Assembly: GCA_007694905.1 (NCBI GenBank)
Contig: REEU01000191.1
Location: 1-64,000, forward strand
Length of the DNA: 64,000 bases
From: Gammaproteobacteria bacterium
GTDB lineage: Bacteria; Pseudomonadota; Gammaproteobacteria; Pseudomonadales; Azotimanducaceae
Direction: 5' to 3'
Positions 1 to 64,000 of this stretch are shown here, one piece after another. The notes under the pieces were generated by a model. The model had not been told where the DNA came from. It did not search any database and worked only from the letters and a program-made list of their open reading frames with translations. Numbering within the stretch: position 1 is the first letter of the stretch; the number at the start of each line of letters is the position of its first letter. A program made the position numbers and the translations under genes.

Positions 1-173
1 CAGAACACGCCATGGTGACGACGTTGGCGCAGGAGAAGGACATCAACGCCTTCTTCCGTCTCCGCAGCCCGTCGGTGATCGCGAAACTGCGGGAGGACTT
101 TCCGGATTTGCCTGCTGATCCCAGCCCGCGTGACGTGTTCGTCAGGCTGCGGGAACTGCGTAACAAGTGGTGA
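1..173 (+). CDS. C-terminal end of an unidentified protein (partial)
   Basis: An open frame enters from the left edge of the window and ends at a TGA at 171-173, giving 56 residues. The tail is charged and helical, ending in LRELRNKW, with no motif I recognise. It is convergent with the beta-barrel gene at 259-1569, and a strong hairpin lies between the two stops, which supports this being a real gene end. Function is not assignable from this fragment. Confidence 0.5.
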   Translation, partial: EHAMVTTLAQEKDINAFFRLRSPSVIAKLREDFPDLPADPSPRDVFVRLRELRNKW

Positions 174-191
174 TGCTCCGGGGAGGGGTCA

Positions 192-218
192 GCGTGTCCG
201 GGCTGCGCCCGGACACGC
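192..218. terminator. bidirectional hairpin terminator
   Basis: A perfect 12-bp stem (GCGTGTCCGGGC and its complement) with a TGC loop sits between two convergent genes. There is no clear T-run on either side, so termination may depend on stem strength alone. Confidence 0.55.
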
Positions 219-258
219 CTGCGTTCAGTTGTGGCACCATCGAGACATCAGTGGGCAC

Positions 259-1569
259 TCAGAACGCTGCATCGATCCCCACCTGAACCTCATTGCCGCG
301 GTAACTGAAGCGGTCGAAGTTCGAGTCGTTATTCGTGTAGCGGTACTCCGCGAATGTGCTGAACGTTCGAGTGAGGGCGTAGCGCAGCAGGATGGAGGCT
401 ATGAATCGATCTTCCTTCCGCTGCTTCTCGGTCAGGACGTTGTCGAGACCCACTTCGCGATTGTCATCCCGGTAGTGGCTGTGGCGGAATGCCAGCCGAG
501 TCTGCACGCCCATGCGGTCGGTCAGGCGCTGGCTGAGCTGGCCGTAGACTTCGTGTCGCCAGGGCGAATAGCTGAGAAACTCGACCTCTGAGCCCAGATC
601 GTCACGGTCGTTGAACTCATTGCCGTAACCCACGCGCCAGCGACCGAACGCCGCGCTGCCGAACAGCTCCAGGATGAGCTGGTTACGGATGCCTTTGACG
701 AACTCGAAGTCACTGGTCGTATCGATGTAGCTCAGATCATTGCGGACATCCAGATTCATCGCGCCCAGGGCACGGGTGCCTCTCAGTGCCAGAGCAGCCT
801 CCGTTGTGTAACGATCCCCGTCGAGCCAATAGTTGGCGACGCGGAGGCCGCGCTCGAAGCGCCAGGTGGAACCCTGGTCATCCAGGAAGATGGAGGCAGT
901 AACGCCTGTGATGTCGAATTCGGTGAAGTCGTTGTGGTTCCGGCTGTAGAAACCGGCGTTGAGCCGCACGCCGTCGTCGGGATCTCCGCGGAGGTAACCG
1001 CTGACAGTGCCCAACGTTTCCAGCAGATAGTCACTGTCCTTACCCGGTGCGAAATCGTCGCCCTTCGCGAGAGCCGGGTTGTCGTCGTAGACAGCAGCTG
1101 CGGACAGGTAGAATACCCAGCCGGGGTCAGCAACGACGGCTGCGGCAGGCGCAGGCTCCAAGGCCTGAAGGCGCGCGGCGGCCAGCTGTTGGATGCGATC
1201 GGCGCGCGCCTTGCGGACAGCTTCCCGGTAGTGCTCCTGGGCGCGATCAGGCGCGCGCTGCTGTTCGGCGATCAGACCGAGGTTGTATTCGGCCAGCGCG
1301 CCCCAGTCCCGGTCTTCGCGAATACGCTGAAAATGGCGGGCGGATTCGCTGTAAGAACCGAGCCGATAGTGGGTTGCACCCAGGTTGTAGTCGAGGGAGA
1401 CGCTGCGAAGGCCCATTGCCTCTGCCCGCTGGAAATGGTGCAGCGCTTCGCTGTAGTCCCCGCCACGGAATGCTTCGATGCCCTGGCGGAACTCGTCGCG
1501 CTCTGAGCCGGATGCGGTGAGCGCGATCAGCAGTGCCAGCGCTGGCAGCAGATGTAGCATCGCCTTCAT
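259..1569 (-). CDS. exported TPR protein with C-terminal outer-membrane beta-barrel
   Basis: The 436-residue protein starts with a Sec signal peptide (hydrophobic residues 5-20). About three TPR-like helical pairs follow at residues 25-135, with motifs such as DYNLGATHYRLGSYSESA. The rest, from about residue 150, is an alternating polar/aromatic beta-strand pattern ending in a terminal Phe (IDAAF), the usual outer-membrane barrel signature. The architecture resembles surface lipoprotein assembly modifier (Slam-like) proteins, a TPR domain in front of a barrel, but the resemblance is structural only. It is the last gene of the minus-strand ECF sigma cluster. A hairpin at 1618-1641 and a palindrome at 1592-1605 precede it, so it may have its own promoter. 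Its substrate is unknown. Confidence 0.75.
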   Translation of the reverse strand: MKAMLHLLPALALLIALTASGSERDEFRQGIEAFRGGDYSEALHHFQRAEAMGLRSVSLDYNLGATHYRLGSYSESARHFQRIREDRDWGALAEYNLGLIAEQQRAPDRAQEHYREAVRKARADRIQQLAAARLQALEPAPAAAVVADPGWVFYLSAAAVYDDNPALAKGDDFAPGKDSDYLLETLGTVSGYLRGDPDDGVRLNAGFYSRNHNDFTEFDITGVTASIFLDDQGSTWRFERGLRVANYWLDGDRYTTEAALALRGTRALGAMNLDVRNDLSYIDTTSDFEFVKGIRNQLILELFGSAAFGRWRVGYGNEFNDRDDLGSEVEFLSYSPWRHEVYGQLSQRLTDRMGVQTRLAFRHSHYRDDNREVGLDNVLTEKQRKEDRFIASILLRYALTRTFSTFAEYRYTNNDSNFDRFSYRGNEVQVGIDAAF

Positions 1570-1591
1570 CGTGTCGTCCCCATAACTTACC

Positions 1592-1605
1592 GAGCGTTAA
1601 CGCTC
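1592..1605. promoter_or_regulatory. 14-bp perfect palindrome upstream of the TPR-barrel gene
   Basis: GAGCGTTAACGCTC is a perfect inverted repeat 23 bp upstream of the start codon at 1569. It could be a dimeric operator. No regulator in the window can be linked to it. Confidence 0.3.
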
Positions 1606-1617
1606 ATTTCTACGTGA

Positions 1618-1641
1618 GAGTGGGGCCGGAAGGCCCCACTC
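1618..1641. terminator. hairpin between the Ala/Arg-rich gene and the TPR-barrel gene
   Basis: A perfect 10-bp stem (GAGTGGGGCC and its complement) with a GGAA loop lies 34 bp downstream of the stop of the minus-strand gene at 1675. A T-rich stretch is seen only on the plus-strand side. It most likely ends or attenuates transcription from the ECF cluster. Confidence 0.5.
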
Positions 1642-1674
1642 ATGAGCTTAGTTTCTTTGTGGCGTTGTGCGTGT

Positions 1675-2100
1675 TCAGGGCGTGGGCGGGGTGGTCGGCG
1701 GACCGGGGCGGTCATCCGGAGGGCCACCAGGCCGGGCCATGTCGCGTGCACGTTCCTGTGCCTGGTCGCGGGCGCTCTCTCCCGCGCTTTCGCGCGCATC
1801 CTGCGCCCGCTCCCGGGCAGCTTCGGCCTGCTCGCGGCCGAAGGCGCGGCCCTCCTCCGCTTGCCGCTGACCGAATGCCCGTCCGTCCTCGCGTGCCTCC
1901 GTGGCAGTGCCAAGACCGCGTGCCGACGCATCGACCGCAGTCTCGGACGCCATCTCCGGAAGCTGCAGCACGTTGACGATATCTTCCGGCGTTGCGTCCT
2001 CATCGATGACGATCATGGTGTCATCGTCCTGGGCGAACGCATGGGCGCTGCCAAGGAGGCCCAGCGCCAGTACTGATGCAATCAGCTGGTTGTTCCTCAT
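1675..2100 (-). CDS. exported Ala/Glu/Arg-rich protein, paralogue B
   Basis: The 141-residue protein has a Sec signal peptide ending near residue 23 (AHAFA). A short acidic segment (TPEDIVNVLQLPEMAS) is followed by a long low-complexity helix of repeated (E/R)-(D/A)-GRAFG-(R/Q)-Q-AE-type units, and a Pro/Gly tail. It is clearly paralogous to the protein at 3563-3922: both share the TPE(D/E) segment, an LP(E)-x5-TA-(V/L)-(D/E)AS-A stretch and EAR-x-DGRAFGQ. It follows the anti-sigma gene by 49 bp, with an AGGAG ribosome site, so it probably shares the embedded ECF promoter at 2878-2906. Role unknown; the setting suggests a small envelope-stress effector. Confidence 0.7.
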   Translation of the reverse strand: MRNNQLIASVLALGLLGSAHAFAQDDDTMIVIDEDATPEDIVNVLQLPEMASETAVDASARGLGTATEAREDGRAFGQRQAEEGRAFGREQAEAARERAQDARESAGESARDQAQERARDMARPGGPPDDRPGPPTTPPTP

Positions 2101-2149
2101 GTCTTCACTCCTGAAGCCCTGCGGGGCTTGTATTGTCGTGGGTTGAAAG

Positions 2150-2851
2150 TCAGGCGTTGACGGGTGCGAAGGGTTCGACTAACGGGGCCGTGCGTCCGGC
2201 CTGGCTCTTGCGCGCCACGTGTACGTTCACTTCATGCGACGCCTGGCCGAACTGCGAGCGGACCCGTATCTCGCCACTTTCGTTATGCAGTACGACGGGC
2301 AGCACCAGCAGGTTGGCGCCTTGCTTGAGCGAAGTCGTCCAGGCGAGCCGTTGCTGTCCGGCGTAGCCTTCCAGTTCCAGGTTTCCGGCCAGTTCAATGG
2401 AGACCTCGGCAGCGGCGTGTTCATCGTTGCTGTGAATCACGATTCTGACCTCTTGACGATGCGCCTCGAGGGCCACCACATTCTCAGCAGGTGTTCTCTG
2501 CTCGACGATCTCGATGGCCTGCTGTTCGGGCATCTGGTCCCAGATCAGCATGGCTGCTGCAGCGATCAGAAACGATGCGGCCAGTGATGCCGGAATCCGC
2601 CACTTTGCGGTTCGCGCAGGCGCAGGCGCAGGCGTTGGGGCGGCCTCGTCGGTGGCGCGTTGCAGCGCATGTTCCAGAAACTGTGGCGACGGCTCCGGCA
2701 CTTTGAGGGACCCAAGGGTCTTAAGCAGCATCGCGTCACCGTAGTGCTGCCGGCACAGCTCGCACTGGCCGAGGTGTTCCGCGAGTGGGCCCTCGGGCCG
2801 GACTCCGCTGTCCAGATGACCAATCGCCTGTCGCGCTTCGATGCAGTTCAT
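2150..2851 (-). CDS. zinc-finger transmembrane anti-sigma factor
   Basis: The 233-residue protein carries the zinc-binding anti-sigma signature H-x3-C-x2-C at His26, Cys30 and Cys33. A Pro/Ala-rich linker, one transmembrane helix at about residues 86-104 and a roughly 125-residue periplasmic domain follow. It should hold the ECF sigma factor encoded immediately upstream (gap 21 nt) until the periplasmic domain senses a signal. The periplasmic part is beta-rich with no recognised sensor fold. The start is supported by an AGGA sequence upstream. An ECF-type promoter inside the end of the sigma gene would let sigma drive its own inhibitor. Confidence 0.85.
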   Translation of the reverse strand: MNCIEARQAIGHLDSGVRPEGPLAEHLGQCELCRQHYGDAMLLKTLGSLKVPEPSPQFLEHALQRATDEAAPTPAPAPARTAKWRIPASLAASFLIAAAAMLIWDQMPEQQAIEIVEQRTPAENVVALEAHRQEVRIVIHSNDEHAAAEVSIELAGNLELEGYAGQQRLAWTTSLKQGANLLVLPVVLHNESGEIRVRSQFGQASHEVNVHVARKSQAGRTAPLVEPFAPVNA

Positions 2852-2872
2852 GATCGACGTCCTGTGTGTCTA

Positions 2873-3433
2873 CTAGGCTAAACGAACGTTTTCCGGAAAA
2901 GGTTCCAACTGCAGCGTACGTTTGAGCTGCGCCTTGCATCGGTGGAGGCGGGACTTGAGCGTCCCGAGAGGCACATCGAGGATGGCGGATACTTCTTCCA
3001 GAGTGTGGCCTTCGATGAGATGCAGGGTCACCAGAGCCCGTTGCTCCGGCCCCAATGCCTGCAGGGCCTCGAGAATGCGGCGCTGCTGCTGGTCCCCCTC
3101 AGCCTGGACCGCTGGAGATGGCTCAGGATTCGCCATCTCATCGATGGCTTGGGCGTCGGAATCGAGGGTGCGCTCGTTGACGCCATGGGTTCGGCGCCGT
3201 TTGCGGTAAAGATCAATGTGCAGGTTGTAGAGAACGCGCTGCATCCAGGGCTTGGGATGGTCGAGACCGCGCCATTGGTCGAATTGGCGGAAAAGCTTGA
3301 AGAGCAATTCCTGCAGCAGGTCTTCGGCGTCTGCAGAGGAGCCGGTGAGACGGTAGGCGCTGTGGTAGAGCGTGGTCAGGTGCGGACGCGTCGAGCGTTC
3401 GAACGCTGTTTTCAGCTCGAAGTCTGCGTCCAT
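2873..3433 (-). CDS. ECF-family RNA polymerase sigma factor
   Basis: The 186-residue protein has the sigma-70 region 2 at about residues 20-90 (AYRLTGSSADAEDLLQE, then KPWMQRVLYNLHIDLYRKRRR) and region 4 at about 118-172 (EGHTLEEVSAILDVPLGTLK, then SRLHRCKAQL). It lacks regions 1 and 3, as expected for an ECF factor. It is encoded directly before its anti-sigma factor. The last codons (LEPFPENVRLA) double as an ECF-type promoter, an unusual nested arrangement. A hairpin upstream at 3512-3536 separates it from the paralogue gene at 3563, so basal expression likely comes from a promoter between 3434 and 3511 that I could not identify. Confidence 0.93.
   Translation of the reverse strand: MDADFELKTAFERSTRPHLTTLYHSAYRLTGSSADAEDLLQELLFKLFRQFDQWRGLDHPKPWMQRVLYNLHIDLYRKRRRTHGVNERTLDSDAQAIDEMANPEPSPAVQAEGDQQQRRILEALQALGPEQRALVTLHLIEGHTLEEVSAILDVPLGTLKSRLHRCKAQLKRTLQLEPFPENVRLA
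2878..2906 (-). promoter_or_regulatory. ECF-type promoter nested in the 3' end of the sigma gene
   Basis: On the minus strand, GGAAC at 2906-2902 and CGTTTAG at 2884-2878 are separated by 17 nt. This fits the GGAAC/TCTAA style of RpoE-like factors. The predicted start point is about 20 nt before the anti-sigma start codon. The same element, with the same 17-nt spacing and near-identical spacer, occurs at 4032-4060. The spacer contains the palindrome TTTTCCGGAAAA. Confidence 0.65.
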
Positions 3434-3511
3434 GGTGGATCCTGATGAAGATGCCTTAGCTGGAGAGTGGATGGTACTGACTCGCCAGCCGGTGTTACTG
3501 AACGAGATGCA

Positions 3512-3536
3512 GGCATCCGGGTCGAGCCCGGATGCC
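3512..3536 (-). terminator. hairpin terminator after paralogue A
   Basis: A 10-bp perfect stem (GGCATCCGGG and its complement) with a 5-nt loop lies 26 nt downstream of the stop of the 3563-3922 gene. It separates that gene from the sigma factor gene. Confidence 0.55.
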
Positions 3537-3562
3537 CTCGCATGAGCGTAGTTCAGATGCCG

Positions 3563-3922
3563 TCAGTTGGGTCGCGGGACATTGTCAGGACGACCCCTCG
3601 GCTGTGCCTGGTCGCGGGCGGCCTCAGCTCGCTCTCGAGCTGCTTCAGCACGCTGAGCGCCCATGGCACGCCCATCTTCCCGGGCGCGTTCTGCCTGGGA
3701 TTGACCGAAGGCGCGACCATCACGACGGGCTTCGTTAGCCGTCTCGAGGCCCTGCGCTGAAGCTTCCAGCGCGGTTTTTGATACGTCCTCCGGCAAGGCG
3801 ATCTGCTCCATGACCTCTTCGGGCGTGGTTTCCTCATCGATGACGTCGGTATCGGCGAATGAGGGAGCGGCCCCCAGGACGCCCAGTGCCAGCAGCGCGC
3901 TCAATGCAGTCTGAATCGTCAT
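3563..3922 (-). CDS. exported Ala/Glu/Arg-rich protein, paralogue A
   Basis: Starting at the ATG at 3922, which has an AAGGAG site just upstream, the protein has 119 residues. The open frame extends further upstream but that part is not protein-like. It has a signal peptide ending near PSFA, an acidic ETTPEEVMEQIALPEDVSK segment, then helical repeats such as RRDGRAFGQSQAERAREDGR and a Pro/Gly-rich end. It is a paralogue of the protein at 1675-2100. It is the first gene downstream of an ECF-type promoter at 4032-4060, making it a likely direct target of the neighbouring sigma factor. Function unknown. Confidence 0.72.
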   Translation of the reverse strand: MTIQTALSALLALGVLGAAPSFADTDVIDEETTPEEVMEQIALPEDVSKTALEASAQGLETANEARRDGRAFGQSQAERAREDGRAMGAQRAEAARERAEAARDQAQPRGRPDNVPRPN

Positions 3923-4031
3923 GCGTGTTCTCCTTGGGTCCGGATCGGACCTCGTTGATCGTTCGCTCGCCGGGCGATCCCCATGTGCAGGTCCTTGCAG
4001 GCGATGACGACGTTCCATGTTGCTCGTTCAT

Positions 4032-4060
4032 CTAAACGAGCGTTTCCGGAAAAAGGTTCC
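4032..4060 (-). promoter_or_regulatory. ECF-type promoter for paralogue A
   Basis: On the minus strand GGAACC begins at 4060 and CGTTTAG ends at 4032, with 17 nt between GGAAC and CGTTTA. The element closely matches the one at 2878-2906, including a TTTCCGGAAA palindrome in the spacer. The predicted start point is about 105 nt upstream of the ATG at 3922. Confidence 0.65.
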
Positions 4061-4114
4061 ATGGACGTGCACATGTTGCTGGCGAAGCCCTGGGCTGACT
4101 CGAAGCGCTGTCTC

Positions 4115-5737
4115 TCAGAACGCTCCGATGATCCAGGCGGTCAACAGCAGCGCCAGCGCGAAAGGTCCGACGATGGGTAGCTGGGTGAGCCGCCCCTCAA
4201 CCCGCCGCAACACGCTCATGAGCGCGGATGAGACGTGTTCCGCTGCAGGCGGGGCCGGCTTCGGCACCTTGGGGATCGCTTCGATGACGGGTCGTAGTCG
4301 CCGGCCCAGCGCGAGCATTTCATCCTCGGGCAGACTCAGCCCAGGGATCTGTGCGCGCTGCCAGATGAGGATGGCGGTGGCGGCCAGCAGCAGGGGCCAG
4401 AGCCCGTCCCAGATTTTGACCATGTCGGGAAAGGCTGCCTGGCCGATGGTTCCGGCCCAGAACCAGGGCAGAAGCAGCCCTGCCACGGTGAGCAGGATCC
4501 AGGCTGGATGTGCAGCCGCCGGTTTGTCGGTTTGACGCAGGCGCACAAGCAGGTGCCAGAGCAGCAGGGTCGTGGTGACGGAGGTCAGGGCGAACGCGGT
4601 GATGACCCACTCGGGCATGTGAGCGGCATCGAGTCCTGACTTTGCGGCGTCCTTGGCGAGGGCGCCGCTGGTCCATGGCAGCCCGGCAAGGGACAGGGCC
4701 GGGAAGGCGAACAGCAAGATTCGCCAGGACGATGTGGTGGGCGCGCACCCGGTGGCCAAGAACAGGGCCGCCTTGTTCAGACCGTGATGCAGGACCCAGA
4801 GACCGAGGACGGGCAGCAGCAGTTCCCGTTCCACCACGCCGAGCAGGGAGGCCGCGAACAGGGTCAGCAGCAGTCCCATCTGGCTCACCGTGGACCAGGC
4901 GAGGATGGCCTTGGGCCGCTGCTGGGTGAGTCCGAACAGGGCTGCGTAGAAGGCGCCGGCCAGTCCCAGCACGATCAGCGCAAGCACGGGCGGTGCGGCA
5001 CCCGCGGCTTCCGGCGGCAGGAAGCGCAGCCAGCCGAACAGACCGGCCTTGACGATCACGCCGCTGAGAATCGCGCTGGCGGGTACGGGGGCGACCGGAT
5101 GGGCCATCGGCAGCCAGACGTGGAGCGGCAGGGTGCCCATCTTCACTGCGAAACCTGCGAACAGGAATGCAGCAGCCGGATCTGCCTCGGGCGCACCAGC
5201 GAACCGTTCACCGAGCGTGGCCAACTCCGCGTTGCCGAATCGGGCGGCCAGCAGGAACAGGCCAGTGATGATGAGCGCTTCACCGAACAGCGCGAGCATC
5301 AGGTAGACCCGCCCGGCGCGACGTGCTTCCCCACTGCGTTCGTGCAGGACCAGGCCGTAACCGGCGAGACTCATCAGCGCATAGCCGCAGTAGAACGCCG
5401 CGGTGTCCTGGGCCAGAAACACCAGGTTGATCCCGGTCAGGGTCAGCAGCCAGAACACCCAGAAGCTGCGTACGTGGCGCTGAATGTAGCCGAGGGCGAA
5501 CCATGCGCATGCGGTCCAGGTCACCCCCAACAGTAACAGGAAGGGGCGTCCGCTGGCGTCCGGCCCCAGCGTCATGCCAAGCAGGGCCCAGTCCAGGACG
5601 CTGCGTTCCGCGGGTAACAGTGCCAGCGCCACGGCGGGCAGGCTGGCTGCAGGCAGCAGGGCGCGCCAGTGCCCCGGCGTCCACAGCAGGCAGGCTGCGG
5701 CGAGCAGCAGCGGCAGGATGATTGCCAGCAGAATCAT
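4115..5737 (-). CDS. third proton-antiporter-like (ND5/MrpD family) subunit, D3
   Basis: The 540-residue polytopic membrane protein belongs to the proton-conducting NuoL/M/N, MrpA/D family. The family core is visible: AVKMGTLPLHVWLPMAHPVA with its Lys, VIVKAGLFGWLRF with a second Lys, and LNKAALFLATG with a third. The usual TM5 glutamate (YELLTL in its neighbour) is replaced: residue 120 is Ala in CGYALMSL. That could impair or reroute proton transfer. The start at 5737 overlaps the upstream stop by 4 nt (ATGA). The open frame continues far upstream, but that part is an out-of-frame shadow of the neighbour. Last gene of the Mrp operon. Confidence 0.85.
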   Translation of the reverse strand: MILLAIILPLLLAAACLLWTPGHWRALLPAASLPAVALALLPAERSVLDWALLGMTLGPDASGRPFLLLLGVTWTACAWFALGYIQRHVRSFWVFWLLTLTGINLVFLAQDTAAFYCGYALMSLAGYGLVLHERSGEARRAGRVYLMLALFGEALIITGLFLLAARFGNAELATLGERFAGAPEADPAAAFLFAGFAVKMGTLPLHVWLPMAHPVAPVPASAILSGVIVKAGLFGWLRFLPPEAAGAAPPVLALIVLGLAGAFYAALFGLTQQRPKAILAWSTVSQMGLLLTLFAASLLGVVERELLLPVLGLWVLHHGLNKAALFLATGCAPTTSSWRILLFAFPALSLAGLPWTSGALAKDAAKSGLDAAHMPEWVITAFALTSVTTTLLLWHLLVRLRQTDKPAAAHPAWILLTVAGLLLPWFWAGTIGQAAFPDMVKIWDGLWPLLLAATAILIWQRAQIPGLSLPEDEMLALGRRLRPVIEAIPKVPKPAPPAAEHVSSALMSVLRRVEGRLTQLPIVGPFALALLLTAWIIGAF

Positions 5738-7227
5738 GACTCGCCCCCCACCATCCGGATCACCCAGAACAGCGGGCTGCCGGGCGTGCCGGCGAACAGA
5801 CCGGCCAGCAGAGCCATGGCTGCGACCACGACAGTTGGACCGACCAGTGCCTGCATGCGGCCACCCCTGATCGCAAGCGCACGCTCGGCCATCGCCTCCG
5901 GCAGCGGCCGGAACCAGAGTCGGTGCACCAGCGGCAGGAAATACGCGGCATTCAGCAGGGTGCTCGCAACGATTACGGCAATGATCCATGGCGCGCCGGC
6001 GGCGACGGCACCGGCACCGAGATACCACTTGGTCACGAAACCCGCCAGCGGTGGGATGCCGATCATGCCGAATGCACCCAGCGTGAAGCAGACACTGGTC
6101 ACGGGCATGCGCTGACCGAGACCATCGAGTTCCTCGATGGAGTGAACGCCGAGTCCCTCGGCATAGTTTCCGGCGCAGAAGAACAGCGTGATTTTCGTCA
6201 GCCCCTGGTGCACCAGATGCACAAGTCCGCCGACGGTGGCCAGCATGCCGCCGGTGGCGACGCCGAGGGCGATGTAGGAGACCTGACTGACGGTGGAGTA
6301 GGCCAGCCGGCGTTTCAGGTCCGATTGACGCAGGGCGAGCACCGAACCGTAGATCACGGTGGCGGCAGCGAGCCAGGCGAGCACGTCGGCCAGCCCCAGG
6401 CTCGCCGCCAGGTCGAACCCGAATACGTCCTGGACGAGCCGGACCAGGCCGAACGCGCCGGCTTTCACCACCGCCACCGCATGCAGCAATGCGCTCACCG
6501 GAGCCGGTGCGACCATGGCGCGCGGTAGCCAACTGTGCAGGGGCAGTAGTGCAGCCTTGACGCCAAAGCCCAGCATCAACAGCACGAAGATGGTGCGCAG
6601 GGCATTTTCGTTGCCTGCAGCGAGCGGCGCCAGGCTGCCGCCGACGATGAAGTCCGACCCGCCCGCGAGGGCGTGAAGCCAGATCAGTCCGATCAGCACC
6701 AGCACGCCGCCAACCAGGGTATAGGCAAGGTAGAGTCGGCCGGCGGCGAACGCCTCCGGCGTCCCTCGATGCACCACCAGCGGCCAGGTGGCCAGCGTGA
6801 GAAGCTCGTAGAAAATGAAGAACGTGAACAGGTTGCCGGCGCTCGCCACACCCATGGTGGCCGCTACGCAGAGGCTGAAAAAGCCGAAAAACCGTGCGCG
6901 GTTCGGGCTCTGTTCCAGATAGCCGATGGCATATACGGTGGTGATGAGCCACAGCATGGCCGACAGCGTTGCGAACAGCATGGTCAGGCGATCAGCGTGG
7001 AGCACGAGGTCCAGGCCGGGCAGCAGCGACATCCTGAATTCGAAACTGGCACCGGATTGAATGGCCAGCAGCATGAGCATGATGAGCGCGAGCTTGAGGA
7101 TCGCGCCGCCGAGGTTGAGCGTGGTCCGGACATGCTGTCGGCCCTCGCCCAGGGCAAAGATCAGCATCGCGGTGACCACTGAAATCAGCACGACATACAG
7201 AGGCAGCGCCTGCCAGCCGAAGTTCAT
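5734..7227 (-). CDS. second proton-antiporter-like (MrpD family) subunit, D2
   Basis: This 497-residue, roughly 14-helix membrane protein is of the NuoM/MrpD family. Key charged residues are present: Glu141 in FYELLTLATWPLV, the Lys in GVKAALLPLHSWLPRAMVA, the Lys in VVKAGAFGLVR and the Lys in GLTKITLFF. It starts 4 nt inside the mrpD gene (overlap 7224-7227) and overlaps the next gene by 4 nt. Paralogous antiporter subunits such as this usually add a further proton or cation channel to an Mrp/Mbh-like complex. Confidence 0.88.
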   Translation of the reverse strand: MNFGWQALPLYVVLISVVTAMLIFALGEGRQHVRTTLNLGGAILKLALIMLMLLAIQSGASFEFRMSLLPGLDLVLHADRLTMLFATLSAMLWLITTVYAIGYLEQSPNRARFFGFFSLCVAATMGVASAGNLFTFFIFYELLTLATWPLVVHRGTPEAFAAGRLYLAYTLVGGVLVLIGLIWLHALAGGSDFIVGGSLAPLAAGNENALRTIFVLLMLGFGVKAALLPLHSWLPRAMVAPAPVSALLHAVAVVKAGAFGLVRLVQDVFGFDLAASLGLADVLAWLAAATVIYGSVLALRQSDLKRRLAYSTVSQVSYIALGVATGGMLATVGGLVHLVHQGLTKITLFFCAGNYAEGLGVHSIEELDGLGQRMPVTSVCFTLGAFGMIGIPPLAGFVTKWYLGAGAVAAGAPWIIAVIVASTLLNAAYFLPLVHRLWFRPLPEAMAERALAIRGGRMQALVGPTVVVAAMALLAGLFAGTPGSPLFWVIRMVGGES

Positions 7228-8690
7228 GGCGCACTCCAGCCCGCGGGGGCACCGGCATCGATCACCTCGAGTATCGGGGCAGCGCCGAAGCCGGCGAGGA
7301 GGGCCAGCAGAGCGAGCAGCAGCGCGTAACCCGCCTGGCGCCGCCCGATGGGCGAAGTGCCTTCGGCGTCCTCAGCCTCGGTGGGATCGGCGCGACGCAG
7401 GGCCGCGGCGAGTATGCGGAACACGTATCCAGCAGCAAGCAGGCTTCCCAGGACCAGCACGAACAGGAGCAGCCAGCGACCCTCCTGCCAGGCGGCCTCC
7501 AGCAGCAGCCATTTCGCGAGGAAGCCCCCGCTCGGGGGCAGGCCCATGATGCTCACCCCGCCGAGGGCGAGCGCGAACAGGGACAGGGGCGTTCGTTGAT
7601 CGAGGCGCTCGAGATCGGCGAGCCGGTCGCTGCCCACAGCGTGGAGGATGTTGGCGGCTGCAAGGAACATCGCGGCCTTGGCGAGGCCGTGGCTCAGGAG
7701 CTGATAGCTGGCGGCCTGCCACGCGGTGACCGAGGCCAGCGGCAGTACCAGCAGCAGATAGCCGAGCTGGGCGACGGTGGAATAGGCGATCACCAGCTTC
7801 AGGCGTTCCTGCAGCAGGGCGAGGATGCCGCCGTAGATGAGCGCAGCAGCGCCAAGGACTGCGAACAGTTCGACGGCTCCCTGCATGGGGTCCTCGGCAG
7901 GCAGCGTCCATAGCCAGAGGCGGTAAACGAGGTAGACGGCCGTCTTCACCACCAGTGCGGACAGTACCGCGCTGACCGGTCCCGGTGCGCTGGCGTGAGC
8001 GTTCGGCAACCAGACGTGGAGCGGAAACACGGCGCCCTTGAGCAGCAGTCCCACTGCGATCAGTGCGAAGGCCAGACTGGTGGCCGGGCCATCCGAGGCC
8101 GCGAGCGTTTGGGTCATCAGATAGAGATCGAGCGTACCGGTCGCGTTGTAGAGCAAGGCGACCCCGAGCAGGTAGACCAGGGAGGCGAGCAGTGCCAGCA
8201 GCAGATAGCGCATCGCAGCCCGAATGGAGGTTGCCGTTCCTGCCATGGCGATGAGGGGAATCGCCGCCAACGTGACCAGCTCCAGGCAGACGTAGAGATT
8301 GAACAGGTCCGCGCTCAGAAAGAGAGCGTTCATGGCCGCTGTGAGAAGCAGCCACAAGGGCCAGAACCTAGCGCCCTCCGGGGTTCCCGGTCGGAAGTCG
8401 TGCCAGGCGTGGGCAGCCGCCACACCGCCTATGATGGCGACCATCCAAAGCATCAGCAGCGCCAGCGGGTCGACGAACAGGCGGATGCCGAGTGGTGCCG
8501 TCCAGCCGCCCAGGCTGTAGTACCAGGCGCCCTCCCGGATCACCGCAAGGGTAAGGGCAACCAGCAGCACCGGCAGGCTCACCAATCCGGCGAAGACCCC
8601 CAGTCGGGTACTCCAGCGCCAGGGCAGAACGGTGAGGCAGGCGCCAAGCAGCGGCAGGAAAATGAGGCCGATCAAAAGCTCACTCGGCAT
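7224..8690 (-). CDS. mrpD: Mrp antiporter subunit D
   Basis: The 488-residue membrane protein has the full MrpD signature: Glu137 in the TM5 motif CLELVTLAAIPL, the Lys in LLKGAVFPLHVWLPNAHA and the Lys in VVKTAVYLVYR. It is a core subunit of the multi-subunit Na+/H+ (or K+/H+) antiporter, carrying proton and cation transfer in the inner membrane. Its start overlaps the end of mrpC by 11 nt, and its end overlaps D2 by 4 nt. Confidence 0.9.
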   Translation of the reverse strand: MPSELLIGLIFLPLLGACLTVLPWRWSTRLGVFAGLVSLPVLLVALTLAVIREGAWYYSLGGWTAPLGIRLFVDPLALLMLWMVAIIGGVAAAHAWHDFRPGTPEGARFWPLWLLLTAAMNALFLSADLFNLYVCLELVTLAAIPLIAMAGTATSIRAAMRYLLLALLASLVYLLGVALLYNATGTLDLYLMTQTLAASDGPATSLAFALIAVGLLLKGAVFPLHVWLPNAHASAPGPVSAVLSALVVKTAVYLVYRLWLWTLPAEDPMQGAVELFAVLGAAALIYGGILALLQERLKLVIAYSTVAQLGYLLLVLPLASVTAWQAASYQLLSHGLAKAAMFLAAANILHAVGSDRLADLERLDQRTPLSLFALALGGVSIMGLPPSGGFLAKWLLLEAAWQEGRWLLLFVLVLGSLLAAGYVFRILAAALRRADPTEAEDAEGTSPIGRRQAGYALLLALLALLAGFGAAPILEVIDAGAPAGWSAP

Positions 8691-8988
8691 CGGGCGGATC
8701 GAGGTCGGAGGATCCGGTTGCGTCCTGCAGCTTCACCAGCAGCGCCAGAGCGAAGGCGGTTGCGGACACGGCGATCACGATTCCGGTGAGCACCATGGCC
8801 TGGGGGACCGGGTCCGGGGGACCCTCGGCGCCGCCGCCGAGGGTGATCAGCAGCAGGAAGATGGCACCGCCCATCAGGTTGATGGCCAGCAGCTGGCGCA
8901 GAATCTGACGTGCCTGCAGCAGGCCGTACACGCCGATGCCGAAAACTGCAGCTGCGGTCAGCAGATAGATGGTGGCCGTTGCGCTCAT
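8680..8988 (-). CDS. mrpC: Mrp antiporter subunit C (NuoK-like)
   Basis: This 102-residue protein with three transmembrane helices is of the MrpC/NuoK family (GIGVYGLLQARQILRQLLAI, then INLMGGAIFLLL, then QAMVLTGIVIAVSATAFALA). The ATG at 8988 overlaps the stop of the upstream gene by ATGA, which decides the start over a longer out-of-context extension. NuoK-like subunits line the membrane proton path beside MrpD. Confidence 0.9.
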   Translation of the reverse strand: MSATATIYLLTAAAVFGIGVYGLLQARQILRQLLAINLMGGAIFLLLITLGGGAEGPPDPVPQAMVLTGIVIAVSATAFALALLVKLQDATGSSDLDPPDAE

Positions 8989-9923
8989 GAACTGCGCCTC
9001 AAGCCGGGTGCGGCTGCAAACAGCAGCACTAAGGTGAGGGCGATGGACAGCAGCAGGGCAGTTTCGATCAGATAGATGGCCCATACTCCGGGCATGGCGA
9101 GCATCGGCTCACCGAGTGGAAGCATCATGAGTCCGACGCTGGAAAACACCGCCAGGCCCAGGATCAAGACGATGCGCTCGATCAGACTGGTCTGATCTGC
9201 CGATTCCAGGCGTCCGGTGAGGCAGAGCAGAACGCCACCTGCCGCGAGCACGGCACCGCCCTGGAAAGCGCCGCCGGGGGCGCTGCCTCCGGCCTGCAGC
9301 AGATACACCGCCACCAGCAGGCTGATGGGCACCACCAGGCTCAGCAGTGCTCCGACGAGGGGGACCTCTTCGTGGGCCGGGCCGGGCAGTGCGCCGGGGC
9401 GCAGTTCAGAGGCGACCACGCGCGCGCCCAGCCATGCGGCCAGCAGCACTGCCATCTCCAGGAGGGTGTCGTAGGCGCGGAAGCCGAGCAGGACCCCCGT
9501 AACCGGGTTGCTGACCCCCATCTCTGGCAGCCGCTGCCACGCGAGTTCGCCTGCGGTTGCGGGTTCGGCGGGCAAGGTCAGGGCGACCCACCCCAGGCTG
9601 GCGATCAGCAGGGCGGCCGCAAGTGCGGTGGGCAGCGTCAGCCAGAGGCTTCGGGCTGCCATGCCCACCTGCGGCGTCCGGCCCTCGAGCACATGCACGC
9701 GTCGCCAGGTGACCAGCAGCAGTGCGCCCGTGATTCCAGCGCCAATGGCCGCCTCGGCCAGCGCCAGGTCGGGCGCGTGCAGGCGGGCCCAGGCCAGGGA
9801 CATGATCAGGCCGAAGACGATGAACATGATGATGGCGCTGAAGACGTTCGCGCCGCGGACCGTCTGCAACGCCAGCCAGACGATGCCGATGGCAATGATC
9901 GCGTCGATGGTCAGCGCAATCAC
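8985..9923 (-). CDS. mrpB: fused MrpA C-terminal (MbhD/MbhE) and MrpB subunit
   Basis: The start is a GTG at 9923 that overlaps the mrpG stop as GTGA. The longer frame to 10070 is a shadow of mrpG. The 312-residue protein has an MbhD/DUF4040-like N-terminus (about 1-78), an MbhE-like middle (about 80-170), and an MnhB domain (about 185-305, with LLQAGGSAPGGAFQGGAVLA). These parts are separate proteins in archaeal Mbh and the C-terminal end of MrpA in classical Mrp, so this is a gene fusion. It anchors the antiporter module. Confidence 0.85.
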   Translation of the reverse strand: MIALTIDAIIAIGIVWLALQTVRGANVFSAIIMFIVFGLIMSLAWARLHAPDLALAEAAIGAGITGALLLVTWRRVHVLEGRTPQVGMAARSLWLTLPTALAAALLIASLGWVALTLPAEPATAGELAWQRLPEMGVSNPVTGVLLGFRAYDTLLEMAVLLAAWLGARVVASELRPGALPGPAHEEVPLVGALLSLVVPISLLVAVYLLQAGGSAPGGAFQGGAVLAAGGVLLCLTGRLESADQTSLIERIVLILGLAVFSSVGLMMLPLGEPMLAMPGVWAIYLIETALLLSIALTLVLLFAAAPGLRRSS

Positions 9924-10219
9924 GGGCGTTGCTCCGGATCGGTCATCTGCAGCGCGCGCCGGGCGATCAGGTGGCAGGACACGGTGGCTGCCAGCAGGCC
10001 CAGGAGCCAGATGACCAGCAGCAGACCGGCGATGCGTGGCGAGCCCTGCTGGACGGCGAGTCCGCCGCATATGAGCAGCAGGCCCAAATTGTCTGCCTTG
10101 GTGAGGGCATGCAGCCTTGAGAAGACGTCAGGAAAACGAAGCAGGCCGACCGTGCCGGCGATGTAAAAGAAACAGCCGGAAAGCAACAGGGCTGTGGCCA
10201 CGACTTCCTGCAGGTTCAT
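9920..10219 (-). CDS. mrpG: Mrp antiporter subunit G
   Basis: This 99-residue MnhG/PhaG-family protein has about three transmembrane helices and the family core VGLLRFPDVFSRLHALTKAD (GLLRFPD then RLHA-TKADN). The ATG at 10219 overlaps the mrpF stop by 4 nt, and its TGA overlaps the next GTG start. Confidence 0.92.
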   Translation of the reverse strand: MNLQEVVATALLLSGCFFYIAGTVGLLRFPDVFSRLHALTKADNLGLLLICGGLAVQQGSPRIAGLLLVIWLLGLLAATVSCHLIARRALQMTDPEQRP

Positions 10220-10485
10220 GGATTGCCCTCATCGCTTTCCGGCAACCCCACGAAGGCGACGCTGATGATGGCGGCCAGCATGACGAACAGTAGCGCCACG
10301 TCCCGCAGCGCCGGCACATCCATCCACTCGGCGAACACCAGCAGCACGGCGACGGTGGTGCTGCCGAACAGCAGCGCCGCGAGCATGCGATCCGCGGCCG
10401 TGGGGCCGCGATACACACGCAGCATGCCGAGTATCAGGTTGAGCAGGAGCACGATACCTGTCAGGGGCAGGAGCCAGTCCATCAT
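10216..10485 (-). CDS. mrpF: Mrp antiporter subunit F
   Basis: This 89-residue MnhF/MrpF-family protein has three hydrophobic helices and the conserved YRGPTAADRMLAAL motif. It starts with an ATGA overlap on mrpE and ends with an ATGA overlap on mrpG. Confidence 0.92.
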   Translation of the reverse strand: MMDWLLPLTGIVLLLNLILGMLRVYRGPTAADRMLAALLFGSTTVAVLLVFAEWMDVPALRDVALLFVMLAAIISVAFVGLPESDEGNP

Positions 10486-11048
10486 CGACCCTCTCCTGAG
10501 GGCTCGGGCAGCGAGAAAAACCAGGCGATTTCCCTTTCCAGCTGCGCCACGTTGGCGCGTACCGCGTCCGGATCACTCCCCATCAGAGCGTGGACCAGCA
10601 GGACGTTGTCCGATTCCAGGTCCGCACTCAAGGTTCCCGGCAGCAGGCTCATGATGCTCACCATCAGCGTTCGCGGCTGCCCGGCCGGAAGCTCGAGGCG
10701 ATAGCGCATCCAGCGCGGATCGATCGCCAGCCGGGGGTGCAGTGCCCGCCATGCGACGTCGAAGCCGCCGCTGATGGAGCTCCACAGGAAGAAGCCCGCG
10801 AAACGGAACAGGCGCAGTGGTCGCCATGGATAGGGCATCCCCGGTACGGCCCAGGCGCCTGCCGTTCCCCCGACGATCACGGTGATCGCACCCAGAATCA
10901 GCGCATCGACGCCCGTCAGCGCGAGCCAGATCACGCCCAGAATCACTGCGCATTGCACGCCCCAGAGCAACCGCGCACGGCCGCTCGGGGTCGGAATGCG
11001 CTGGCTGGGCGGTGTGGTGGCGGAATCCGTTGTCACGTGTAACCCCAT
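10482..11048 (-). CDS. mrpE: Mrp antiporter subunit E
   Basis: This is an MnhE/MrpE-family protein of about 188 residues. The N-terminal transmembrane pair contains WLALTGVDALILGAITVIVG, and the family core is SISGGFDVAWRALHPRLAIDP, with LLPGTLSADLE further on. No strong ribosome site marks the start: GTG at 11060, ATG at 11048 and GTG at 11036 are all possible, and 11048 is used. It lies 36 nt after the cardiolipin synthase gene and opens the Mrp block. Confidence 0.85.
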   Translation of the reverse strand: MGLHVTTDSATTPPSQRIPTPSGRARLLWGVQCAVILGVIWLALTGVDALILGAITVIVGGTAGAWAVPGMPYPWRPLRLFRFAGFFLWSSISGGFDVAWRALHPRLAIDPRWMRYRLELPAGQPRTLMVSIMSLLPGTLSADLESDNVLLVHALMGSDPDAVRANVAQLEREIAWFFSLPEPSGEGR

Positions 11049-11084
11049 CGACAGCGGCACTTGTCGGAAGCCTGATTCTACCTA

Positions 11085-12494
11085 TCAGAGCAGGGGGATC
11101 AGCAGTCGTGCCGTGCTGTCCCGGAGGCGCATCGGAAACGGCTGCGCGCGCACCTGCTCCAAAGTCACCTCGGAAGCTTCGAATCGGCGGCGCTCGAACC
11201 AGTCCCGCAGGGTCTGACCGAGGGCAGGGCTGTAGCATTCGACGTTGAGCTCGAAATTCAGTCGCAGGCTGCGTGGATCCCAGTTGGTGGAGCCCATGAG
11301 AATCCACTCATCATCGACGAGCATGAGTTTGGAGTGATCGAAGGGGGGCGGGGAGTGCCAGATCCGGCAGCCTCGCTCCAGCAGTTGCCAGTACTGCGCA
11401 TGGGATGCCCATTGCACGAGGCGCAGGTTGTTGCGAGCCGGCAGCATGATGTCAACCACCACGCCACGAAGCGCCGTGGTGTTCAGGGCACTGATGAGGG
11501 TCGCGTCCGGAAGGAAGTAGGGGGTGACAATAGTCACCGAGCGTCTGGCCTGGGACAGGGCCCCCTGCAGGAGCAGCTTCAGCGCCTCGAAGTGCTCGTC
11601 TGGACCATCCGGGACGGCGCGTGCGGGAATGCCGTCGCTCGGCGCGAGCGCAGGGAACCAGGCGTCGCTGCCAAGATTTTCACCAGTGGTGAACGCCCAG
11701 TCGTCAGCGAATACGCGCATGAGCTGGGCAACCACTGGGCCGCGCACCACGCATTGGAGATCGCGGATGGGATGTCCGCCGGGTGTTGCGGTCACGTGAC
11801 CGGCGCGGATGTTCATGCCGCCGGTGAAGGCCTGCGAGCCGTCGACCACCAGCAACTTGCGATGATTGCGCAGATTGAACGACGCCAGGTCCCGCGGTGC
11901 GCGCACGGGCATGAAGGCTGCTGCGGTGACACCGCTGTCCCGGAGAGCGGTGATCATGCTGCGACGGCTGTAGCGCTGTCCGATGGCGTCGATGAGCACG
12001 CGGACGGCGACGCCCCGCTGCACTGCGTCCGCGAGTGCAGCGCGAAACCGCTGGCCGAGGGGGTCGTCATCGAAGATGTAGGTGGCCATGGCGATGCTAT
12101 GATGGGCGTGTGCAATGGAGTCGAGCATGGCAGGAAACGCCACGTCGCCGTTCTCCAGTGGTGTTATGGTATTGCCGGCAGCAAGTGGGAAGGGGCTGAT
12201 ACGATCGCCCAGGGCCGCCAGCGATGTGAACGACTGGGGCGGTGTGGCTGGCGGCGTTTCGACGTTTTCGCCGTGGCCCGCGGGCTGAGGCCGCAGCGCA
12301 CTCGCCCGGCGCCTGATGCGATTCACGGCGACCAGCCAGTAGAGGGCCGCGCCGAGCAGGGGCAGGAGGATGATGAAGCCCACCCACAGAATCACTGAGC
12401 GCCCATCGCGCTTGAAGAGCAATGCGTGGCCCGCAGTCCACACGGCCAGCACGAGGATAGCCAACGAAACGGCAATGGCGAAAATTTGTTCCAT
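11085..12494 (-). CDS. cls: cardiolipin synthase (phospholipase D superfamily)
   Basis: The 469-residue protein from the ATG at 12494 begins with two transmembrane helices of the PLDc_N type (residues about 3-55). Two HKD motifs follow: NHRKLLVVDGSQAFTGG and DHSKLMLVDDEWILMGSTN, each H-x-K-x4-D. It makes cardiolipin from phosphatidylglycerol (or PG plus PE) in the inner membrane. A TTG start further upstream at 12536 is less likely, because the ATG gives the usual family N-terminus. It precedes mrpE by 36 nt on the same strand and is probably co-transcribed with the antiporter. Confidence 0.88.
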   Translation of the reverse strand: MEQIFAIAVSLAILVLAVWTAGHALLFKRDGRSVILWVGFIILLPLLGAALYWLVAVNRIRRRASALRPQPAGHGENVETPPATPPQSFTSLAALGDRISPFPLAAGNTITPLENGDVAFPAMLDSIAHAHHSIAMATYIFDDDPLGQRFRAALADAVQRGVAVRVLIDAIGQRYSRRSMITALRDSGVTAAAFMPVRAPRDLASFNLRNHRKLLVVDGSQAFTGGMNIRAGHVTATPGGHPIRDLQCVVRGPVVAQLMRVFADDWAFTTGENLGSDAWFPALAPSDGIPARAVPDGPDEHFEALKLLLQGALSQARRSVTIVTPYFLPDATLISALNTTALRGVVVDIMLPARNNLRLVQWASHAQYWQLLERGCRIWHSPPPFDHSKLMLVDDEWILMGSTNWDPRSLRLNFELNVECYSPALGQTLRDWFERRRFEASEVTLEQVRAQPFPMRLRDSTARLLIPLL

Positions 12495-12612
12495 GGAGCC
12501 GAGGCCCGTCCGTTCCGCCCCCTTGACGCAGATCAACGCCGGGCGGCGTTGAGGGCGGTGTAATGGCCCCGTCCAGCCGTCAATTCCGGTGTCGCCAAGG
12601 AGTACCTGCCCA
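12495..12612. promoter_or_regulatory. divergent promoter region of cls-mrp and the stress protein gene
   Basis: These 118 bp separate two divergent genes and must hold promoters for both. I found no convincing -35/-10 pair. An AAGGAG ribosome site precedes the plus-strand start at 12613. Confidence 0.4.
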
Positions 12613-13047
12613 ATGATCGCACACTACAAGCTCATCATCGTCCCCGTGGACGGTTCGGAAGGAAGTGTTCGCGCGGCTGCGTTCGCCGCCGATCTGGCCG
12701 CGGCAAGTGACTGCCCGGTCCAGCTGCTGCATGTCTTCGCGCCGAGTGGCAACGAGATCGTCGGCATGGCCCAGCTGCCCAAAGAGCGGATCGAGGAGAT
12801 CAGCCGCGAATCCGGCAAGGTCGCCTTCGCGCGCGCGCGGGAGGCCATCACGGCCAAAGACGTCAAAGTCGAGGAGTCGGTGGTCTGGGGTGAACCTCGG
12901 GAGGAGATCGTCGCTGCGGCGGAGGTCTCCGATGGGTTGATCGTGATGGGCCGTCGCGGTCTCGGCAAGGTCAAGGAACTTCTGCTTGGTAGTGTCTCCG
13001 ACGCAGTGTTGCGGACGGCCAAGCGGCCCATCGTGCTCGTCAGCTGA
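12613..13047 (+). CDS. universal stress protein (UspA family)
   Basis: The 144-residue single-domain Usp has the start motif IIVPVDGSEGS and the C-terminal ATP-binding G-x2-G-x9-G(S/T) type motif in IVMGRRGLGKVKELLLGSVS. AAGGAG 12 nt upstream selects the ATG at 12613 over an earlier frame extension. Such proteins bind ATP and accumulate under stress. It stands alone, divergent from the cls-mrp operon. Confidence 0.92.
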   Translation: MIAHYKLIIVPVDGSEGSVRAAAFAADLAAASDCPVQLLHVFAPSGNEIVGMAQLPKERIEEISRESGKVAFARAREAITAKDVKVEESVVWGEPREEIVAAAEVSDGLIVMGRRGLGKVKELLLGSVSDAVLRTAKRPIVLVS

Positions 13048-13171
13048 CCGGGCGTTTGTGATCCGCGACCATCGAGTCCTCCTGCTGTTGGCGCCCTGAG
13101 GTACGTCGGGCCCGTGGCAGGAGGCGTCGTGACTGCGCACAATGCGAGCTTCGTTTGGATCGGAGCTTGCC

Positions 13172-13837
13172 ATGTCCGCCGTGCTTTCTGATGCCGAGGT
13201 CGATGCCCTCGGTGAACGCCTGCCTCTGCTCGAAGGGATTCGCACCACCCGCGCCATCCGCCGCCTGAAGCCGGATCCGGTGCCACGCGCACTGGTGCGC
13301 AAGATCTGTGAAGCGGGGACGTTCGCACCGAGCGGAGGCAATCGCCAACCCTGGTTCTTCGTTGCGGTGATGGATGCCGAGCGCCGCGCATTCATTGCCC
13401 AGCGTTACCGGGAGGCGTTTCACAGCTACATTGCAACTGCGGTCGAAGCGGCAAAGGATCCGAATTATCCTGATCGCAAGCGGCGCAACATGCTTGCCGC
13501 GATCCATCTGGCAGACCATCTGCACGAGGCGCCGGTGCACCTGTTCGTGGCGGGCTGGACCCGGCGGGGGGAGCCCCAGTATCAGGCACTCTACCCGGCC
13601 ATTCAGAACATCCTGCTCGCCTGCCGGGCAGTGGGCCTGGGCGCAAGCCTGACCACCGTCCACCGGGCCCACGGCGAAGAGATCGACGCGGTGCTCGGTC
13701 TATCCGCAGACACCCCGAGCTGCGCCATGTTGCCTATTGGCTGGCCGGCCGGGCGCTACGGCCGACCTCCGCGCAAGCCGGTGGACGAGGTGCTGTTCTT
13801 CGATCGCGTCGAAGGCGCTGCCGTCAGCCGTTCATGA
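13172..13837 (+). CDS. nitroreductase family flavoprotein
   Basis: This is a 221-residue FMN-dependent nitroreductase-fold protein. Visible elements are the N-terminal [14 protein letters not shown] motif (the RS/RAIR FMN-phosphate site), [14 protein letters not shown], the [18 protein letters not shown] helix and the C-terminal [20 protein letters not shown]. The ATG at 13172 is preceded by CGGAG at good spacing. It likely uses NAD(P)H to reduce nitro-aromatic or quinone-like compounds; the real substrate is unknown. Its end overlaps the convergent slipin gene by 6 nt. Confidence 0.88.
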
Positions 13838-14602
13838 GGGATCGTTGGCGGGGTTCGGGCTGGCGCCGGGCTTGAACATGTCGAACAGATTCATCGGCAC
13901 CGGGAAGACGATGGTATTGCTGCGGTCGCCGGCGATGTCGATCAGCGTCTGGAGATAGCGAAGCTGCAGTGCTTCGGGCTGCTCGGACAGCGTGCGCGCG
14001 GCGTCCAGCAGCCGGTGTGCTGCCTGTTCTTCACCTTCGGCATGGATGACCTTGGCGCGCCGCGTACGTTCGGCCTCGGCCTGCCGCGCGATGGCCCGGA
14101 TCATGCTTTCGTCGAGGTCCACATGCTTGATCTCCACGTTGGAGACCTTGATGCCCCAGGCATCCGTCTGTTTATCGAGGATGTCCTGGATATCGTTGTT
14201 GAGCTTGTCCCGCTCCGCCAGAAGTTCGTCGAGTTCGTGCTGGCCGAGGACCGAACGCAGGGTCGTCTGCGCGAGCTGCCCCGTGGCCTCCATGTAGTTC
14301 TCGACGTTGATGATGGCGTTCTGAGGATCCACCACCCGGAAGTAGAGCACCGCGTTCACCTTCACGGTGACGTTGTCGTGGGTGATCAGGTCCTGGGATG
14401 GGACGTCGAGGACAAGCGTGCGCAGATCCACGCGCTCCATGGTCTGCAGCACGGGGATGATGATCACGAGGCCTGGCCCCTTGACCTTGTAGAAGCGGCC
14501 GAGCATGAACACGACGCCGCGCTCGTACTCGCGCAGGATGCGGAAGGCGCTGGCCAGCAGGGTGACCACCAGCGCCAGAAGAATACCGGCGAAAAGACCC
14601 AT
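13832..14602 (-). CDS. slipin / stomatin-like SPFH protein
   Basis: The 256-residue protein has one N-terminal membrane helix ([20 protein letters not shown]) followed by the band-7/SPFH domain: [33 protein letters not shown], then [28 protein letters not shown] precedes the ATG at 14602. It lies 66 nt downstream of an NfeD-family gene; this pairing is conserved in bacteria and archaea, where the NfeD protease cleaves its slipin partner. It likely scaffolds membrane microdomains. Confidence 0.92.
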
Positions 14603-14668
14603 GACTGCCTCTCCTTTCGGGGAATCCACCCAAATGGTGGTTCCAGGGTTGCGACTGTACCCGACCGG

Positions 14669-16078
14669 TCAGCCCGGTGCGGATTCCGTTCCCGTGTCAG
14701 GTTGCACCCGGACGACCAGGCCGTCGAGTGCCGTAACGTGAAGTGATTCGCCTCGCGTCACCGGCGCGTCACAGTGAGCGTGCCAGATCTCGCCGTGAAC
14801 GCGTACCCGGCCGTCGCCGTCGAAGTCTTCCACCGCAACGGCTCTTGCTCCGATCATGCCCTCGCGGCCGCTGACCACGTTGCTACGGCGGGCCCGCAGG
14901 GCCGCGCCCACCGAGAAGATGAAGATCCCGACGGAGCCTGCAGCGAACGCGGCGATGATGGGAAGGGAGATCTGAAAGGCGGGCAGGTCGGTATCCATGA
15001 GCAGAATCGAGCCGATCACGAACGCGATGGCGCCACCGACTCCGAATACGCCGAAACTCGGCGCAAATGCTTCCGTGATCATCAGCCCGATGCCGATCAG
15101 CAGCAGTGCCACGCCGACGTAGCTTACGGGCAGCATCTGCAGCGCATAGAAGGCGAGCAGCAGACAGATGATGCCGGTGACACCGGGAATGCCGAGCCCA
15201 GGATTGTAGAATTCAAGGATCAAGCCGTAGATCCCGATCATCAGCAGGATGTAGGCGATGTTTGGATTGGTGATCAGGGCCAGGAACTCGTTGCGCCAAT
15301 CCGGCTCGATGTGCGTGACCTGCGCGTCGGTGAGATCGAGGGTGACGGTACGACGTTCGAGCGTGATCACACGCCCGTCCATGCCAGCGATCAGCGCCTC
15401 GATGTCCTTGGCCACCACATCGATGACGTTCTTCTCGAGAGCTTCGCTCGCTGACAGGCTTTCAGCATCCCTCACCGCCGCTTCAGCCCAGTCGGCGTTG
15501 CGCCCCCGAAGCTCAGCCAGACCGCGGATATAGGCGACGGCATCGTTGATTGCCTTGCGCTCCGATGCAGTCCCGCCGGAGGGCGCCTCGCCGTTCTCGT
15601 CGGCTGCGTCTTCACTCCCTGAAGGCGTCGGCAGACCGCCACCGCCGATGGCCACCGGGGTCGCAGCGCCGACATTCGTTGCCGGCGCCATGGCGGCGAT
15701 GTGGCTGGCGTATAGAATGTAGGTCCCGGCGCTGGCTGCTCGGGCTCCCCCGGGTGCGACCCAGGTCGCAACCGGCACGTCCGCATCGAGAATGGCGCGG
15801 ATGATGTCGCGCATGGAGCTGTCGAGTCCGCCAGGGGTGTCCATGCGGATCACGAACACGGCCACGCCGGCCACCTCCGCAGCCGCCAGGTTGCGGGTGA
15901 TGTAATCACTGCTGGCAGGACTGATCGCGCCATCGAGTTCCAGGACCCAGACCTGCTGGCCCTGTGCAGCGATGGTCGACGACGCCAGCGCCAGCACTGT
16001 GGCCAGCAGAAGCGCGATTGGGGTCCAGGTACGGCGGGGCGGGTACCCTAACCTGGAACTGGCTGTGCGGGTGTTCAT
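14669..16078 (-). CDS. NfeD family membrane serine protease (full-length, ClpP-like)
   Basis: The roughly 469-residue protein starts with a signal peptide (to about AAQG). A ClpP-like protease domain follows: DTPGGLDSSMRDIIRAI, then GARAASAGTYILYASH with the likely nucleophile Ser, and ERKAINDAVAYIRGLA with a candidate catalytic Lys. A four-helix membrane domain and a C-terminal OB-fold NfeD domain (GREGMIGARAVAVEDFDGDG) complete it. It is the long NfeD class, upstream of and presumably partnered with the slipin at 13832-14602. The start codon at 16078 is the first ATG before the signal peptide; the ribosome site is weak. Confidence 0.9.
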   Translation of the reverse strand: MNTRTASSRLGYPPRRTWTPIALLLATVLALASSTIAAQGQQVWVLELDGAISPASSDYITRNLAAAEVAGVAVFVIRMDTPGGLDSSMRDIIRAILDADVPVATWVAPGGARAASAGTYILYASHIAAMAPATNVGAATPVAIGGGGLPTPSGSEDAADENGEAPSGGTASERKAINDAVAYIRGLAELRGRNADWAEAAVRDAESLSASEALEKNVIDVVAKDIEALIAGMDGRVITLERRTVTLDLTDAQVTHIEPDWRNEFLALITNPNIAYILLMIGIYGLILEFYNPGLGIPGVTGIICLLLAFYALQMLPVSYVGVALLLIGIGLMITEAFAPSFGVFGVGGAIAFVIGSILLMDTDLPAFQISLPIIAAFAAGSVGIFIFSVGAALRARRSNVVSGREGMIGARAVAVEDFDGDGRVRVHGEIWHAHCDAPVTRGESLHVTALDGLVVRVQPDTGTESAPG

Positions 16079-16098
16079 GGTCCGGACTCTACCGGGAC

Positions 16099-17088
16099 TC
16101 ACCGTGGATGGGAATCGCGCCAGTCGGCCGCCACCTCCAGACGCAAGGGGTTGCCGGCCAGCCAGGCGTCCAGGTGTTCGAGGAAGACCCTGGCGCCGCG
16201 GGCGTTTGCGCCATCACCTTCCCCGGAGCAATGAGCGCTGATGCGCACTTTGGGATGCATCCAGAGCGGGTCGTCCTCCGGCAGCGGTTCCGTTGTGAAA
16301 ACGTCCAGCAATGCCCAGCCGGGACGGCCTGCATCGAGGGACGCCCGGAGCGCGGCCTCGTCCACCAGCGCGCCGCGGGCGACGTTCACCAGAACGGCTT
16401 CGGCGCGCATTCGGCCGAGTACGTCTGCGTCGATCAAGTGCTCACTGTCCGCATTCGCAGCGGCGCTGACGACGATCACGTCCGCGTTAGCGACTTCGTC
16501 ATGCAGGGCATCCGGACCGACCACGCGCAGTGCATGCTCGTCCGGCTGCGGCCGACGGCGGATGCCGACGACCTCGGCACCGAAAGCCGTGGCACGCCGG
16601 GCGACCTCCCTGCCGATGCTGCCATAGCCGAGGATCACCCAGCGGCTGCCGGCGACCTCGCGAAATGCCACCCGTTCCCAGCGCTTTGCCGCCTGGGCGG
16701 CGCGGCGGTCATCGATGCGCTGGAAGCAGGCCAGCACCTCTGCGAGGACGTACTCGGCGATGCCGTCACTGTTGCCGTCGCTGCTGCTGAGCCGGATGCC
16801 GGCGTCGAGCAGGCCCTGGAATACAGGATGCTCGTACCCGGCGGCCGCGGACTGCACCCACTCGACGCTGCCCCCGTGCACCGCCTTCAGGAACTTGCCC
16901 GTCGGGGCGCCTGGCGTGGTCATCAGTTCCCGGGAGAACCAGGCCACGGTGGGGCGGGCCTCCGGCCAGGGTGAACCGTCTGCATGCGCGAGATGACCGT
17001 CATGTTCCAGCACCACGGCTTCCACGCCGCGCTCAGCAAGCGCATCGCGGACGCGCTCGAAACTCGGCCGATACAGCAACACCTGCAT
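16099..17088 (-). CDS. D-2-hydroxyacid dehydrogenase (NAD(P)-dependent)
   Basis: The 329-residue protein has the Rossmann motif VILGYGSIGREVARRATAFG and the family catalytic set: Arg in VNVARGALVDEAAL, Glu in VFTTEPLPEDDPLW and His in VRISAHCSGE. It resembles glyoxylate/hydroxypyruvate reductases of the GhrA type. AGGAG 8 nt before the ATG at 17088 chooses that over a GTG two codons upstream. It reduces a 2-oxoacid to a D-2-hydroxyacid in the cytoplasm; substrate not determinable. It follows the methyltransferase gene by 16 nt. Confidence 0.88.
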   Translation of the reverse strand: MQVLLYRPSFERVRDALAERGVEAVVLEHDGHLAHADGSPWPEARPTVAWFSRELMTTPGAPTGKFLKAVHGGSVEWVQSAAAGYEHPVFQGLLDAGIRLSSSDGNSDGIAEYVLAEVLACFQRIDDRRAAQAAKRWERVAFREVAGSRWVILGYGSIGREVARRATAFGAEVVGIRRRPQPDEHALRVVGPDALHDEVANADVIVVSAAANADSEHLIDADVLGRMRAEAVLVNVARGALVDEAALRASLDAGRPGWALLDVFTTEPLPEDDPLWMHPKVRISAHCSGEGDGANARGARVFLEHLDAWLAGNPLRLEVAADWRDSHPR

Positions 17089-17104
17089 GGACACTTCTCC
17101 TTGG

Positions 17105-17809
17105 TTACGCCAGCAGCGCTGCGGGCGGCGAGCCGGTCGCCTGGCCTTTCGGACGGTAGAAGCGAATCCAGCGATGAATCGGACTCTCGTCCAGGTCGGG
17201 AATCGTGTCGGCCTCGACCAAGGCGAACGTCTCCCACTCTGGCAGCAGTTCCGGGGCCAGGCGGGAGTCGGCCAGCAGCAGCTCCGGGAAGCGTGCCTGC
17301 AATGTTTCGAGCAGCGGCAGGTTGGCGCGGTCGTAGAGTACGTCCGCGAGCAGGACGAGATCCACGTTGGGCACTTGGGTTAGATCCCGCCAGCACTGGA
17401 TGGAGACACCATTGAGGTCCGCGTTGGCGCGGGTCGCAAGCAGGGCGTCCGCGTCGATGTCACAGGCGTGAACCTTCGCTGCGCCGGCCAGCGCAGCGGC
17501 GATGCCGGCGACACCGGAGCCGCTGCCGAAATCGAGGATTCTGCGCCCACGTACGGCTTCCGGATGATCGAGAATCCATGCCGCCAGGGCATGGCCGCTG
17601 CCCCAGCAGAACGCCCAGTAGGCGGGCTCTGCCACGACCCGTGCCGCGACTTCGGGCGGGAGCGGGCCGCGAGGATAGTCCGTGGACAGTAGCCACAGAC
17701 GCAATTGCGGCGCCAGCGGCAGCGGCGTGGGCGCAAGGCATGCCTCGGGCAGGGTGGCCGTCAGGCGTGCGCTCAATTGTTGTGCTGCTCGGTTCACCGT
17801 GGTTTCCAT
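17105..17809 (-). CDS. class I SAM methyltransferase, EtfB lysine methyltransferase-like
   Basis: The 234-residue protein has a CWGSGHALAAWILDHPE stretch followed by SAM motif I, ILDFGSGSGVAGIAAALAGA, then ACDIDADAL and LLADVLYD. This order (YWP/CWGSG-x-ALA helix, then DFGSG) is that of the METTL20/EtfB lysine methyltransferase group. It would methylate a lysine on the electron-transfer flavoprotein beta subunit or a similar protein. ATG 17809 is preferred over an upstream in-frame start. It is divergent from the symporter gene. Confidence 0.75.
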   Translation of the reverse strand: METTVNRAAQQLSARLTATLPEACLAPTPLPLAPQLRLWLLSTDYPRGPLPPEVAARVVAEPAYWAFCWGSGHALAAWILDHPEAVRGRRILDFGSGSGVAGIAAALAGAAKVHACDIDADALLATRANADLNGVSIQCWRDLTQVPNVDLVLLADVLYDRANLPLLETLQARFPELLLADSRLAPELLPEWETFALVEADTIPDLDESPIHRWIRFYRPKGQATGSPPAALLA

Positions 17810-17907
17810 CACTGCGTGAATGGCAAGTCTCCTGCATATGCGACCTTCGTGCATCTTCTGCGGGGTGCAGGTTAAGCTCGCTGCTTTCCGATACCAGGAG
17901 GTGATGC

Positions 17908-19383
17908 GTGTCCATGGGAGAAATCGACGCCTGGGTGGATGCCATGGTCGCGCCGTTGGCGGCAGGTGTATCTGCGCTGATTTTCGCGGAGATCAAGGTA
18001 TTCGGCGCGGGCTTTCCCCTCGTTGTGCTGTGGCTGGTGGCGGCCGGCGTGTTCTTCACCTTCTATCTGCGCGGCATCAGCATCTTCGGTTTCCGGCACG
18101 CAGTCAGCCTGGTCCTCGGACGCGAGGATCGGGATGCTAGACACGGTGAGGTGTCCCACTTCCAGGCCCTCTCCACGGCGCTCTCAGGCACGGTCGGCAT
18201 CGGCAACATTGCCGGGGTGGCGGTCGCCATTGGTCTCGGCGGGCCCGGAGCGGCGTTCTGGCTGGCAGTGGCCGGCTTCCTCGGCATGTCGACGAAATTC
18301 GCCGAGTGTACGCTGGGGGTCATGTATCGGCGTGAGCATCCGGACGGGAGTGTCTCCGGTGGCCCCATGTACTACCTCGAGCGGGGGCTTGCCGAAACCG
18401 GGCGCGCCCGACTCGGGCGTGCGCTTGGCATCTTCTATGCGGTCGGCATCGTCATCGGCTGCATGGGCATCGGCAACATGTTCCAGGTCAACCAGGCCTT
18501 CTCTCAGTTCGTCAGCGTCACCGGCGGATCGGAAAGCTGGTTTGCCAACAAGGGCTGGCTGTTCGGGCTTGGGATGGCAGTCCTGGTGGGCGCCGTGATC
18601 GTCGGCGGCATTCGCAGCATTGCCAGGGTCACCCAGATTCTCGTGCCCGTCATGGCCATTCTGTACCTCGTAACGGGCCTGATCGTCATCGCGTTCAATG
18701 CGGAGGCGTTGCCCTGGGCGGTACGCGAGATCTTCGTCCAGGCCTTCACCGGAGAGGCGGCCGCAGGCGGGGCTCTCGGGGCATTGATCATCGGCTTTCA
18801 GCGCGCCGTATTCTCCAACGAGGCAGGTATTGGCTCGGCGGCCATCGCTCACAGCGCAGTGCGTACCGACCGGCCGACCACCGAAGGCCACGTCGCTCTG
18901 CTGGAGCCGTTTATCGATACGCTGGTGATCTGCATGGTGACAGCGCTGGTGATCATCACCACCGGCTACTTTGATCCCGACTTCGCGGCAGGCCGGAACG
19001 GTATTGAAATGACCAGTGCCGCATTTGCGCGTACATTCCCCTTCTTCCCCAACCTGCTGGCCGTGGCGGCGATCATGTTCGCGTTTTCCACCATGCTGGC
19101 CTGGTCCTACTACGGTCTGAAGGGTTTCACCTATCTCGTCGGCGAGCGGGAACTGCCAGCTATCGGTTTCAAGGCGGTGTTCTGCCTGTTCATCGTCCTC
19201 GGAGCCATGCTGCAACTCACCTCGATTCTCGATTTTTCCGACGCCATGGTCTTCGTCATTTGCATTCCAAACATTCTTGGCTTGTACCTGCTGGGTCCCC
19301 GGTTGCGCCGGGAAATGGCAGTCTATGTGGCAGACCGTGCCCGCGACCGGGCGCAGGGGACAGAACGGGGGGAGGTGGGATGA
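17908..19383 (+). CDS. sodium:alanine/glycine symporter (AGCS family)
   Basis: This 491-residue, roughly 11-helix transporter is of the AGCS family, with the typical ALSGTVGIGNIAGVAVAI core, GPGAAFWLAVAGFLGMSTKF, and FQRAVFSNEAGIGSAAIAHS. It brings amino acids, usually alanine or glycine, across the inner membrane with Na+. AGGAGG lies about 8 nt before the GTG at 17908; an ATG at 17914 is also possible. It overlaps the next gene by ATGA, so import is coupled to the exported M20 hydrolase. Confidence 0.9.
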   Translation: MSMGEIDAWVDAMVAPLAAGVSALIFAEIKVFGAGFPLVVLWLVAAGVFFTFYLRGISIFGFRHAVSLVLGREDRDARHGEVSHFQALSTALSGTVGIGNIAGVAVAIGLGGPGAAFWLAVAGFLGMSTKFAECTLGVMYRREHPDGSVSGGPMYYLERGLAETGRARLGRALGIFYAVGIVIGCMGIGNMFQVNQAFSQFVSVTGGSESWFANKGWLFGLGMAVLVGAVIVGGIRSIARVTQILVPVMAILYLVTGLIVIAFNAEALPWAVREIFVQAFTGEAAAGGALGALIIGFQRAVFSNEAGIGSAAIAHSAVRTDRPTTEGHVALLEPFIDTLVICMVTALVIITTGYFDPDFAAGRNGIEMTSAAFARTFPFFPNLLAVAAIMFAFSTMLAWSYYGLKGFTYLVGERELPAIGFKAVFCLFIVLGAMLQLTSILDFSDAMVFVICIPNILGLYLLGPRLRREMAVYVADRARDRAQGTERGEVG

Positions 19384-20681
19384 TGCGATGGATGATCCAA
19401 GCGGCCTTGATGGGGCTGATGACCGTGCTGGCGGTGTCCGCGATCGCCGACGATGCGCTACCGCATGCGGTGGCGGAGCGCATCGACGCCGTGATGCCCA
19501 AGGTGGTGGCCTGGCGCCGAGACATCCATGAGCACCCGGAACTGGCGAACCGGGAATTCCGGACGGCGGCGCTGATCACCGAGCATCTCGAAACGCTTGG
19601 TATGGAAGTCCGCACAAAAATCGCCCACACCGGCGTGGTCGGTATCCTGCGTGGCGGCGAACCGGGCCCCGTGGTGGCACTGCGCGCGGATATGGATGCG
19701 TTGCCCGTCGAGGAGCAGGTGGACCTGCCATTCGCGAGTCGCGTGCGGGCTGAGTACATGGGCCAGGAAGTGCCGGTGATGCACGCCTGCGGTCACGACC
19801 TGCACGTGGCCATCCTGATGGGCGTCGCGGAGGTGCTCTCGGACATGCGCGACGAGCTGCCGGGCACTGTGATATTCGTGTTCCAGCCTGCGGAGGAGGG
19901 GGCGCCGCCCGGAGAGGAGGGCGGTGCCGAACTGATGTTGCGCGAGGGTCTGTTCGACGATCCGCGTCCGGATGCGATCTTCGGGCTGCACGTGGTGCCC
20001 GCACCGGTGGGAACCATCGGCTGGCGCTCCGGCGGCATGATGGCGTCCAGCGACCGCTTCACGATCAAGGTTCGGGGGCGGCAGACCCACGGCGCCGTAC
20101 CCTGGGGTGGGGTGGATCCCATCGTCGTGGCCTCCCAGATCGTGCTGGGTCTGCAGACGATTCCTTCCCGGCAGCTCGATGCGACGCTGACGCCCTCCGT
20201 GGTCACGGTGGGTGCGATCCGCGGCGGCGTGCGCCACAACATCATCCCGGAGGAGGTGGACATGACCGGGACCCTGCGCACCTTCGACCCGGACACCCGC
20301 ACCCAGATCCACGAACGGGTCACGCGTACGGCGGAGAACATCGCCGCCAGTGCCGGTGCCACCGCGGAAGTCGAGATCTTCCACGGCTATCCGGTGACCT
20401 ACAATGATCCGGATCTCACCGGCCGCATGCTGCCGACACTGCGGCGTGTCGTTGGCGACGGTCTCATCGAGGCGCCCCGCGCCACCGGCGCGGAAGATTT
20501 CTCCTTCTACCAGCAGGAAGTTCCAGGATTGTTCTTCTTCGTCGGCGTCGCCTCAGACGATCCGGCTATGGTGCACCCGAACCATTCGCCGCGATTTTAT
20601 GCAGACGAGCGTGGCCTGCCGGTCGGCGTCAGGGCCATGACTGCTTTGGCGCTGGATTTTCTTCACGGCAGGCACAGATAG
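19380..20681 (+). CDS. exported M20-family amidohydrolase (hippurate hydrolase-like)
   Basis: The 433-residue protein begins with a signal peptide (to about AIADD). The M20D amidohydrolase core follows: WRRDIHEHPELANREF, VALRADMDALPVEEQ, HACGHDLHVAIL with metal ligands, FQPAEEGAPPGEEGG with the catalytic Glu pair, and ATGAEDFSFYQQEVPGLFFF. Family members cleave N-acyl amino acids. Location in the periplasm, with translation coupled to an amino-acid symporter, suggests it releases amino acids from acylated precursors for uptake. The start overlaps the symporter stop; a longer upstream frame is rejected. Confidence 0.9.
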   Translation: MMRWMIQAALMGLMTVLAVSAIADDALPHAVAERIDAVMPKVVAWRRDIHEHPELANREFRTAALITEHLETLGMEVRTKIAHTGVVGILRGGEPGPVVALRADMDALPVEEQVDLPFASRVRAEYMGQEVPVMHACGHDLHVAILMGVAEVLSDMRDELPGTVIFVFQPAEEGAPPGEEGGAELMLREGLFDDPRPDAIFGLHVVPAPVGTIGWRSGGMMASSDRFTIKVRGRQTHGAVPWGGVDPIVVASQIVLGLQTIPSRQLDATLTPSVVTVGAIRGGVRHNIIPEEVDMTGTLRTFDPDTRTQIHERVTRTAENIAASAGATAEVEIFHGYPVTYNDPDLTGRMLPTLRRVVGDGLIEAPRATGAEDFSFYQQEVPGLFFFVGVASDDPAMVHPNHSPRFYADERGLPVGVRAMTALALDFLHGRHR

Positions 20682-20698
20682 AGCGTGCCCGGACTGCT

Positions 20699-21127
20699 TC
20701 AGCGGATCGCGACAGCACTGATTTCGATCAGCGCATCACGCGGCAGACGTGCCGCCTCGACGGTACTGCGAGCGGGGGCCGGGTCCGGAAAGTGCTGCGC
20801 GTAGACCGTGTTCATGCGTGAAAAGTCGTCGAGATCGGCGAGGTAGACCGTCGTCGCCACCACATTTGCCATGGTCATGCCGGATGCTTCGACGATGGCG
20901 CGGATCTGCTGAAGTACCCGCTCGGTTTGAAGCTCGATGTCGCCCGGGACGGTGCCCGTTGCCACGTCGAGGGCAATCTGACCGGCGACGTGCAGGGTGT
21001 CTCCCGCCAGGATGCCCTGGCTGTAAGGACCGACGGCCGGAGGCGCATACTCCGTGACGATGGCCTCATGGGCGGAAGCGCAGGTCCAGAGCAGGCAGCC
21101 GGCCAGAATCACACTCGCACGCTTCAT
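20699..21127 (-). CDS. exported RidA-family (YjgF) protein
   Basis: The 142-residue protein has a signal peptide (about 19 residues, ending CASA) and then a complete RidA fold: AVGPYSQGILAGDTLHVAG, VVATTVYLADLDDFSRMN, and PARSTVEAARLPRDALIEI, which holds the conserved catalytic Arg. RidA enzymes hydrolyse reactive imines and enamines made by PLP-dependent enzymes. Most are cytoplasmic, so the signal peptide is notable. It lies next to, and downstream of, a Tat-exported aminotransferase. GGAG is better spaced for ATG 21127 than for the ATG at 21136. Confidence 0.85.
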   Translation of the reverse strand: MKRASVILAGCLLWTCASAHEAIVTEYAPPAVGPYSQGILAGDTLHVAGQIALDVATGTVPGDIELQTERVLQQIRAIVEASGMTMANVVATTVYLADLDDFSRMNTVYAQHFPDPAPARSTVEAARLPRDALIEISAVAIR

Positions 21128-21151
21128 GGTTCGCATTACTCCGAATGTCGG

Positions 21152-22255
21152 TCAGGCGTTGTAGACCTCGGAGAACACGCGGGCAAAGACCTCGAGATCT
21201 TCCATCCGGCCCATGCTGACCCGCGACCAGGTGGAGTAGGGCGCGTAGATGCCACGTATATGGACATTGCGTGCCTGCATGCTGGCGCGGAAGTCGTCCG
21301 CGTTGCGGCCGATGTCGCCATAGACGAAATTGGCGCGGGACTCGAGATACGGGATCTCGTGGCGCCGGAAGACGTCAGCCACCAGCTCCCGCCCTTCCCG
21401 GATCTTCTGCTTCGAGAATTCGAGAAAGGGTTCGTCGTCGATGGTGGCGATGGCGGCGGCGGCCCCCACCAGGTTGGGTTGGGTCATGGCGTGGCGGGAG
21501 ATGACTTCCGCCAGGTGGGCAGGCGCCAGTGCGTAACCCACCCGCAGGCCGGCGATGCCGTGCAGCTTCGAGAAGGTCCGGGTGATGATGACATTCTTGC
21601 CATTGCGCACCAGGTCGACCATGGAGCTGGCCTCCGGGTCGTCGGTGAGTTCGTTGTAGGCCTCGTCCACCATGACGGTGGCCGTGGCACTGACCCGGGT
21701 GCAGAAGGCGCGCAGTGCGGCGGCATCGATCTCGACGCCGGTGGGATTGTTGGGATTGCAGACGTAGACCATGCTCACCGTGTTGTCGACGGCGCGTTCC
21801 ATGCCGGCGAGATCGGTATCGAGATCCGCTGTCAGAGGAACCCGGATCACTTCGCCGCCCATGCGTTCCACCACGGTGAGGTGGGGCCCGAACGTCAGCG
21901 CTGGCGCGACGATGCGGCCATGGCGGCTGTACGCGGCCCCCACCGCGAACAGCGCCTCGATGGAGCCCGAGGTGAGAACGACGTTTTCAGGTTTCAGGCC
22001 ATTGTATTCGGCCACCATCTCCTGCAGCCGGCGGACCGTGGGGCCCGGATAGTAGGCACTGTGGGTCGCGGCCTCGGCGATGGCCTTGAGCGCTTTCGGT
22101 GACGGTCCGTACGGATTTTCGTTGGCATTGAGCTTGATGATGCCTTCCGCTGGTCCGTAGGCCGGCCGGCGCAGGGCAGCCACCGGTGCTGCCGCAAGCG
22201 CCATCGCCCCCGCGATGCCGCCAATGAACGATCTTCGATGCAAACGCAGCGTCAT
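21152..22255 (-). CDS. Tat-exported PLP-dependent aminotransferase (HisC-like)
   Basis: The 367-residue protein from ATG 22255 starts with a twin-arginine signal (RRSFIGGIAGAMALAAAPVA). A fold-type I aminotransferase of the histidinol-phosphate aminotransferase family follows: NANENPYGPSPKA, CNPNNPTG (about 167-173), VDEAYNEL with Asp197, and FSKLHGIAGLRVG with the PLP lysine Lys230. Export by Tat fits a protein that folds with its cofactor inside the cell. It precedes exported RidA on the same strand by 24 nt. Probable role: transamination in the periplasm; substrate unknown. Confidence 0.88.
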   Translation of the reverse strand: MTLRLHRRSFIGGIAGAMALAAAPVAALRRPAYGPAEGIIKLNANENPYGPSPKALKAIAEAATHSAYYPGPTVRRLQEMVAEYNGLKPENVVLTSGSIEALFAVGAAYSRHGRIVAPALTFGPHLTVVERMGGEVIRVPLTADLDTDLAGMERAVDNTVSMVYVCNPNNPTGVEIDAAALRAFCTRVSATATVMVDEAYNELTDDPEASSMVDLVRNGKNVIITRTFSKLHGIAGLRVGYALAPAHLAEVISRHAMTQPNLVGAAAAIATIDDEPFLEFSKQKIREGRELVADVFRRHEIPYLESRANFVYGDIGRNADDFRASMQARNVHIRGIYAPYSTWSRVSMGRMEDLEVFARVFSEVYNA

Positions 22256-22619
22256 GGACCAAGCTCCTGTTGCCCATCCCTTGTTGCCAACGGGCAATGC
22301 AAGAAGCCTGCCCAACCAACAAGCCGCAAATGCAACCAATCGGGCTCGATCGTGCACAGATAACATGCCTAGGAGGTATGAATGCACCGAAGCAAGGCGT
22401 TTGCCTCCAATGCGCGCCGATCCCGCTCTGCCGACGGGGGCTCGAATCGAGGCAAGCGCAGGTCCAAGGTGGCCCGGCTGGCCATCCTCTATCGTTCTGT
22501 CTTCGTGTCAGCAGGGAGCCACCAAACTTGACGCCATCATTCCGAAGTCGTTACCTTCCCGTCATCATTGGACCTCAGGGATCGAGACGAGTGACAGAGC
22601 TATTCCCCCGCCCCCCCAC
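22256..22619. other. gap between the aminotransferase and the FnIII gene
   Basis: This 364-bp stretch should hold the divergent promoters. It is less GC-rich than its left neighbour. An AGGAGG sequence lies at 22371-22376 but only a 49-codon basic ORF (22382-22531) follows it, with no protein-like features. The frame of the FnIII gene stays open through this region back to 22215 without a convincing start. Confidence 0.4.
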
Positions 22620-24293
22620 CTGCGTATTCTGATCGTCGTTTGTTTGCTCTGCGGGGCTGAACAATCGTTTGCCCAAAGAGGCAGTTACCCGCCGCCAGAT
22701 GCCCCTATGGCCTTCAGCGTGCCCTCCGTCACCGAGGATGGCGATTTCACCATTAGTTGGCAGAACCCCTCTGGAGAGCCCTATTCGGAACTAGAGCGGT
22801 CGTCAAATGGTTCCTCATGGATGAGCGTTGGCACGACGCCCACCGTCTTCAGCAAATCGTTTTCGAGTCACACCCAGGGGTCGTGGTGGTTTCGTGTTCG
22901 CGCATGCTCTTCCTACGCGGGTTGCGGCGCATTTACTGCTCCTAAGCGGATATTCGTTGCGCCGCCGACACCGCCCTCGAGGCAGCAGCAGGCGGCAGAA
23001 AACTTTACGGTTCGATACGGCGACTTCAACAGCAACGGCCGTCTTGATCTTCTTCTAGACCGTCCTACTAATCCGTTTCCGAATGACGGCACTCTCGGGT
23101 CTACTCGTCTTCTGCAAACGTTGGACGGGAGTTTCGTCGCCTCCCGTCCAACTAGCCAGCAGCTCACTACGATGCGTCAGTATCCCTTGGCAACGGGCGT
23201 GTCAGCTAAAGCAGTTGATCCGAATGCGGACCTGATGGTGGACCGCGCTATCGAAGGGTTGCACTCGATTTCAAGTTCTCTGCCATCGTCCATAGTCGTT
23301 TTCGCATCCGGCGTGCCGTTCGGCGAAGGAGATCCGATCGCATCAGCGGTGGACGATGCATTTGCGAGATTCTTCGATGAGATCGGGAAGGGCCTGAATG
23401 ACCCCAGTTGGTTCAGCGACAACACCAACCGAATCACGCGTCCTGTATTTGGATGTTCATGGGGATGCCCTCACTTTACGGATGGCTTTTTCGATCAGTG
23501 CTGGGGATGGGTTGACCTGATCGGGACGGAAACAGTCGTGGTCGAAAACTTCCATCCACAAAGTCAGCAGTTCGTGAATCAGCTTCGAACGATGCTGGAG
23601 AACGGAGATTTCTCTAATGCCGCGATGATCGCCCTCTCTGGCAGGTACGAGGACGCTACTGGCGCTCCAGCGTTCGGATTCGGCTCCTATCGCCCAGTGC
23701 CGAACGAAGCATTTGAAGGGATAACCCTTGAAGGTCTTTCTGACGAGCAGCGGAACCGCCACGTGCTTCAAGTTTTTCTACTTACTATCATCAGGGATCT
23801 TTTGGTCGACAACGTGAGTATCGGCGAGAGTCACAGCACGCTGGACGAAAACGTCGTGTGCGATGTGGGAGAGCCACACTGTGATGAAGCTACGGTGTTT
23901 TGCAAGCTGAAGAAGCTGCCCGTAATGAAAAGGCCGCCCTTTCTCACGGTCAGGAAAGGCACCTGCGAGGGGCCCGGGGCCGATCCGAGAGCGTGCTCTC
24001 ACGTGTCTGTTTGGGGTACCAACACCGACTTCGACTATGTTGGGCCGGTGGAGCATGAAGTTGATGCCTCAGCTCGATCGGTCGTGAACGCAACAGTTGA
24101 AGGACATCTACTGCATGAAGGCACCGTCACGCGCACGGTGAAGACAGAAGGGGGGCAGATTGTTATCGAGACAGTAGGGGCTGGATCTGGACCGTTGCCA
24201 AAACTCAACGAAAAGATGGCTCCGATGATCTGGGAGCATGCGACCGATAAGCTGAAACAACTTTTTCCAGGCGCGTGCGTGGATGACCCCTGA
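22620..24293 (+). CDS. exported protein with N-terminal fibronectin type III-like domain
   Basis: A signal-like segment (LRILIVVCLLCGAEQSFAQ) leads into an FnIII-like domain (about residues 25-115: DGDFTISWQNPSGEPYSELE, then WWFRVRACSSYAGCGAFTAP). A possible FG-GAP-like segment (YGDFNSNGRLDLLLD) and a roughly 370-residue C-terminal region with about ten cysteines follow; I do not recognise that region. No ATG, GTG or TTG lies close before the signal segment; 22620 is a CTG, and the nearest in-frame ATGs are 22410 and 22365. GC content and codon use are lower than in flanking genes, suggesting transfer. The last 26 codons recur downstream at 25277-25354. Confidence 0.6.
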   Translation: MRILIVVCLLCGAEQSFAQRGSYPPPDAPMAFSVPSVTEDGDFTISWQNPSGEPYSELERSSNGSSWMSVGTTPTVFSKSFSSHTQGSWWFRVRACSSYAGCGAFTAPKRIFVAPPTPPSRQQQAAENFTVRYGDFNSNGRLDLLLDRPTNPFPNDGTLGSTRLLQTLDGSFVASRPTSQQLTTMRQYPLATGVSAKAVDPNADLMVDRAIEGLHSISSSLPSSIVVFASGVPFGEGDPIASAVDDAFARFFDEIGKGLNDPSWFSDNTNRITRPVFGCSWGCPHFTDGFFDQCWGWVDLIGTETVVVENFHPQSQQFVNQLRTMLENGDFSNAAMIALSGRYEDATGAPAFGFGSYRPVPNEAFEGITLEGLSDEQRNRHVLQVFLLTIIRDLLVDNVSIGESHSTLDENVVCDVGEPHCDEATVFCKLKKLPVMKRPPFLTVRKGTCEGPGADPRACSHVSVWGTNTDFDYVGPVEHEVDASARSVVNATVEGHLLHEGTVTRTVKTEGGQIVIETVGAGSGPLPKLNEKMAPMIWEHATDKLKQLFPGACVDDP

Positions 24294-24338
24294 TTGTGCT
24301 AGTTCCGCAGTAAGCGCGCCCAACGACAATGGTACCTG

Positions 24339-24887
24339 ATGGATGGTAAGAGCATGAGTGTCGGCCATACACGAACGCTTGCCGCTGCATTCATACTTCA
24401 CTCACTAGCGGCGTGCTCTCCAGATAGCCGATTCGAAATGGACGCGTGCATCACGTCGGAGAAATTTTTTGCCCACTATGGTGCCTATCTGAAGGAACTA
24501 CGTGATCCTGGCATAGAGCCACGCCCCCCCTCTGACGAAGTGGTGCTCGTTCGTGTTAGTCGCTACTACCGTTGTCCAGACGAGTCGGTTGGCGTCTTGG
24601 AGCAGCAAGCGGCGACGTACTCACAGAGATTCTCTGCAATGATGAGTTGTCGAGATGTAGGCTTTGTCTATCGGTCAGGCGGTGTCGAGGGCAGCGGCGG
24701 CTACTTTCGTGGACACCCCAGCTCGGACTTTGAAGGATTCTCCCTTAATCGTGGGTACTCCAGGGTCGGCGACGGCAGGGTAGATCGGATTTCGTATATC
24801 AGCATAGATGCCTTCGAGGACTCGGCGATCAAAACCTACCTGGTTTTCAAATACGATGACTTCAAGGAAAGGGTGTGCGCAGATTAA
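24339..24887 (+). CDS. lipoprotein, copy A of a tandem pair
   Basis: The 182-residue protein has a lipoprotein signal with the lipobox LAAC near residue 26 (FILHSLAACSPDSRFE). The mature domain has a few cysteines (DACIT, YRCPDE, SCRDVG, RVCAD) and a Gly-rich loop (GGVEGSGGYFRG). I do not recognise the family. It starts 45 nt after the FnIII gene and is probably co-transcribed with it. A near relative is at 25401-25979. ATG 24339 is used; ATG 24354 is also possible. A partner or protector role for the FnIII protein is only an inference from the pairing. Confidence 0.7.
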   Translation: MDGKSMSVGHTRTLAAAFILHSLAACSPDSRFEMDACITSEKFFAHYGAYLKELRDPGIEPRPPSDEVVLVRVSRYYRCPDESVGVLEQQAATYSQRFSAMMSCRDVGFVYRSGGVEGSGGYFRGHPSSDFEGFSLNRGYSRVGDGRVDRISYISIDAFEDSAIKTYLVFKYDDFKERVCAD

Positions 24888-24929
24888 CGGCATGCCTAGC
24901 AGGACGCGTAGATGCCGGATGGGCGAAGG

Positions 24930-25254
24930 AGATGTCGAGCGTTTGCTGCGGGCCGTGGGTGCCCTTGCGGCGGCCCTTCGGGACCAAGGCTGTCTTCTGC
25001 AAGGTGGACTTCCCCCAGGTGTAGGAGCGGGTCCTCTGGTGGTGCTCCCGGCAGCGCTTACGGAAGTGCTGGACGTTCCAGCCGTCATAGTCCTCCGTGT
25101 ACAGAGTCTCCAGGCGCAGCACCTTATCCACCAAGGCCGCGGTGTGAGATTTCATGCATGAGCCGGTCGTGTAACCCTCCAAGCCTGGCTCCTGATCGCG
25201 GTCGATGTACCGCCGAACAGTTCGTTCACGGACCAAGGTAGCCAGGATGGCCAA
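24930..25254 (-). pseudogene. ISNCY-type transposase fragment, copy A
   Basis: Reading the minus strand from 25254 gives a recognisable N-terminal helix-turn-helix part of an ISNCY-like transposase: RTVRRYIDRDQEPGLEG, then WNVQHFRKRCREHH and SYTWGKSTLQKTALVPKGRR. The DDE catalytic domain and the first part of the N-terminus are missing, and no terminal inverted repeats were seen, so it is dead. Confidence 0.6.
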
Positions 25255-25276
25255 TCTATATCATCGTGACGAACTG

Positions 25277-25354
25277 ATGGCACCCGCGATCCGGGAGCAG
25301 GGGCCCGATATGCTGAAACAGCTCTTTCCAGGTACGTGCGTCGATGATCCTTGA
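25277..25354 (+). pseudogene. C-terminal remnant of a second FnIII gene
   Basis: Twenty-five codons and a stop (MAPAIREQGPDMLKQLFPG, then TCVDDP) match the end of the protein at 22620-24293 (MAPMIWEHATDKLKQLFPG, then ACVDDP). The rest of this copy is absent. Confidence 0.65.
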
Positions 25355-25400
25355 TCGTGCTTGTTCCGCAGCAAGCAAGCCCAACGACAATCAGTCACTG

Positions 25401-25979
25401 ATGGATAGAGTCATGAGTTTCGGTCGTCTGCGAGCGCTTGCCCCTGCATTCATGCTTCACTCACTGGCGGCGTGCTCTCCCGATAGCCGATTCGAAGTTG
25501 ACGCGTGCATCACGCAGGAGAGATTTTTTGCTCACTACGGTGTCTATCTGGAGGAACTACGCGATCCTCGCTTGGAGCCACGGTCGTCCCCTGACGAAGT
25601 GGTCTCGGCTACTGTTCGTGGGCAGACAAATTGCCCCCACGAGTCGGTTACCGTCTTGGAGCAGAAAGCAGCGACGCACGCACAGAAGTTCGAAGCAAGG
25701 TTGCGTTGTCGAGGTAGTGGATACTCCTATGAGTCAGGTTTCGAGGCCAGTGGCGGTTACAGCGGCGGTTACTTTCGTGGACTCCGGGGATCGGACTTCG
25801 AAGGCGTCTCCCTTAGTCGTGGCTACCATAGGGTTGACGACGGCAGCGTAGATCGGATTTTGTTCATGAGCATAGATCCGTTCGAGGGCGGGGCGATCCA
25901 AACCCGCGTGGTTTTCAAATATGCCGACTTCAAGCAAAGGGTGTGCGCAGGTTCGGAGCAGACCTGGCAGGGCGCGTAG
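25401..25979 (+). CDS. lipoprotein, copy B of a tandem pair
   Basis: From ATG 25401 the protein has 192 residues and the same lipobox (FMLHSLAACSPDSRFE) and layout as the copy at 24339-24887, including DACIT, RLRCRGSG, a Gly-rich loop that is slightly expanded (SGGYSGGYFRG) and RVCAG near the end. It runs about 10 residues past the copy A stop. It has no intact FnIII partner, only the 26-codon remnant just upstream. Family and role unknown. Confidence 0.68.
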   Translation: MDRVMSFGRLRALAPAFMLHSLAACSPDSRFEVDACITQERFFAHYGVYLEELRDPRLEPRSSPDEVVSATVRGQTNCPHESVTVLEQKAATHAQKFEARLRCRGSGYSYESGFEASGGYSGGYFRGLRGSDFEGVSLSRGYHRVDDGSVDRILFMSIDPFEGGAIQTRVVFKYADFKQRVCAGSEQTWQGA

Positions 25980-25989
25980 ATATCGGATG

Positions 25990-26300
25990 GGCGAAAGGGA
26001 TCACGAGCGATTGCTGCGGGTCCCCAGCACGATGGGTGGCTCGCCTGCCCGCGGGGTATGCCATTAGTGCGAATCCCGATCGCTGTAGCGCTGCTCAATC
26101 GGCGCATCCGCTCGATCGCCATAGGTCTCCTTCTACAGAGCCTTAAGGCGCGGCACCTCATCCACCGGGGCGCGGTGGTGCGAGACTTCGTACATGCGCC
26201 GGTCGAGTAGCCCCTCTGACCCGGCCTCCTGGTAGCGGTCGATAGAACGCCGAAAAGTTGGTTCACTGACCCCGGGCAGCCGGGGTTGCCTCCTGCGGAA
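25990..26300 (-). pseudogene. ISNCY-type transposase fragment, copy B
   Basis: On the minus strand from about 26300 the frame reads LPGVSEPTFRRSIDRYQEAG, then SEGLLDRRMYEVSHHRAPVD, matching the helix-turn-helix part of copy A at about two thirds of positions. A stop codon (near 26133) interrupts it, and the rest is decayed. It shows the ISNCY piece was present before the tandem duplication. Confidence 0.55.
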
Positions 26301-26342
26301 ACTAATGGCATTGTTTGTGTCATTATATGGGGGGATTGCTTG

Positions 26343-27353
26343 ATGGATGTCTTGCGCACACCGGATGAGCGTTTCGAGGGTCTGGCTGGGTTCACCTTCG
26401 CGCCGCATTACACCGAGGTCGACAGCGGTGCCGGGCCGATGCTCAGGATTCACCATCTCGATGAGGGACCCCGTGACGGTGAGGTCCTGCTATGCATGCA
26501 TGGCCAGCCCACCTGGTGCTACCTCTACCGCAAGATGATCCCCATCCTGACCGGGGCCGGCTATCGCGTCATCGTGCCCGACCTGGTGGGATTCGGCCGC
26601 TCGGACAAGCCCGCTGCGCAGGATGATTACACCTACGCACGCCACGTGCAGTGGATGCGCGCCTGGCTGGACGCGCAGGGTCTAGATCGAATCACGTTGA
26701 TCTGCCAGGACTGGGGCGGCTTGATCGGCCTGCGGCTGGTGGCGGCCAGCCCGGAACGATTCGCAAGGGTCGTTGTCGCCAACACCGGATTGCCGGACGC
26801 CGAAGGCCTCACGCCCGACATGGCGGCGCCTATGCGCAAGCTGCTGGCTTCCGTACCCGTGGTCACTGTCGACGAACTGGGCAGCAAGTTCCTGGACGGC
26901 GGCGGCGCCCCGGGATTCTTCTATTGGATCAAGTTTGCCGCCGAGCAGCCGGACTTCAAGGTCGGCACCCTGGTGCAGTTCAGTGCTGCGGGCTCCCTCG
27001 GTGAAGCTGAGATTGCGGCCTATGATGCGCCGTTTCCTGACGAGCGCTACATGGCGGGCGCACGTCGGTTTCCGAGCCTGGTGCCGATTTTCCCTGATGA
27101 TCCGGAGATTCCTGCGCAGCAGGCGGCCTGGGAGGTGCTGCGGAACCTCGATGCGCCCTTCCTGACGGCGTTTTCGGATGGTGACCCGGTCACGACCGGG
27201 GGCCATGAGCGGTTTCAGCGGGAGGTGCCCGGCGCGCGGGGGCAGAACCATGTCACGATTCAGGGCGGAGGCCACTTTCTGCAGGAGGATCAGCCGGAGG
27301 CGTTCGCCGCCGCCATCATCAAATTCTTACAGGACAATCCGCTTCGGCACTGA
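26343..27353 (+). CDS. haloalkane dehalogenase (alpha/beta hydrolase)
   Basis: The 336-residue protein has the oxyanion HGQPTW motif (His53-Gly54), the nucleophile elbow ICQDWGG with Asp123 followed by halide-binding Trp124, a candidate acid in FSDGDPVT (about 278-283) and the catalytic His311 in GGGHFLQED. The QDWGG elbow and spacing fit haloalkane dehalogenases of the DhlA-like subfamily, which hydrolyse carbon-halogen bonds to alcohols. ATG 26343 gives the family N-terminus; the frame extends 19 codons further into the IS remnant. First gene of a plus-strand catabolic cluster. Confidence 0.85.
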   Translation: MDVLRTPDERFEGLAGFTFAPHYTEVDSGAGPMLRIHHLDEGPRDGEVLLCMHGQPTWCYLYRKMIPILTGAGYRVIVPDLVGFGRSDKPAAQDDYTYARHVQWMRAWLDAQGLDRITLICQDWGGLIGLRLVAASPERFARVVVANTGLPDAEGLTPDMAAPMRKLLASVPVVTVDELGSKFLDGGGAPGFFYWIKFAAEQPDFKVGTLVQFSAAGSLGEAEIAAYDAPFPDERYMAGARRFPSLVPIFPDDPEIPAQQAAWEVLRNLDAPFLTAFSDGDPVTTGGHERFQREVPGARGQNHVTIQGGGHFLQEDQPEAFAAAIIKFLQDNPLRH

Positions 27354-27376
27354 TCGTAGCGGTTGGGGGAGGGGCA

Positions 27377-29038
27377 ATGCGTAGGTGGCACATCGTGGTC
27401 GCCGTGATCGTGGCCGTGCTTGGCCTGGGCGCTTGGCTGGCGGATCGTTACTGGATCTATCTGCCCGGTCTGATCACGGACTGGCGCAGTCCCATCGGTG
27501 AGCATCAGCCCATCGCCTGGGATCAGGGCCCCACCGAGGCGCAGCAGCCGCCCAGCGAGCGGCCGCCCAATGTCGTCTTCATCCTTGCCGATGACATGGG
27601 CTTCAACGACATCACGTTCTACGGCGGAGGCGTCGGCGGTGGCACGGTTCCGACGCCGAACATCGACGCCATCGCGGCCGCGGGTGTGCACTTCACTCAG
27701 GGCTATGCCGCCCACGGGACCTGCGCACCTTCGCGCGCAGCGCTGATGACCGGACGCTACGGCACCCGCTTCGGGTTCGAGTTCACGCCGACGCCGAACA
27801 TGATGACGCCCATCGTCCGGCGCCTGCACAACAGCAACCCCAACAACATTCATCCGGTCTTCGAGCCGAACGACCATGGGGATGCGGCGGGCCTGCCTTT
27901 CGAACAGATGGGTGTCCCCCAGAGCGAGATTACGCTCGCGGACCTGCTGACGGCGCAGGGCTACCACAGCATCCATATCGGCAAGTGGCATCTCGGACAC
28001 ACCCACGGCTCCGCACCCATCGACCAGGGCTTCGCCGAGAGCCTCAACATGGCCAGCGGCCTCTATCTGCCTGAGGATCATCCGGACGTCGTCAATTCGA
28101 AACAGGATTTCGATCCCATCGACCGCTTCCTGTGGGCCAACCTGCGCCACGCAGTGAACTGGAACGAGGGCCCACGCTTCCGGCCGGATGGTTATCTGAC
28201 GGACTACTTCACCGATGCGGCCGTGGATGCCATCGCAGCCAATCGCCACCGGCCTTTCTTTCTTTATCTGGCCCACTGGGCACCGCATACGCCGCTGCAG
28301 GCCCTGCGCTCCGACTACGAAGCGTTGGCGCACATCGACAACCACACCGAGCGCGTCTACGGCGCCATGATGCTCGCCCTCGACCGCGGCGTGGGCCGGG
28401 TGCTGGACGCGCTGCGTGAGCACGGCCTTGCGGAAAACACGCTGGTGATCTTCACGTCTGACAACGGTGGGGCGGGGTATCTGGGCCTGCCGGACGTGAA
28501 CGCGCCCTTCCGCGGCTGGAAGATCACGTTCTTCGAGGGTGGTATCCACGTGCCTTTCTTTATGCGCTGGCCAGCGGCCATTCCGGCCGGGAGTGAGTTT
28601 CAGCGGCCCGTTCACCATTTCGACATCTATGCGACCGCAGCGGCTGCAGCGGGCGCGGCCATGCCCGAGGATCGGGTCACCGATGGCGTGGATCTGCTGC
28701 CCTTCATCCTCGGCGATCAGGAGGGCAATCCCCACGAAGCGCTGTTCTGGCGTGCGGGCCACTACCAGGTGGTGCTGGCAGACGGCTGGAAGCTGCAGCG
28801 GGCGGCCCGTCCGGAGCGCACCTGGCTGTTTCATCTCGACACGGATCCCACCGAGCAGCGGGACCTGTCCGGTGACCGACCGGACAAGGTTGCAGAACTC
28901 GGTCGTCTCCTCGACGCCCACAATGCCGCGCAAGCGGAGCCCTTGTGGCCAGCCTCCGGTGAGCTGCCGGTGCTGATCGACAAGCACCTTGCCGAGCCGC
29001 AGCTGCCCGAGGACGAGTACGTCTACGTGCCCAATTGA
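27377..29038 (+). CDS. sulfatase (arylsulfatase family), first
   Basis: The 553-residue protein has an N-terminal membrane helix or signal (residues 5-22) and then the type I sulfatase fold: FILADDMGFND with metal-binding Asp72-Asp73, the formylglycine signature CAPSRAALMTG with Cys116, and HIGKWHLGH. The Cys must be converted to formylglycine by a maturase, which is not encoded in this window. It hydrolyses sulfate esters in the periplasm. It lies 23 nt after the dehalogenase. Substrate unknown. Confidence 0.9.
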   Translation: MRRWHIVVAVIVAVLGLGAWLADRYWIYLPGLITDWRSPIGEHQPIAWDQGPTEAQQPPSERPPNVVFILADDMGFNDITFYGGGVGGGTVPTPNIDAIAAAGVHFTQGYAAHGTCAPSRAALMTGRYGTRFGFEFTPTPNMMTPIVRRLHNSNPNNIHPVFEPNDHGDAAGLPFEQMGVPQSEITLADLLTAQGYHSIHIGKWHLGHTHGSAPIDQGFAESLNMASGLYLPEDHPDVVNSKQDFDPIDRFLWANLRHAVNWNEGPRFRPDGYLTDYFTDAAVDAIAANRHRPFFLYLAHWAPHTPLQALRSDYEALAHIDNHTERVYGAMMLALDRGVGRVLDALREHGLAENTLVIFTSDNGGAGYLGLPDVNAPFRGWKITFFEGGIHVPFFMRWPAAIPAGSEFQRPVHHFDIYATAAAAAGAAMPEDRVTDGVDLLPFILGDQEGNPHEALFWRAGHYQVVLADGWKLQRAARPERTWLFHLDTDPTEQRDLSGDRPDKVAELGRLLDAHNAAQAEPLWPASGELPVLIDKHLAEPQLPEDEYVYVPN

Positions 29039-29093
29039 CAGGACGCGGCCTCATGCCTGACGCCTCGACGACCATCGAAGGGACCACACCGCC

Positions 29094-30167
29094 ATGAAAC
29101 GGGCGCTGATGGTGGCAGGACTGTGCGTGGCCGTGCTGGCTGCTGCAGGGTGGCTGTTCCGTGCGGAACTGGCCACCGCCGCATTTGCGCGTGCCGTTGG
29201 CGCGGCCATGACTGCGGATCGAATCGCCGATCTCCCGGCTGGACTGCACCTGTTCGTCTGCGGCGCCGGCTCGCCACTGCCCGATCCCATCCGCTCCGGT
29301 CCCTGTCTGGCCGTGATCGCCGGCGACCGGCTCTTCGTTGTGGATGCGGGCAGCGGTGGCGCCCGCAACATGCAGCGACTCGGCATGTCGCCCGGGCGCA
29401 TCGAAGCGCTGTTCGTCACGCACTTTCACTCCGATCACATCGATGGTCTCGGTGAGATGGCCATGCTGCGCTGGACGAACGGGGGCTGGAACACGCCGCT
29501 GCCGGTTCATGCGCCCGCAGGCATCGAGCGGGTCGTGGACGGCTTCAATCGTGCCTACAGTCAGGACTTCTACTATCGGGTCGCCCATCACGGCCGTGAC
29601 GTCGTTCCCCCCGGCGGTGCCGGCATGGAGGCGCAACCTTTTGCCATGCCGGAAGCGGGCCGGCCGCAGGTGGTCTGGGAGGAGGACGACATCACGGTCA
29701 CGGCGTTCCGGGTGGCCCATCATCCCGTCGAACCCGCGGTGGGCTACCGATTCGACTATGGTGGTCGCAGCCTGGTCATCAGCGGCGATACCATCGCGGT
29801 GGCGGAACTCGTCGAGATCTCACGCGGCGTGGATCTGCTCGCGCACGAGGCGCTGGCATCCGATCTGGTGGGGATCATGGAGGATGCGGCCCGCGCCGCG
29901 GGCCAGGACCGCCTGGCGAAGATTCTGTTCGACATTCCCGATTATCATGCGACCCCGGTGGAGGCGGCGGAGATTGCTGCGGCGGCCGGTGTGGGCGCGC
30001 TGCTGCTCTACCACATTGTGCCGCCGTTGCCGCTGCCCGGTCTCGAGACGGCGTTCCTGCGCGGCGTGAGTGAGGTCTATTCGGGGCCGGTCACGGTGGC
30101 CCGGGACGGGACGCTGGTGTCAATGCCGCTGGATTCGAACCGGATTCAGCACGGTCGGCTTCGTTGA
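29094..30167 (+). CDS. exported metallo-beta-lactamase-fold hydrolase
   Basis: The 357-residue protein has a signal peptide or membrane anchor (residues 4-22) and the metallo-hydrolase motif THFHSDHIDG (His110, His112, Asp114, His115), with later metal ligands in VAHHPVEPAVG and ISGDTIA. It resembles AtsA/RNase Z-type arylsulfatase-like hydrolases. Lying between two sulfatases, it may cleave a related ester. Start ATG 29094. Confidence 0.85.
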   Translation: MKRALMVAGLCVAVLAAAGWLFRAELATAAFARAVGAAMTADRIADLPAGLHLFVCGAGSPLPDPIRSGPCLAVIAGDRLFVVDAGSGGARNMQRLGMSPGRIEALFVTHFHSDHIDGLGEMAMLRWTNGGWNTPLPVHAPAGIERVVDGFNRAYSQDFYYRVAHHGRDVVPPGGAGMEAQPFAMPEAGRPQVVWEEDDITVTAFRVAHHPVEPAVGYRFDYGGRSLVISGDTIAVAELVEISRGVDLLAHEALASDLVGIMEDAARAAGQDRLAKILFDIPDYHATPVEAAEIAAAAGVGALLLYHIVPPLPLPGLETAFLRGVSEVYSGPVTVARDGTLVSMPLDSNRIQHGRLR

Positions 30168-30179
30168 AGGGCAGGGTGC

Positions 30180-30797
30180 ATGCTGGATGACGACAGTGAA
30201 CGCGACGAGGGCTCGGCGGTGACGACCGATGGCCGGCTGAATCGAAGCATTCGTACCAAGGCGGCCATCGCAGCGGCATTCGTCGCTCTGGTGGACGAAG
30301 GCCATCTCTCGCCCACCAGTCAGGATGTGGCGGAACGTGCCGGAGTGGGTCATCGCACCGTGTTCAGGCACTTCCAGGACATGGAGTCCCTGTACGGTTC
30401 GATCCATGATGCGATCGCAGAGCGGGCGCAACCCTTTCTGCTCGGCACCCAGTTCAAGGGGTCCATCGAGAATCGCATCCGTCAGCTCGTCAAGCAGCGT
30501 ACGCGCTTCCATGTGCGCATCACCCAATTCCGCCGGGCGCTGAGCTCACGCTACTGGAGTTCGCCAACCCTGCAGGAATTCGTGCACAAGGACCAGGCCA
30601 TGCTACGGGCGCTGACCCGTGACGCGCTGCCGGAGAGCCGTGACCTGGCGGCCGTGGATTTCGAGCTGCTCGAACTGCTGCTCTCCTTCGAATCCTGGGC
30701 GCGACTGCGGGAGTTGCAGGAGCTGTCCGAGCGCAGGGCACGGGAGGTCATCGAGCGGGGCGTGCGCAGGCTGCTTCTGCCGGAGGACAAGTCGTGA
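30180..30797 (+). CDS. TetR-family transcriptional regulator
   Basis: The 205-residue protein has a helix-turn-helix at about residues 28-72 (TKAAIAAAFVALVDEGHL, then SQDVAERAGVGHRTVFRHF), typical of TetR, and a variable helical ligand domain. It sits inside the catabolic operon, 12 nt after the metallo-hydrolase and overlapping the second sulfatase as GTGA, so it likely autoregulates the cluster in response to a substrate or product. No operator was identified with confidence. Confidence 0.88.
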   Translation: MLDDDSERDEGSAVTTDGRLNRSIRTKAAIAAAFVALVDEGHLSPTSQDVAERAGVGHRTVFRHFQDMESLYGSIHDAIAERAQPFLLGTQFKGSIENRIRQLVKQRTRFHVRITQFRRALSSRYWSSPTLQEFVHKDQAMLRALTRDALPESRDLAAVDFELLELLLSFESWARLRELQELSERRAREVIERGVRRLLLPEDKS

Positions 30798-32575
30798 CCT
30801 GGCGTATTCAGCGCGCCTGCCTGCTGACTCTGTTCGGTCTGCTGCCGCTGCTTACAGAGGCCCAAACGCCGCCGAACATCGTGATTCTCCTGGCCGATGA
30901 CGTCGGGTTCAGTGACTTCGGTGCCTACGGCAGCGAGGTCTCGACGCCGAACATCGACGCGCTGGCAGCGGCCGGGATGCAGTTCGCGAACTTCCACGTC
31001 TCGCCCAACTGTGCGCCGACCCGGGCCATGCTGCTCACCGGCGTCTCCAACCATCGGGCCGGCCTCGGCAACATCCCGGAGACGGTACCGCCAGAGCAGC
31101 GGGGGCACCCGTCCTATCTCGGCCGCCTCCGAGACGACGTGGTGACCATCGCGAGCATGCTCAGGGCTGCGGGCTACCGGACCTATGTCACCGGCAAGTG
31201 GCACCTCGGGCACGAAGCGGGCGCACTGCCGGATGCGCGTGGCTTCGACCGCTCCTTCGTCCTGGACGCCTCCGGCGCCGACAATTGGGAACAGCGCAGC
31301 TATCTGCCTTACTATGCTTACGCACCCTGGTTCGAAGACGGACGGCCCGGGACGCTGCCCGACGACTTCTATTCCTCCGAGTTCGTCATCGATCAGATGA
31401 TCGATTACATCGATGGCGAGGCAGGCAGCGGTCGTCCTTTCTTCGCCTACGTGAACTTCCAGGCGATACACATTCCCGTGCAGGCTCCGCGCGAGTTCAC
31501 CGAGCGCTACATCGGCGTCTACGAACAGGGCTGGGATGTCCTACGAGAGGCACGGTTCCGGGGTGTCATGGAGCGCGGCCTACTGCCGCCGGATACGGTT
31601 CTCGGACCGATGCCCGAGGGCCTGCGTTCGTGGAACAGCCTGGATGCGGAGAGTCAGCGCTACGCGGCGAAAGCTATGGCGGTGAACGCTGGCATGCTCG
31701 AAGCCATGGATCTCCACATTGGTCGGCTCAAAGCGCACCTGAAGTCCACCGGTGAATACGAGCGAACGCTGTTCGTGGTGCTGTCGGACAACGGGCCGGA
31801 GCCGAACCAGCCCCTCGACGTGCCCCTGCTGCGCCTGTGGCTGCGCGCGGTGGGCTACAGCACGGACTACGAGACCCTGGGCGAACGCGGCTCCTACGTG
31901 GCCATTGGTCCCGAGTTCGCCAGCGCAGCGGCAGCACCAGGTGCGTTTTTCAAGTTTCACGCCGGGGAAGGCGGCATTCGCGTACCCCTCATCATTGCAG
32001 GCCCAGACATCGAGCCAGGCGTTACGCAGGCCTTCTCCTTCGTCACCGACCTGGTGCCGAGCCTGCTTGATCTGGTGGGCCTGCCAAGGCCGGCGAGCGT
32101 CGATGGTGTGCCGGTACAGTCCTTTTCCGGACGCTCGTTGGCGCCTCTGCTGCACGGTGAAGTGGAGGCGGTCTACGGACCGGAAGATGTCGCGGCCATG
32201 GAAGTCGGCGGCAACGTCGCCCTGTTCCGCGGAGATTATAAGCTGGTCCGGAACATGCCGCCTTACGGCGACGGTTCCTGGCAGCTCTACGATATTTCCC
32301 GGGATCCCGGAGAGACCCGCGACCTGTCCGCTTCCGAACCGGACCTGAAGCGGACACTTCGCTCGGCTTACGAAGCGTACGCGGAGCGTGAGGGTGTGCT
32401 GGAACTGCCGGCGGGCTACGACCCCATGGTGCAGATGACCCGTGCGACGCGGCAGCGCCTGCTGGCCCACAACTGGCCATGGCTCCTCGGTGTGCCCGCG
32501 GCAGGCATTGTGATGCTCGCGCCCGGTTGGCGCCTGTTGCGCCGCCGCTCACGTCAGAATCCGGAGGCTTTATGA
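30794..32575 (+). CDS. sulfatase, second, with C-terminal membrane anchor
   Basis: The 593-residue protein has a signal peptide (to about LLTEAQ), the metal motif LLADDVGFSD, the formylglycine signature CAPTRAMLLTG with Cys73, and TGKWHLGHE. It ends in a hydrophobic helix and basic tail (WLLGVPAAGIVMLAPGWRLL then RRRS), so it is probably anchored in the inner membrane facing the periplasm. The GTG start at 30794 overlaps the TetR stop; the stop overlaps the next ATG. It differs markedly from the first sulfatase, so substrates may differ. Confidence 0.88.
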   Translation: MTWRIQRACLLTLFGLLPLLTEAQTPPNIVILLADDVGFSDFGAYGSEVSTPNIDALAAAGMQFANFHVSPNCAPTRAMLLTGVSNHRAGLGNIPETVPPEQRGHPSYLGRLRDDVVTIASMLRAAGYRTYVTGKWHLGHEAGALPDARGFDRSFVLDASGADNWEQRSYLPYYAYAPWFEDGRPGTLPDDFYSSEFVIDQMIDYIDGEAGSGRPFFAYVNFQAIHIPVQAPREFTERYIGVYEQGWDVLREARFRGVMERGLLPPDTVLGPMPEGLRSWNSLDAESQRYAAKAMAVNAGMLEAMDLHIGRLKAHLKSTGEYERTLFVVLSDNGPEPNQPLDVPLLRLWLRAVGYSTDYETLGERGSYVAIGPEFASAAAAPGAFFKFHAGEGGIRVPLIIAGPDIEPGVTQAFSFVTDLVPSLLDLVGLPRPASVDGVPVQSFSGRSLAPLLHGEVEAVYGPEDVAAMEVGGNVALFRGDYKLVRNMPPYGDGSWQLYDISRDPGETRDLSASEPDLKRTLRSAYEAYAEREGVLELPAGYDPMVQMTRATRQRLLAHNWPWLLGVPAAGIVMLAPGWRLLRRRSRQNPEAL

Positions 32576-33606
32576 GTAAGCGCAAGTCCGTCCGCCTGAA
32601 GGGCGCGCCAGGATCGCCTTATACCCGCAAAATGCTGGCGCTGCTGCGTTATCGCCGCATTCCGTACGAGTTTCTGATCGGCAATCAGGCCGACGACCTT
32701 GGGCTGCCGAAGCCCAAGGTGGAGCTGCTGCCCACGTTTTATTTGCCGAACGCGTCCGGTGAGATCGAGGCGGTGGTGGACTCCACGCCGCTGATTCGCC
32801 GCTTCGAGCGTGATCGACCGGACCGTTCTGTGATTCCTCCGGATCCGGCGCTGGCGTTCATCGATGCCCTGCTCGAGGACTATGCCGACGAGTGGCTCAC
32901 CAAGGCCATGTTCCACTATCGCTGGTGGTATGAGGCGGACATCGACAAGGCTGCCAGCATCCTGCCGCTGTGGCGCGATCCCTTCATGTCGCCGGAAACC
33001 CACGAGCGCATGCGGCAGTTCATTGCCGAGCGGCAGATCGCGCGGCTCTACGTGGTCGGCTCCAACGCGGTCACGGCTCCGGTCATCGAGGCGAGCTACG
33101 TCCGCTTTCTGGATCTGTTCGAGGCGTTGCTTCAGCGTCAGCCCTTCCTCATGGGTCAGCGCCCGGGTTCCGGCGACTTCGGCATCTATGCCCAGCTCAC
33201 GCAGCTCGCCAAATTCGATCCGACGCCCATGGCGCTGGCCCTCGAGCGTGCGCCCAGGGTCTGCGCCTGGGTGGATGCGGTGGACGATCTCTCCGGTCAT
33301 CCGGCGCCGGACAGTGGCTGGCTCGCAAACGCTTCGGCACGCGAGGTTCTAGGCGGGCTGCTGGCCGAAGTGGGGCGGGTCTACGTACCAGCGCTGCTGG
33401 CCAACGCCAAGGCCCTGGAGTCGGGGGAGAAGCAGTGGCACACCACCATCGACGGGCAGCGCTGGGAGCAGCCTACGTTTCCCTATCAGGTCAAGTGTCT
33501 GCAGAGCTTGCGCGAAGCGCACGCTGCTCTGGATGCGTCGGCGAAACGCACGGTTGCCGGGATCATCGACGGCACTGGCTGCGAAGCGCTGCTTAAGACC
33601 GGTTGA
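32572..33606 (+). CDS. glutathione S-transferase-like protein
   Basis: From ATG 32572 (overlap ATGA with the sulfatase) the 344-residue protein has a thioredoxin-fold N-terminus (KGAPGSPYTRKMLALLRYRR, then IPYEFL) with DSTPLIRRFE at the glutathione-binding position, and an all-alpha C-terminal domain (PFLMGQRPGSGDFGIYAQL). It is longer than a usual GST (about 210), with a roughly 100-residue C-terminal addition. It may help detoxify or channel intermediates of the dehalogenase/sulfatase pathway. Confidence 0.8.
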   Translation: MSKRKSVRLKGAPGSPYTRKMLALLRYRRIPYEFLIGNQADDLGLPKPKVELLPTFYLPNASGEIEAVVDSTPLIRRFERDRPDRSVIPPDPALAFIDALLEDYADEWLTKAMFHYRWWYEADIDKAASILPLWRDPFMSPETHERMRQFIAERQIARLYVVGSNAVTAPVIEASYVRFLDLFEALLQRQPFLMGQRPGSGDFGIYAQLTQLAKFDPTPMALALERAPRVCAWVDAVDDLSGHPAPDSGWLANASAREVLGGLLAEVGRVYVPALLANAKALESGEKQWHTTIDGQRWEQPTFPYQVKCLQSLREAHAALDASAKRTVAGIIDGTGCEALLKTG

Positions 33607-33627
33607 AGCGCTGTCAAAAGCGCTTTT
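33606..33627. terminator. hairpin terminator between convergent genes
   Basis: AAGCGCT and AGCGCTT form a 7-bp stem with a 6-nt loop, followed by further Ts on the plus strand. It starts on the last base of the GST gene and serves the convergent gene at 33614 on the other strand. Confidence 0.6.
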
Positions 33628-34987
33628 CCCGCTGGCTGTCTTCGTAGAGGCGTTCGAGGAAGGTGCGGATGGCCGGCTCCGCCTCGGCGCGGCTCATGAG
33701 CTGCTGTGCCTCCATCAGCTGCGCCATGTCCTCCAGCGTCCGTTTGCCGTCGATGAGGCTCATGATGAACAGGTGCACGCGGCTGGTTAGCATCTGCATC
33801 TGGAAATGGGGCAGCACCGGCACCGGCTGCCTGCCGGTCACGATCCAGTCCGGCAGTGCGGTATGGCGTTCAGGCTGGGGGATCTCTTTGATGCGATCGG
33901 CGCAGAAGGTCACCAACTGCTCGCGACGGCCGTGGCGGCTGGCGGGCGAGCACATGTAGGGGATCTCCGCCTCCACCACATCCGGGGCAGCGAAGCCCGC
34001 TGCTTCCACCATCGCCAGCGTCTCCTCCAGGCTCAGACAGAGGGCCGGATCGGCGTGGCTGAAACTCAATGATCCGAAGCTGATCCAGCGTCCGTCCGGC
34101 TGAAGCAGACGATTGATGCGAGCCGCGATATGCGCCGGCGCGTCCGGAAGGATGTCGAGCACCCATGGCGTGACCACGGTATCGAAGCTGCCGGGGGCGA
34201 ACGGGGGTCTGAGCGCATCACCGAGCAGCGGTGTCAGTCCGGGTGCAGCAGGGGATGCCTCGAGCGTCCTGGCCACGGCCTGATCGGCCATGCGCTTCGG
34301 GGCGATGGGAAACTCGTGCAGGCGCAAGGTTTCACCGCGGAACATGCGCGCCGCGATCAGCATCAGCAGAGGGTTGAAGTCCATTGCCACGGTGGACCGG
34401 CAGCCGAAGTGTTCATGCAGGTCGCGTGCGAGTCGGCCGGCCCCGCAGCCCAGCACGAGCATGTGCTGCGGACGTTCACGCGCAGCAAACGCCTCGCTGA
34501 TCAGTTCCACTGAGCGGCGGTTCTCCTCGTCGCCCCAGCACCAGTCCCGATGGACGTTGGAATAGTAGGTGGTCAGACCCTGGTCCGTCGGGGGGCGGGT
34601 TCTGAGGGCGAGATAGGTCTCGGCACCGGCGGCGGGGTGGCCCGCCAGCAACGGGGCGAGGAGGTCGCGCAACTCGTCGTGGTGGACTCGTGCGGCATCG
34701 CGACGCAGTTCCAGCCGCCGCTTCGTGAGCGGGGCAAGGGCACCCTGAGCAAGTGCGGCATCGAGCAGCTTCGCGTCCTGCTGCAGTCGGCGCAGTTCCG
34801 CATGCAGCCGACCCCGCCACTCGCCGAGGGCGGCGCTGGGTGCCGAGTAGAGACAGGCCATGCCGTCGAGAACGGGAAAGTCGACGCGGCAACTGCCGCA
34901 GTGCCAGCCGCTTGCGCTCCGGTCCAGCGGCGTAAGGTCACAACGGGGACACGCCAGGTGTGGTTTGAGGTCAGCGTCTGTTTGCAT
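33614..34987 (-). CDS. SAM methyltransferase with N-terminal zinc ribbon
   Basis: The 457-residue protein begins with a zinc ribbon (Cys13-x2-Cys16, Cys30-x2-Cys33) of Trm112-like type. A helical region and a class I methyltransferase core follow: LVLGCGAGRLARDLHEHFG, then AMDFNPLLML and a VVTPWVLDILPD motif IV. YYSNVHRDWCWGDEEN before the core recalls carnosine N-methyltransferase (N2227-like) proteins, which is a tentative link. The last 70 residues (SLIDGKRTLEDMAQLMEAQQ) look like a PqqD-type winged helix. Isolated gene with its own terminators; substrate unknown. Confidence 0.75.
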   Translation of the reverse strand: MQTDADLKPHLACPRCDLTPLDRSASGWHCGSCRVDFPVLDGMACLYSAPSAALGEWRGRLHAELRRLQQDAKLLDAALAQGALAPLTKRRLELRRDAARVHHDELRDLLAPLLAGHPAAGAETYLALRTRPPTDQGLTTYYSNVHRDWCWGDEENRRSVELISEAFAARERPQHMLVLGCGAGRLARDLHEHFGCRSTVAMDFNPLLMLIAARMFRGETLRLHEFPIAPKRMADQAVARTLEASPAAPGLTPLLGDALRPPFAPGSFDTVVTPWVLDILPDAPAHIAARINRLLQPDGRWISFGSLSFSHADPALCLSLEETLAMVEAAGFAAPDVVEAEIPYMCSPASRHGRREQLVTFCADRIKEIPQPERHTALPDWIVTGRQPVPVLPHFQMQMLTSRVHLFIMSLIDGKRTLEDMAQLMEAQQLMSRAEAEPAIRTFLERLYEDSQREKRF

Positions 34988-35034
34988 GCACGGATTATTG
35001 CAGCAACTTGCGTTGCCGTCGTTGCGGAGAAGTG

Positions 35035-35068
35035 ATCCCGGACGCAGCCGTTGGGCTGCATCCGGGAT
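35035..35068 (-). terminator. hairpin terminator after the Tat-exported protein gene
   Basis: A 15-bp stem with one mismatch (ATCCCGGACGCAGCC against GGCTGCATCCGGGAT) and a GTTG loop lies 12 nt beyond the minus-strand stop at 35081. It ends the three-gene envelope operon. Confidence 0.6.
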
Positions 35069-35080
35069 ACGGGTGGGTGT

Positions 35081-36676
35081 TCAGAGCGTACCGTCGACGA
35101 TGGGCTCGAACGCCGTCAGGCGGTCGCGCAGGGCCGGGTTGCCGAGGCCGTGGTTGGGGAAGAGGGTGGGGAAGTCGCCCTGTTCGCCGTGCAGTGCCAG
35201 GTAATTGAGGATGGTCGTCTCCACCAGCAGATTGACGTTGTTCGCTGCCGGGGATGAGGCCGACTCCACCGAGCCGTCCGGTCTGTAATGACCGATCTGC
35301 TGGTGCTGCGCCTGCTGCGCTGCCGATCCTCCGATGAGCTGCGGGCGAGCACCCGGGTTATAAACGAGAAAGAATGAGCCTGCGGTGGCGGACTGATTGT
35401 CGCTGGTCCACTCGCCTTTACCCCGCCCCTCGATGGAGTCGTCGATCACGCCGTTGCTCGAGTTCGAGCCATCCGTGAACACGTACAGCATCAGGGGTAC
35501 GCCGACGCGATGGGCGTACTCGAGGCATGCGCCCATGCAGCGCCCTGCGCGCAGGTCCTTCACCTCGCCCTCGGCCCGACGGCCTCCGTGGTAGTCATAA
35601 CCACCCATGGTCACGCAGCCGGCACCGGCGAAGCCGTTGATCACCAGCTTCATGACGGCAGCCGTCTTGCGGAATTCGCTGTCGCCATTGAATTCCTGGG
35701 CACTGAAGATGCCCGCGGCGCCGACGATATCGGGATCCAGGGCCGGATTGAGGCTGGCCGGGTCGCCGAATCGGTTGGCGATGTCGGCTGACTTCAGATA
35801 CCCGCAGCGGACCAGGTCCTTGATTACATCATCACGCGTGATGCCCGTGGAGACCCGCTGCAGTTTCTGGTCGCTGACTCGGTAGATGGATTCCATGACG
35901 GCCACCGCGTCGTCCTGACCGAGCAGGCCGATGAGCTGACCCGTGTCCACCAGACCCGTGACGTCGCTGGGGCGGTCCACCTTGGTGGGACGCACTTCCG
36001 GATTGATCATGCTCATCGGCGCGACGGAGTTGCCGCCGGAGTCTGAGGGGCGGGAACCGATCAGGGTCAGCAGTTCACCGTCGGCGCCGGCGCGGTGGAT
36101 GCCGTACATGGGGTTGTGAGGGTTGTTGCCGGTGTCGTTTTCGGAGCGGGCAGGGATGACTGCTCCATTGATGAGTTGCTCGACACCTGGGCTCAGGCGA
36201 TCGGTAATGCCGCGCAGGAAACCACTGTCGCTGTGGAACGCGAGTCCCAGACGCTGGTCGACGTGGTCACCGCCGGTCGCCGGATTCGGCGCCGGAGGAA
36301 TCATGTTGCCGGGCAAGCCCTGCCGGCTGTAGCCCTGGGTGCTGAGGAAGTCCAGCTGCCCACCCTGACGTCCGACCAGGACGTTCGAGCCCATCATGGA
36401 CGCGCCGCCGGCGAGATCGAAACAGATGAACGGAATCCTGCCGGCACCCTGCACCGCGATGCCGCATGCTTCCTTCAGCGGTTCGAGATCGCCGGACAGT
36501 TGCGCCCACGCCGCACGCGGATTGGCGAAGAGACTGAATACACCGCCGCCGACGAGGGTGGCAGCTCCGGCCATGAAGCCCTGCGAAATGAACTGACGCC
36601 GGGTGATCGGGCGCGGATGATCTGGATGCCGCTTGGGCGCGAACCAGTCGTCTGGCGTACCTCGCTTCCTACGCAT
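35081..36676 (-). CDS. Tat-exported protein, DUF1501/sulfatase-like fold
   Basis: The 531-residue protein from ATG 36676 (GAGGAG 5 nt upstream) has a twin-arginine signal (ITRRQFISQGFMAGAATLVG). Its body carries DLAGGASMMGSNVLVGRQGG, AGCVTMGGYDYHGGRRAEGE and PLMLYVFTDGSNSSNG, resembling DUF1501 proteins of the alkaline phosphatase/sulfatase superfamily; I rate that moderate. It is the last of three minus-strand genes with a LamG/heme lipoprotein and a heme protein, so it probably works with them in the periplasm. Such DUF1501 genes are commonly paired with cytochrome-like surface proteins. Confidence 0.65.
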   Translation of the reverse strand: MRRKRGTPDDWFAPKRHPDHPRPITRRQFISQGFMAGAATLVGGGVFSLFANPRAAWAQLSGDLEPLKEACGIAVQGAGRIPFICFDLAGGASMMGSNVLVGRQGGQLDFLSTQGYSRQGLPGNMIPPAPNPATGGDHVDQRLGLAFHSDSGFLRGITDRLSPGVEQLINGAVIPARSENDTGNNPHNPMYGIHRAGADGELLTLIGSRPSDSGGNSVAPMSMINPEVRPTKVDRPSDVTGLVDTGQLIGLLGQDDAVAVMESIYRVSDQKLQRVSTGITRDDVIKDLVRCGYLKSADIANRFGDPASLNPALDPDIVGAAGIFSAQEFNGDSEFRKTAAVMKLVINGFAGAGCVTMGGYDYHGGRRAEGEVKDLRAGRCMGACLEYAHRVGVPLMLYVFTDGSNSSNGVIDDSIEGRGKGEWTSDNQSATAGSFFLVYNPGARPQLIGGSAAQQAQHQQIGHYRPDGSVESASSPAANNVNLLVETTILNYLALHGEQGDFPTLFPNHGLGNPALRDRLTAFEPIVDGTL

Positions 36677-36694
36677 GATCACTCCTCGGGCGGG

Positions 36695-39133
36695 TCACAG
36701 CACCAGCATGGGCGCACTGCTCAGCATCGCTGCGCAGGCGGCCTTGCCGATGGCACGGGTACGTTCCGGACCGCTGGCGCTGCTGCCAGCGAGCAGGCGG
36801 TCGATGAGGGCATCGAGTTCGCCACGTACGTCGGCGAATTCGGGTTGACTGTTCAGGCCCACGCCCATCATCCGGTCGATGATTGGCGTCAGCAGGAGTG
36901 TACGGCCATCGCCTGCGAAGGCGGTGGCAGTGCCTGCATTGAAGTCGAAACCCGGGAAGAAACTCGTCCTGCGGGTCGTATCCTCGATCAGGACGTTGCA
37001 GTAGGCGATGCCGAGCTGCGTGACGCCGATCTGGTGTGCCGAGACGAACGTCTCCATACGATCGATGCCGGGCAGCTGCTGCCGAACCAGATCGAAGGTG
37101 TCGCGAACCGAGGGCTCGGTGCTGGGGATGCCCGTTACCTTCGCCATGGTGGCATTGATGCGATCGAAGGTGCGCACACCAATCTCGGCTTGCGGTTCGA
37201 GATCGGCAGGCTCGACGACCGGCAGCGGCGTCGGATCCACCGTAACGCCGACGCTGTCACCAATCTCGCCGAAGCTTAAGAAGAACTCGTCGCTCTGAGG
37301 CCCGAGTTCGAGCGCGATCACGGCGCCATGACTGGACAGCAGCTGACCGTTCTCCGGTGAGTACTCCCCACCGATGACGGTGTCGATGGACCGGAAGGCC
37401 TGACCGATTCCCGCTTCGGAGCCATTGATGCCGATGCGCAGATCCCGGATCACGACACCATCCATGGACACGCTGGGATCGAGGTTGATCAGGCGCGGGC
37501 TGGTGAACAGGTACGCGTAGGTGTCGAACTGACTGACCTCGATGAGGATGTAGCTGTCCGGGATGCCGACATGCTCGCTGACATCGAACAGGAGGAAGAA
37601 CTTCTCGCCGACGCCGGCTGCCATGTTCTGCATGATCTGCTCGCTGGTGAGGGCCCGGTTGTGAATGGCCACCAGACGGAGGACGCCTTCCCATTGACGG
37701 TCCCCGGAGACTTCGTTGCCGAGCACCAGCGCAAAGGTGTTGTCCCAGTCGTTGATGAGCCCGCCGCCTACCGGGTCGTCGATGGGTATACGAGTGCCGT
37801 TGACATGGATCTGTCGGCCTGCAACCGGATCGAAGGTCACCACGACGTGCTGTAGCGTGGCCTGCAGGATCTGGTCTGCGTCTTCTGTGGCGAGTACCGG
37901 GTCGCCGTTCGGTCCGGTGACGTTGCTGCGATTGCGGAACTCGTAGCTGTGCATGTCCTGGGACAGCGTGAAGTTGCGCACGCCTGTGCCACCTGAGTAG
38001 CCGATGATGTGCGCGTTGTCCTGCGTGACGTTGCCGGGAACGACCCAGGCTTCCAGGGAGTACTCGCCGGTGGCGCGGATCAGATCATGCAGCTTGCGGC
38101 TGCTGGCTGTGCTGGCCTGGGCCTTGCCGCTCCTGATGTCGATGCCCCAGCCACCGAACCACTCGACGTCGCCGGATAGCGTGAGATTCGCTGCCGGATC
38201 GACGCCGCTGGTGTCGAATGCGGTGGTTCCGGTGCCTTCCTTGAATTCGAACAGGGCGATCTGGGCGCTCTCGAAGCGATTGCCGCCGGCTGCAATGATG
38301 CCGTCCGGCAGCGTCAGCGCCTTGCTCGTGACCAGGTTCGGGTCCACCTCGTTCGGCTCGACTTCTCCGGCGAATGCGGCGATGGCGTTCTCGATCAGCT
38401 GTGCGTCGTCCTCGCAGTCGCTCCAGCAGTTGTGAAACTCGTTGCGCAGGCGGATCACGAAACGCGACAACGCCGGCACCGATAGGTTCATGCGGCTGCG
38501 CGATGCGTCATAAGCCGTGACCAGATCTCCGTCAGCGAAGAAAGGTGACACGGAACCGGGGACGGTGGTTCTGTGGCAGTCGGCACAGTAGGTCGCCAGC
38601 GGCGGGTACACCGTGGCGGCGAAGAGCATCGGATCCTCGGGAAAGGCCAGGCTCGAGCCCACTTCGCGGCTGCGTGGTCGCTGCAGTTCGATGGCGCGAC
38701 CGGTGTCGAGGGCGCCACCGGCCCAGTTGCTGATCCAGGTGGTCAGAATATCGGCGCAGGCCTGCGTGCTGGACAGCCAGCAGTTGTGACCGCTGGCCAC
38801 GTACGTGACCATCAACGAGTCAGCGGGTGAGGTGATGTCGACGATGGTGTTCGCGGCTTCGTAGGCGAGATTGACGTCGTCGACCCTGGCGAATCTGGGT
38901 GCCTGGCCGTCTGCGGTATGGCACTGGCCGCAGCGATTGGCTGCGCGCACGTTCTCCCAGACGTTGATCATGAAGGCCTGGGTGTCGGTGGTGGCTGGCG
39001 CAGGGCCCGTGTAATTGCTGGACTGGATCGGCGCCGTCTGCTGCAGGGGCTGGGTGCTTTCACCGCCATCGGTGCATCCCGCAAGTGCCAGGGCGGCCAC
39101 GAGCAGCACCGCCAGCCAGGACATCGTCTTCAT
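36695..39133 (-). CDS. di-heme lipoprotein with LamG-like domain
   Basis: From ATG 39133 (GAGGGAA upstream) the 812-residue protein has a lipoprotein signal (lipobox LALAGC, Cys20). Two c-type heme sites follow: CGQCH at 68-72 and CADCH near residue 183. A LamG/concanavalin-like domain at about 300-480 (YSLEAWVVPGNVTQDNAHII, and VVVTFDPVAGRQIHVNGTRI) and a long C-terminal region of unknown fold complete it. It is likely anchored in the outer or inner membrane facing the periplasm or surface. With its heme-bearing neighbours it suggests an electron-transfer or binding complex. Confidence 0.78.
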   Translation of the reverse strand: MKTMSWLAVLLVAALALAGCTDGGESTQPLQQTAPIQSSNYTGPAPATTDTQAFMINVWENVRAANRCGQCHTADGQAPRFARVDDVNLAYEAANTIVDITSPADSLMVTYVASGHNCWLSSTQACADILTTWISNWAGGALDTGRAIELQRPRSREVGSSLAFPEDPMLFAATVYPPLATYCADCHRTTVPGSVSPFFADGDLVTAYDASRSRMNLSVPALSRFVIRLRNEFHNCWSDCEDDAQLIENAIAAFAGEVEPNEVDPNLVTSKALTLPDGIIAAGGNRFESAQIALFEFKEGTGTTAFDTSGVDPAANLTLSGDVEWFGGWGIDIRSGKAQASTASSRKLHDLIRATGEYSLEAWVVPGNVTQDNAHIIGYSGGTGVRNFTLSQDMHSYEFRNRSNVTGPNGDPVLATEDADQILQATLQHVVVTFDPVAGRQIHVNGTRIPIDDPVGGGLINDWDNTFALVLGNEVSGDRQWEGVLRLVAIHNRALTSEQIMQNMAAGVGEKFFLLFDVSEHVGIPDSYILIEVSQFDTYAYLFTSPRLINLDPSVSMDGVVIRDLRIGINGSEAGIGQAFRSIDTVIGGEYSPENGQLLSSHGAVIALELGPQSDEFFLSFGEIGDSVGVTVDPTPLPVVEPADLEPQAEIGVRTFDRINATMAKVTGIPSTEPSVRDTFDLVRQQLPGIDRMETFVSAHQIGVTQLGIAYCNVLIEDTTRRTSFFPGFDFNAGTATAFAGDGRTLLLTPIIDRMMGVGLNSQPEFADVRGELDALIDRLLAGSSASGPERTRAIGKAACAAMLSSAPMLVL

Positions 39134-39225
39134 GGACGTTCCCTCGAGGTGGTGCGCCGGGAGCGACGTGCGCTCGCCGTCCATTTCTTGTTTTTGATCC
39201 ATCCGAGTGTGCCTCCGGCAGCGAA

Positions 39226-40416
39226 TCAGTCGCCCTTGCAGTAGACGGCCGATTCGGCAAAGACCTGCTTCATCCGGTAGTCGCCGGAGACGAAGCCGCC
39301 CACCATGGAATCGATCTGCGCACGATCAGCAGAGTTCGCCGGCGCCCTGAGGCAGACGGTCGAGAACACTTTCTCCACCTGGCACTGGGCGAAGGCCTGA
39401 CTGCTGGCCAGTTCCATGCCCATGGAGGCAGCGCCGTTGCCGGATCCCGGCGAAGCGCCATTCCAGCCGAGTTGGGCGTTGCGACCCCGGCGCCAGTAGT
39501 TGTCCCAACGGTCGTCCGGCGTCACGTAGCCGAACGGGAAGGTGTCCTCGTTGTTGAAGTATTTCGGCTGGACCTGCCCGGGGGTGTAGCGGATGCGGCC
39601 AGCCTGCTCGTCGTAATCGTGGTAGGCGAAAGCCTGGGCAAGGGGGTCCATGCCGGTGTGACAACCGATGCAGTTGTTCAGGTAGACACGACTGTCACCA
39701 CCCGGGCTGCGCGACACGTCCTGGCGGATGCGATCGGTGGGAAGCTCGGTGTCGAAGAACTGTTCCAAGTCTCGGCACATGTGACTCATCAGGGTGAACC
39801 TGAGCATGGCCCGGTTGGTGCCGGCAACGAAGAACGCCTCGGCTGCGGCCCGGGTCGTCATCACGCCTGCAACCCCCTGAAAGGGCAGGTCCGTCTGTGC
39901 GGTCTGGGTCGTCGCGACCAGGACCGAGGGCGAACCGAGATTGAATCCACCCCGCTCGAGCGCCTCATAGTGGGCGTTGCTGGTCATGGAGTAGGCCGGG
40001 ACGCCGGAGAGCCCCGGAGCGCCAACATAGAGGATGTCCTCGGAGAGCAAACCGTTGAAGGGCACGTCGTCACGGATCATGCCAATCACCGTGGCGATAT
40101 AGTCGTTCAGGGGAACGAAGGCGGACTCGTCGCGATTGGTCCAGGGTGCGGCGAAGTTCTTCAGGGTGACGTTGTAGAACGAGGGATCTTCCATCGCGCG
40201 ATAGGCAGCGCTGATGGCGTTGTTCTGCAGGATGTCCATTTCCATCTGGTCGAGGACGTCCTGGCTTGGCGGCACGCCTGCAAGGCGATCGTGGATGCGA
40301 CGGGCCTGGTCTCGTGGTCCGGCTTGAGCTTCGGCGACACCGACGGCAATACAGGCGACCAGAAGCAGGACAGACATGCCTTGCCGCAGCCAGCCTCTGG
40401 CTTCGTTACGCTCCAT
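39226..40416 (-). CDS. exported mono-heme c-type protein
   Basis: The 396-residue protein from ATG 40416 (AAGGGG upstream) has a signal peptide (to about AEAQA) and a heme-binding motif CIGCH near residue 265, followed by TGMDPLAQAFAYHDYDEQAG, similar to the dark regions of planctomycete-type cytochrome proteins (DUF1588/1585-like). Additional cysteines (QCQVEKVFSTVC, YCKGD) may form disulfides. First gene of the minus-strand three-gene operon, divergent from the hydrazine-synthase-alpha-like gene. Confidence 0.7.
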   Translation of the reverse strand: MERNEARGWLRQGMSVLLLVACIAVGVAEAQAGPRDQARRIHDRLAGVPPSQDVLDQMEMDILQNNAISAAYRAMEDPSFYNVTLKNFAAPWTNRDESAFVPLNDYIATVIGMIRDDVPFNGLLSEDILYVGAPGLSGVPAYSMTSNAHYEALERGGFNLGSPSVLVATTQTAQTDLPFQGVAGVMTTRAAAEAFFVAGTNRAMLRFTLMSHMCRDLEQFFDTELPTDRIRQDVSRSPGGDSRVYLNNCIGCHTGMDPLAQAFAYHDYDEQAGRIRYTPGQVQPKYFNNEDTFPFGYVTPDDRWDNYWRRGRNAQLGWNGASPGSGNGAASMGMELASSQAFAQCQVEKVFSTVCLRAPANSADRAQIDSMVGGFVSGDYRMKQVFAESAVYCKGD

Positions 40417-40684
40417 GCTGTTCCCCTTCACGCGAATCTCCCCGCGAAGTACGACCGTATGTCATTAGGTTTAGTCGACGATTGCGACTCCAACCGTGAT
40501 CGTGTTGGCATTTTGCGCAGAGGCAGACTGCCGAAGCTGTACTAGATTGAAAGACTGCAGGGCCGGGGTGTTGGTGCCGCTTCGAAGGCGCTGGATGGCG
40601 AAGAGCGTGTCCGGTTCAAGACGGCGATCACATGGTGAGCCCTTCGTGGGGCCGTGCAATGGCTTGGGTATGGGACGGGACAGG
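40417..40684. promoter_or_regulatory. divergent promoter region of the envelope redox genes
   Basis: The 268 bp between two divergent heme-protein genes likely hold both promoters. A TTAGGTTTAGTCGACGATTG stretch near 40465 is AT-richer than its surroundings. I could not define -35/-10 elements. Confidence 0.4.
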
Positions 40685-43327
40685 ATGATCGCAGAACCCA
40701 ATGACTTGCCGCGTCACGCCGAAGGGCGGGGGTGGCATTTCGCCTGCGTACTACTCCTGGGCCTCGTCGCATGTGGCGGTGATGGCGTCACGGTCTCCGG
40801 CGGTCAGAGTCAGGATCCGGTGGTCGTCGACGTCCCGATTGCCTACATCACACGGCCTGCGCCGATGGCGGCGGACATGGGTGCTGCGAGCGACGATGCG
40901 AGACAGCTGCTGCGGATCCAGCCCGGTGCGCAGTTATTCCTGCGCGAGCGCGCCTCGCCTTCCGCACGCGAGCGCAATCTCACGGACGAACTCGAGGAAG
41001 GGGACTACGACGTTCGCGACCTGAATGTCTCCTTCGACGGTCAGCGCTTCATCTTCGCCCTGCGGGGACCGTTGCTGCCTGACGCCGACGACGATGATCA
41101 ACCGTCCTGGAACCTCTGGGAATTCGACCGGGGTACGGACCAGCTGCGCCGCATCATCAGTTCCGACACCACCGCGGAAGCGGGTCACGACCGGACACCC
41201 GCCTACCTCCCGGACGGCCGTGTCGTGTTCTCATCCACCCGGCAACGCCAGGGCAAGGCCATCCTGCTTGATGAAGGCAAGCCCCAGTTCGATGCGCTGA
41301 ATGAGGAGCGACGTGAGTCGGCCTTCGTCCTGCACGTGATGAACGCGGACGGCAGCGACATCAATCAGATTTCCTTCAACCAGAGCCACGACCTGCACCC
41401 GGAGGTCATGGACAACGGTCAGATCGTATTCAGTCGCTGGGACAGGGCGAACGGCCGCAATGGCATTCATCTCTATCGCATGAACCCCGATGGCACGGAC
41501 CTCGAACTGTTTTATGGCGCCAACAGCCATCAGACCGGCACCGATGGAGCGACCGTCCAGTTCCTGCGACCCCGGCAGGCCGACGGTGCGCTGCTGACCC
41601 TGTTGCGACCCTTCGTGGCGGCGGATGCTGGTGCCGATCTCGTGCGCATCGACGTGGAGGGATTCGTCGAGAACGAACAGCCCATACCGTTCCAGCCAGG
41701 GGCCATGTTCGGTCCTGCGCAGACTCGCGCCACGATCAATGACGTACGCACCAACGGTGACATTTCCCCCGGGGGGCGGTTCACATCGGCGTGGCCGTTG
41801 CGGGACGGTAGCCGACGGATGTTCGTGACTTGGAGTCTGTGCCGTCTGCAGGGCGACGAAGGTGGCATCCTGCCCTGCACGGAAGAACGGCTCGCGGATC
41901 CTGATGCGATCCCGGCGCCACCTCTCTACGGACTTTATCTCTACGATGGCAGCACCGACACCCAGCTGCCGGTGCTGCAGCCCGTAGAAGGTGTCATGTA
42001 TACGGAAGTGGTGGCCGCCCAGATGCGCCCCCAGCCTCTGGTGCTGTTCGATCAGGTGGATTCCGGCCAGGCGGATCTGCTGCTTGCGGATGCCGACAGC
42101 GGCCTGCTCGCGATCCGCAGCGTCTACGACATCAATGGTGTGGACACGTCCGGGGCGGGTATCGCGACCCTGGCAGACCCGGCGGTTACGACCGCCGCAC
42201 AGCGCCCGGCCCGCTTCCTCCGGATCCTCAAGGCTGTCGCGTTGCCCGACGACGACGTCCGCGATTTCCGCAATACGGCCTTTGGTCGCGGCGGTGCCGG
42301 CAACGGCATGCGCGAGATCATCGGCTACACGCCCATCGAGCCGGATGGCTCCGTGATCGTTCAGGTGCCGGCGAATGTCCCGCTGGCAGTGGAGGTCCTC
42401 GACGGCCAGGGTCGACGGATCAGTGCACGCCATCGCAGCTGGCTGCAGGTCCGGCCAGGACAGACGCTGGCATGCGTCGGCTGCCACACGCCGAACAGCG
42501 GCCTGTCCCACGGACGCCGGGACGCGTTCGAAAGCGTTCATCCAGGTGCGGCCGCCACGGGTCAGCCCTATCCGAACACGCGCCCGGAACTGTTTGCCGA
42601 CTTCGGCGAGACCATGGCGGAGGTGCGCGCGCGGGTCAGCTGCGCGACGGATTGTTCCGCCCGGGTGCCGAGTGTCGACGTGGTGTTCGAGGACGTCTGG
42701 ACCGACGAGCAGAGTGCGGGGCGCGCGCCGGACGTGTCGTTCGCGTGGCGCTACGTCAATCTGCAGACGCCCATTCCTGTGGCTGGCGAATGTCTGCTGC
42801 AGTGGAACCCGCGCTGCCGCTCGGTGATCCACTATGAAGAGCACATTCATCCTCTGTGGGACCTCGATCGGCAGGTGATCGATCCCGAGGACGGCTTCAC
42901 GGTGCTGGCGGACAACACCTGCACGCTGTGCCACAGCCCGACGGACGACATGGGTGCCCTTCGGGTCCCGGAAGCCAATCTGGACCTCGCCGACGGTCTG
43001 TCGCCCCTGCAGGCCGACCACTTCAATGCGTATCGGGAACTGGTCTTTCCCCGCAATGAGCGGGAAGTCCTCGATGGGATTCTTCAGGATCGCCTGGTGG
43101 AAATCGGTATCGATGAAGACACCGGCGAGCCGATTCTCGCGACGGTTTCCATGCCGCCGCCGATGGCGGTAGGTCGGGCGCTGTCGGCGGGACGCTTCTT
43201 CGACCGTTTCGAACCGGACGGCAGTCACGCGGGTTGGCTCAGTGAAGCCGAGCTGCGGTTGCTGTCGGAGTGGATGGACCTCGGAACGCAGTACTACAAC
43301 GATCCGTTCGCGGCGCCGGAGGATTGA
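40685..43327 (+). CDS. di-heme lipoprotein, hydrazine synthase alpha-like
   Basis: From ATG 40685 the protein has 880 residues with a lipobox (LGLVAC, Cys30). Beta-propeller-type PD40 repeats follow (FVLHVMNADGSDINQISFNQ, then IHLYRMNPDGTDLELFYG). Two heme sites appear in the C-terminal half: CVGCHTPNSG and CTLCHSPTDD. The layout resembles the alpha subunit of hydrazine synthase (HZS_alpha family), but hydrazine chemistry is not implied; family members occur outside anammox bacteria with unknown roles. ATG 40670 and 40595 are alternative starts. The downstream barrel gene begins 2 nt after its stop. Confidence 0.75.
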   Translation: MIAEPNDLPRHAEGRGWHFACVLLLGLVACGGDGVTVSGGQSQDPVVVDVPIAYITRPAPMAADMGAASDDARQLLRIQPGAQLFLRERASPSARERNLTDELEEGDYDVRDLNVSFDGQRFIFALRGPLLPDADDDDQPSWNLWEFDRGTDQLRRIISSDTTAEAGHDRTPAYLPDGRVVFSSTRQRQGKAILLDEGKPQFDALNEERRESAFVLHVMNADGSDINQISFNQSHDLHPEVMDNGQIVFSRWDRANGRNGIHLYRMNPDGTDLELFYGANSHQTGTDGATVQFLRPRQADGALLTLLRPFVAADAGADLVRIDVEGFVENEQPIPFQPGAMFGPAQTRATINDVRTNGDISPGGRFTSAWPLRDGSRRMFVTWSLCRLQGDEGGILPCTEERLADPDAIPAPPLYGLYLYDGSTDTQLPVLQPVEGVMYTEVVAAQMRPQPLVLFDQVDSGQADLLLADADSGLLAIRSVYDINGVDTSGAGIATLADPAVTTAAQRPARFLRILKAVALPDDDVRDFRNTAFGRGGAGNGMREIIGYTPIEPDGSVIVQVPANVPLAVEVLDGQGRRISARHRSWLQVRPGQTLACVGCHTPNSGLSHGRRDAFESVHPGAAATGQPYPNTRPELFADFGETMAEVRARVSCATDCSARVPSVDVVFEDVWTDEQSAGRAPDVSFAWRYVNLQTPIPVAGECLLQWNPRCRSVIHYEEHIHPLWDLDRQVIDPEDGFTVLADNTCTLCHSPTDDMGALRVPEANLDLADGLSPLQADHFNAYRELVFPRNEREVLDGILQDRLVEIGIDEDTGEPILATVSMPPPMAVGRALSAGRFFDRFEPDGSHAGWLSEAELRLLSEWMDLGTQYYNDPFAAPED

Positions 43328-43329
43328 TC

Positions 43330-44070
43330 GTGCCCGGACGCGCTTTGATTCCCCTGGCACTCTGCTTCGGCCTGTTGCTGGCGCCGGGGGCACAGGCCGA
43401 TGGGTTCCGGGCCGCGGTGGCTGAGCCTTTCATGGAGATGCATACGGGGCCAGGTCGGGGCTATCCCGTGTTCCATGTGTTGGATCGAGGGGAACACTTC
43501 GAAATCCTGGCGCGCCGGACCGACTGGTTCAGAATTCGGGGGCCGCGGGAACGTGTGGGCTGGGTGAGCCTGACACAGATGCGTCTCGCGACGACCACCG
43601 ATGGTCAGCCTCTGGATCTGGGCGAACCGGGTTCCACCGACTACTTCGATCGGCGCTGGGAGTCCGGGGTGATGCTCGGGGACTTCAGCGGCGGCGACAT
43701 CATCTCGCTTTACGGCAGTTATCTGCTCACGCGCAACCTGTCGGTGGAGCTCACCGGCAACGCGATCACCGGCAGATTCTCCGACGCCTGGATGGTCAAT
43801 GCTCATCTGGTCCATCAGCCGTTCCCGGAGTGGCGGGTCTCGCCTTTCGTATCGCTGGGTACCGGTGTGATCTGGATTAAGCCCCAGGCCAGATTGGCTG
43901 AAGCCGAACGACGCACGGATCAGGTCGCGAGCGTAGGCCTCGGACTGCGCATGCACTTGACGCGACGCTTCATGCTGCGCGCCGAGTACAGGAGCCATCT
44001 GATCTTCACCGACCGCAACGAAAATGAGGCAGTGGACGAATGGAAAGCAGGCTTCGCATTCTTTTTCTGA
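43330..44070 (+). CDS. exported SH3-like plus outer-membrane beta-barrel protein
   Basis: The 246-residue protein from GTG 43330 has a signal peptide (to about GAQA), a bacterial SH3-like domain (about 28-85: MHTGPGRGYPVFHVLDRGEH, then DWFRIRGPRERVGWVSLTQM) and a C-terminal beta-barrel ending FAFFF. SH3 domains often bind peptidoglycan, so the protein may link the outer membrane to the wall. Its end overlaps the next gene by 31 nt, and it follows the heme lipoprotein gene by 2 nt, tying the two loci together. Confidence 0.75.
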   Translation: MPGRALIPLALCFGLLLAPGAQADGFRAAVAEPFMEMHTGPGRGYPVFHVLDRGEHFEILARRTDWFRIRGPRERVGWVSLTQMRLATTTDGQPLDLGEPGSTDYFDRRWESGVMLGDFSGGDIISLYGSYLLTRNLSVELTGNAITGRFSDAWMVNAHLVHQPFPEWRVSPFVSLGTGVIWIKPQARLAEAERRTDQVASVGLGLRMHLTRRFMLRAEYRSHLIFTDRNENEAVDEWKAGFAFFF

Positions 44071-44705
44071 AAGGCATGCTGCTCGTCGCGGTCCTCGCCG
44101 GAGCGACGGGATGCAGCTCGCTCGGACGCGAGGTGGCGGAGGACGATCGCGGACCAGTCGTGGATCCTACGGTGGACCGGCGTGAGATTCGGCAGCCGCG
44201 CATCGATACCGAGAATTTCGAAATCGGCGTGTACGGCGGCTTCGTCAGCGTCGAGGACTTCGGCAGCAATGCAGGCTATGGCGTACGCCTCGCCTATCAC
44301 ATCAGCGAGTCACTGTTTGCAGAAGTCATGGCGGGTCAGAGCGATGCCGGCAGAACCAGCTTCGAGAATCTCAGCGGTGGTGCACCGCTGCTCACGGATT
44401 CAGAGCGGCGCTTCCGCTACTACGACTTGTCGATCGGTTACAACGTACTTCCCGGAGAGGTGTTCTTGAGTCGCAACCGCGCCTTCAACTCGGCGCTGTA
44501 TGTGCTGCTCGGTGCCGGGAACACCGAATTCGGGGGAGAGAACCTGTTCACCGTGAGTTTCGGCGCCGGTTATCGGGTCCTGCTGACCGATTGGCTCGCT
44601 GCTCATTTCCTCGTCCGTGATCGTATGTTTTCTACTGACCTGTTGGGTGACGACAAGATTGCGCACAACGTCGAATTCAGCCTGGGCCTGAGCTGGTTCT
44701 TCTGA
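44040..44705 (+). CDS. outer-membrane beta-barrel domain protein (myxobacterial-type)
   Basis: The 221-residue protein has a lipoprotein-like signal (LAGATGC, Cys25) followed by an eight-strand-type barrel: GVYGGFVSVEDFGSNAGYGV, a central YDLSIGYNVLPGEVFLS, and a terminal LGLSWFF. It fits the outer-membrane barrel family found beside AgmX/gliding-type genes in myxobacteria and gammaproteobacteria. Having both a lipobox and a barrel is odd. It overlaps the preceding SH3-barrel gene by 31 nt. Confidence 0.75.
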   Translation: MESRLRILFLKGMLLVAVLAGATGCSSLGREVAEDDRGPVVDPTVDRREIRQPRIDTENFEIGVYGGFVSVEDFGSNAGYGVRLAYHISESLFAEVMAGQSDAGRTSFENLSGGAPLLTDSERRFRYYDLSIGYNVLPGEVFLSRNRAFNSALYVLLGAGNTEFGGENLFTVSFGAGYRVLLTDWLAAHFLVRDRMFSTDLLGDDKIAHNVEFSLGLSWFF

Positions 44706-44740
44706 CCCGGCGGCCGCACGCTTACGAGGAGACTGTTCCG

Positions 44741-45241
44741 ATGATCAAGCATGCATGGCTACTGCTTGCTGCCGCGCTGTTCGCCGTGGCGGCGCAGGCT
44801 GGAGGGCCGAAGGTCGGCTCTCCCGCGCCTGACTTCACGCTGGAGAGCCGGTCTGGAGGAACGGTTGCGCTTAGCGATCTGAAGGGCGAAGTGGTGCTGC
44901 TCAACTTCTGGGCGACCTGGTGTCCGCCCTGCAGGCAGGAGATGCCGCTGCTGGACCAGATCTACGGACGCTATGAGGCGCTGGGTTTCACCCTGCTCGG
45001 TGTGAACGTGGAACAGGACAGCAACCTCGCGGATCGTTTCCTCGCGGATGTCCCGGTGAGTTTCCCCATCCTGCTGGATCCGCAGGAGCAGGTCAGCAAG
45101 CTGTATCAGGTTCCGGCCATGCCCACCACGGTGATCATCGATCGCCAGGGCATCGTTCGCTACATTCATTACGGGTTCCGGCCGGGTGACGAGCAGAAGG
45201 TTCAGGACGAGGTCAGGCGCCTGATCAGGGAACGATCATGA
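44741..45241 (+). CDS. TlpA-family periplasmic thioredoxin
   Basis: The 166-residue protein has a signal peptide (to AAQA) and a thioredoxin fold with active site FWATWCPPCRQEMP and cis-Pro in PAMPTTVIID. It is a membrane- or periplasm-located disulfide reductase of the TlpA/ResA kind. GAGGAG upstream supports the start. It overlaps the DUF4266 gene as ATGA, and may keep that protein's cysteines or heme-motif cysteines reduced. Confidence 0.92.
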   Translation: MIKHAWLLLAAALFAVAAQAGGPKVGSPAPDFTLESRSGGTVALSDLKGEVVLLNFWATWCPPCRQEMPLLDQIYGRYEALGFTLLGVNVEQDSNLADRFLADVPVSFPILLDPQEQVSKLYQVPAMPTTVIIDRQGIVRYIHYGFRPGDEQKVQDEVRRLIRERS

Positions 45242-45465
45242 GCCGGCAGAAACTGCTCGCCGTCGCCGCTGCAGCGCTGCTCATGGGTGGATGCGCGAGT
45301 GTCGATCCCTGGGTGAAGCCCTACGAGCGGGACCGTCTCGCCGATCCGATCATGAGCTTCGAGCGCGACCCCGTCATCGCCTCCCATCGTCGCCACGTGT
45401 TCGACGTACGGGAAGCTGCGCGCGGTGCCGCCGGCGGCTCTGGTGGCGGGTGCGGGTGCAACTGA
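45238..45465 (+). CDS. DUF4266 lipoprotein with Cys-rich tail
   Basis: The 75-residue protein has a lipobox (LMGGC, Cys19), then the DUF4266 core VDPWVKPYERDRLADPIMSF and HVFDVREAARGAAGGS, ending in a Gly-rich GGGCGCN tail with two cysteines. The tail suggests metal binding or a thiol switch. DUF4266 genes are typically found with DUF3570, TlpA and ApbE genes, as here. It overlaps the tlpA-like gene by 4 nt and leads into the DUF3570 gene one base after its stop. Function unknown. Confidence 0.85.
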   Translation: MSRQKLLAVAAAALLMGGCASVDPWVKPYERDRLADPIMSFERDPVIASHRRHVFDVREAARGAAGGSGGGCGCN

Positions 45466-45466
45466 C

Positions 45467-46615
45467 ATGATGCTCCGGTCTTACAAGGGTGCTGTGGTTG
45501 CGATCGTGCTGGCCCTGGCGCTGCTGACGCCGACGCTGTCTGCACAGGTTCTTCCTGATGACCGGCTGGATCTTCTGTATCACTTCTACGAGGGTGGCGG
45601 GATGACCATCCAGGGGCCGTCACTGCTGGCACGCAAGCAGATCGGCTCCAGCGTCTCGGTCTCTGCGAGTTACACGGTGGACTCCATCAGCGGCGCGTCC
45701 ATCGACGTGGTGACCACGGCCAGTCCTTACACGGAGAAGCGTACGGAGATCAGCGCCGGCGTGGACTATCTCCGCGGCAGCACTCTGCTGGGCTTCACCT
45801 ACACCAACAGCGACGAAAAGGATTACACCGCCAACACCTTCGGCGTCAGTGTCAGCCAGGAGATTTTCGGCGGCATGACGACGGTCAGCATGGGTTATGT
45901 CCGCGGCTTCGATGAGGTGGGACGCAGCGACAACCCTGACTTCTCTGCGGACGTCGATCGTCATGCGTGGCGTCTCGGTCTGACGCAGGTTCTGACCCGT
46001 AATCTCATTGCGGAGGTTGCGTTCGAGACGATCAGCGATGAGGGTTTTCTGAACCTTCCCTATCGCCAGGTGCGTTTCCTCGATCCGGATTCCGCCACCG
46101 GATTTTCCTGGGAGCCTGAGGTCTATCCGAACACCCGGACGAGCAATGCCATCGCGCTGCGCAGTCGGTTGCATCTGCCATTCCGCGCGGCCCTGCAGAC
46201 GGACTACCGCTACTACGCGGACAGCTGGGACATCGATGCCCACACTGCGGAGATCGGCTACACCCATGGCGTGCTGGATCGATGGACCCTCGACGTGGGC
46301 TATCGCTACTACCGCCAGAGCGGCGCGGAGTTCTTCTCCGATCTGTTTCCGTTCCGGGAGTCCCAGAACTTCCGTGGCCGTTGGAAGGAGATCAGCGCCT
46401 TCGACAGCCATGCGTTCCGGGTGGGCGTGAATTACGAGTTCATGGCAGAGCGTCGCGGCTTTTTGGAACGCAGTGCCGTAGGGCTTTCCTTCGAGCGGAT
46501 CCTCTATGACTACCGCGACTTCCGTGACGTCCGCATCGATGCTGATCCCGGTGAAGAGCCGACCTACAGCTTCGAAGCGAACGTGATCCAGTTCATGTTG
46601 TCGGTGTGGTTCTGA
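45467..46615 (+). CDS. DUF3570 outer-membrane barrel with flavinylation motif
   Basis: The 382-residue protein from ATG 45467 has a signal peptide (to about LSAQ) and an alternating beta-strand body ending FMLSVWF, typical of an outer-membrane barrel. Residues 72-78 read DSISGAS, matching the D-x-x-(S/T)-G-A-(S/T) motif to which ApbE enzymes attach FMN, with Ser78 the predicted acceptor. An apbE gene follows 10 nt downstream. If modified, this is an outer-membrane flavoprotein. The motif is visible; its flavinylation is inference. Confidence 0.8.
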   Translation: MMLRSYKGAVVAIVLALALLTPTLSAQVLPDDRLDLLYHFYEGGGMTIQGPSLLARKQIGSSVSVSASYTVDSISGASIDVVTTASPYTEKRTEISAGVDYLRGSTLLGFTYTNSDEKDYTANTFGVSVSQEIFGGMTTVSMGYVRGFDEVGRSDNPDFSADVDRHAWRLGLTQVLTRNLIAEVAFETISDEGFLNLPYRQVRFLDPDSATGFSWEPEVYPNTRTSNAIALRSRLHLPFRAALQTDYRYYADSWDIDAHTAEIGYTHGVLDRWTLDVGYRYYRQSGAEFFSDLFPFRESQNFRGRWKEISAFDSHAFRVGVNYEFMAERRGFLERSAVGLSFERILYDYRDFRDVRIDADPGEEPTYSFEANVIQFMLSVWF

Positions 46616-46625
46616 TGAGGGCGGC

Positions 46626-47618
46626 GTGAGCGGGTCACCGCAGAGGGCGAATGTCTGGCAGGGTCTGGCCCTGTGCGCACTGCTGCTCGCCTCGGGATTC
46701 GTGAGTGCCGCCTGGCACGGCGACGAGCAGGCCAAGATGGGCACACGCATCGTGGTTCAGCTCTGGCATCCCGATGCCGAAGAGGGCAAACGGCTGGTCG
46801 CTGCGGCCATGGCCGAGTTCGATCGTATCGAAGCGCTCATGAGCACCTACCGCGAGGACTCTGAGATCTCGCGGGTCAATCGTTACGCAGCCGAGCGGCC
46901 GATTCCCGTCTCCGAGGAGCTCTACGACATCGTCCGGCAGTCCATCGCGATGTCGCGCCTCACTCAGGGCGCCTTCGACATCACCTACGAGAGCGTCGGC
47001 TACCTGTATGCGTTCCGGGAGCGGCAGGCGCCGACGGATGCACAGGTGGATGCTCGACTCGACGCCATCGACTACCACCACCTGCTGCTGGATCCCGAAG
47101 CCCGCAGCATCGCCTTCGCGATGGAGGGCGTGCGCATCAATCTCGGCGGAATCGGCAAGGGTTATGCGTGTGATCGAGCCGTCGATCTCATTCGGCAGGC
47201 AGGTGTGGAGCATGCGCTCGTCAGTGCCGGCGGCGACACGCGCCTGCTGGGCGACCGCCGGGGGCAACCCTGGGTCGTCGGTATTCGCGATCCCGATGAC
47301 GCGGACGCCGTGGTGACCCGACTCGCCCTGGTGGACGAAGCCATTTCCACCTCGGGCGACTACGAGCGCTATTTCGAAGACGACGGCGTGCGTTATCACC
47401 ACATTCTCGACCCCGCGACAGGTCGGCCCTCCGAGGGAGTCCGCAGCGTCACCATCATAGGTCCCGACGGCACCCGAACGGATGCGCTGTCGACCAGCGT
47501 CTTCGTCATGGGCGCGGACGCCGGGCTCGAACTCATCGAGCGGCTTCCGGACTACGAAGCCATCGTCATCGACAGCACGCGCGGCGTTCGGGTGTCCGGA
47601 GGACTTGCACCGCCGTAG
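46626..47618 (+). CDS. apbE: ApbE FAD:protein FMN transferase
   Basis: The 330-residue exported protein (signal to about VSAAW) has the ApbE hallmarks: KMGTRIVVQLW, MSTYREDSEISRVNR, INLGGIGKGYACDRAVDLIR, VSAGGDTRLLGDR, and HHILDPATGRPSEGVRSVT with the metal-binding TDALSTSVFVMG. It transfers FMN from FAD to Ser/Thr of a target in the periplasm. The start is a GTG at 46626. Its obvious substrate candidate is the DUF3570 barrel encoded just upstream. Confidence 0.93.
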   Translation: MSGSPQRANVWQGLALCALLLASGFVSAAWHGDEQAKMGTRIVVQLWHPDAEEGKRLVAAAMAEFDRIEALMSTYREDSEISRVNRYAAERPIPVSEELYDIVRQSIAMSRLTQGAFDITYESVGYLYAFRERQAPTDAQVDARLDAIDYHHLLLDPEARSIAFAMEGVRINLGGIGKGYACDRAVDLIRQAGVEHALVSAGGDTRLLGDRRGQPWVVGIRDPDDADAVVTRLALVDEAISTSGDYERYFEDDGVRYHHILDPATGRPSEGVRSVTIIGPDGTRTDALSTSVFVMGADAGLELIERLPDYEAIVIDSTRGVRVSGGLAPP

Positions 47619-47650
47619 CAATGACAGGGGGGCTTGTGAGCACGATGGAC

Positions 47651-47693
47651 GTGACGCGCGTCACAAGCGCTATCGGACAGCGTTACCTATATT
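47651..47693 (+). promoter_or_regulatory. CRP/Vfr-type site and internal promoter
   Basis: GTGACGCGCGTCAC at 47651-47664 is a perfect palindrome matching the CRP core GTGA-N6-TCAC, flanked by a CACAA arm. TATATT at 47688-47693 is a good -10. With a start point near 47700 the site is centred at about -42, the class II activator position. It lies in the 125-bp gap between apbE and the thioredoxin-like gene. Confidence 0.5.
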
Positions 47694-47743
47694 GAATGAG
47701 AGGCCGGCAGCGTGCCGGCGCCACGCCGCAAGGACAGGTTCGA

Positions 47744-48226
47744 ATGGCCTCCGAGGCTTGCAGAAAAGGGCTCGGCCTCTTGCTGATGCTCGCCGCCATC
47801 GCAGGCGGGGCCGCTCCGCCTGCGCCGGATTTTGCCCTGCGATCCGCAGACGGGCACAACGTGCGCCTGTCCGAGTTCCGCGGCCAGGTCCTCGTCGTCG
47901 CGTTCTGGTCATCCCGCTGTGCGGACTGCGATCGGCATGTCGAGCACCTCGATGCGCTGACCCAGCGCCTGTATGAAAGGGGCGTACGTCTGCTGGTCGT
48001 GAGCATCGATCGTGAACCGAACGCAGCCCGGGAGCGGGCTGCTCGACTGCAGGCACCGATACTGTTGGACATGGAGCGCGAGGTTGCGCGCCTCTACGAC
48101 ATCGGGCGTCTACCGGTGGTCCACTTCGTCGACTACCACGGACGCTTGCGGGACGTCGAAGCGACGACTAACGGGCGGGAGCTGACGCGGTACGAACCCA
48201 CCCTGCTGGCCCTTCTGGACGAGTGA
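47744..48226 (+). CDS. exported thioredoxin-like (AhpC/TSA-Redoxin) protein
   Basis: The 160-residue protein from ATG 47744 (AAGGACAGG upstream) has a signal peptide (to about GGAAP) and a TlpA/redoxin-type fold: VLVVAFWSSRCADCDRHVEH with a CxxC (CADC), and cis-Pro in GRLPVVHFVD. It likely acts on disulfides in the periplasm and is a second redox partner of this locus, distinct from the WCPPC protein. It is the first gene after the internal CRP-type promoter. Confidence 0.85.
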   Translation: MASEACRKGLGLLLMLAAIAGGAAPPAPDFALRSADGHNVRLSEFRGQVLVVAFWSSRCADCDRHVEHLDALTQRLYERGVRLLVVSIDREPNAARERAARLQAPILLDMEREVARLYDIGRLPVVHFVDYHGRLRDVEATTNGRELTRYEPTLLALLDE

Positions 48227-48236
48227 GCACAGACCC

Positions 48237-48752
48237 ATGGACATGAAACGATTGCTGATGGCCGTGTTGCTCGCGGCGTCGCTGGGCGCCGGGCCCCTGG
48301 CCGCAGAGCAAAGCCTGGACACCCGCATGCAGGATCTCAGGCAGGAGATCCTGCACTTGAACCGGGAGTTGTTCATGTTGGAAGAGGATCTGCTCTTTCC
48401 GGCCAACACCCAGGTCGCCGTGTTCCTGTCCATGGACGTGGGCGAGTTCTTTGCGCTGGACTCGGTGGAGCTGAAACTCAACGATCGCGTGGTCAAGCGT
48501 TATCTCTACACGCCGCGCGAAGTCGAAGCCTTGCTTCGTGGGGGTGTGCAGCAGCTTTACCTCGGCAACCTGCGCAGCGGTTCCCATGAACTCGTTGCCG
48601 TATTCACCGGTAAGGGGCCTCATGATCGCGACTACCGTCGGGCAACCAGCCTGAACTTCGAGAAGGGCATTGGTGCCCAGTTCGTCGAGCTGAAGATTTC
48701 CGATCGCGTCAGCCGGCAGCAGCCCGAGTTCCTGGTCCGGGAGTGGGATTAG
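48237..48752 (+). CDS. exported protein of the AgmX/ExbBD cluster, unknown family
   Basis: The 171-residue protein has a signal peptide (to about GPLAAEQ), a short coiled-coil-like helix (RMQDLRQEILHLNRELFMLE) and a beta-rich domain (VAVFLSMDVGEFFALDSVEL, then GNLRSGSHELVAVFTGKG). I do not recognise it. It starts 10 nt after the thioredoxin-like gene and is followed 4 nt later by the TPR gene. The helix may mediate oligomerisation. An ATG at 48243 is an alternative start. Confidence 0.65.
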   Translation: MDMKRLLMAVLLAASLGAGPLAAEQSLDTRMQDLRQEILHLNRELFMLEEDLLFPANTQVAVFLSMDVGEFFALDSVELKLNDRVVKRYLYTPREVEALLRGGVQQLYLGNLRSGSHELVAVFTGKGPHDRDYRRATSLNFEKGIGAQFVELKISDRVSRQQPEFLVREWD

Positions 48753-48756
48753 TCCC

Positions 48757-50631
48757 GTGACACCACGCTTGCGCTGCTTCCTTGCCATGGTCGTCACTGC
48801 TTCAGCCTTGATGCAGGCAACCGCCTGGGCTCAGGAACTGGCGGCGGGAGAAGTGCGGGACCTGCATTTCGGCGAAGCACTGTTTCATTTCTATCAGGAT
48901 GACTATTTCACCTCCCTGAGCAGGCTGCTCATGGCGCAGGAGGCGGGTCGCATCGTTCATCATCGTGACGATGCGGAGCTGCTCGCCGGTGGCTTGTACC
49001 TGCAGTTCGGCATGTACGACGAGGCGGAGCGTGCGTTCCGGAAACTGTTGGATGAACGCAGTGATCCGGCGCTTCACGATCGCGTGTGGTTCCAGCTCGG
49101 TCGCGCACATTATCGGCAGGGCAAGCACGAGGCCGCCCTGAGGGCGCTGCAGCGGGTCGAGGGCCGTCTGGCCGGCTACGCGGCGGCCGAGCTGCCACTG
49201 TTGAAGGCTCAGAGCAGCATGGCACTGGGACGTTACGCATCGGCCGCAGCGCTGCTGGAGAACTGGCAGGGTCCGGCGGACTGGTTGCCCTTCATGCGTT
49301 ACAACCTGGGTGTAGCGTTGATTCGCAGCGGTGACGAGAACGCAGGGATCGCACAGCTGGAAGCGCTGGGGCGGACGCCGGCCCGCGACGAGGAAGACAA
49401 GGCGCTTCGCGACCGTGCCAACCTGGCGCTTGGCTATACCTGGCTGCAGCAATCCGAGCCCGGGCGCGCGCTGGACGCATTACAACGGGTTCGTCTCGAG
49501 GGTGCGAGTGCCAACCGTGCGCTGTTGGGCGTGGGTTGGGCCCGGACAGCGATGGACGACCATGCAGGTGCGCTGGTGCCATGGCAGGCCCTGTGGACGC
49601 GGGACCGGCTCGATGGCGCCGTGCAGGAGTCGCTGCTTGCGGTCCCTTACGCGCTTGCGCGCCTGGACGAGGATCAGCAAGCGGTGCACGCCTACGAGCG
49701 TGCGCTGGCAGCCTTTGACGACGAGATCCGCCACCTCGACGAGGTCATGAACGCTGCGAAGGCGGGGGAACTGGTCGACGCGTTGCTTCTGGCGGACGAC
49801 TCTGAGCGTGCCCGCTGGCACTGGCAGCTCGACGAGCTCCCTGTATCACCAGAGTCGCGCTATCTCCATGCGCTGATTGCGAGTCATGGTTTTCAACAGG
49901 GGCTGGGACACTATCGCGATCTGCTGGCGCTCGGTCGGCATCTCGACGAGTGGCACGAGCGCCTCGAGACCTTCGGTCATATGGTCGAGGCACAGATGCT
50001 CGCTGCACAGCAGCGCGCGCCGGTGATCGATGCCCGTATCGATGCGATTGACGTCGAATCATTGATCGCGCGTCGTGACGAGCTTGCCGCTCGGATCGAG
50101 GACATCGCGCGGGAGCGTGATGTGGTCGGCCTCGGCAACGACGAGGAGCTCGAGTTCTGGAACCTGCTCGAGGAGCTGGAATCCGGTCCGGCGCTTGCCG
50201 CCGCTCCGGAAGAGGCGCGTGAACGTCATCGTCTGCTGCGGGGACATCTGCTGTGGCAGATGGATCGAGACTACTCTTATCGCATTTGGCAGCAGCAACG
50301 AGCCCTCACCGAACTCGACGGGCATCTGGAAGAAGTCGCACCCCGGCTGCAGCGTGTCATGGAGATTCGCGCTGCGCGGCCGCAGGAACTCGAGGCGTTG
50401 GCCGAGCGCATCGATGCACTCAGTCCGCGCATCGATGTGCTCAGGGACCAGGTCGCGCTGCTGCGGACGGAGCAGGGGGCGGTGTTGCACGCCATGGCGA
50501 TGAACTGGCTCGAGGCGCAGCAGCAACGTCTGGTGGCCTATCAGGTCCAGGCGCGCTTTGCCCTGGCGACGCTGTATGACCGGGCTGCGACCGCGGCCCG
50601 GCCATCCCCGGTTGTGGAGCCGGGCTCATGA
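48757..50631 (+). CDS. exported TPR-repeat protein
   Basis: The 624-residue protein has a signal peptide (to about TAWAQE) and at least six TPR-like units in the first 350 residues (GEALFHFYQDDYFTSLSRLL, YLQFGMYDEAERAFRKLL, VWFQLGRAHYRQGKHEAALR). A long helical C-terminal half follows, with a coiled-coil-like stretch near 430-570. It is likely a periplasmic scaffold around the ExbBD/TonB-like motor. The GTG start at 48757 lies 4 nt after the previous stop; it overlaps the next gene by ATGA. Confidence 0.8.
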   Translation: MTPRLRCFLAMVVTASALMQATAWAQELAAGEVRDLHFGEALFHFYQDDYFTSLSRLLMAQEAGRIVHHRDDAELLAGGLYLQFGMYDEAERAFRKLLDERSDPALHDRVWFQLGRAHYRQGKHEAALRALQRVEGRLAGYAAAELPLLKAQSSMALGRYASAAALLENWQGPADWLPFMRYNLGVALIRSGDENAGIAQLEALGRTPARDEEDKALRDRANLALGYTWLQQSEPGRALDALQRVRLEGASANRALLGVGWARTAMDDHAGALVPWQALWTRDRLDGAVQESLLAVPYALARLDEDQQAVHAYERALAAFDDEIRHLDEVMNAAKAGELVDALLLADDSERARWHWQLDELPVSPESRYLHALIASHGFQQGLGHYRDLLALGRHLDEWHERLETFGHMVEAQMLAAQQRAPVIDARIDAIDVESLIARRDELAARIEDIARERDVVGLGNDEELEFWNLLEELESGPALAAAPEEARERHRLLRGHLLWQMDRDYSYRIWQQQRALTELDGHLEEVAPRLQRVMEIRAARPQELEALAERIDALSPRIDVLRDQVALLRTEQGAVLHAMAMNWLEAQQQRLVAYQVQARFALATLYDRAATAARPSPVVEPGS

Positions 50632-53447
50632 GCACGGGTGCGGCGACACTGACGTTGGTGATGTTTTCCAGCTTCTGGCCCTTCGGAGACCGGGAAGCTG
50701 ACCGGTCGACTGATCCGACCATTGCCACTCTGGATGCCGGTCCCGTGGCCGTCCGGGAGCTGCAGGTGGGGGCAGCACCGCCGCTCGAGGCGGATACGGG
50801 GCGCGCGATGCAGCAGTACCGCGCATTGCTGGAGTTGGACGCGGTGCCCGATGCCATGCGCCTGCAGGCGCTGCGCCGACTGGCGGATCTGGAACTGCAG
50901 ACCGGTCTGGCGCTACAGGCGGACATGACCGACGAGGTGGCGGCCAGGCGCTACATCGAAGCTGCGGTGGCCGGCTACAGTGAGCTGCTGGCCAACTGGC
51001 CGGGGCTTCAGGAAACGGATCGCCTGCTCTACCAGCGTGCCCGTGCGCAGGACGCGCTGGGTGATACCGAAGCGGCGCTGGCCGGGCTGGACCTTCTGGT
51101 GCAGGCGCATCCCGCGAGCCCCTACGCGGCAGAAGCGCAGTTCCGGCGCGGTGAGCGGCTGTTCGTTGAGGGGCGTCATCTGGAAGCGGAAGACGCGTAC
51201 GCAGCGGTACTCGCGCATCCCCAAGGCAGCCCGTTCCGCGACCAAGCGCTCTACAAGCTCGGTTGGACGCGTTACCGGCTTGGGGAATATCAGTCTGGAG
51301 TCGAGCCCTTCATGGCCCTGCTCGATTTCCGTTTCGGCGCTGACGCGGATCCCGATCTCGATGGCTTGAGCCGTGCAGAACGGGAACTCTACGAGGACAC
51401 GCTGCGGGTGCTCGCCCTCGGATTCTCGTATGTCGATGGACCCGCCGCCATCGATGCAGTGATGGCGGAGCAGGGCGACCGGAACTGGTCCCACCTGCTG
51501 TATGCATCGCTGGGACAGCTGTATCTCGTTCAGGAACGCTACCGGGACGCGGCTTCGGCGTTCGGTGCCTTCGTCGACGGCCGCGTGAACCACGTCCGCG
51601 CGCCTGGATTTCAACAGGCCGTGATCGACGCCTATACCCAAGGCCGTTTTCCGTCGCTGGTGCTCGACGCCAAGGAGGACTACGTCGTCCGTTATGGCCT
51701 TGACGCCGACTTCTGGCGGCAGCGTGACACTGACGATCACGCCGAGGTGCTCGATCTGCTGCATCTGCATCTCGCTGATCTGGCGGAGCACGACCACGCG
51801 CTGGCGCAGGACAGCGGCGAGTGGGCGGATCAGGCCCGCGCGGTGAACTGGTATCGCAAGCTGCTGGCCTGGTTTCCTGAGGATCCGCGTGCCGGCCAGC
51901 ACAGCTTCCTGCTCGCGGAGCTGTTGCTGGAAGCGCAGCGCTTCGAGGAAGCCACTGCGGCCTATCTGGCGTCCGCTTACGATCACGGTGACCATGCCGA
52001 TGCTGCAGAAGCCGGCTATGCGGCGTTGCTGGCCGCACGACGACACGAAGCGTCGCTCGAGAACGACGCGCGCACTTCGTGGCAGGCCGACCTCGCCGAG
52101 TGGTCGCTGCGTTTCGCGGTGACCTTCCCGGATCACCCCGAGGCTGTTCCGGTGCTGACGGTGCTGGCCGAAGAGCGCTTCGCTGCGGGTGAGTTTCTGG
52201 AAGCAATCTCCGTCGCCGAGCGGGTCGTGCAACACCAGCCGCCTGCAGACGCAGCGGCGGCAACCACCGCATGGACGGTGATTGCCCATGCCCAGTTTGA
52301 TCTCGGGCACTACCACGAAGCTGAGCAGGCCTATCGCCTGCTGCAGGGCAGAGAGCTGCCCGCGGAACGCTTCGATGCCTTCACAGACCGCATCGTCGCT
52401 GCCGTCTTCAGGCAGGGTGAGCAGGCGCGGGCTGCCGGTGAGGTCGATGCAGCCGTGCACCATTTCGTCCGCCTCGGCGTCGAGGTTCCTGATGCACCGG
52501 AGGCGGGCAATGCGCTCTACGACGCCGGCGCACTGCTTTACGCGCATGAGCGCTGGACCGAAGCCGCACCGCTGCTCGAGCGCTTCCGTGATGCCTATCC
52601 GCGGCACGCGCTGGCCCTCGATGCGACCCGCCTGCTTGCGACGGCGCTGCGGGAGGATGCCCAGCTCGCGGCTGCCGCGCGGGAGTTCGAACGCGTGTCC
52701 TCAGCTGACGTGCTCGAGTCCGATCTGCGGCGTGAGTCGCTGTGGGAGGCTGCTGACCTCTATCAGCAGGCCGGGCAGGCGTCGCAGCGCCGCCGGGTCC
52801 TCGTCGAGATCGTCGATCGCTTTCCCCGGCCGGTCGCACAAGCGCTGGAGGCGCGACATCAGCTCGCGGAACTGGCGCGGGAGTCGGATGACGCCGGTGA
52901 GCGTCGCCGCTGGCTCGAGGCCATCGTCGCTGTGGATCGTGAGCTCGGTGCCGCCCGCACCGATCGCAGCCGTTATCTAGCGGCGCACGCCAGCCTGGAA
53001 CTCGCAGAACCGCTCCGGGACAGGTTCATGGACGTGCGCCTCGCCGCGCCGCTCCGGGACAGTCTCCGGCGCAAGCGCGAGCGCATGGAAGCGGCACTGG
53101 CCGCCTATGGTGAAGCGGCTGAGTATGGCGTGACCGCAGTCGTGACCGCGGCCACCTGGCAGATCGCGGAACTCTACTACCAGCTTGCCCGCGACCTGAT
53201 GGAGTCGGAGCGACCATCCGGACTCGCGGACGACGCACTCGAGCAGTACGAGATTCTGCTCGAGGAGCAGGCCTTTCCATTCGAGGAGCAGGCACTGGAC
53301 ATCTTCCTGACCAATGCCGCGCGCGTAGTCGACGGCGTTTACGACGAGTGGGTCAAGGCGAGCTTCGAGCGGCTGGCCAGCATTTCCCCTGGGCGTTACG
53401 CCCGCATCGAACGGAGGGATCTCCTTGCGATCCGGTTCCATGATTAG
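50628..53447 (+). CDS. very large TPR-repeat protein
   Basis: The 939-residue protein is built almost wholly of TPR and TPR-like helical pairs: YAAEAQFRRGERLFVEGRHL, LYKLGWTRYRLGEYQSGVEP, LYASLGQLYLVQERYRDAAS, and more to the end. The N-terminus has a weak hydrophobic segment (ATLTLVMFSSFWPFGD), so export is plausible but not certain. The ATGA overlap with the preceding TPR gene fixes the start. Proteins of this type form large protein-binding solenoids; its place in the motor locus suggests a periplasmic scaffold. The end overlaps the next gene by 23 nt. Confidence 0.8.
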   Translation: MSTGAATLTLVMFSSFWPFGDREADRSTDPTIATLDAGPVAVRELQVGAAPPLEADTGRAMQQYRALLELDAVPDAMRLQALRRLADLELQTGLALQADMTDEVAARRYIEAAVAGYSELLANWPGLQETDRLLYQRARAQDALGDTEAALAGLDLLVQAHPASPYAAEAQFRRGERLFVEGRHLEAEDAYAAVLAHPQGSPFRDQALYKLGWTRYRLGEYQSGVEPFMALLDFRFGADADPDLDGLSRAERELYEDTLRVLALGFSYVDGPAAIDAVMAEQGDRNWSHLLYASLGQLYLVQERYRDAASAFGAFVDGRVNHVRAPGFQQAVIDAYTQGRFPSLVLDAKEDYVVRYGLDADFWRQRDTDDHAEVLDLLHLHLADLAEHDHALAQDSGEWADQARAVNWYRKLLAWFPEDPRAGQHSFLLAELLLEAQRFEEATAAYLASAYDHGDHADAAEAGYAALLAARRHEASLENDARTSWQADLAEWSLRFAVTFPDHPEAVPVLTVLAEERFAAGEFLEAISVAERVVQHQPPADAAAATTAWTVIAHAQFDLGHYHEAEQAYRLLQGRELPAERFDAFTDRIVAAVFRQGEQARAAGEVDAAVHHFVRLGVEVPDAPEAGNALYDAGALLYAHERWTEAAPLLERFRDAYPRHALALDATRLLATALREDAQLAAAAREFERVSSADVLESDLRRESLWEAADLYQQAGQASQRRRVLVEIVDRFPRPVAQALEARHQLAELARESDDAGERRRWLEAIVAVDRELGAARTDRSRYLAAHASLELAEPLRDRFMDVRLAAPLRDSLRRKRERMEAALAAYGEAAEYGVTAVVTAATWQIAELYYQLARDLMESERPSGLADDALEQYEILLEEQAFPFEEQALDIFLTNAARVVDGVYDEWVKASFERLASISPGRYARIERRDLLAIRFHD

Positions 53448-54087
53448 TGCGTGGGGTGACGCCGTCAGTCGGCTGGTCCGCTTCAGCTGCGCCTGCCTGT
53501 GCGCAGCCCTGCTCATCGGCTGCGCCACGTCCGGCGATCGTGCGGAGCGTTCCGGTTCGGCACTGGAGCAGGTGCCGGCGTCGGTCCTCGATCGCTATGC
53601 GGATGGTGTGGCTGCGCTGGAGGCGGGCCATGTGGCCCGTGCCACAGCGACGTTCGAAGTCCTCGCGCGCGAGTATCCGCAGTACTCCGGTCCGCTGCGG
53701 CAGCTCGCGTGGCTGGCCGTCGACGATGGTGACGATGCGGCGGCAATGGACTATCTGCTGCGCGCGCTCGAAGTGTGTGAGGCCTGCGCGCCCGTGCTGA
53801 CGGATCTCGGTGTGCTGCATCGGCAGCACGGAGAGTTCGATGCCGCAGAGCAGGCCTACCGCGACGCGCTTGCGGCGGATCGCGACTACGCGCCGGCCCA
53901 TTTCAATCTGGCGGTGCTGTTCGAGCTGTACCGGATGCGTCCGCGTCCAGCCATCGAGCATTACGAACACTACCTTGAACTTGCAGAGGATGACCCCGAC
54001 GCTCGCCTGATCCGCGCCTGGGTGGCGGACCTGGAGCGGCAGGCGGCGAACCTTTCGAGTACTGCACAGATCGAGGCGAGACCATGA
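53425..54087 (+). CDS. TPR lipoprotein
   Basis: The 220-residue protein has a lipoprotein signal (lipobox LLIGC near residue 33) and about four TPR units (GVAALEAGHVARATATFEVL, GVLHRQHGEFDAAEQAYRDA, FNLAVLFELYRMRPRPAIEH). GGAGG lies 8 nt before a TTG at 53425, which is taken as start; an ATG at 53440 is the alternative. It ends 4 nt into the next ATG. The anchor suggests a link between the envelope membrane and the TPR scaffold. Confidence 0.75.
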   Translation: MRSGSMISAWGDAVSRLVRFSCACLCAALLIGCATSGDRAERSGSALEQVPASVLDRYADGVAALEAGHVARATATFEVLAREYPQYSGPLRQLAWLAVDDGDDAAAMDYLLRALEVCEACAPVLTDLGVLHRQHGEFDAAEQAYRDALAADRDYAPAHFNLAVLFELYRMRPRPAIEHYEHYLELAEDDPDARLIRAWVADLERQAANLSSTAQIEARP

Positions 54088-54407
54088 CGGGATCACGGAC
54101 GGCTGCATGGATGATGGTTCTGTTCCTGTCCGGAGGCGCAGGCGCTGAGCCGGCGCACCGGCTGGAACTCGATCGCAGTGCGATCCGGGGCAATCAGGAA
54201 CTGCCGCGGGTCATGGTGATTCTGCCCTGGAAGGATCCGGGCATGGCAGAGCTGGCCGGACGTCCTTTCAACAGCCTGATCGAGGAGGTGCTCTCGCCGG
54301 TGGATCGGGACGAGTTCCGGCGTGAGTTGAATTATTTCGAACAACTGCAGGCCGCCGGGCCTGGAGCAGGTGCTTCCGCAAACAGCGAGGAGGTCAGTGG
54401 ACCATGA
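54084..54407 (+). CDS. small exported protein, unknown family
   Basis: The 107-residue protein has a signal peptide (MVLFLSGGAGAE cleavage region) and a short mature domain with GNQELPRVMVILPWKDPGMA and a charged helix (VDRDEFRRELNYFEQLQA). I do not recognise it. It is tightly coupled: it overlaps the TPR lipoprotein gene upstream and the ExbB gene downstream by ATGA, implying stoichiometric production with the motor. Confidence 0.7.
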   Translation: MTGSRTAAWMMVLFLSGGAGAEPAHRLELDRSAIRGNQELPRVMVILPWKDPGMAELAGRPFNSLIEEVLSPVDRDEFRRELNYFEQLQAAGPGAGASANSEEVSGP

Positions 54408-55075
54408 ACATCTACGCGGGAATCGTCGGGTTCTTCCAGAGCGGCGGGGTCTTCATGTACCCGATCGTCGTCGTGCTGGCGCTCGGCCTTGCCATCGCCA
54501 TCGAGCGCTGGCTGTTTCTGGCCCGAACCAGCATGCGCAACCGGAGTCTCTGGAACGAGATCACGCCCTACATTCAGCAGGGTCGCTTCAATGAGGCGGC
54601 CACCCTCACCAGTGAGGCGAAGTCGTCCATCGGTACGATTCTGAACTACGGGCTGGCGCGCATCCGCACGGCAGGCCGTCGCGACGACATCGAGCGGGCG
54701 ATGGAAGAAAGCATGATGGAGGTGACGCCTCATCTCGAGAAGCGCACCCACTATCTGGCCACGTTCGCCAACATCGCGACGCTGCTCGGACTGCTCGGCA
54801 CCATCATCGGTCTGATCCGCGCCTTCACGGCGGTCGCCGGTGCGAACCCGGCCGAGAAAGCGGATCTGCTGTCGGCAAGCATCTCCGTAGCCATGAACAC
54901 CACCGCGTTCGGCCTGATGGTGGCGATTCCGCTGCTGCTCATGCATGCCCTGCTGCAGACAAAGACCACCGAGATCATTGACAGTCTGGAGATGGTGTCC
55001 GTGAAGTTCCTCAATGCGGTAGACGATCGTCGGCCCAAGCAGGCATCGCCGACCCGTCAGCAAAGCCCGGCATGA
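54404..55075 (+). CDS. exbB: MotA/TolQ/ExbB proton-channel protein
   Basis: The 223-residue protein has three transmembrane helices: residues 15-38 (VFMYPIVVVLALGLAIAIER), and a pair in the second half (ATFANIATLLGLLGTIIGLI, and AMNTTAFGLMVAIPLLLMHA), with the family's conserved Thr and Pro-rich pattern. It should surround ExbD-type helices and use the proton gradient to drive the periplasmic machinery. It is 4 nt overlapped by the previous gene and overlaps the first exbD by 4 nt. Confidence 0.93.
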   Translation: MNIYAGIVGFFQSGGVFMYPIVVVLALGLAIAIERWLFLARTSMRNRSLWNEITPYIQQGRFNEAATLTSEAKSSIGTILNYGLARIRTAGRRDDIERAMEESMMEVTPHLEKRTHYLATFANIATLLGLLGTIIGLIRAFTAVAGANPAEKADLLSASISVAMNTTAFGLMVAIPLLLMHALLQTKTTEIIDSLEMVSVKFLNAVDDRRPKQASPTRQQSPA

Positions 55076-55578
55076 GACGGCGGCGGAGCAAGGCGCGGCG
55101 ACAGGAGCAGCAGGAGCTCGACATTACCGCGTTCCTGAATCTGATGGTGATCCTGGTGCCGTTCCTGCTGATCACGGCCGTGTTCTCCCGGCTGGCGATC
55201 ATCGAGCTCAGCGTGCCGACCTCTGCCGACGGTGGTGAAGCCGTGGAAGAGTCCCTGCAGCTCGAGGTCATCGTTCGCGGTGACGCCATCGAGATCGGGG
55301 GCCGTGACGCCGGGCTGTTGACGGTGCTGCCGCGGGACGAGGAGGCCGGCTACGACTTTGCCGGCCTGAATACCTATCTGCAGCGCATCAAGGCGGAGGA
55401 CCCGGATCGGACCGTTGCCACGGTGCTGCTGGAACCGGACGTGAACTACGACGTCCTGGTGCAGGTCATGGATGCCGTGCGGCTTTACGAGGCCGAGGCC
55501 GGAGGCGCCATGGTGCAGGCGGAATTGTTTCCGGACATCGCCGTCGGCGACGCGCCGGCAAGGACCCAGGGGGGCTGA
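55072..55578 (+). CDS. exbD: ExbD/TolR-type protein lacking the channel Asp
   Basis: The 168-residue protein has a basic N-terminus, one transmembrane helix (LDITAFLNLMVILVPFLLIT) and a periplasmic domain. In ExbD/TolR the helix carries an essential Asp (ITPFIDVMLVLLIIF); here the equivalent position is Asn23. This subunit may therefore not carry protons itself, and may pair with the second ExbD, which keeps the Asp. It overlaps the ExbB gene by 4 nt. Confidence 0.85.
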   Translation: MRRRRSKARRQEQQELDITAFLNLMVILVPFLLITAVFSRLAIIELSVPTSADGGEAVEESLQLEVIVRGDAIEIGGRDAGLLTVLPRDEEAGYDFAGLNTYLQRIKAEDPDRTVATVLLEPDVNYDVLVQVMDAVRLYEAEAGGAMVQAELFPDIAVGDAPARTQGG

Positions 55579-55581
55579 AGC

Positions 55582-56121
55582 ATGCGCATGTCGCGCCGGG
55601 CCAAGCGGATGGAGCGCCACCACAAGCGCGGGCGCCGCGGGTCATTGAACATCGTGTCGCTCATGGACATCTTCACGATCCTGGTGTTCTTCCTGCTGGT
55701 GAGTTCCACCGAGGTGGAAGTGCTGCCGAATCCGCGCGATCTCACGCTGCCGGAGTCCGTTGCCGAGGAAGGCGCCAGGGAAACCGTGCTGATTACGGTA
55801 ACGGCCCAGCACATCCTCGTTCAGGGCCAGGTGGTTGCCGATGTGCATGAGGTGCTGGCGCGGGATGCGACGTTGATTCCCGAGCTCGGGGCCGCGTTGC
55901 GCGCACAGACTGACCGTGTCCTGCGGCGCGACGCAGTCACTGACGCGGCCGACCGCGAGGTGACGATCATGGGCGACAAGGGCCTGCCGTTCAGCCTGCT
56001 GCGCCAGGTGATGGCGACCTGCACCGATGCGGAGTACGGAAGGATTTCGCTGGCCGTGTCCCAGCGCGGTCTGGCGGCTGCTGACCATCCACCCCCTGCC
56101 ATCGGGCAGCCGGCCGGCTAG
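55582..56121 (+). CDS. exbD: ExbD/TolR-type protein with intact channel Asp
   Basis: The 179-residue protein has a strongly basic N-terminus and a transmembrane helix (LNIVSLMDIFTILVFFLLVS) with Asp29 at the proton-carrying position. The periplasmic domain is larger than in classical ExbD and includes ETVLITVTAQHILVQGQVVA. It follows the Asn-type ExbD by 3 nt, implying a mixed ExbD pair in one motor. Confidence 0.88.
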   Translation: MRMSRRAKRMERHHKRGRRGSLNIVSLMDIFTILVFFLLVSSTEVEVLPNPRDLTLPESVAEEGARETVLITVTAQHILVQGQVVADVHEVLARDATLIPELGAALRAQTDRVLRRDAVTDAADREVTIMGDKGLPFSLLRQVMATCTDAEYGRISLAVSQRGLAAADHPPPAIGQPAG

Positions 56122-56132
56122 CGGAGTTCGTT

Positions 56133-57104
56133 ATGAGCAGCTATCGACTCTATGCGCTGCCCTGGGACCGGGACGCAGAACAGGAAAAGGCATTCCGCAC
56201 GCTGTTTTTCCGGGTCGTGCTCGCCTTCGCGGTGATGGCAGTGGTGCTCTCCTTCCTGCCGCTGCCGGAACGGGATCCGACGGCGGCGCCTGTGGTGCCG
56301 CCGCGCCTTGCGCGCCTGGTGCTCGAACGAGCAGAACCGCCGCCACCACCGCCGCCACCTCCCGTGCGTGAACGCCCGGCGCAGGAAGTCCGCCCGGAGC
56401 CGGTACGGCCGCAGCCAACACCTCCCGTGGAACGGACGGTGACTCCACCGCCCGTGGCCACCCCGACGCCGCAACCGGAGCCGGTGGACCGGCAGCGGCA
56501 GGCGCGCGAGGAGGCGGCCCAGGCGGGACTGATGCCGCTCGCGGACGAACTCGCTGCACTCAGAGACAACGCAGCGCTCGGTGCTGTCACCACTGCCGAA
56601 GCCCGCATCGGCAGTGTCGGCCAAGCCGAGCGCAGCGAACGCGCCATCCTGACCCGCGATGCGGCCGGTGCCAGCAGTGGCGTGAACACGGCGGCGTTGA
56701 GCCGCGACACGGGTGGCTCGGGCTTGTCGGATCGGGAAACCACCCGCGTGGTGAGCACCGTGGCCGGCATGCGACCGGAGGATGCGATCGAAACTGAGGG
56801 TGACTTCGGCGTACCCGCACGCAGTCGGGAGGAGATCGAACTGGTCTTCGACCGCAACAAGGGTGCGATCTATGCGCTCTACAACCGCGCGCTGCGGGCC
56901 AATCCTGCGCTGCAGGGCAAGCTGGTGCTGCAGTTGACCATCGAGCCGTCCGGTGAGGTGTCCGCCGCCGAAATCGTTTCCAGTGAGCTCGACGACGACG
57001 ACCTCGAGCGACGCCTCATCCAGCGCGTACGGATGTTTCGCTTCGACGACAAGGACGTGGCGCCGGTCACCACCACCAAGCCTATCGACTTCTTCCCGGC
57101 CTGA
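56133..57104 (+). CDS. AgmX/PglI C-terminal-domain TonB-like protein
   Basis: The 323-residue protein has one N-terminal helix (about 22-44: RTLFFRVVLAFAVMAVVLSF), a Pro-rich periplasmic spacer (PPPPPPPPPVRERPAQE, then more Pro to residue 115) and an AgmX/PglI C-terminal domain at about 235-323 (FDRNKGAIYALYNRALRANP, then GKLVLQLTIEPSGEVSAAEI). The layout is TonB-like. It would pass the force of the ExbB/ExbD motor across the envelope to an outer-membrane or surface partner. Last gene of the locus, followed by a terminator. Confidence 0.85.
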   Translation: MSSYRLYALPWDRDAEQEKAFRTLFFRVVLAFAVMAVVLSFLPLPERDPTAAPVVPPRLARLVLERAEPPPPPPPPPVRERPAQEVRPEPVRPQPTPPVERTVTPPPVATPTPQPEPVDRQRQAREEAAQAGLMPLADELAALRDNAALGAVTTAEARIGSVGQAERSERAILTRDAAGASSGVNTAALSRDTGGSGLSDRETTRVVSTVAGMRPEDAIETEGDFGVPARSREEIELVFDRNKGAIYALYNRALRANPALQGKLVLQLTIEPSGEVSAAEIVSSELDDDDLERRLIQRVRMFRFDDKDVAPVTTTKPIDFFPA

Positions 57105-57106
57105 TC

Positions 57107-57139
57107 GCAGGCGCCCACCCGCAGGGGTCGGGTGCCTGC
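57107..57139 (+). terminator. hairpin terminator at the end of the motor operon
   Basis: An imperfect stem pairs GCAGGC...CCC with GGG...GCCTGC just after the AgmX-like stop codon. The T-run is poor. It separates the operon from the convergent toxin-antitoxin genes. Confidence 0.45.
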
Positions 57140-57179
57140 CCGGCGTGCTCCGCGGCATCCAACAGCCGCCAGCCACTCG

Positions 57180-57560
57180 CTACACAGCGTCCACATCGGA
57201 AAGCTTCGACAGTTTCCTATCGAAAGTTCCTACCGGGATGTGTCCGTTCTTTCTTGCAATGGCAACGACCAGGCAGTCGGTGAAACCTACACCGCTACTC
57301 TCCCTGTAGTCATCCAGCGCGAAACGAACCATGTCCGTATCCTGAATCACAAGTTGCTGATGCTCGAGCAGCATTGATATCGCAGTGCAGATGGGAGCCT
57401 TCGTGAGCTCGTAGACTGACTCGAGGACCCAGACAGTCTCAGCAAGCACCAGCCAGGAAACCCATGCTCCACCCGCGACAAAGTCCTCCGCGCGTTGAGT
57501 CTGCTTCTCGTCGTCTCGCGCCAGAAGACGAATGACGACATTGGTGTCAACGGCCCGCAT
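57180..57560 (-). CDS. vapC: PIN-domain toxin (VapC family)
   Basis: The 126-residue PIN protein has the four acidic metal ligands: Asp5 (VDTNVVIRLLARDD), Glu41 (LAETVWVLESV), Asp95 (FTDCLVVAIA) and Asp114 (TFDRKLSKL). It is a likely ribonuclease toxin. The gene overlaps the upstream AbrB-type antitoxin gene by 14 nt, the normal antitoxin-first order. It is convergent with the motor operon. Confidence 0.9.
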   Translation of the reverse strand: MRAVDTNVVIRLLARDDEKQTQRAEDFVAGGAWVSWLVLAETVWVLESVYELTKAPICTAISMLLEHQQLVIQDTDMVRFALDDYRESSGVGFTDCLVVAIARKNGHIPVGTFDRKLSKLSDVDAV

Positions 57561-57807
57561 GTTTCTTCTTCATGCGGGCTTTGATCCCCTTGTCCATGTC
57601 TTCGACAGAGACGACCGGCCTTTCCTTGCGAAAGACGGCCTCATGGATATCGTGGGACGTAAACCGGGAGGCTCGACGTACTACGATCTCTCCATCCTTT
57701 TCTACCCACTCAATGCGTGTGCCAGGCCCTAGATCAAGGCGCCTGCGCACCGCAGCCGGCACAGAGATCTGCCCTTTCGATGTGATCTTTGACACGACGG
57801 GTTCCAT
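57547..57807 (-). CDS. vapB: AbrB/SpoVT-type antitoxin (VapB)
   Basis: The 86-residue protein from ATG 57807 has an N-terminal swapped-hairpin DNA-binding domain (SKITSKGQISVPAAVRRRLD, then GTRIEWVEKDGEIVVRR) and a C-terminal tail that would neutralise the PIN toxin encoded next. It probably autoregulates the pair. A GTG three codons upstream (57816) is an alternative start. The ribosome site is weak. Confidence 0.88.
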   Translation of the reverse strand: MEPVVSKITSKGQISVPAAVRRRLDLGPGTRIEWVEKDGEIVVRRASRFTSHDIHEAVFRKERPVVSVEDMDKGIKARMKKKHAGR

Positions 57808-57842
57808 TGCCTGCACTAATCATTACCTGCGTAAGGAAGATG

Positions 57843-58743
57843 CTATTCGATGCCAGCCCCGATATCAACAGGGAGTACAACCGCCGCGTCACAACACAGC
57901 CGTCGCACCGTCTCCGGCGCCGCCACGCTGCCATCCTCGAACTGCGGTGGATCTTCATGATCGATGGCCGCATGTTCAGGTAACGCTTCCGCGGGAGCGT
58001 GTACCGTGATCAGATAACGATCGGCCGTGTTCAAAGACTCGTCTGCCTCAGGCACTCGGGCAAGGAAACGCTCTGCCATTACCGCCAGCGCATCCGCCCG
58101 CCGCATCGGCGCCTGCTGCTTCTCCGGAACAGCTTCATCAGGAACCCGGTCGCAGAAGGCCCGCCAGGGCTCCGCCTGATCCTCGGAACGCAGCCACTCC
58201 GAGGCCCGCTCCAATGCCTTCAGCAACATCGCGCCCATCTCCGCCGGCACCCGGCCGTCGAACACCACCGAGCCGTCGGTGGCAACGTGGTAGCCCAGAT
58301 GGCGATGGGTCCAGGCATTTAGCGCCGCTCCCGGGGCAGAGAGGTGATCCGCCTGCCGCCGGGCCCGGACCAGCTTCGCCACGTGCTCGGCGGTGGTGGC
58401 CTGCGCCAGCTCGATCAGTTCGGCTTCCGTGTCCCACGTGGCGATGCGGGTGATCGCCCGAACCTTGGAGTAGCTCAACTCCCCCTCCCGGAACGCGTCC
58501 GTGATCTGCGGGAGGTCATCCAGCGCGAGCGATGCGGACGTTTTCCCGGGCGGTGACAAGGTCCATGCCGCAGGTCACGTTCAGCCAATGGGCACAGTCC
58601 GGCCGCTCACGATTCCACGGCCGAAGGGCCTCCAGACGGCGGATGAGTTCGATGAGCCGGTACTCGGCGCCGTGGATGCGGCCGCAGAGGGCCACAACGG
58701 CTTCGGAGAGGGATTCGAAGGTGTCGGAAGGCGCCTGTTCCAT
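57843..58743 (-). pseudogene. DUF222 / HNH endonuclease-like gene, frameshifted and truncated
   Basis: The N-terminal part (58743 to 58516: RLIELIRRLEALRPWNRERP, then CAHWLNVTCGMDLVTARENV) runs into a TGA, while the continuing family sequence lies in a different frame from 58559 down to 57843 (ALDDLPQITDAFREGELSYS, then KVRAITRIATWD). One base missing near 58518 explains this. The gene also lacks the C-terminal HNH nuclease part that DUF222 (13E12-repeat) proteins normally carry, ending RRLCCDAAVVLPVDIGAGIE next to the vapB region. It is dead, and marks this spot as an accessory insertion site. Confidence 0.75.
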
Positions 58744-58767
58744 GGCTGCGCACCCGTTTTCTGATCA

Positions 58768-58782
58768 TGTATACAGTATACA
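58768..58782. promoter_or_regulatory. TGTATAC-A-GTATACA palindrome upstream of the DUF222 remnant
   Basis: A 15-bp perfect palindrome with a central A lies 25 bp upstream of the remnant's start codon, in an AT-rich stretch that probably held its promoter. It has the look of a repressor operator; a LexA-like role is possible but unproved. Confidence 0.4.
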
Positions 58783-58992
58783 AATTGCTCCGATAAAATC
58801 AACCCTAACGACAAGAAAAAGGTGTTCTGAATCGCCTTGTCGTGTCTGGGTCAGCGAGCTTCGACGACACCTCGAATCGAAGCCTGACGGTCTATCTCTC
58901 CCTGCGCGCCAGGGCCGCGGCTTGTCGCGGCTGCTGCTTGTCGGCTATACGATGGCATGGACGCCGATTCGTACTGCTGCCGGGGAGGATGA

Positions 58993-60108
58993 ATGGAACA
59001 GCACATGGTGGTCGACTGCGATTCCCACGTCATGGAACCGCCGGATCTCTGGGAGCGCTACCTGGAGCCCCAGTTTCGTGATCGCGCCATACGCATCGTC
59101 GAAGAGGGCGGCGTCGAAAAACTGATCATCGGCGGTCAGGTGGTGCTCGAGCAGCGGCTGGCAGGGCTGGGCGGCGCCCACATTCCCCGCGAGGAGCTGT
59201 TCGCTGGCGGTCTGCGCTACGTCGATGGCTGTCCGCCTGGCTCCTGGGATCCTGCGGGTCGGGCTGCACTGCTCGATGATTGGGGCGTGGACCGTGGCGT
59301 CCTCTTTCCCACCATAGGCATTCTGCCGTTTCCCACCGACGACATGGCGCTGGCCTCCGCCTACTGCCGCGCCTACAACACTTGGCAGGCGGAGTTTCAT
59401 CAGTCCATTCCGGATCGGGTGCTGCCCATCGCCATCGTCAACTGGCTCGATGTGGATGCTGCCTGCGCGGAACTCGATCGCTGTCTCGCGCTGGGCTTCC
59501 GCGGCCTGTTCGTGCCGCCGGAGGTCCTCGGCGGACGCCGTCCGGACGATCCTCATTTCGATCCCATCTGGTCCCGCCTCGTGGATGCGGACCTGCCGGG
59601 CTGTCTGCACGTGATCGTCCGTTTCGGTGGTGCGGCAGTACCCTTCGCCGGCTGGCACGAAACCCAGCCCGGCCCCGTGTTCAGTTTCGGGCTCGGCGCC
59701 ACTGGCCAGCTCATCCCGGCCATCGCGGCGATGGTGGTGTCGGGCCTCTTCGACCGGCATCCGCTTCTCAAGATCGCAGCCGTCGAGGCCGGCTGTGGGT
59801 TTGCGCCGTATCTGATGGACCGGCTGGACGAGAAGTATCAGTTCTTCCATACGGCGCAGCCGCTGAAGCTGAAACCTTCGGACTACTTCCGCCGCAATCT
59901 CTGGTTCGTGGCGGAGCCCGAGGAGCGCACCATTGGCAGCGTGCTGGATCTGGTCGGTCAAGACCGGGTGCTGTGGGGCAGCGACTTTCCTCATGTCGAT
60001 TCGACGCTCGAGGCTCCGCAGCTGATTCGGAGCAGCATTGCCGAACTGTCGGAGGCGCAGCGCCACCGGGTGCTTGGCGACAACGCCCGGACGCTGTTCG
60101 GAATCTGA
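58993..60108 (+). CDS. amidohydrolase-2 family metal-dependent hydrolase
   Basis: The 371-residue TIM-barrel protein has the N-terminal metal motif DCDSHVMEPPDLW and the C-terminal LWGSDFPHVDSTLEAP with the likely catalytic Asp. VEAGCGFAPYLMDRLDEKYQ is also typical of the ACMSD/2-hydroxy-amidohydrolase group, often decarboxylases or hydrolases of aromatic ring-fission products. Here no aromatic pathway genes are close. It lies 108 nt before a ThDP-enzyme gene on the same strand, so the two may share a pathway. Confidence 0.85.
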   Translation: MEQHMVVDCDSHVMEPPDLWERYLEPQFRDRAIRIVEEGGVEKLIIGGQVVLEQRLAGLGGAHIPREELFAGGLRYVDGCPPGSWDPAGRAALLDDWGVDRGVLFPTIGILPFPTDDMALASAYCRAYNTWQAEFHQSIPDRVLPIAIVNWLDVDAACAELDRCLALGFRGLFVPPEVLGGRRPDDPHFDPIWSRLVDADLPGCLHVIVRFGGAAVPFAGWHETQPGPVFSFGLGATGQLIPAIAAMVVSGLFDRHPLLKIAAVEAGCGFAPYLMDRLDEKYQFFHTAQPLKLKPSDYFRRNLWFVAEPEERTIGSVLDLVGQDRVLWGSDFPHVDSTLEAPQLIRSSIAELSEAQRHRVLGDNARTLFGI

Positions 60109-60216
60109 TTCAGCCCTCACGCATCGTTGTTGCCGGGGGCAGTGCATTCCTGCCGTGCTGCTCGTCCGGGCTGCTAACATGCATCAGCGCATCGCCACTG
60201 CCGGAGGGAGACCCGC

Positions 60217-61764
60217 ATGAATGGAGCCGAAAGCCTGATCCGTACCTTGGTGAACGCTGGCGTCGACCACTGTTTTGCCAATCCGGGAACGTCCGAAATG
60301 CACCTTGTTCAGGCCATCGACGGTATCCCGGAGATGCGACCGGTGCTGTGCCTGTTCGAGGGCGTATGCTCAGGCGCGGCGGATGGATTCGGGCGGATGA
60401 CGGGACGTCCAGCCGTCACACTGCTGCATCTGGGCGCGGGGTTCGGCAACGCCACGGCGAATCTGCACAACGCGCGCCGCGCCGCGTCGCCGATCATCAA
60501 TCTTGTCGGAGACCATGCGCGGCATCATGTCCCCTACGACGCGCCGCTGACTTCGGACATCGAAGGCATCGCGCGGCCGTTCTCCGCCTGGGTGCGCACC
60601 GCGCGCAGCGCGTCCGGTCTTGCTCGCGACGGCGCGGATGCGCTGCTCGCGGCACTCACACCGCATCCGGTCTCGGTGGGCCAGATAGCGACGCTGGCGA
60701 TTCCGGTGGACTGCGCCTGGGGGGAAGGCTCCGGCCCCGTGCCGGTGCCGCAGGCACCCGCGCCCACCGCCGTACCCTCGGCGCGGATCGATGCCGTTGC
60801 GGGACAGATCGACGCGGACACCCTCGTCCTGCTCGACGGTGGCGCATTGTCGGCGGCAGGTCAGACGGCCGCTGCCCGCGTTGCGGCCGTCACGGGCTGC
60901 AAAGTCATGTCGGCAACGTTTCCGTCACGGACGGAACAGGGTCCTGGGCTACCGCCACTGGCACGGCTTCCGTATTTCCCGGAGCAGGTCCTGAAGGCCT
61001 TGGGCGGCGTTCGCCGCATCGTGCTCGCCGGAGCAGAGGCGCCGGTCAGCTTCTTCGCCTATCCGGACACACCGAGCAATCTGGTTCCTGACGGCTGCGA
61101 AGTGGTGCGGCTGGCGCTGCTGCAGGAGGACGTGGCCGGGGCTCTGGAAGATCTTGCAAAAGCTCTGTCCGCGCCGCTGCAGCCGCTGCTGCTCAATCAG
61201 GTGGAGCGGCCTGAAGGGATCAGCGGTGAGCTCGATACCCGCAATGCGGCGGCGGTGATCGCCGCAGTGCTCCCTGAGCAGGCCATCATTGCTGTGGATT
61301 CCGGTGGCGGCGGCGCGGCTGCCGGACCGTGCCAGACTGCAGCACCGCACACCTGGCTCAATCTGACCGGTGGTGCCATCGGTATGGGTGGCCCGGTGGC
61401 CACCGGCGCCGCGCTGGCCTGTCCGGATCGGCCGGTGCTGGCTCTGCTGGGCGACGGCGGTGCCATGTACACGAATCAAGCGTTCTGGACCCAGGCCCGG
61501 GAGGGGCTCAAGGTCGGAACCATCATTTTCTCGAACCGGCAGTACAAGATCCTGGAACACGAGTACCGGCGTCTCGGTGTCAACGAGGTCGGCGCCCGTG
61601 CTGCAAGCCTGTTCGACATCGGTGGTCCGGACATTGACTGGTCCGCGCTGGCAGGGTCCATGGGCGTTCCGGGCAGCCGCGTGGATACGGCAGAGGGTCT
61701 GACCGATGCGCTGCGTCGGGGGCTCGCCGGCGACGGTCCGTTCCTCATTGAGGCGATGATTTGA
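60217..61764 (+). CDS. thiamine diphosphate-dependent enzyme (acetolactate synthase/decarboxylase-like)
   Basis: The 515-residue protein has the three-domain ThDP fold: N-terminal pyrimidine-binding domain with the catalytic Glu48 (LFEGVCSGAADGFGRM), a central domain, and the ThDP/Mg motif GDGGAMYTNQAFWTQAREGL near residue 412-432, ending with IIFSNRQYKILEHEYRR. It resembles acetolactate-synthase-like or benzoylformate decarboxylase-type enzymes; substrate unknown. It follows the amidohydrolase gene and could decarboxylate or condense its product. Confidence 0.85.
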   Translation: MNGAESLIRTLVNAGVDHCFANPGTSEMHLVQAIDGIPEMRPVLCLFEGVCSGAADGFGRMTGRPAVTLLHLGAGFGNATANLHNARRAASPIINLVGDHARHHVPYDAPLTSDIEGIARPFSAWVRTARSASGLARDGADALLAALTPHPVSVGQIATLAIPVDCAWGEGSGPVPVPQAPAPTAVPSARIDAVAGQIDADTLVLLDGGALSAAGQTAAARVAAVTGCKVMSATFPSRTEQGPGLPPLARLPYFPEQVLKALGGVRRIVLAGAEAPVSFFAYPDTPSNLVPDGCEVVRLALLQEDVAGALEDLAKALSAPLQPLLLNQVERPEGISGELDTRNAAAVIAAVLPEQAIIAVDSGGGGAAAGPCQTAAPHTWLNLTGGAIGMGGPVATGAALACPDRPVLALLGDGGAMYTNQAFWTQAREGLKVGTIIFSNRQYKILEHEYRRLGVNEVGARAASLFDIGGPDIDWSALAGSMGVPGSRVDTAEGLTDALRRGLAGDGPFLIEAMI

Positions 61765-61813
61765 CGCGCGGTCTGCCGCGTTGGGGATGTTCAGCGTGAA
61801 GGAGAGTGGGGTG

Positions 61814-63886
61814 ATGAGAGCTGCGACGACACGGCGCACGCGCGGGTTCATGCAGCGGGCGGCCGCGCAGGCCTGCACCGTAGTGTTGCTGATGTGGGTG
61901 GTCTCGGCCCATGCGGAGCGCCCGGCGTTCGAGCCTGCCGATCTGTTCCAGCTGCAGTGGGCCTCGGATCCACAGATCGCACCGGACGGCGGACGCATCG
62001 TCTATGTCCGCAATCATTCGGACATCATGGCGGATCGCTATCGCCAGCACCTCTGGATCATCGACACCGGCGGCGGCAATCACGAAGCGCTGACCACCGG
62101 CAATGCCAATCACAGTCAGCCGCGCTGGTCACCGGACGGCACGCGCATCGCGTACGTGGGCAACCAGGACGCCAGTCCTCAGCTCCATGTCCGCTGGATG
62201 AACAGCGGCCGAGAGGCGCGTCTCGCCCAGCTGACCCACGCGCCCTCGAACCTGTCCTGGTCACCGGACGGGCGCTGGATCGCGTTCTCGATGTTCGTCC
62301 CGCGCAAACCGGAATCGTTCGTGCGGATGCCGCAAGCGCCCAGCGGCAGCCAGTGGGCCGAGCGGGCGCGCATGACCGAGCGCCTGGTGTACCGCCGTGA
62401 CGGACGCGGCTTCCTCGAGTCCGGACATCGCCATATTTTCGTAGTGCCCGCCGATGGCGGCGCACCGCGGCAGGTCACCCACGGCGACTATGATCACGAG
62501 GGTCCCGTGTCCTGGTCAGCCGACGGCTCTGCCCTGGTGTTCTCGGCCAACCGGCGCGAGGACGCTGACTACGAACCGCGGGGAGCCGCGATTTACCGCC
62601 TCGATCTGGCCAGCGGTGAGATCGACACGCTGAGCGCCCTCGCCGGACCGGCCACGAGTCCTGTGTTCTCGCCGGATGGTCGGCGCATCGCCTATCTGGG
62701 CTATGAGGACGATGGTTCGTCCTATCGCCAAAACGAACTCTACGTCATGCATGCCGACGGCAGCAGTGTCACTCGTCTCGCTGCTGATCTCGATCGCAGC
62801 ATCGAAGCGCCGCGCTGGGCCCCCGGGGGGCGCGGGATCTACTTTCAGTACAACGACCTCGGTACGACCCGGATCGGCTACACCGACCTCACCGGTCGGG
62901 TCCGTGAGATCGCGACGGATCTCGGTGGCACATCCATCGGCCGCCCCTATTCCGGCGGCAGCTACAGCGTGTCCGATACCAATCTCCTGGCGTTCACCCA
63001 GGCGAGCACCACGCGACCTGCGGAAGTGGTCGCGGTGGGGCGGCGCGGAGACGTGACCACCCTGACTGCGCTCAACGACAACCTGCTCGGCCAGCGGAAG
63101 CTGGGGGAAGTCGAAGCGATCAGCTACGAGTCGTCCTACGACGGGCGCGAGATCCAAGGCTGGATCATCAAGCCACCGGACTTCGATCCCGCCGAGCGCT
63201 ATCCACTGCTGCTCGAGATTCACGGCGGTCCGTTCGCGAATTACGGCGAACGTTTTGCGGTCGAACTGCAGTCCTACGCTGCTGCGGGCTACGTGGTCCT
63301 GTACACCAATCCGCGAGGATCCACAGGCTACGGTCAGGACTTCGCGGCGCTGATCCACCATGACTATCCCGGCCGGGATCACGACGACCTGATGAGTGGG
63401 GTCGATGCCGTGGTCGCCAAGGGCTACATCGATCCTGAGCGCCTCTACATTACCGGTGGCTCAGGCGGTGGTGTCCTGACTGCATGGGCCATCGGCCAGA
63501 CCGATCGCTTCCGCGCTGCAGTCGTGCAGAAGCCCGTAGTCAACTGGTACAGCCTGGCGTTCGTGACCGACATCCCCATCGTGGCGACCCGCTACTGGTT
63601 CGGCGCCATGCCCTGGGAGGATCCTGAAGCCTACCTGCGCCGCTCACCCATCTCGTTGGTCGGCAACGTGACGACGCCGACCATGGTGCTTACCGGAGAG
63701 GAGGACTGGCGGACACCCATGTCCGAGTCGGAGCAGTACTATCAGGCATTGAAGCTGCAGCGCGTCGACGCGGCGCTGGTGCGCATGCCGGAAACGCCGC
63801 ACAACATCGGCCATCGACCCAGCGTGATGATCGATCAGATTCTGCACATCATCGCCTGGTTCGACCGCTACGACGCACAGGACTGA
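61814..63886 (+). CDS. exported S9-family peptidase (prolyl oligopeptidase/DPP-like)
   Basis: The 690-residue protein from ATG 61814 (AAGGAG upstream) has a signal peptide (to about VSAHA), a PD40 beta-propeller (about 30-390: SQPRWSPDGTRIAYVGN, TSPVFSPDGRRIAYLGYEDD) and an alpha/beta hydrolase domain with the nucleophile GGSGGGVLTAW, an Asp in LTGEEDWRTPMSES and a His in PHNIGHRP. It likely cleaves oligopeptides in the periplasm. It begins 49 nt after the ThDP gene. Confidence 0.9.
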   Translation: MRAATTRRTRGFMQRAAAQACTVVLLMWVVSAHAERPAFEPADLFQLQWASDPQIAPDGGRIVYVRNHSDIMADRYRQHLWIIDTGGGNHEALTTGNANHSQPRWSPDGTRIAYVGNQDASPQLHVRWMNSGREARLAQLTHAPSNLSWSPDGRWIAFSMFVPRKPESFVRMPQAPSGSQWAERARMTERLVYRRDGRGFLESGHRHIFVVPADGGAPRQVTHGDYDHEGPVSWSADGSALVFSANRREDADYEPRGAAIYRLDLASGEIDTLSALAGPATSPVFSPDGRRIAYLGYEDDGSSYRQNELYVMHADGSSVTRLAADLDRSIEAPRWAPGGRGIYFQYNDLGTTRIGYTDLTGRVREIATDLGGTSIGRPYSGGSYSVSDTNLLAFTQASTTRPAEVVAVGRRGDVTTLTALNDNLLGQRKLGEVEAISYESSYDGREIQGWIIKPPDFDPAERYPLLLEIHGGPFANYGERFAVELQSYAAAGYVVLYTNPRGSTGYGQDFAALIHHDYPGRDHDDLMSGVDAVVAKGYIDPERLYITGGSGGGVLTAWAIGQTDRFRAAVVQKPVVNWYSLAFVTDIPIVATRYWFGAMPWEDPEAYLRRSPISLVGNVTTPTMVLTGEEDWRTPMSESEQYYQALKLQRVDAALVRMPETPHNIGHRPSVMIDQILHIIAWFDRYDAQD

Positions 63887-63889
63887 GGA

Positions 63890-64000
63890 TCAACCCTGCA
63901 GCCGTTGCAGGTCCAGTTCCAGGAAGCGGTCGCCGTCGCCGACGGCGATCTGTCCGTCCTGCACCGTGACCTGCAGCTGCATACCGCGCGCGGCCAGCGT
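63890..64000 (-). CDS. C-terminal end of an unidentified protein (partial)
   Basis: On the minus strand an open frame enters from the right edge and stops with TGA at 63892-63890, 36 residues, ending RFLELDLQRLQG. It is convergent with the S9 peptidase gene, whose stop is 3 bp away. Too short to identify. Confidence 0.5.
   Translation of the reverse strand, partial: TLAARGMQLQVTVQDGQIAVGDGDRFLELDLQRLQG

Follow-up and report, generated by a model that had tools for sequence, protein, structure and literature searches.

Gene organization of the locus

The window, the whole stretch of 64,000 nucleotides that was analysed, carries a run of genes on the + strand between about 40.5 and 57.1 kb, beginning with an HZS_alpha/PD40 gene and ending with a gene whose product has an AgmX/PglI tail. 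The features are the following.

40496..43327, + strand: HZS_alpha-domain/PD40 protein; PF18582, E 4.2e-18; haem motifs CVGCH and CTLCH
43270..44070, + strand: SH3 and outer-membrane barrel domain protein; PF08239, 28.7 bits against a cut-off of 27
44040..44705, + strand: outer-membrane beta-barrel domain protein of the OMP_myx_plus type; TIGR04565, 165.8 bits against a cut-off of 60
44741..45241, + strand: TlpA/ResA-like thioredoxin 1 with a CPPC site; PF00578 (AhpC-TSA), 4.4e-33
45238..45465, + strand: DUF4266 small exported (lipo)protein with the C-terminus GGGCGCN; PF14086, 80.3 bits, E 1.9e-22
45467..46615, + strand: DUF3570, predicted 16-strand outer-membrane barrel and proposed ApbE substrate; PF12094
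45680..45700, + strand: site 1, DSISGAS, DUF3570 residues 72-78, with Ser78 as proposed FMN acceptor
45704..45724, + strand: site 2, DVVTTAS, DUF3570 residues 80-86, motif-like, Gly-less here, sharing the loop of site 1
46626..47618, + strand: exported ApbE flavin transferase of a dedicated clade, GTG start; PF02424, 295.6 bits, E 4.8e-88
47696..48226, + strand: TlpA-like thioredoxin 2, CADC; PF00578, 8.1e-21
48237..48752, + strand: HYP48237, exported protein with a helix and a beta-sandwich, marker of the machine gene set
48757..50631, + strand: TPR protein 1; TPR models
50628..53447, + strand: TPR protein 2 with YbgF-like repeats; TIGR02795, 103.2 bits against a cut-off of 90.1
53425..54087, + strand: TPR protein 3, GltE-like; NF033758 (GltE), 39.2 bits, under the cut-off of 225
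54404..55075, + strand: MotA/TolQ/ExbB-family proton channel protein; PF01618, 6.9e-29
55072..55578, + strand: ExbD/TolR-family protein 1; PF02472, 8.1e-15
55582..56121, + strand: ExbD/TolR-family protein 2; PF02472, 2.5e-15
56133..57104, + strand: TonB-like protein with an AgmX/PglI C-terminal domain, GltG-like; NF033768, 66.8 bits against a cut-off of 40

The HZS_alpha/PD40 protein is probably a lipoprotein, and its real start probably lies downstream of the listed GTG. Its gene sits upstream of DUF3570 in many relatives, and two CxxCH motifs are found in 86 of 95 homologue frames longer than 700 aa (some genomes counted twice). The frame at 43270..44070 overlaps the preceding one, has an uncertain start and matches OMP_b-brl under the cut-off. 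Thioredoxin 1 reaches 122.6 bits with the ResA model, under the cut-off of 170. The terminal C-x-C of DUF4266 is present in 160 of 160 loci, again with some genomes counted twice. These counts and those of the strict motif below omit loci L001 and L032-L051 as duplicates; some genomes still enter through both a named and an unnamed locus.

The N-terminus of ApbE, judged by eye, looks like a signal peptide. No Pfam family matched HYP48237 in a Pfam search, and its AlphaFold model has a pLDDT of only 69.8. An inner-membrane electron donor was not recognised in the cluster. The sole DsbD match (PF02683) of the genome lies on contig C21 and not on C132, so the cluster contains none. The window and the related loci L072, L074, L075, L084 and L089 gave no Rfam match that reached the gathering score.

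The DUF3570 protein and its proposed flavinylation motif

The reading of residues 72-78 as DSISGAS, made in the initial annotation, is confirmed in an open reading frame of 382 aa from the ATG at 45467 to the stop at 46615 on the + strand. The gene order given there is also correct, with apbE starting 10 nt past the DUF3570 stop and the TlpA-like and DUF4266 genes upstream. The family assignment is firm (PF12094, 130.4 bits against a Pfam gathering score of 25), and residues 72-78 carry the acceptor motif of ApbE substrates, D-x-x-[ST]-G-A-[ST]. The protein contains only one [ST]GA[ST] (SGAS, 75-78), and site 2 reads TTAS. Across the 66,472 residues in stop-to-stop frames of at least 100 aa, taken from all six frames of the window, D..[ST]GA[ST] occurs twice, site 1 included, so about 0.01 occurrences are expected by chance in a protein of 382 residues. 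Of the other cluster proteins of the window, 15 were scanned and none contains the strict motif, and among the homologue frames of cluster proteins that were scanned no second cluster family carries it in more than one frame.

Predicted barrel and position of the motif loop

An AlphaFold prediction made with 54 homologues from named genomes gives a barrel of 16 strands with a mean pLDDT of 93.1 and a pTM of 0.86. The C-terminal residue is Phe, and the fold matches outer-membrane barrels in the PDB with Z 15-22, the top score being 21.9; BamA, PelB, 4y25, CymA, BcsC and OmpG lie at Z 17 to 22. The outer-membrane type of barrel that the initial annotation had assigned is predicted with confidence. 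Burial of the acceptor in a barrel strand, which would speak against its modification, is not seen in the model: with strand 3 extending to mature residue 50, the acceptor, mature residue 52, falls into the loop that follows. This loop spans mature residues 51-61 and carries both Ser78 (mature 52) and Ser86 (mature 60). Outer-membrane barrels usually have both ends in the periplasm, and by strand parity the loop after strand 3 is then predicted to face the extracellular side. The model is less certain here, with a pLDDT of merely 64 for residues 51-60. Conservation of the motif loop is 0.90, compared with 0.57-0.78 in the remaining same-side loops of more than 4 residues, and no loop of this length on either side reaches its value.

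The fold comparison also raises a different function for the barrel. PelB, BcsC and 4y25, which we take to be PgaA, are among the top matches (Z 18-21), and DUF3570 could be a 16-strand porin that exports a polysaccharide or another polymer together with its TPR partners, driven by ExbB/ExbD, with the flavin having a minor or regulatory part. A report that the Agl-Nfs machinery of Myxococcus turns a carbohydrate polymer on the surface of the spore (PMC3858216) would fit such a function. However, CymA, OmpG and BamA reach comparable scores, so the match to export porins reflects the shared barrel only. Furthermore, none of the 16 cluster proteins scanned matched a polysaccharide synthesis family, and the two thioredoxins, the C-x-C protein and the two-haem protein suggest redox chemistry instead. 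We therefore regard polymer export as quite improbable.

Conservation of the motif among relatives

In an alignment of 16 sequences, window included, Asp72, Ala77 and Ser78 are invariant and position 76 is Gly in just 5. The larger alignment of 55 rows gives the same picture for site 1, with Asp72 and Ala77 invariant and Ser78 in 98% of rows, and shows Asp80, Ala85 and Ser86 of site 2 to be invariant across all 55 sequences. Site 1 in the 80 named loci reads SSAS in 67, TSAS in 7, TSAT in 1 and SGAS in 4, and is not covered in one (L115). Ser thus replaces Gly at position 76 in 75 of the 79 readable homologues, while Asp72, Ala77 and Ser/Thr78 are kept in all 79. The GA[ST] form is found at site 2 in 7 of 79. 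Conservation of the strict motif in DUF3570 proteins, on which the initial annotation had made its proposal depend, fails in the subfamily of the window, where the aligned sequences make the strict form the exception.

A more distant set of DUF3570 loci behaves differently. Of its 30 loci, 26 have [ST]GA[ST] and the other four read [ST]GSS at this place; in 21, ApbE is encoded no farther than 1.5 kb to either side. The rule of motif and neighbouring apbE hence holds better outside the subfamily. In another ApbE target, exchange of Gly for Ala kept about half of the flavinylation, as stated in a review (PMC12052999), so that Ser in place of Gly may be tolerated.

A dedicated ApbE accompanies the DUF3570 subfamily

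The position of apbE next to DUF3570 is correct for the window and does not extend to a rule, since only 14 of the 70 named loci that have enough downstream sequence (at least 1.6 kb) carry apbE in the first 1.5 kb downstream. It is found within this distance in 6 of 10 loci with GA[ST] at either site, compared with 8 of 60 without (p 0.003). The co-occurrence of motif and apbE suggested earlier also stands in part: Asp and the acceptor are kept and a dedicated ApbE is common elsewhere in the genome, but the strict Gly form is rare.

The number of ApbE proteins in a genome follows the presence of DUF3570. In a set of 38 relatives, each of the 22 genomes that match DUF3570, whatever the subfamily, carries at least two ApbE matches, certain second matches being fragments or containing a stop (G372, G389), whereas 15 of the 16 genomes without DUF3570 have at most one; the exception, G377, has two. 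Over 369 genomes sampled from the class, 40 of the 56 with the subfamily and 2 of the 313 others have a dedicated ApbE. A match counted as dedicated ApbE above 290 bits, as A1-type at E<=1e-70 and as HYP48237 at E<=1e-34, all thresholds set after the lists had been inspected. Among the best candidates, at most five per genome, no dedicated match was found in 16 of the 56 subfamily genomes, and where a genome has more candidates than that, as do G017, G301 and G334 among the 16, a dedicated ApbE was possibly missed.

Often the dedicated ApbE is encoded at a second locus, away from DUF3570. The second ApbE is 44-52% identical to that of the window, compared with 28-39% for other ApbEs. HYP48237 lies downstream in 11 (L072-L080, L083 and L084) of 13 such loci (L072-L084), and most of the 11 add TPR, ExbB and ExbD genes up to where the contig ends. 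At L081 (genome G403) a dedicated-type ApbE stands alone, with no machine gene in the 9 kb downstream, and L082 holds ApbE together with a TlpA frame that looks broken. Two of the 13 loci come from genomes without a strong DUF3570 match, G388 (E 1.2e-6) and G377, in which dedicated ApbE and HYP48237 are present and a DUF3570 match is absent. A different ApbE substrate encoded between apbE and tlpA of the split clusters was considered and rejected, as inspection by eye of the short frames in ten gaps revealed no shared gene.

It could be argued that the neighbouring apbE encodes a general transferase serving Nqr/Rnf-type proteins and that its position is coincidental. The genome of the window does have four FMN_bind matches, likely ApbE substrates, but it also holds a second ApbE elsewhere, and relatives without DUF3570 make do with one ApbE or none in the 15 of 16 cases given above. 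In addition, ApbEs of the window type form one group in a tree, and in relatives their genes stand first in the machine half-cluster; the tree is midpoint-rooted, with the long-branch L094 at the root, and support for the clade is only 0.64. Taken together, a coincidental position appears very improbable. A chance pairing of motif and apbE was rejected on the co-occurrence counts.

The motif was also compared between genomes with and without a dedicated ApbE. Of 40 genomes with it, GA[ST] occurs at site 1 in 9 and at site 2 in 7, xGS in 4 and none of these in 20 (one unread, G264). Without it (n=15), only G340, a genome of 71% completeness, has GA[ST] at site 1 and 14 have none (p 0.022, or 0.005 without G340). 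Three of 15 genomes that lack dedicated ApbE (G017, G056 and G193, two of them from one genus) no longer have Asp and the acceptor, compared with 0 of 38 with it (p 0.019). This comparison covers 55 genomes, G076 being left out with an unreadable motif; G186 was read at site 2 only and G264 at neither site. The p values are rough because the lineages are non-independent. A perfect tracking of apbE by the motif is rejected, as 12 of the 15 genomes without dedicated ApbE retain D..[ST][SG]A[ST] and 20 of 40 with it show no Gly form.

Retention of the loop in these 12 genomes means that conservation may have another reason, or that another ApbE serves there. Following the first of these, the D-x-x-[ST]-S/G-A-S loop could be a structural or ligand-binding element, in which Gly in the genus of the window merely mimics an ApbE site while the dedicated ApbE has another target. 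The replacement of Gly by Ser in nearly all readable homologues would be in line with this. Several observations argue against it: every other cluster family has the strict motif in one frame at most, the three DUF3570 proteins that lost the motif all come from genomes without dedicated ApbE, the half-retained flavinylation after Gly-to-Ala exchange elsewhere (PMC12052999) leaves room for Ser, and a DUF3570 protein is a proven ApbE substrate in another organism (PMC8238504). We consider such a structural or ligand-binding loop unlikely, though it is the most serious of the competing explanations.

Linkage to a motor-like gene set

HYP48237 alone served as marker for the class-wide co-occurrence of the machine. 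At E<=1e-34 all 56 subfamily genomes have it, as do 2 of 313 others; a homologue of any strength is present in 56 of 56 and 27 of 313, respectively. The relatives of HYP48237 in these 27 genomes mean that the machine is not restricted to the subfamily. HYP48237 and DUF3570 lie on one contig in 45 of 55 genomes compared and at most 1 kb apart in 27 of 55, with G076 excluded, where the two are on separate contigs and would count as a linkage miss. The two half-clusters join at the DUF3570-apbE junction in the genus of the window and are apart in many relatives. This tight connection of the DUF3570 family with the motor-like gene set suggests, on the level of gene content, that the barrel and the envelope motor-like set act together.

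Proposed function

The reading that we favour, and hold to be somewhat more probable than all others combined, is that of a redox barrel in the outer membrane that carries flavin and is connected to an envelope machine driven by protons. The dedicated periplasmic ApbE would transfer FMN onto Ser78 in the conserved loop following strand 3. With this loop predicted to be extracellular, the flavin would have to be added in the periplasm, before the barrel folds into the membrane. We infer that the flavin could then relay electrons at the outer membrane and so link the thiol carriers of the operon (the TlpA-like proteins and the C-x-C protein DUF4266) with the two-haem HZS_alpha-like partner, electrons passing one way or the other; the haem partner would be placed at the surface or in the periplasm. 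The barrel module may be coupled to the machine of ExbB, ExbD, AgmX-tail and TPR proteins, whose families point to the proton motive force as the source of power.

A predicted flavin loop on the outer side, together with a nearly one-to-one link to a machine marker, would provide a testable job both for DUF3570 and for an orphan motor set, namely outer-membrane electron transfer coupled to a proton-driven machine. The relatives with Ser for Gly represent a natural test of how strict recognition by ApbE is.

Comparison with known systems

The closest precedent is the DUF3570 protein of Chlorobium luteolum, which receives its flavin from the cognate ApbE (Meheust et al. 2021, eLife, PMC8238504). 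It has two [ST]GA[ST] sites, and flavinylation is lost only when both Ser are exchanged for Ala (PMC8238504). DUF3570 as an outer-membrane flavoprotein, put forward in the initial annotation as a location for covalent flavin outside the classical cases, is therefore right in kind and not new in its main part. The 2021 paper terms the function of DUF3570 uncertain and does not spell out its membrane location; the word 'barrel' is absent from its text and 'outer membrane' occurs once, of siderophore transporters. The outer membrane is listed among the locations of flavinylated domains in a 2024 paper (PMC11334425). With flavinylation of DUF3570 itself already known, what we add is the barrel model, the loop on the predicted extracellular side, the rarity of the strict motif in the subfamily, the dedicated ApbE and the link to HYP48237 and the machine.

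The window shares with the C. luteolum system the PF12094 family, the ApbE partner, DUF4266 with its terminal C-x-C and a thioredoxin-like neighbour. A cluster of ApbE, DUF3570, a thioredoxin-like protein and DUF4266 has been described with or without DsbD, with 316 clusters lacking it (PMC8238504), and all four are found together in the window. In contrast to the two [ST]GA[ST] of C. luteolum, the window has SGAS and the Gly-less TTAS, and most of the subfamily has Ser at site 1. The window cluster also differs from the described one in that it lacks DsbD and in that its thioredoxins match AhpC-TSA/Redoxin with no match to PF13899. The 2021 paper reports 25 clusters with VIT1 (PMC8238504); for the window a role in iron uptake was given little weight, since none of the 16 cluster proteins scanned matches a VIT1 family.

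The acceptor motif D-x-x-[ST]-G-A-[ST] is the same as in the FMN_bind substrates NqrC and RnfG. These are inner-membrane-linked proteins, whereas the motif of the window lies in a predicted outer-membrane barrel loop. With the polysaccharide export porins PgaA, PelB and BcsC, DUF3570 has in common the barrel fold and TPR proteins nearby, but sequence identity in the aligned parts is 7-13% and the likeness is one of fold alone.

The products of gltC, gltD and gltE are TPR proteins, and those of aglR, aglQ and aglS are of the ExbB and ExbD types. An Agl-Glt 'core complex' of gltC/D/E/G and aglR/Q/S homologues with one extra gene has been described for Gammaproteobacteria, its function in non-gliding bacteria being left open (Luciano et al. 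2011, PMC3169522). The window likewise has three TPR proteins, one AgmX-tail protein, one ExbB-type and two ExbD-type proteins, together with HYP48237. This likeness is one of gene content; in contrast to the equivalogs, the GltE-like protein scores 39.2 bits against 225 and the protein at 56133..57104 scores 38.8 bits with the GltG model against 650, so the set is not classed as a gliding machine. The words 'ApbE', 'flavin' and 'thioredoxin' are absent from the text of PMC3169522, and among the matches listed for one library, in their titles and abstract openings, no paper connects DUF3570 or ApbE to an Agl-Glt-like core. More tentatively, and with less confidence than for the barrel reading above, the Agl-Glt-like core of non-gliding Gammaproteobacteria might in one of its forms be the proton-motive-force engine of a DUF3570-centred outer-membrane flavin/haem redox system, with the flavin on the outer face and dedicated ApbEs accepting Ser for Gly.

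Predicted DUF3570 barrel and proposed flavin site in relatives

In the three subfamily genomes that have lost the aspartate and the acceptor of the proposed FMN site, the DUF3570 gene is still found near the gene for HYP48237, the exported marker protein without a Pfam family, at a distance of 23 nt in G056 (L234), 47 nt in G193 (L235) and 3.4 kb in G017 (L231). In these three genomes the barrel therefore seems to be retained without its flavin site. Far longer DUF3570 frames of 904–920 aa (stop to stop) occur at loci L002, L012 and L024, each with a site that reads D-T-W-S-G-A-T. In genome G389 (L068, L082), both the DUF3570 fragment and ApbE contain an in-frame TAG and the TlpA match is fragmented, which could reflect either joint decay or poor assembly.

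Neighboring genes and distribution of the cluster

Like the window gene (45238–45465), DUF4266 ends in C-x-C at all 160 loci, some genomes being counted twice, and the exact tail GGGCGCN is found at 148 of the 160.

The gap between apbE and tlpA spans 0.5–0.7 kb at L072, L073, L075 and L084. Peptide fragments in its short chance frames are common to different genera, a hint that some of the non-coding DNA here is conserved. An Rfam scan of L072, L075 and L084 gave no match.

Directly upstream of the window cluster, a divergent gene pair occupies 36695–40431 on the minus strand. Minus-strand genes noted in this region:

33614–34987, minus: methyltransferase domain protein; weak C-terminal PqqD-like match, under the cut-off
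36695–39202, minus: Laminin_G_3 protein, also with weak cytochrome-type matches
39226–40431, minus: protein with a single CxxCH and weak matches to the DUF1585, DUF1588 and DUF1549 families

A cluster of gammaproteobacterial type is also present at L142, L162, L178 and L187, on contigs labeled Rhodospirillales, Phycisphaerae and Rhodospirillaceae, as would result from transfer or from mis-binned contigs.
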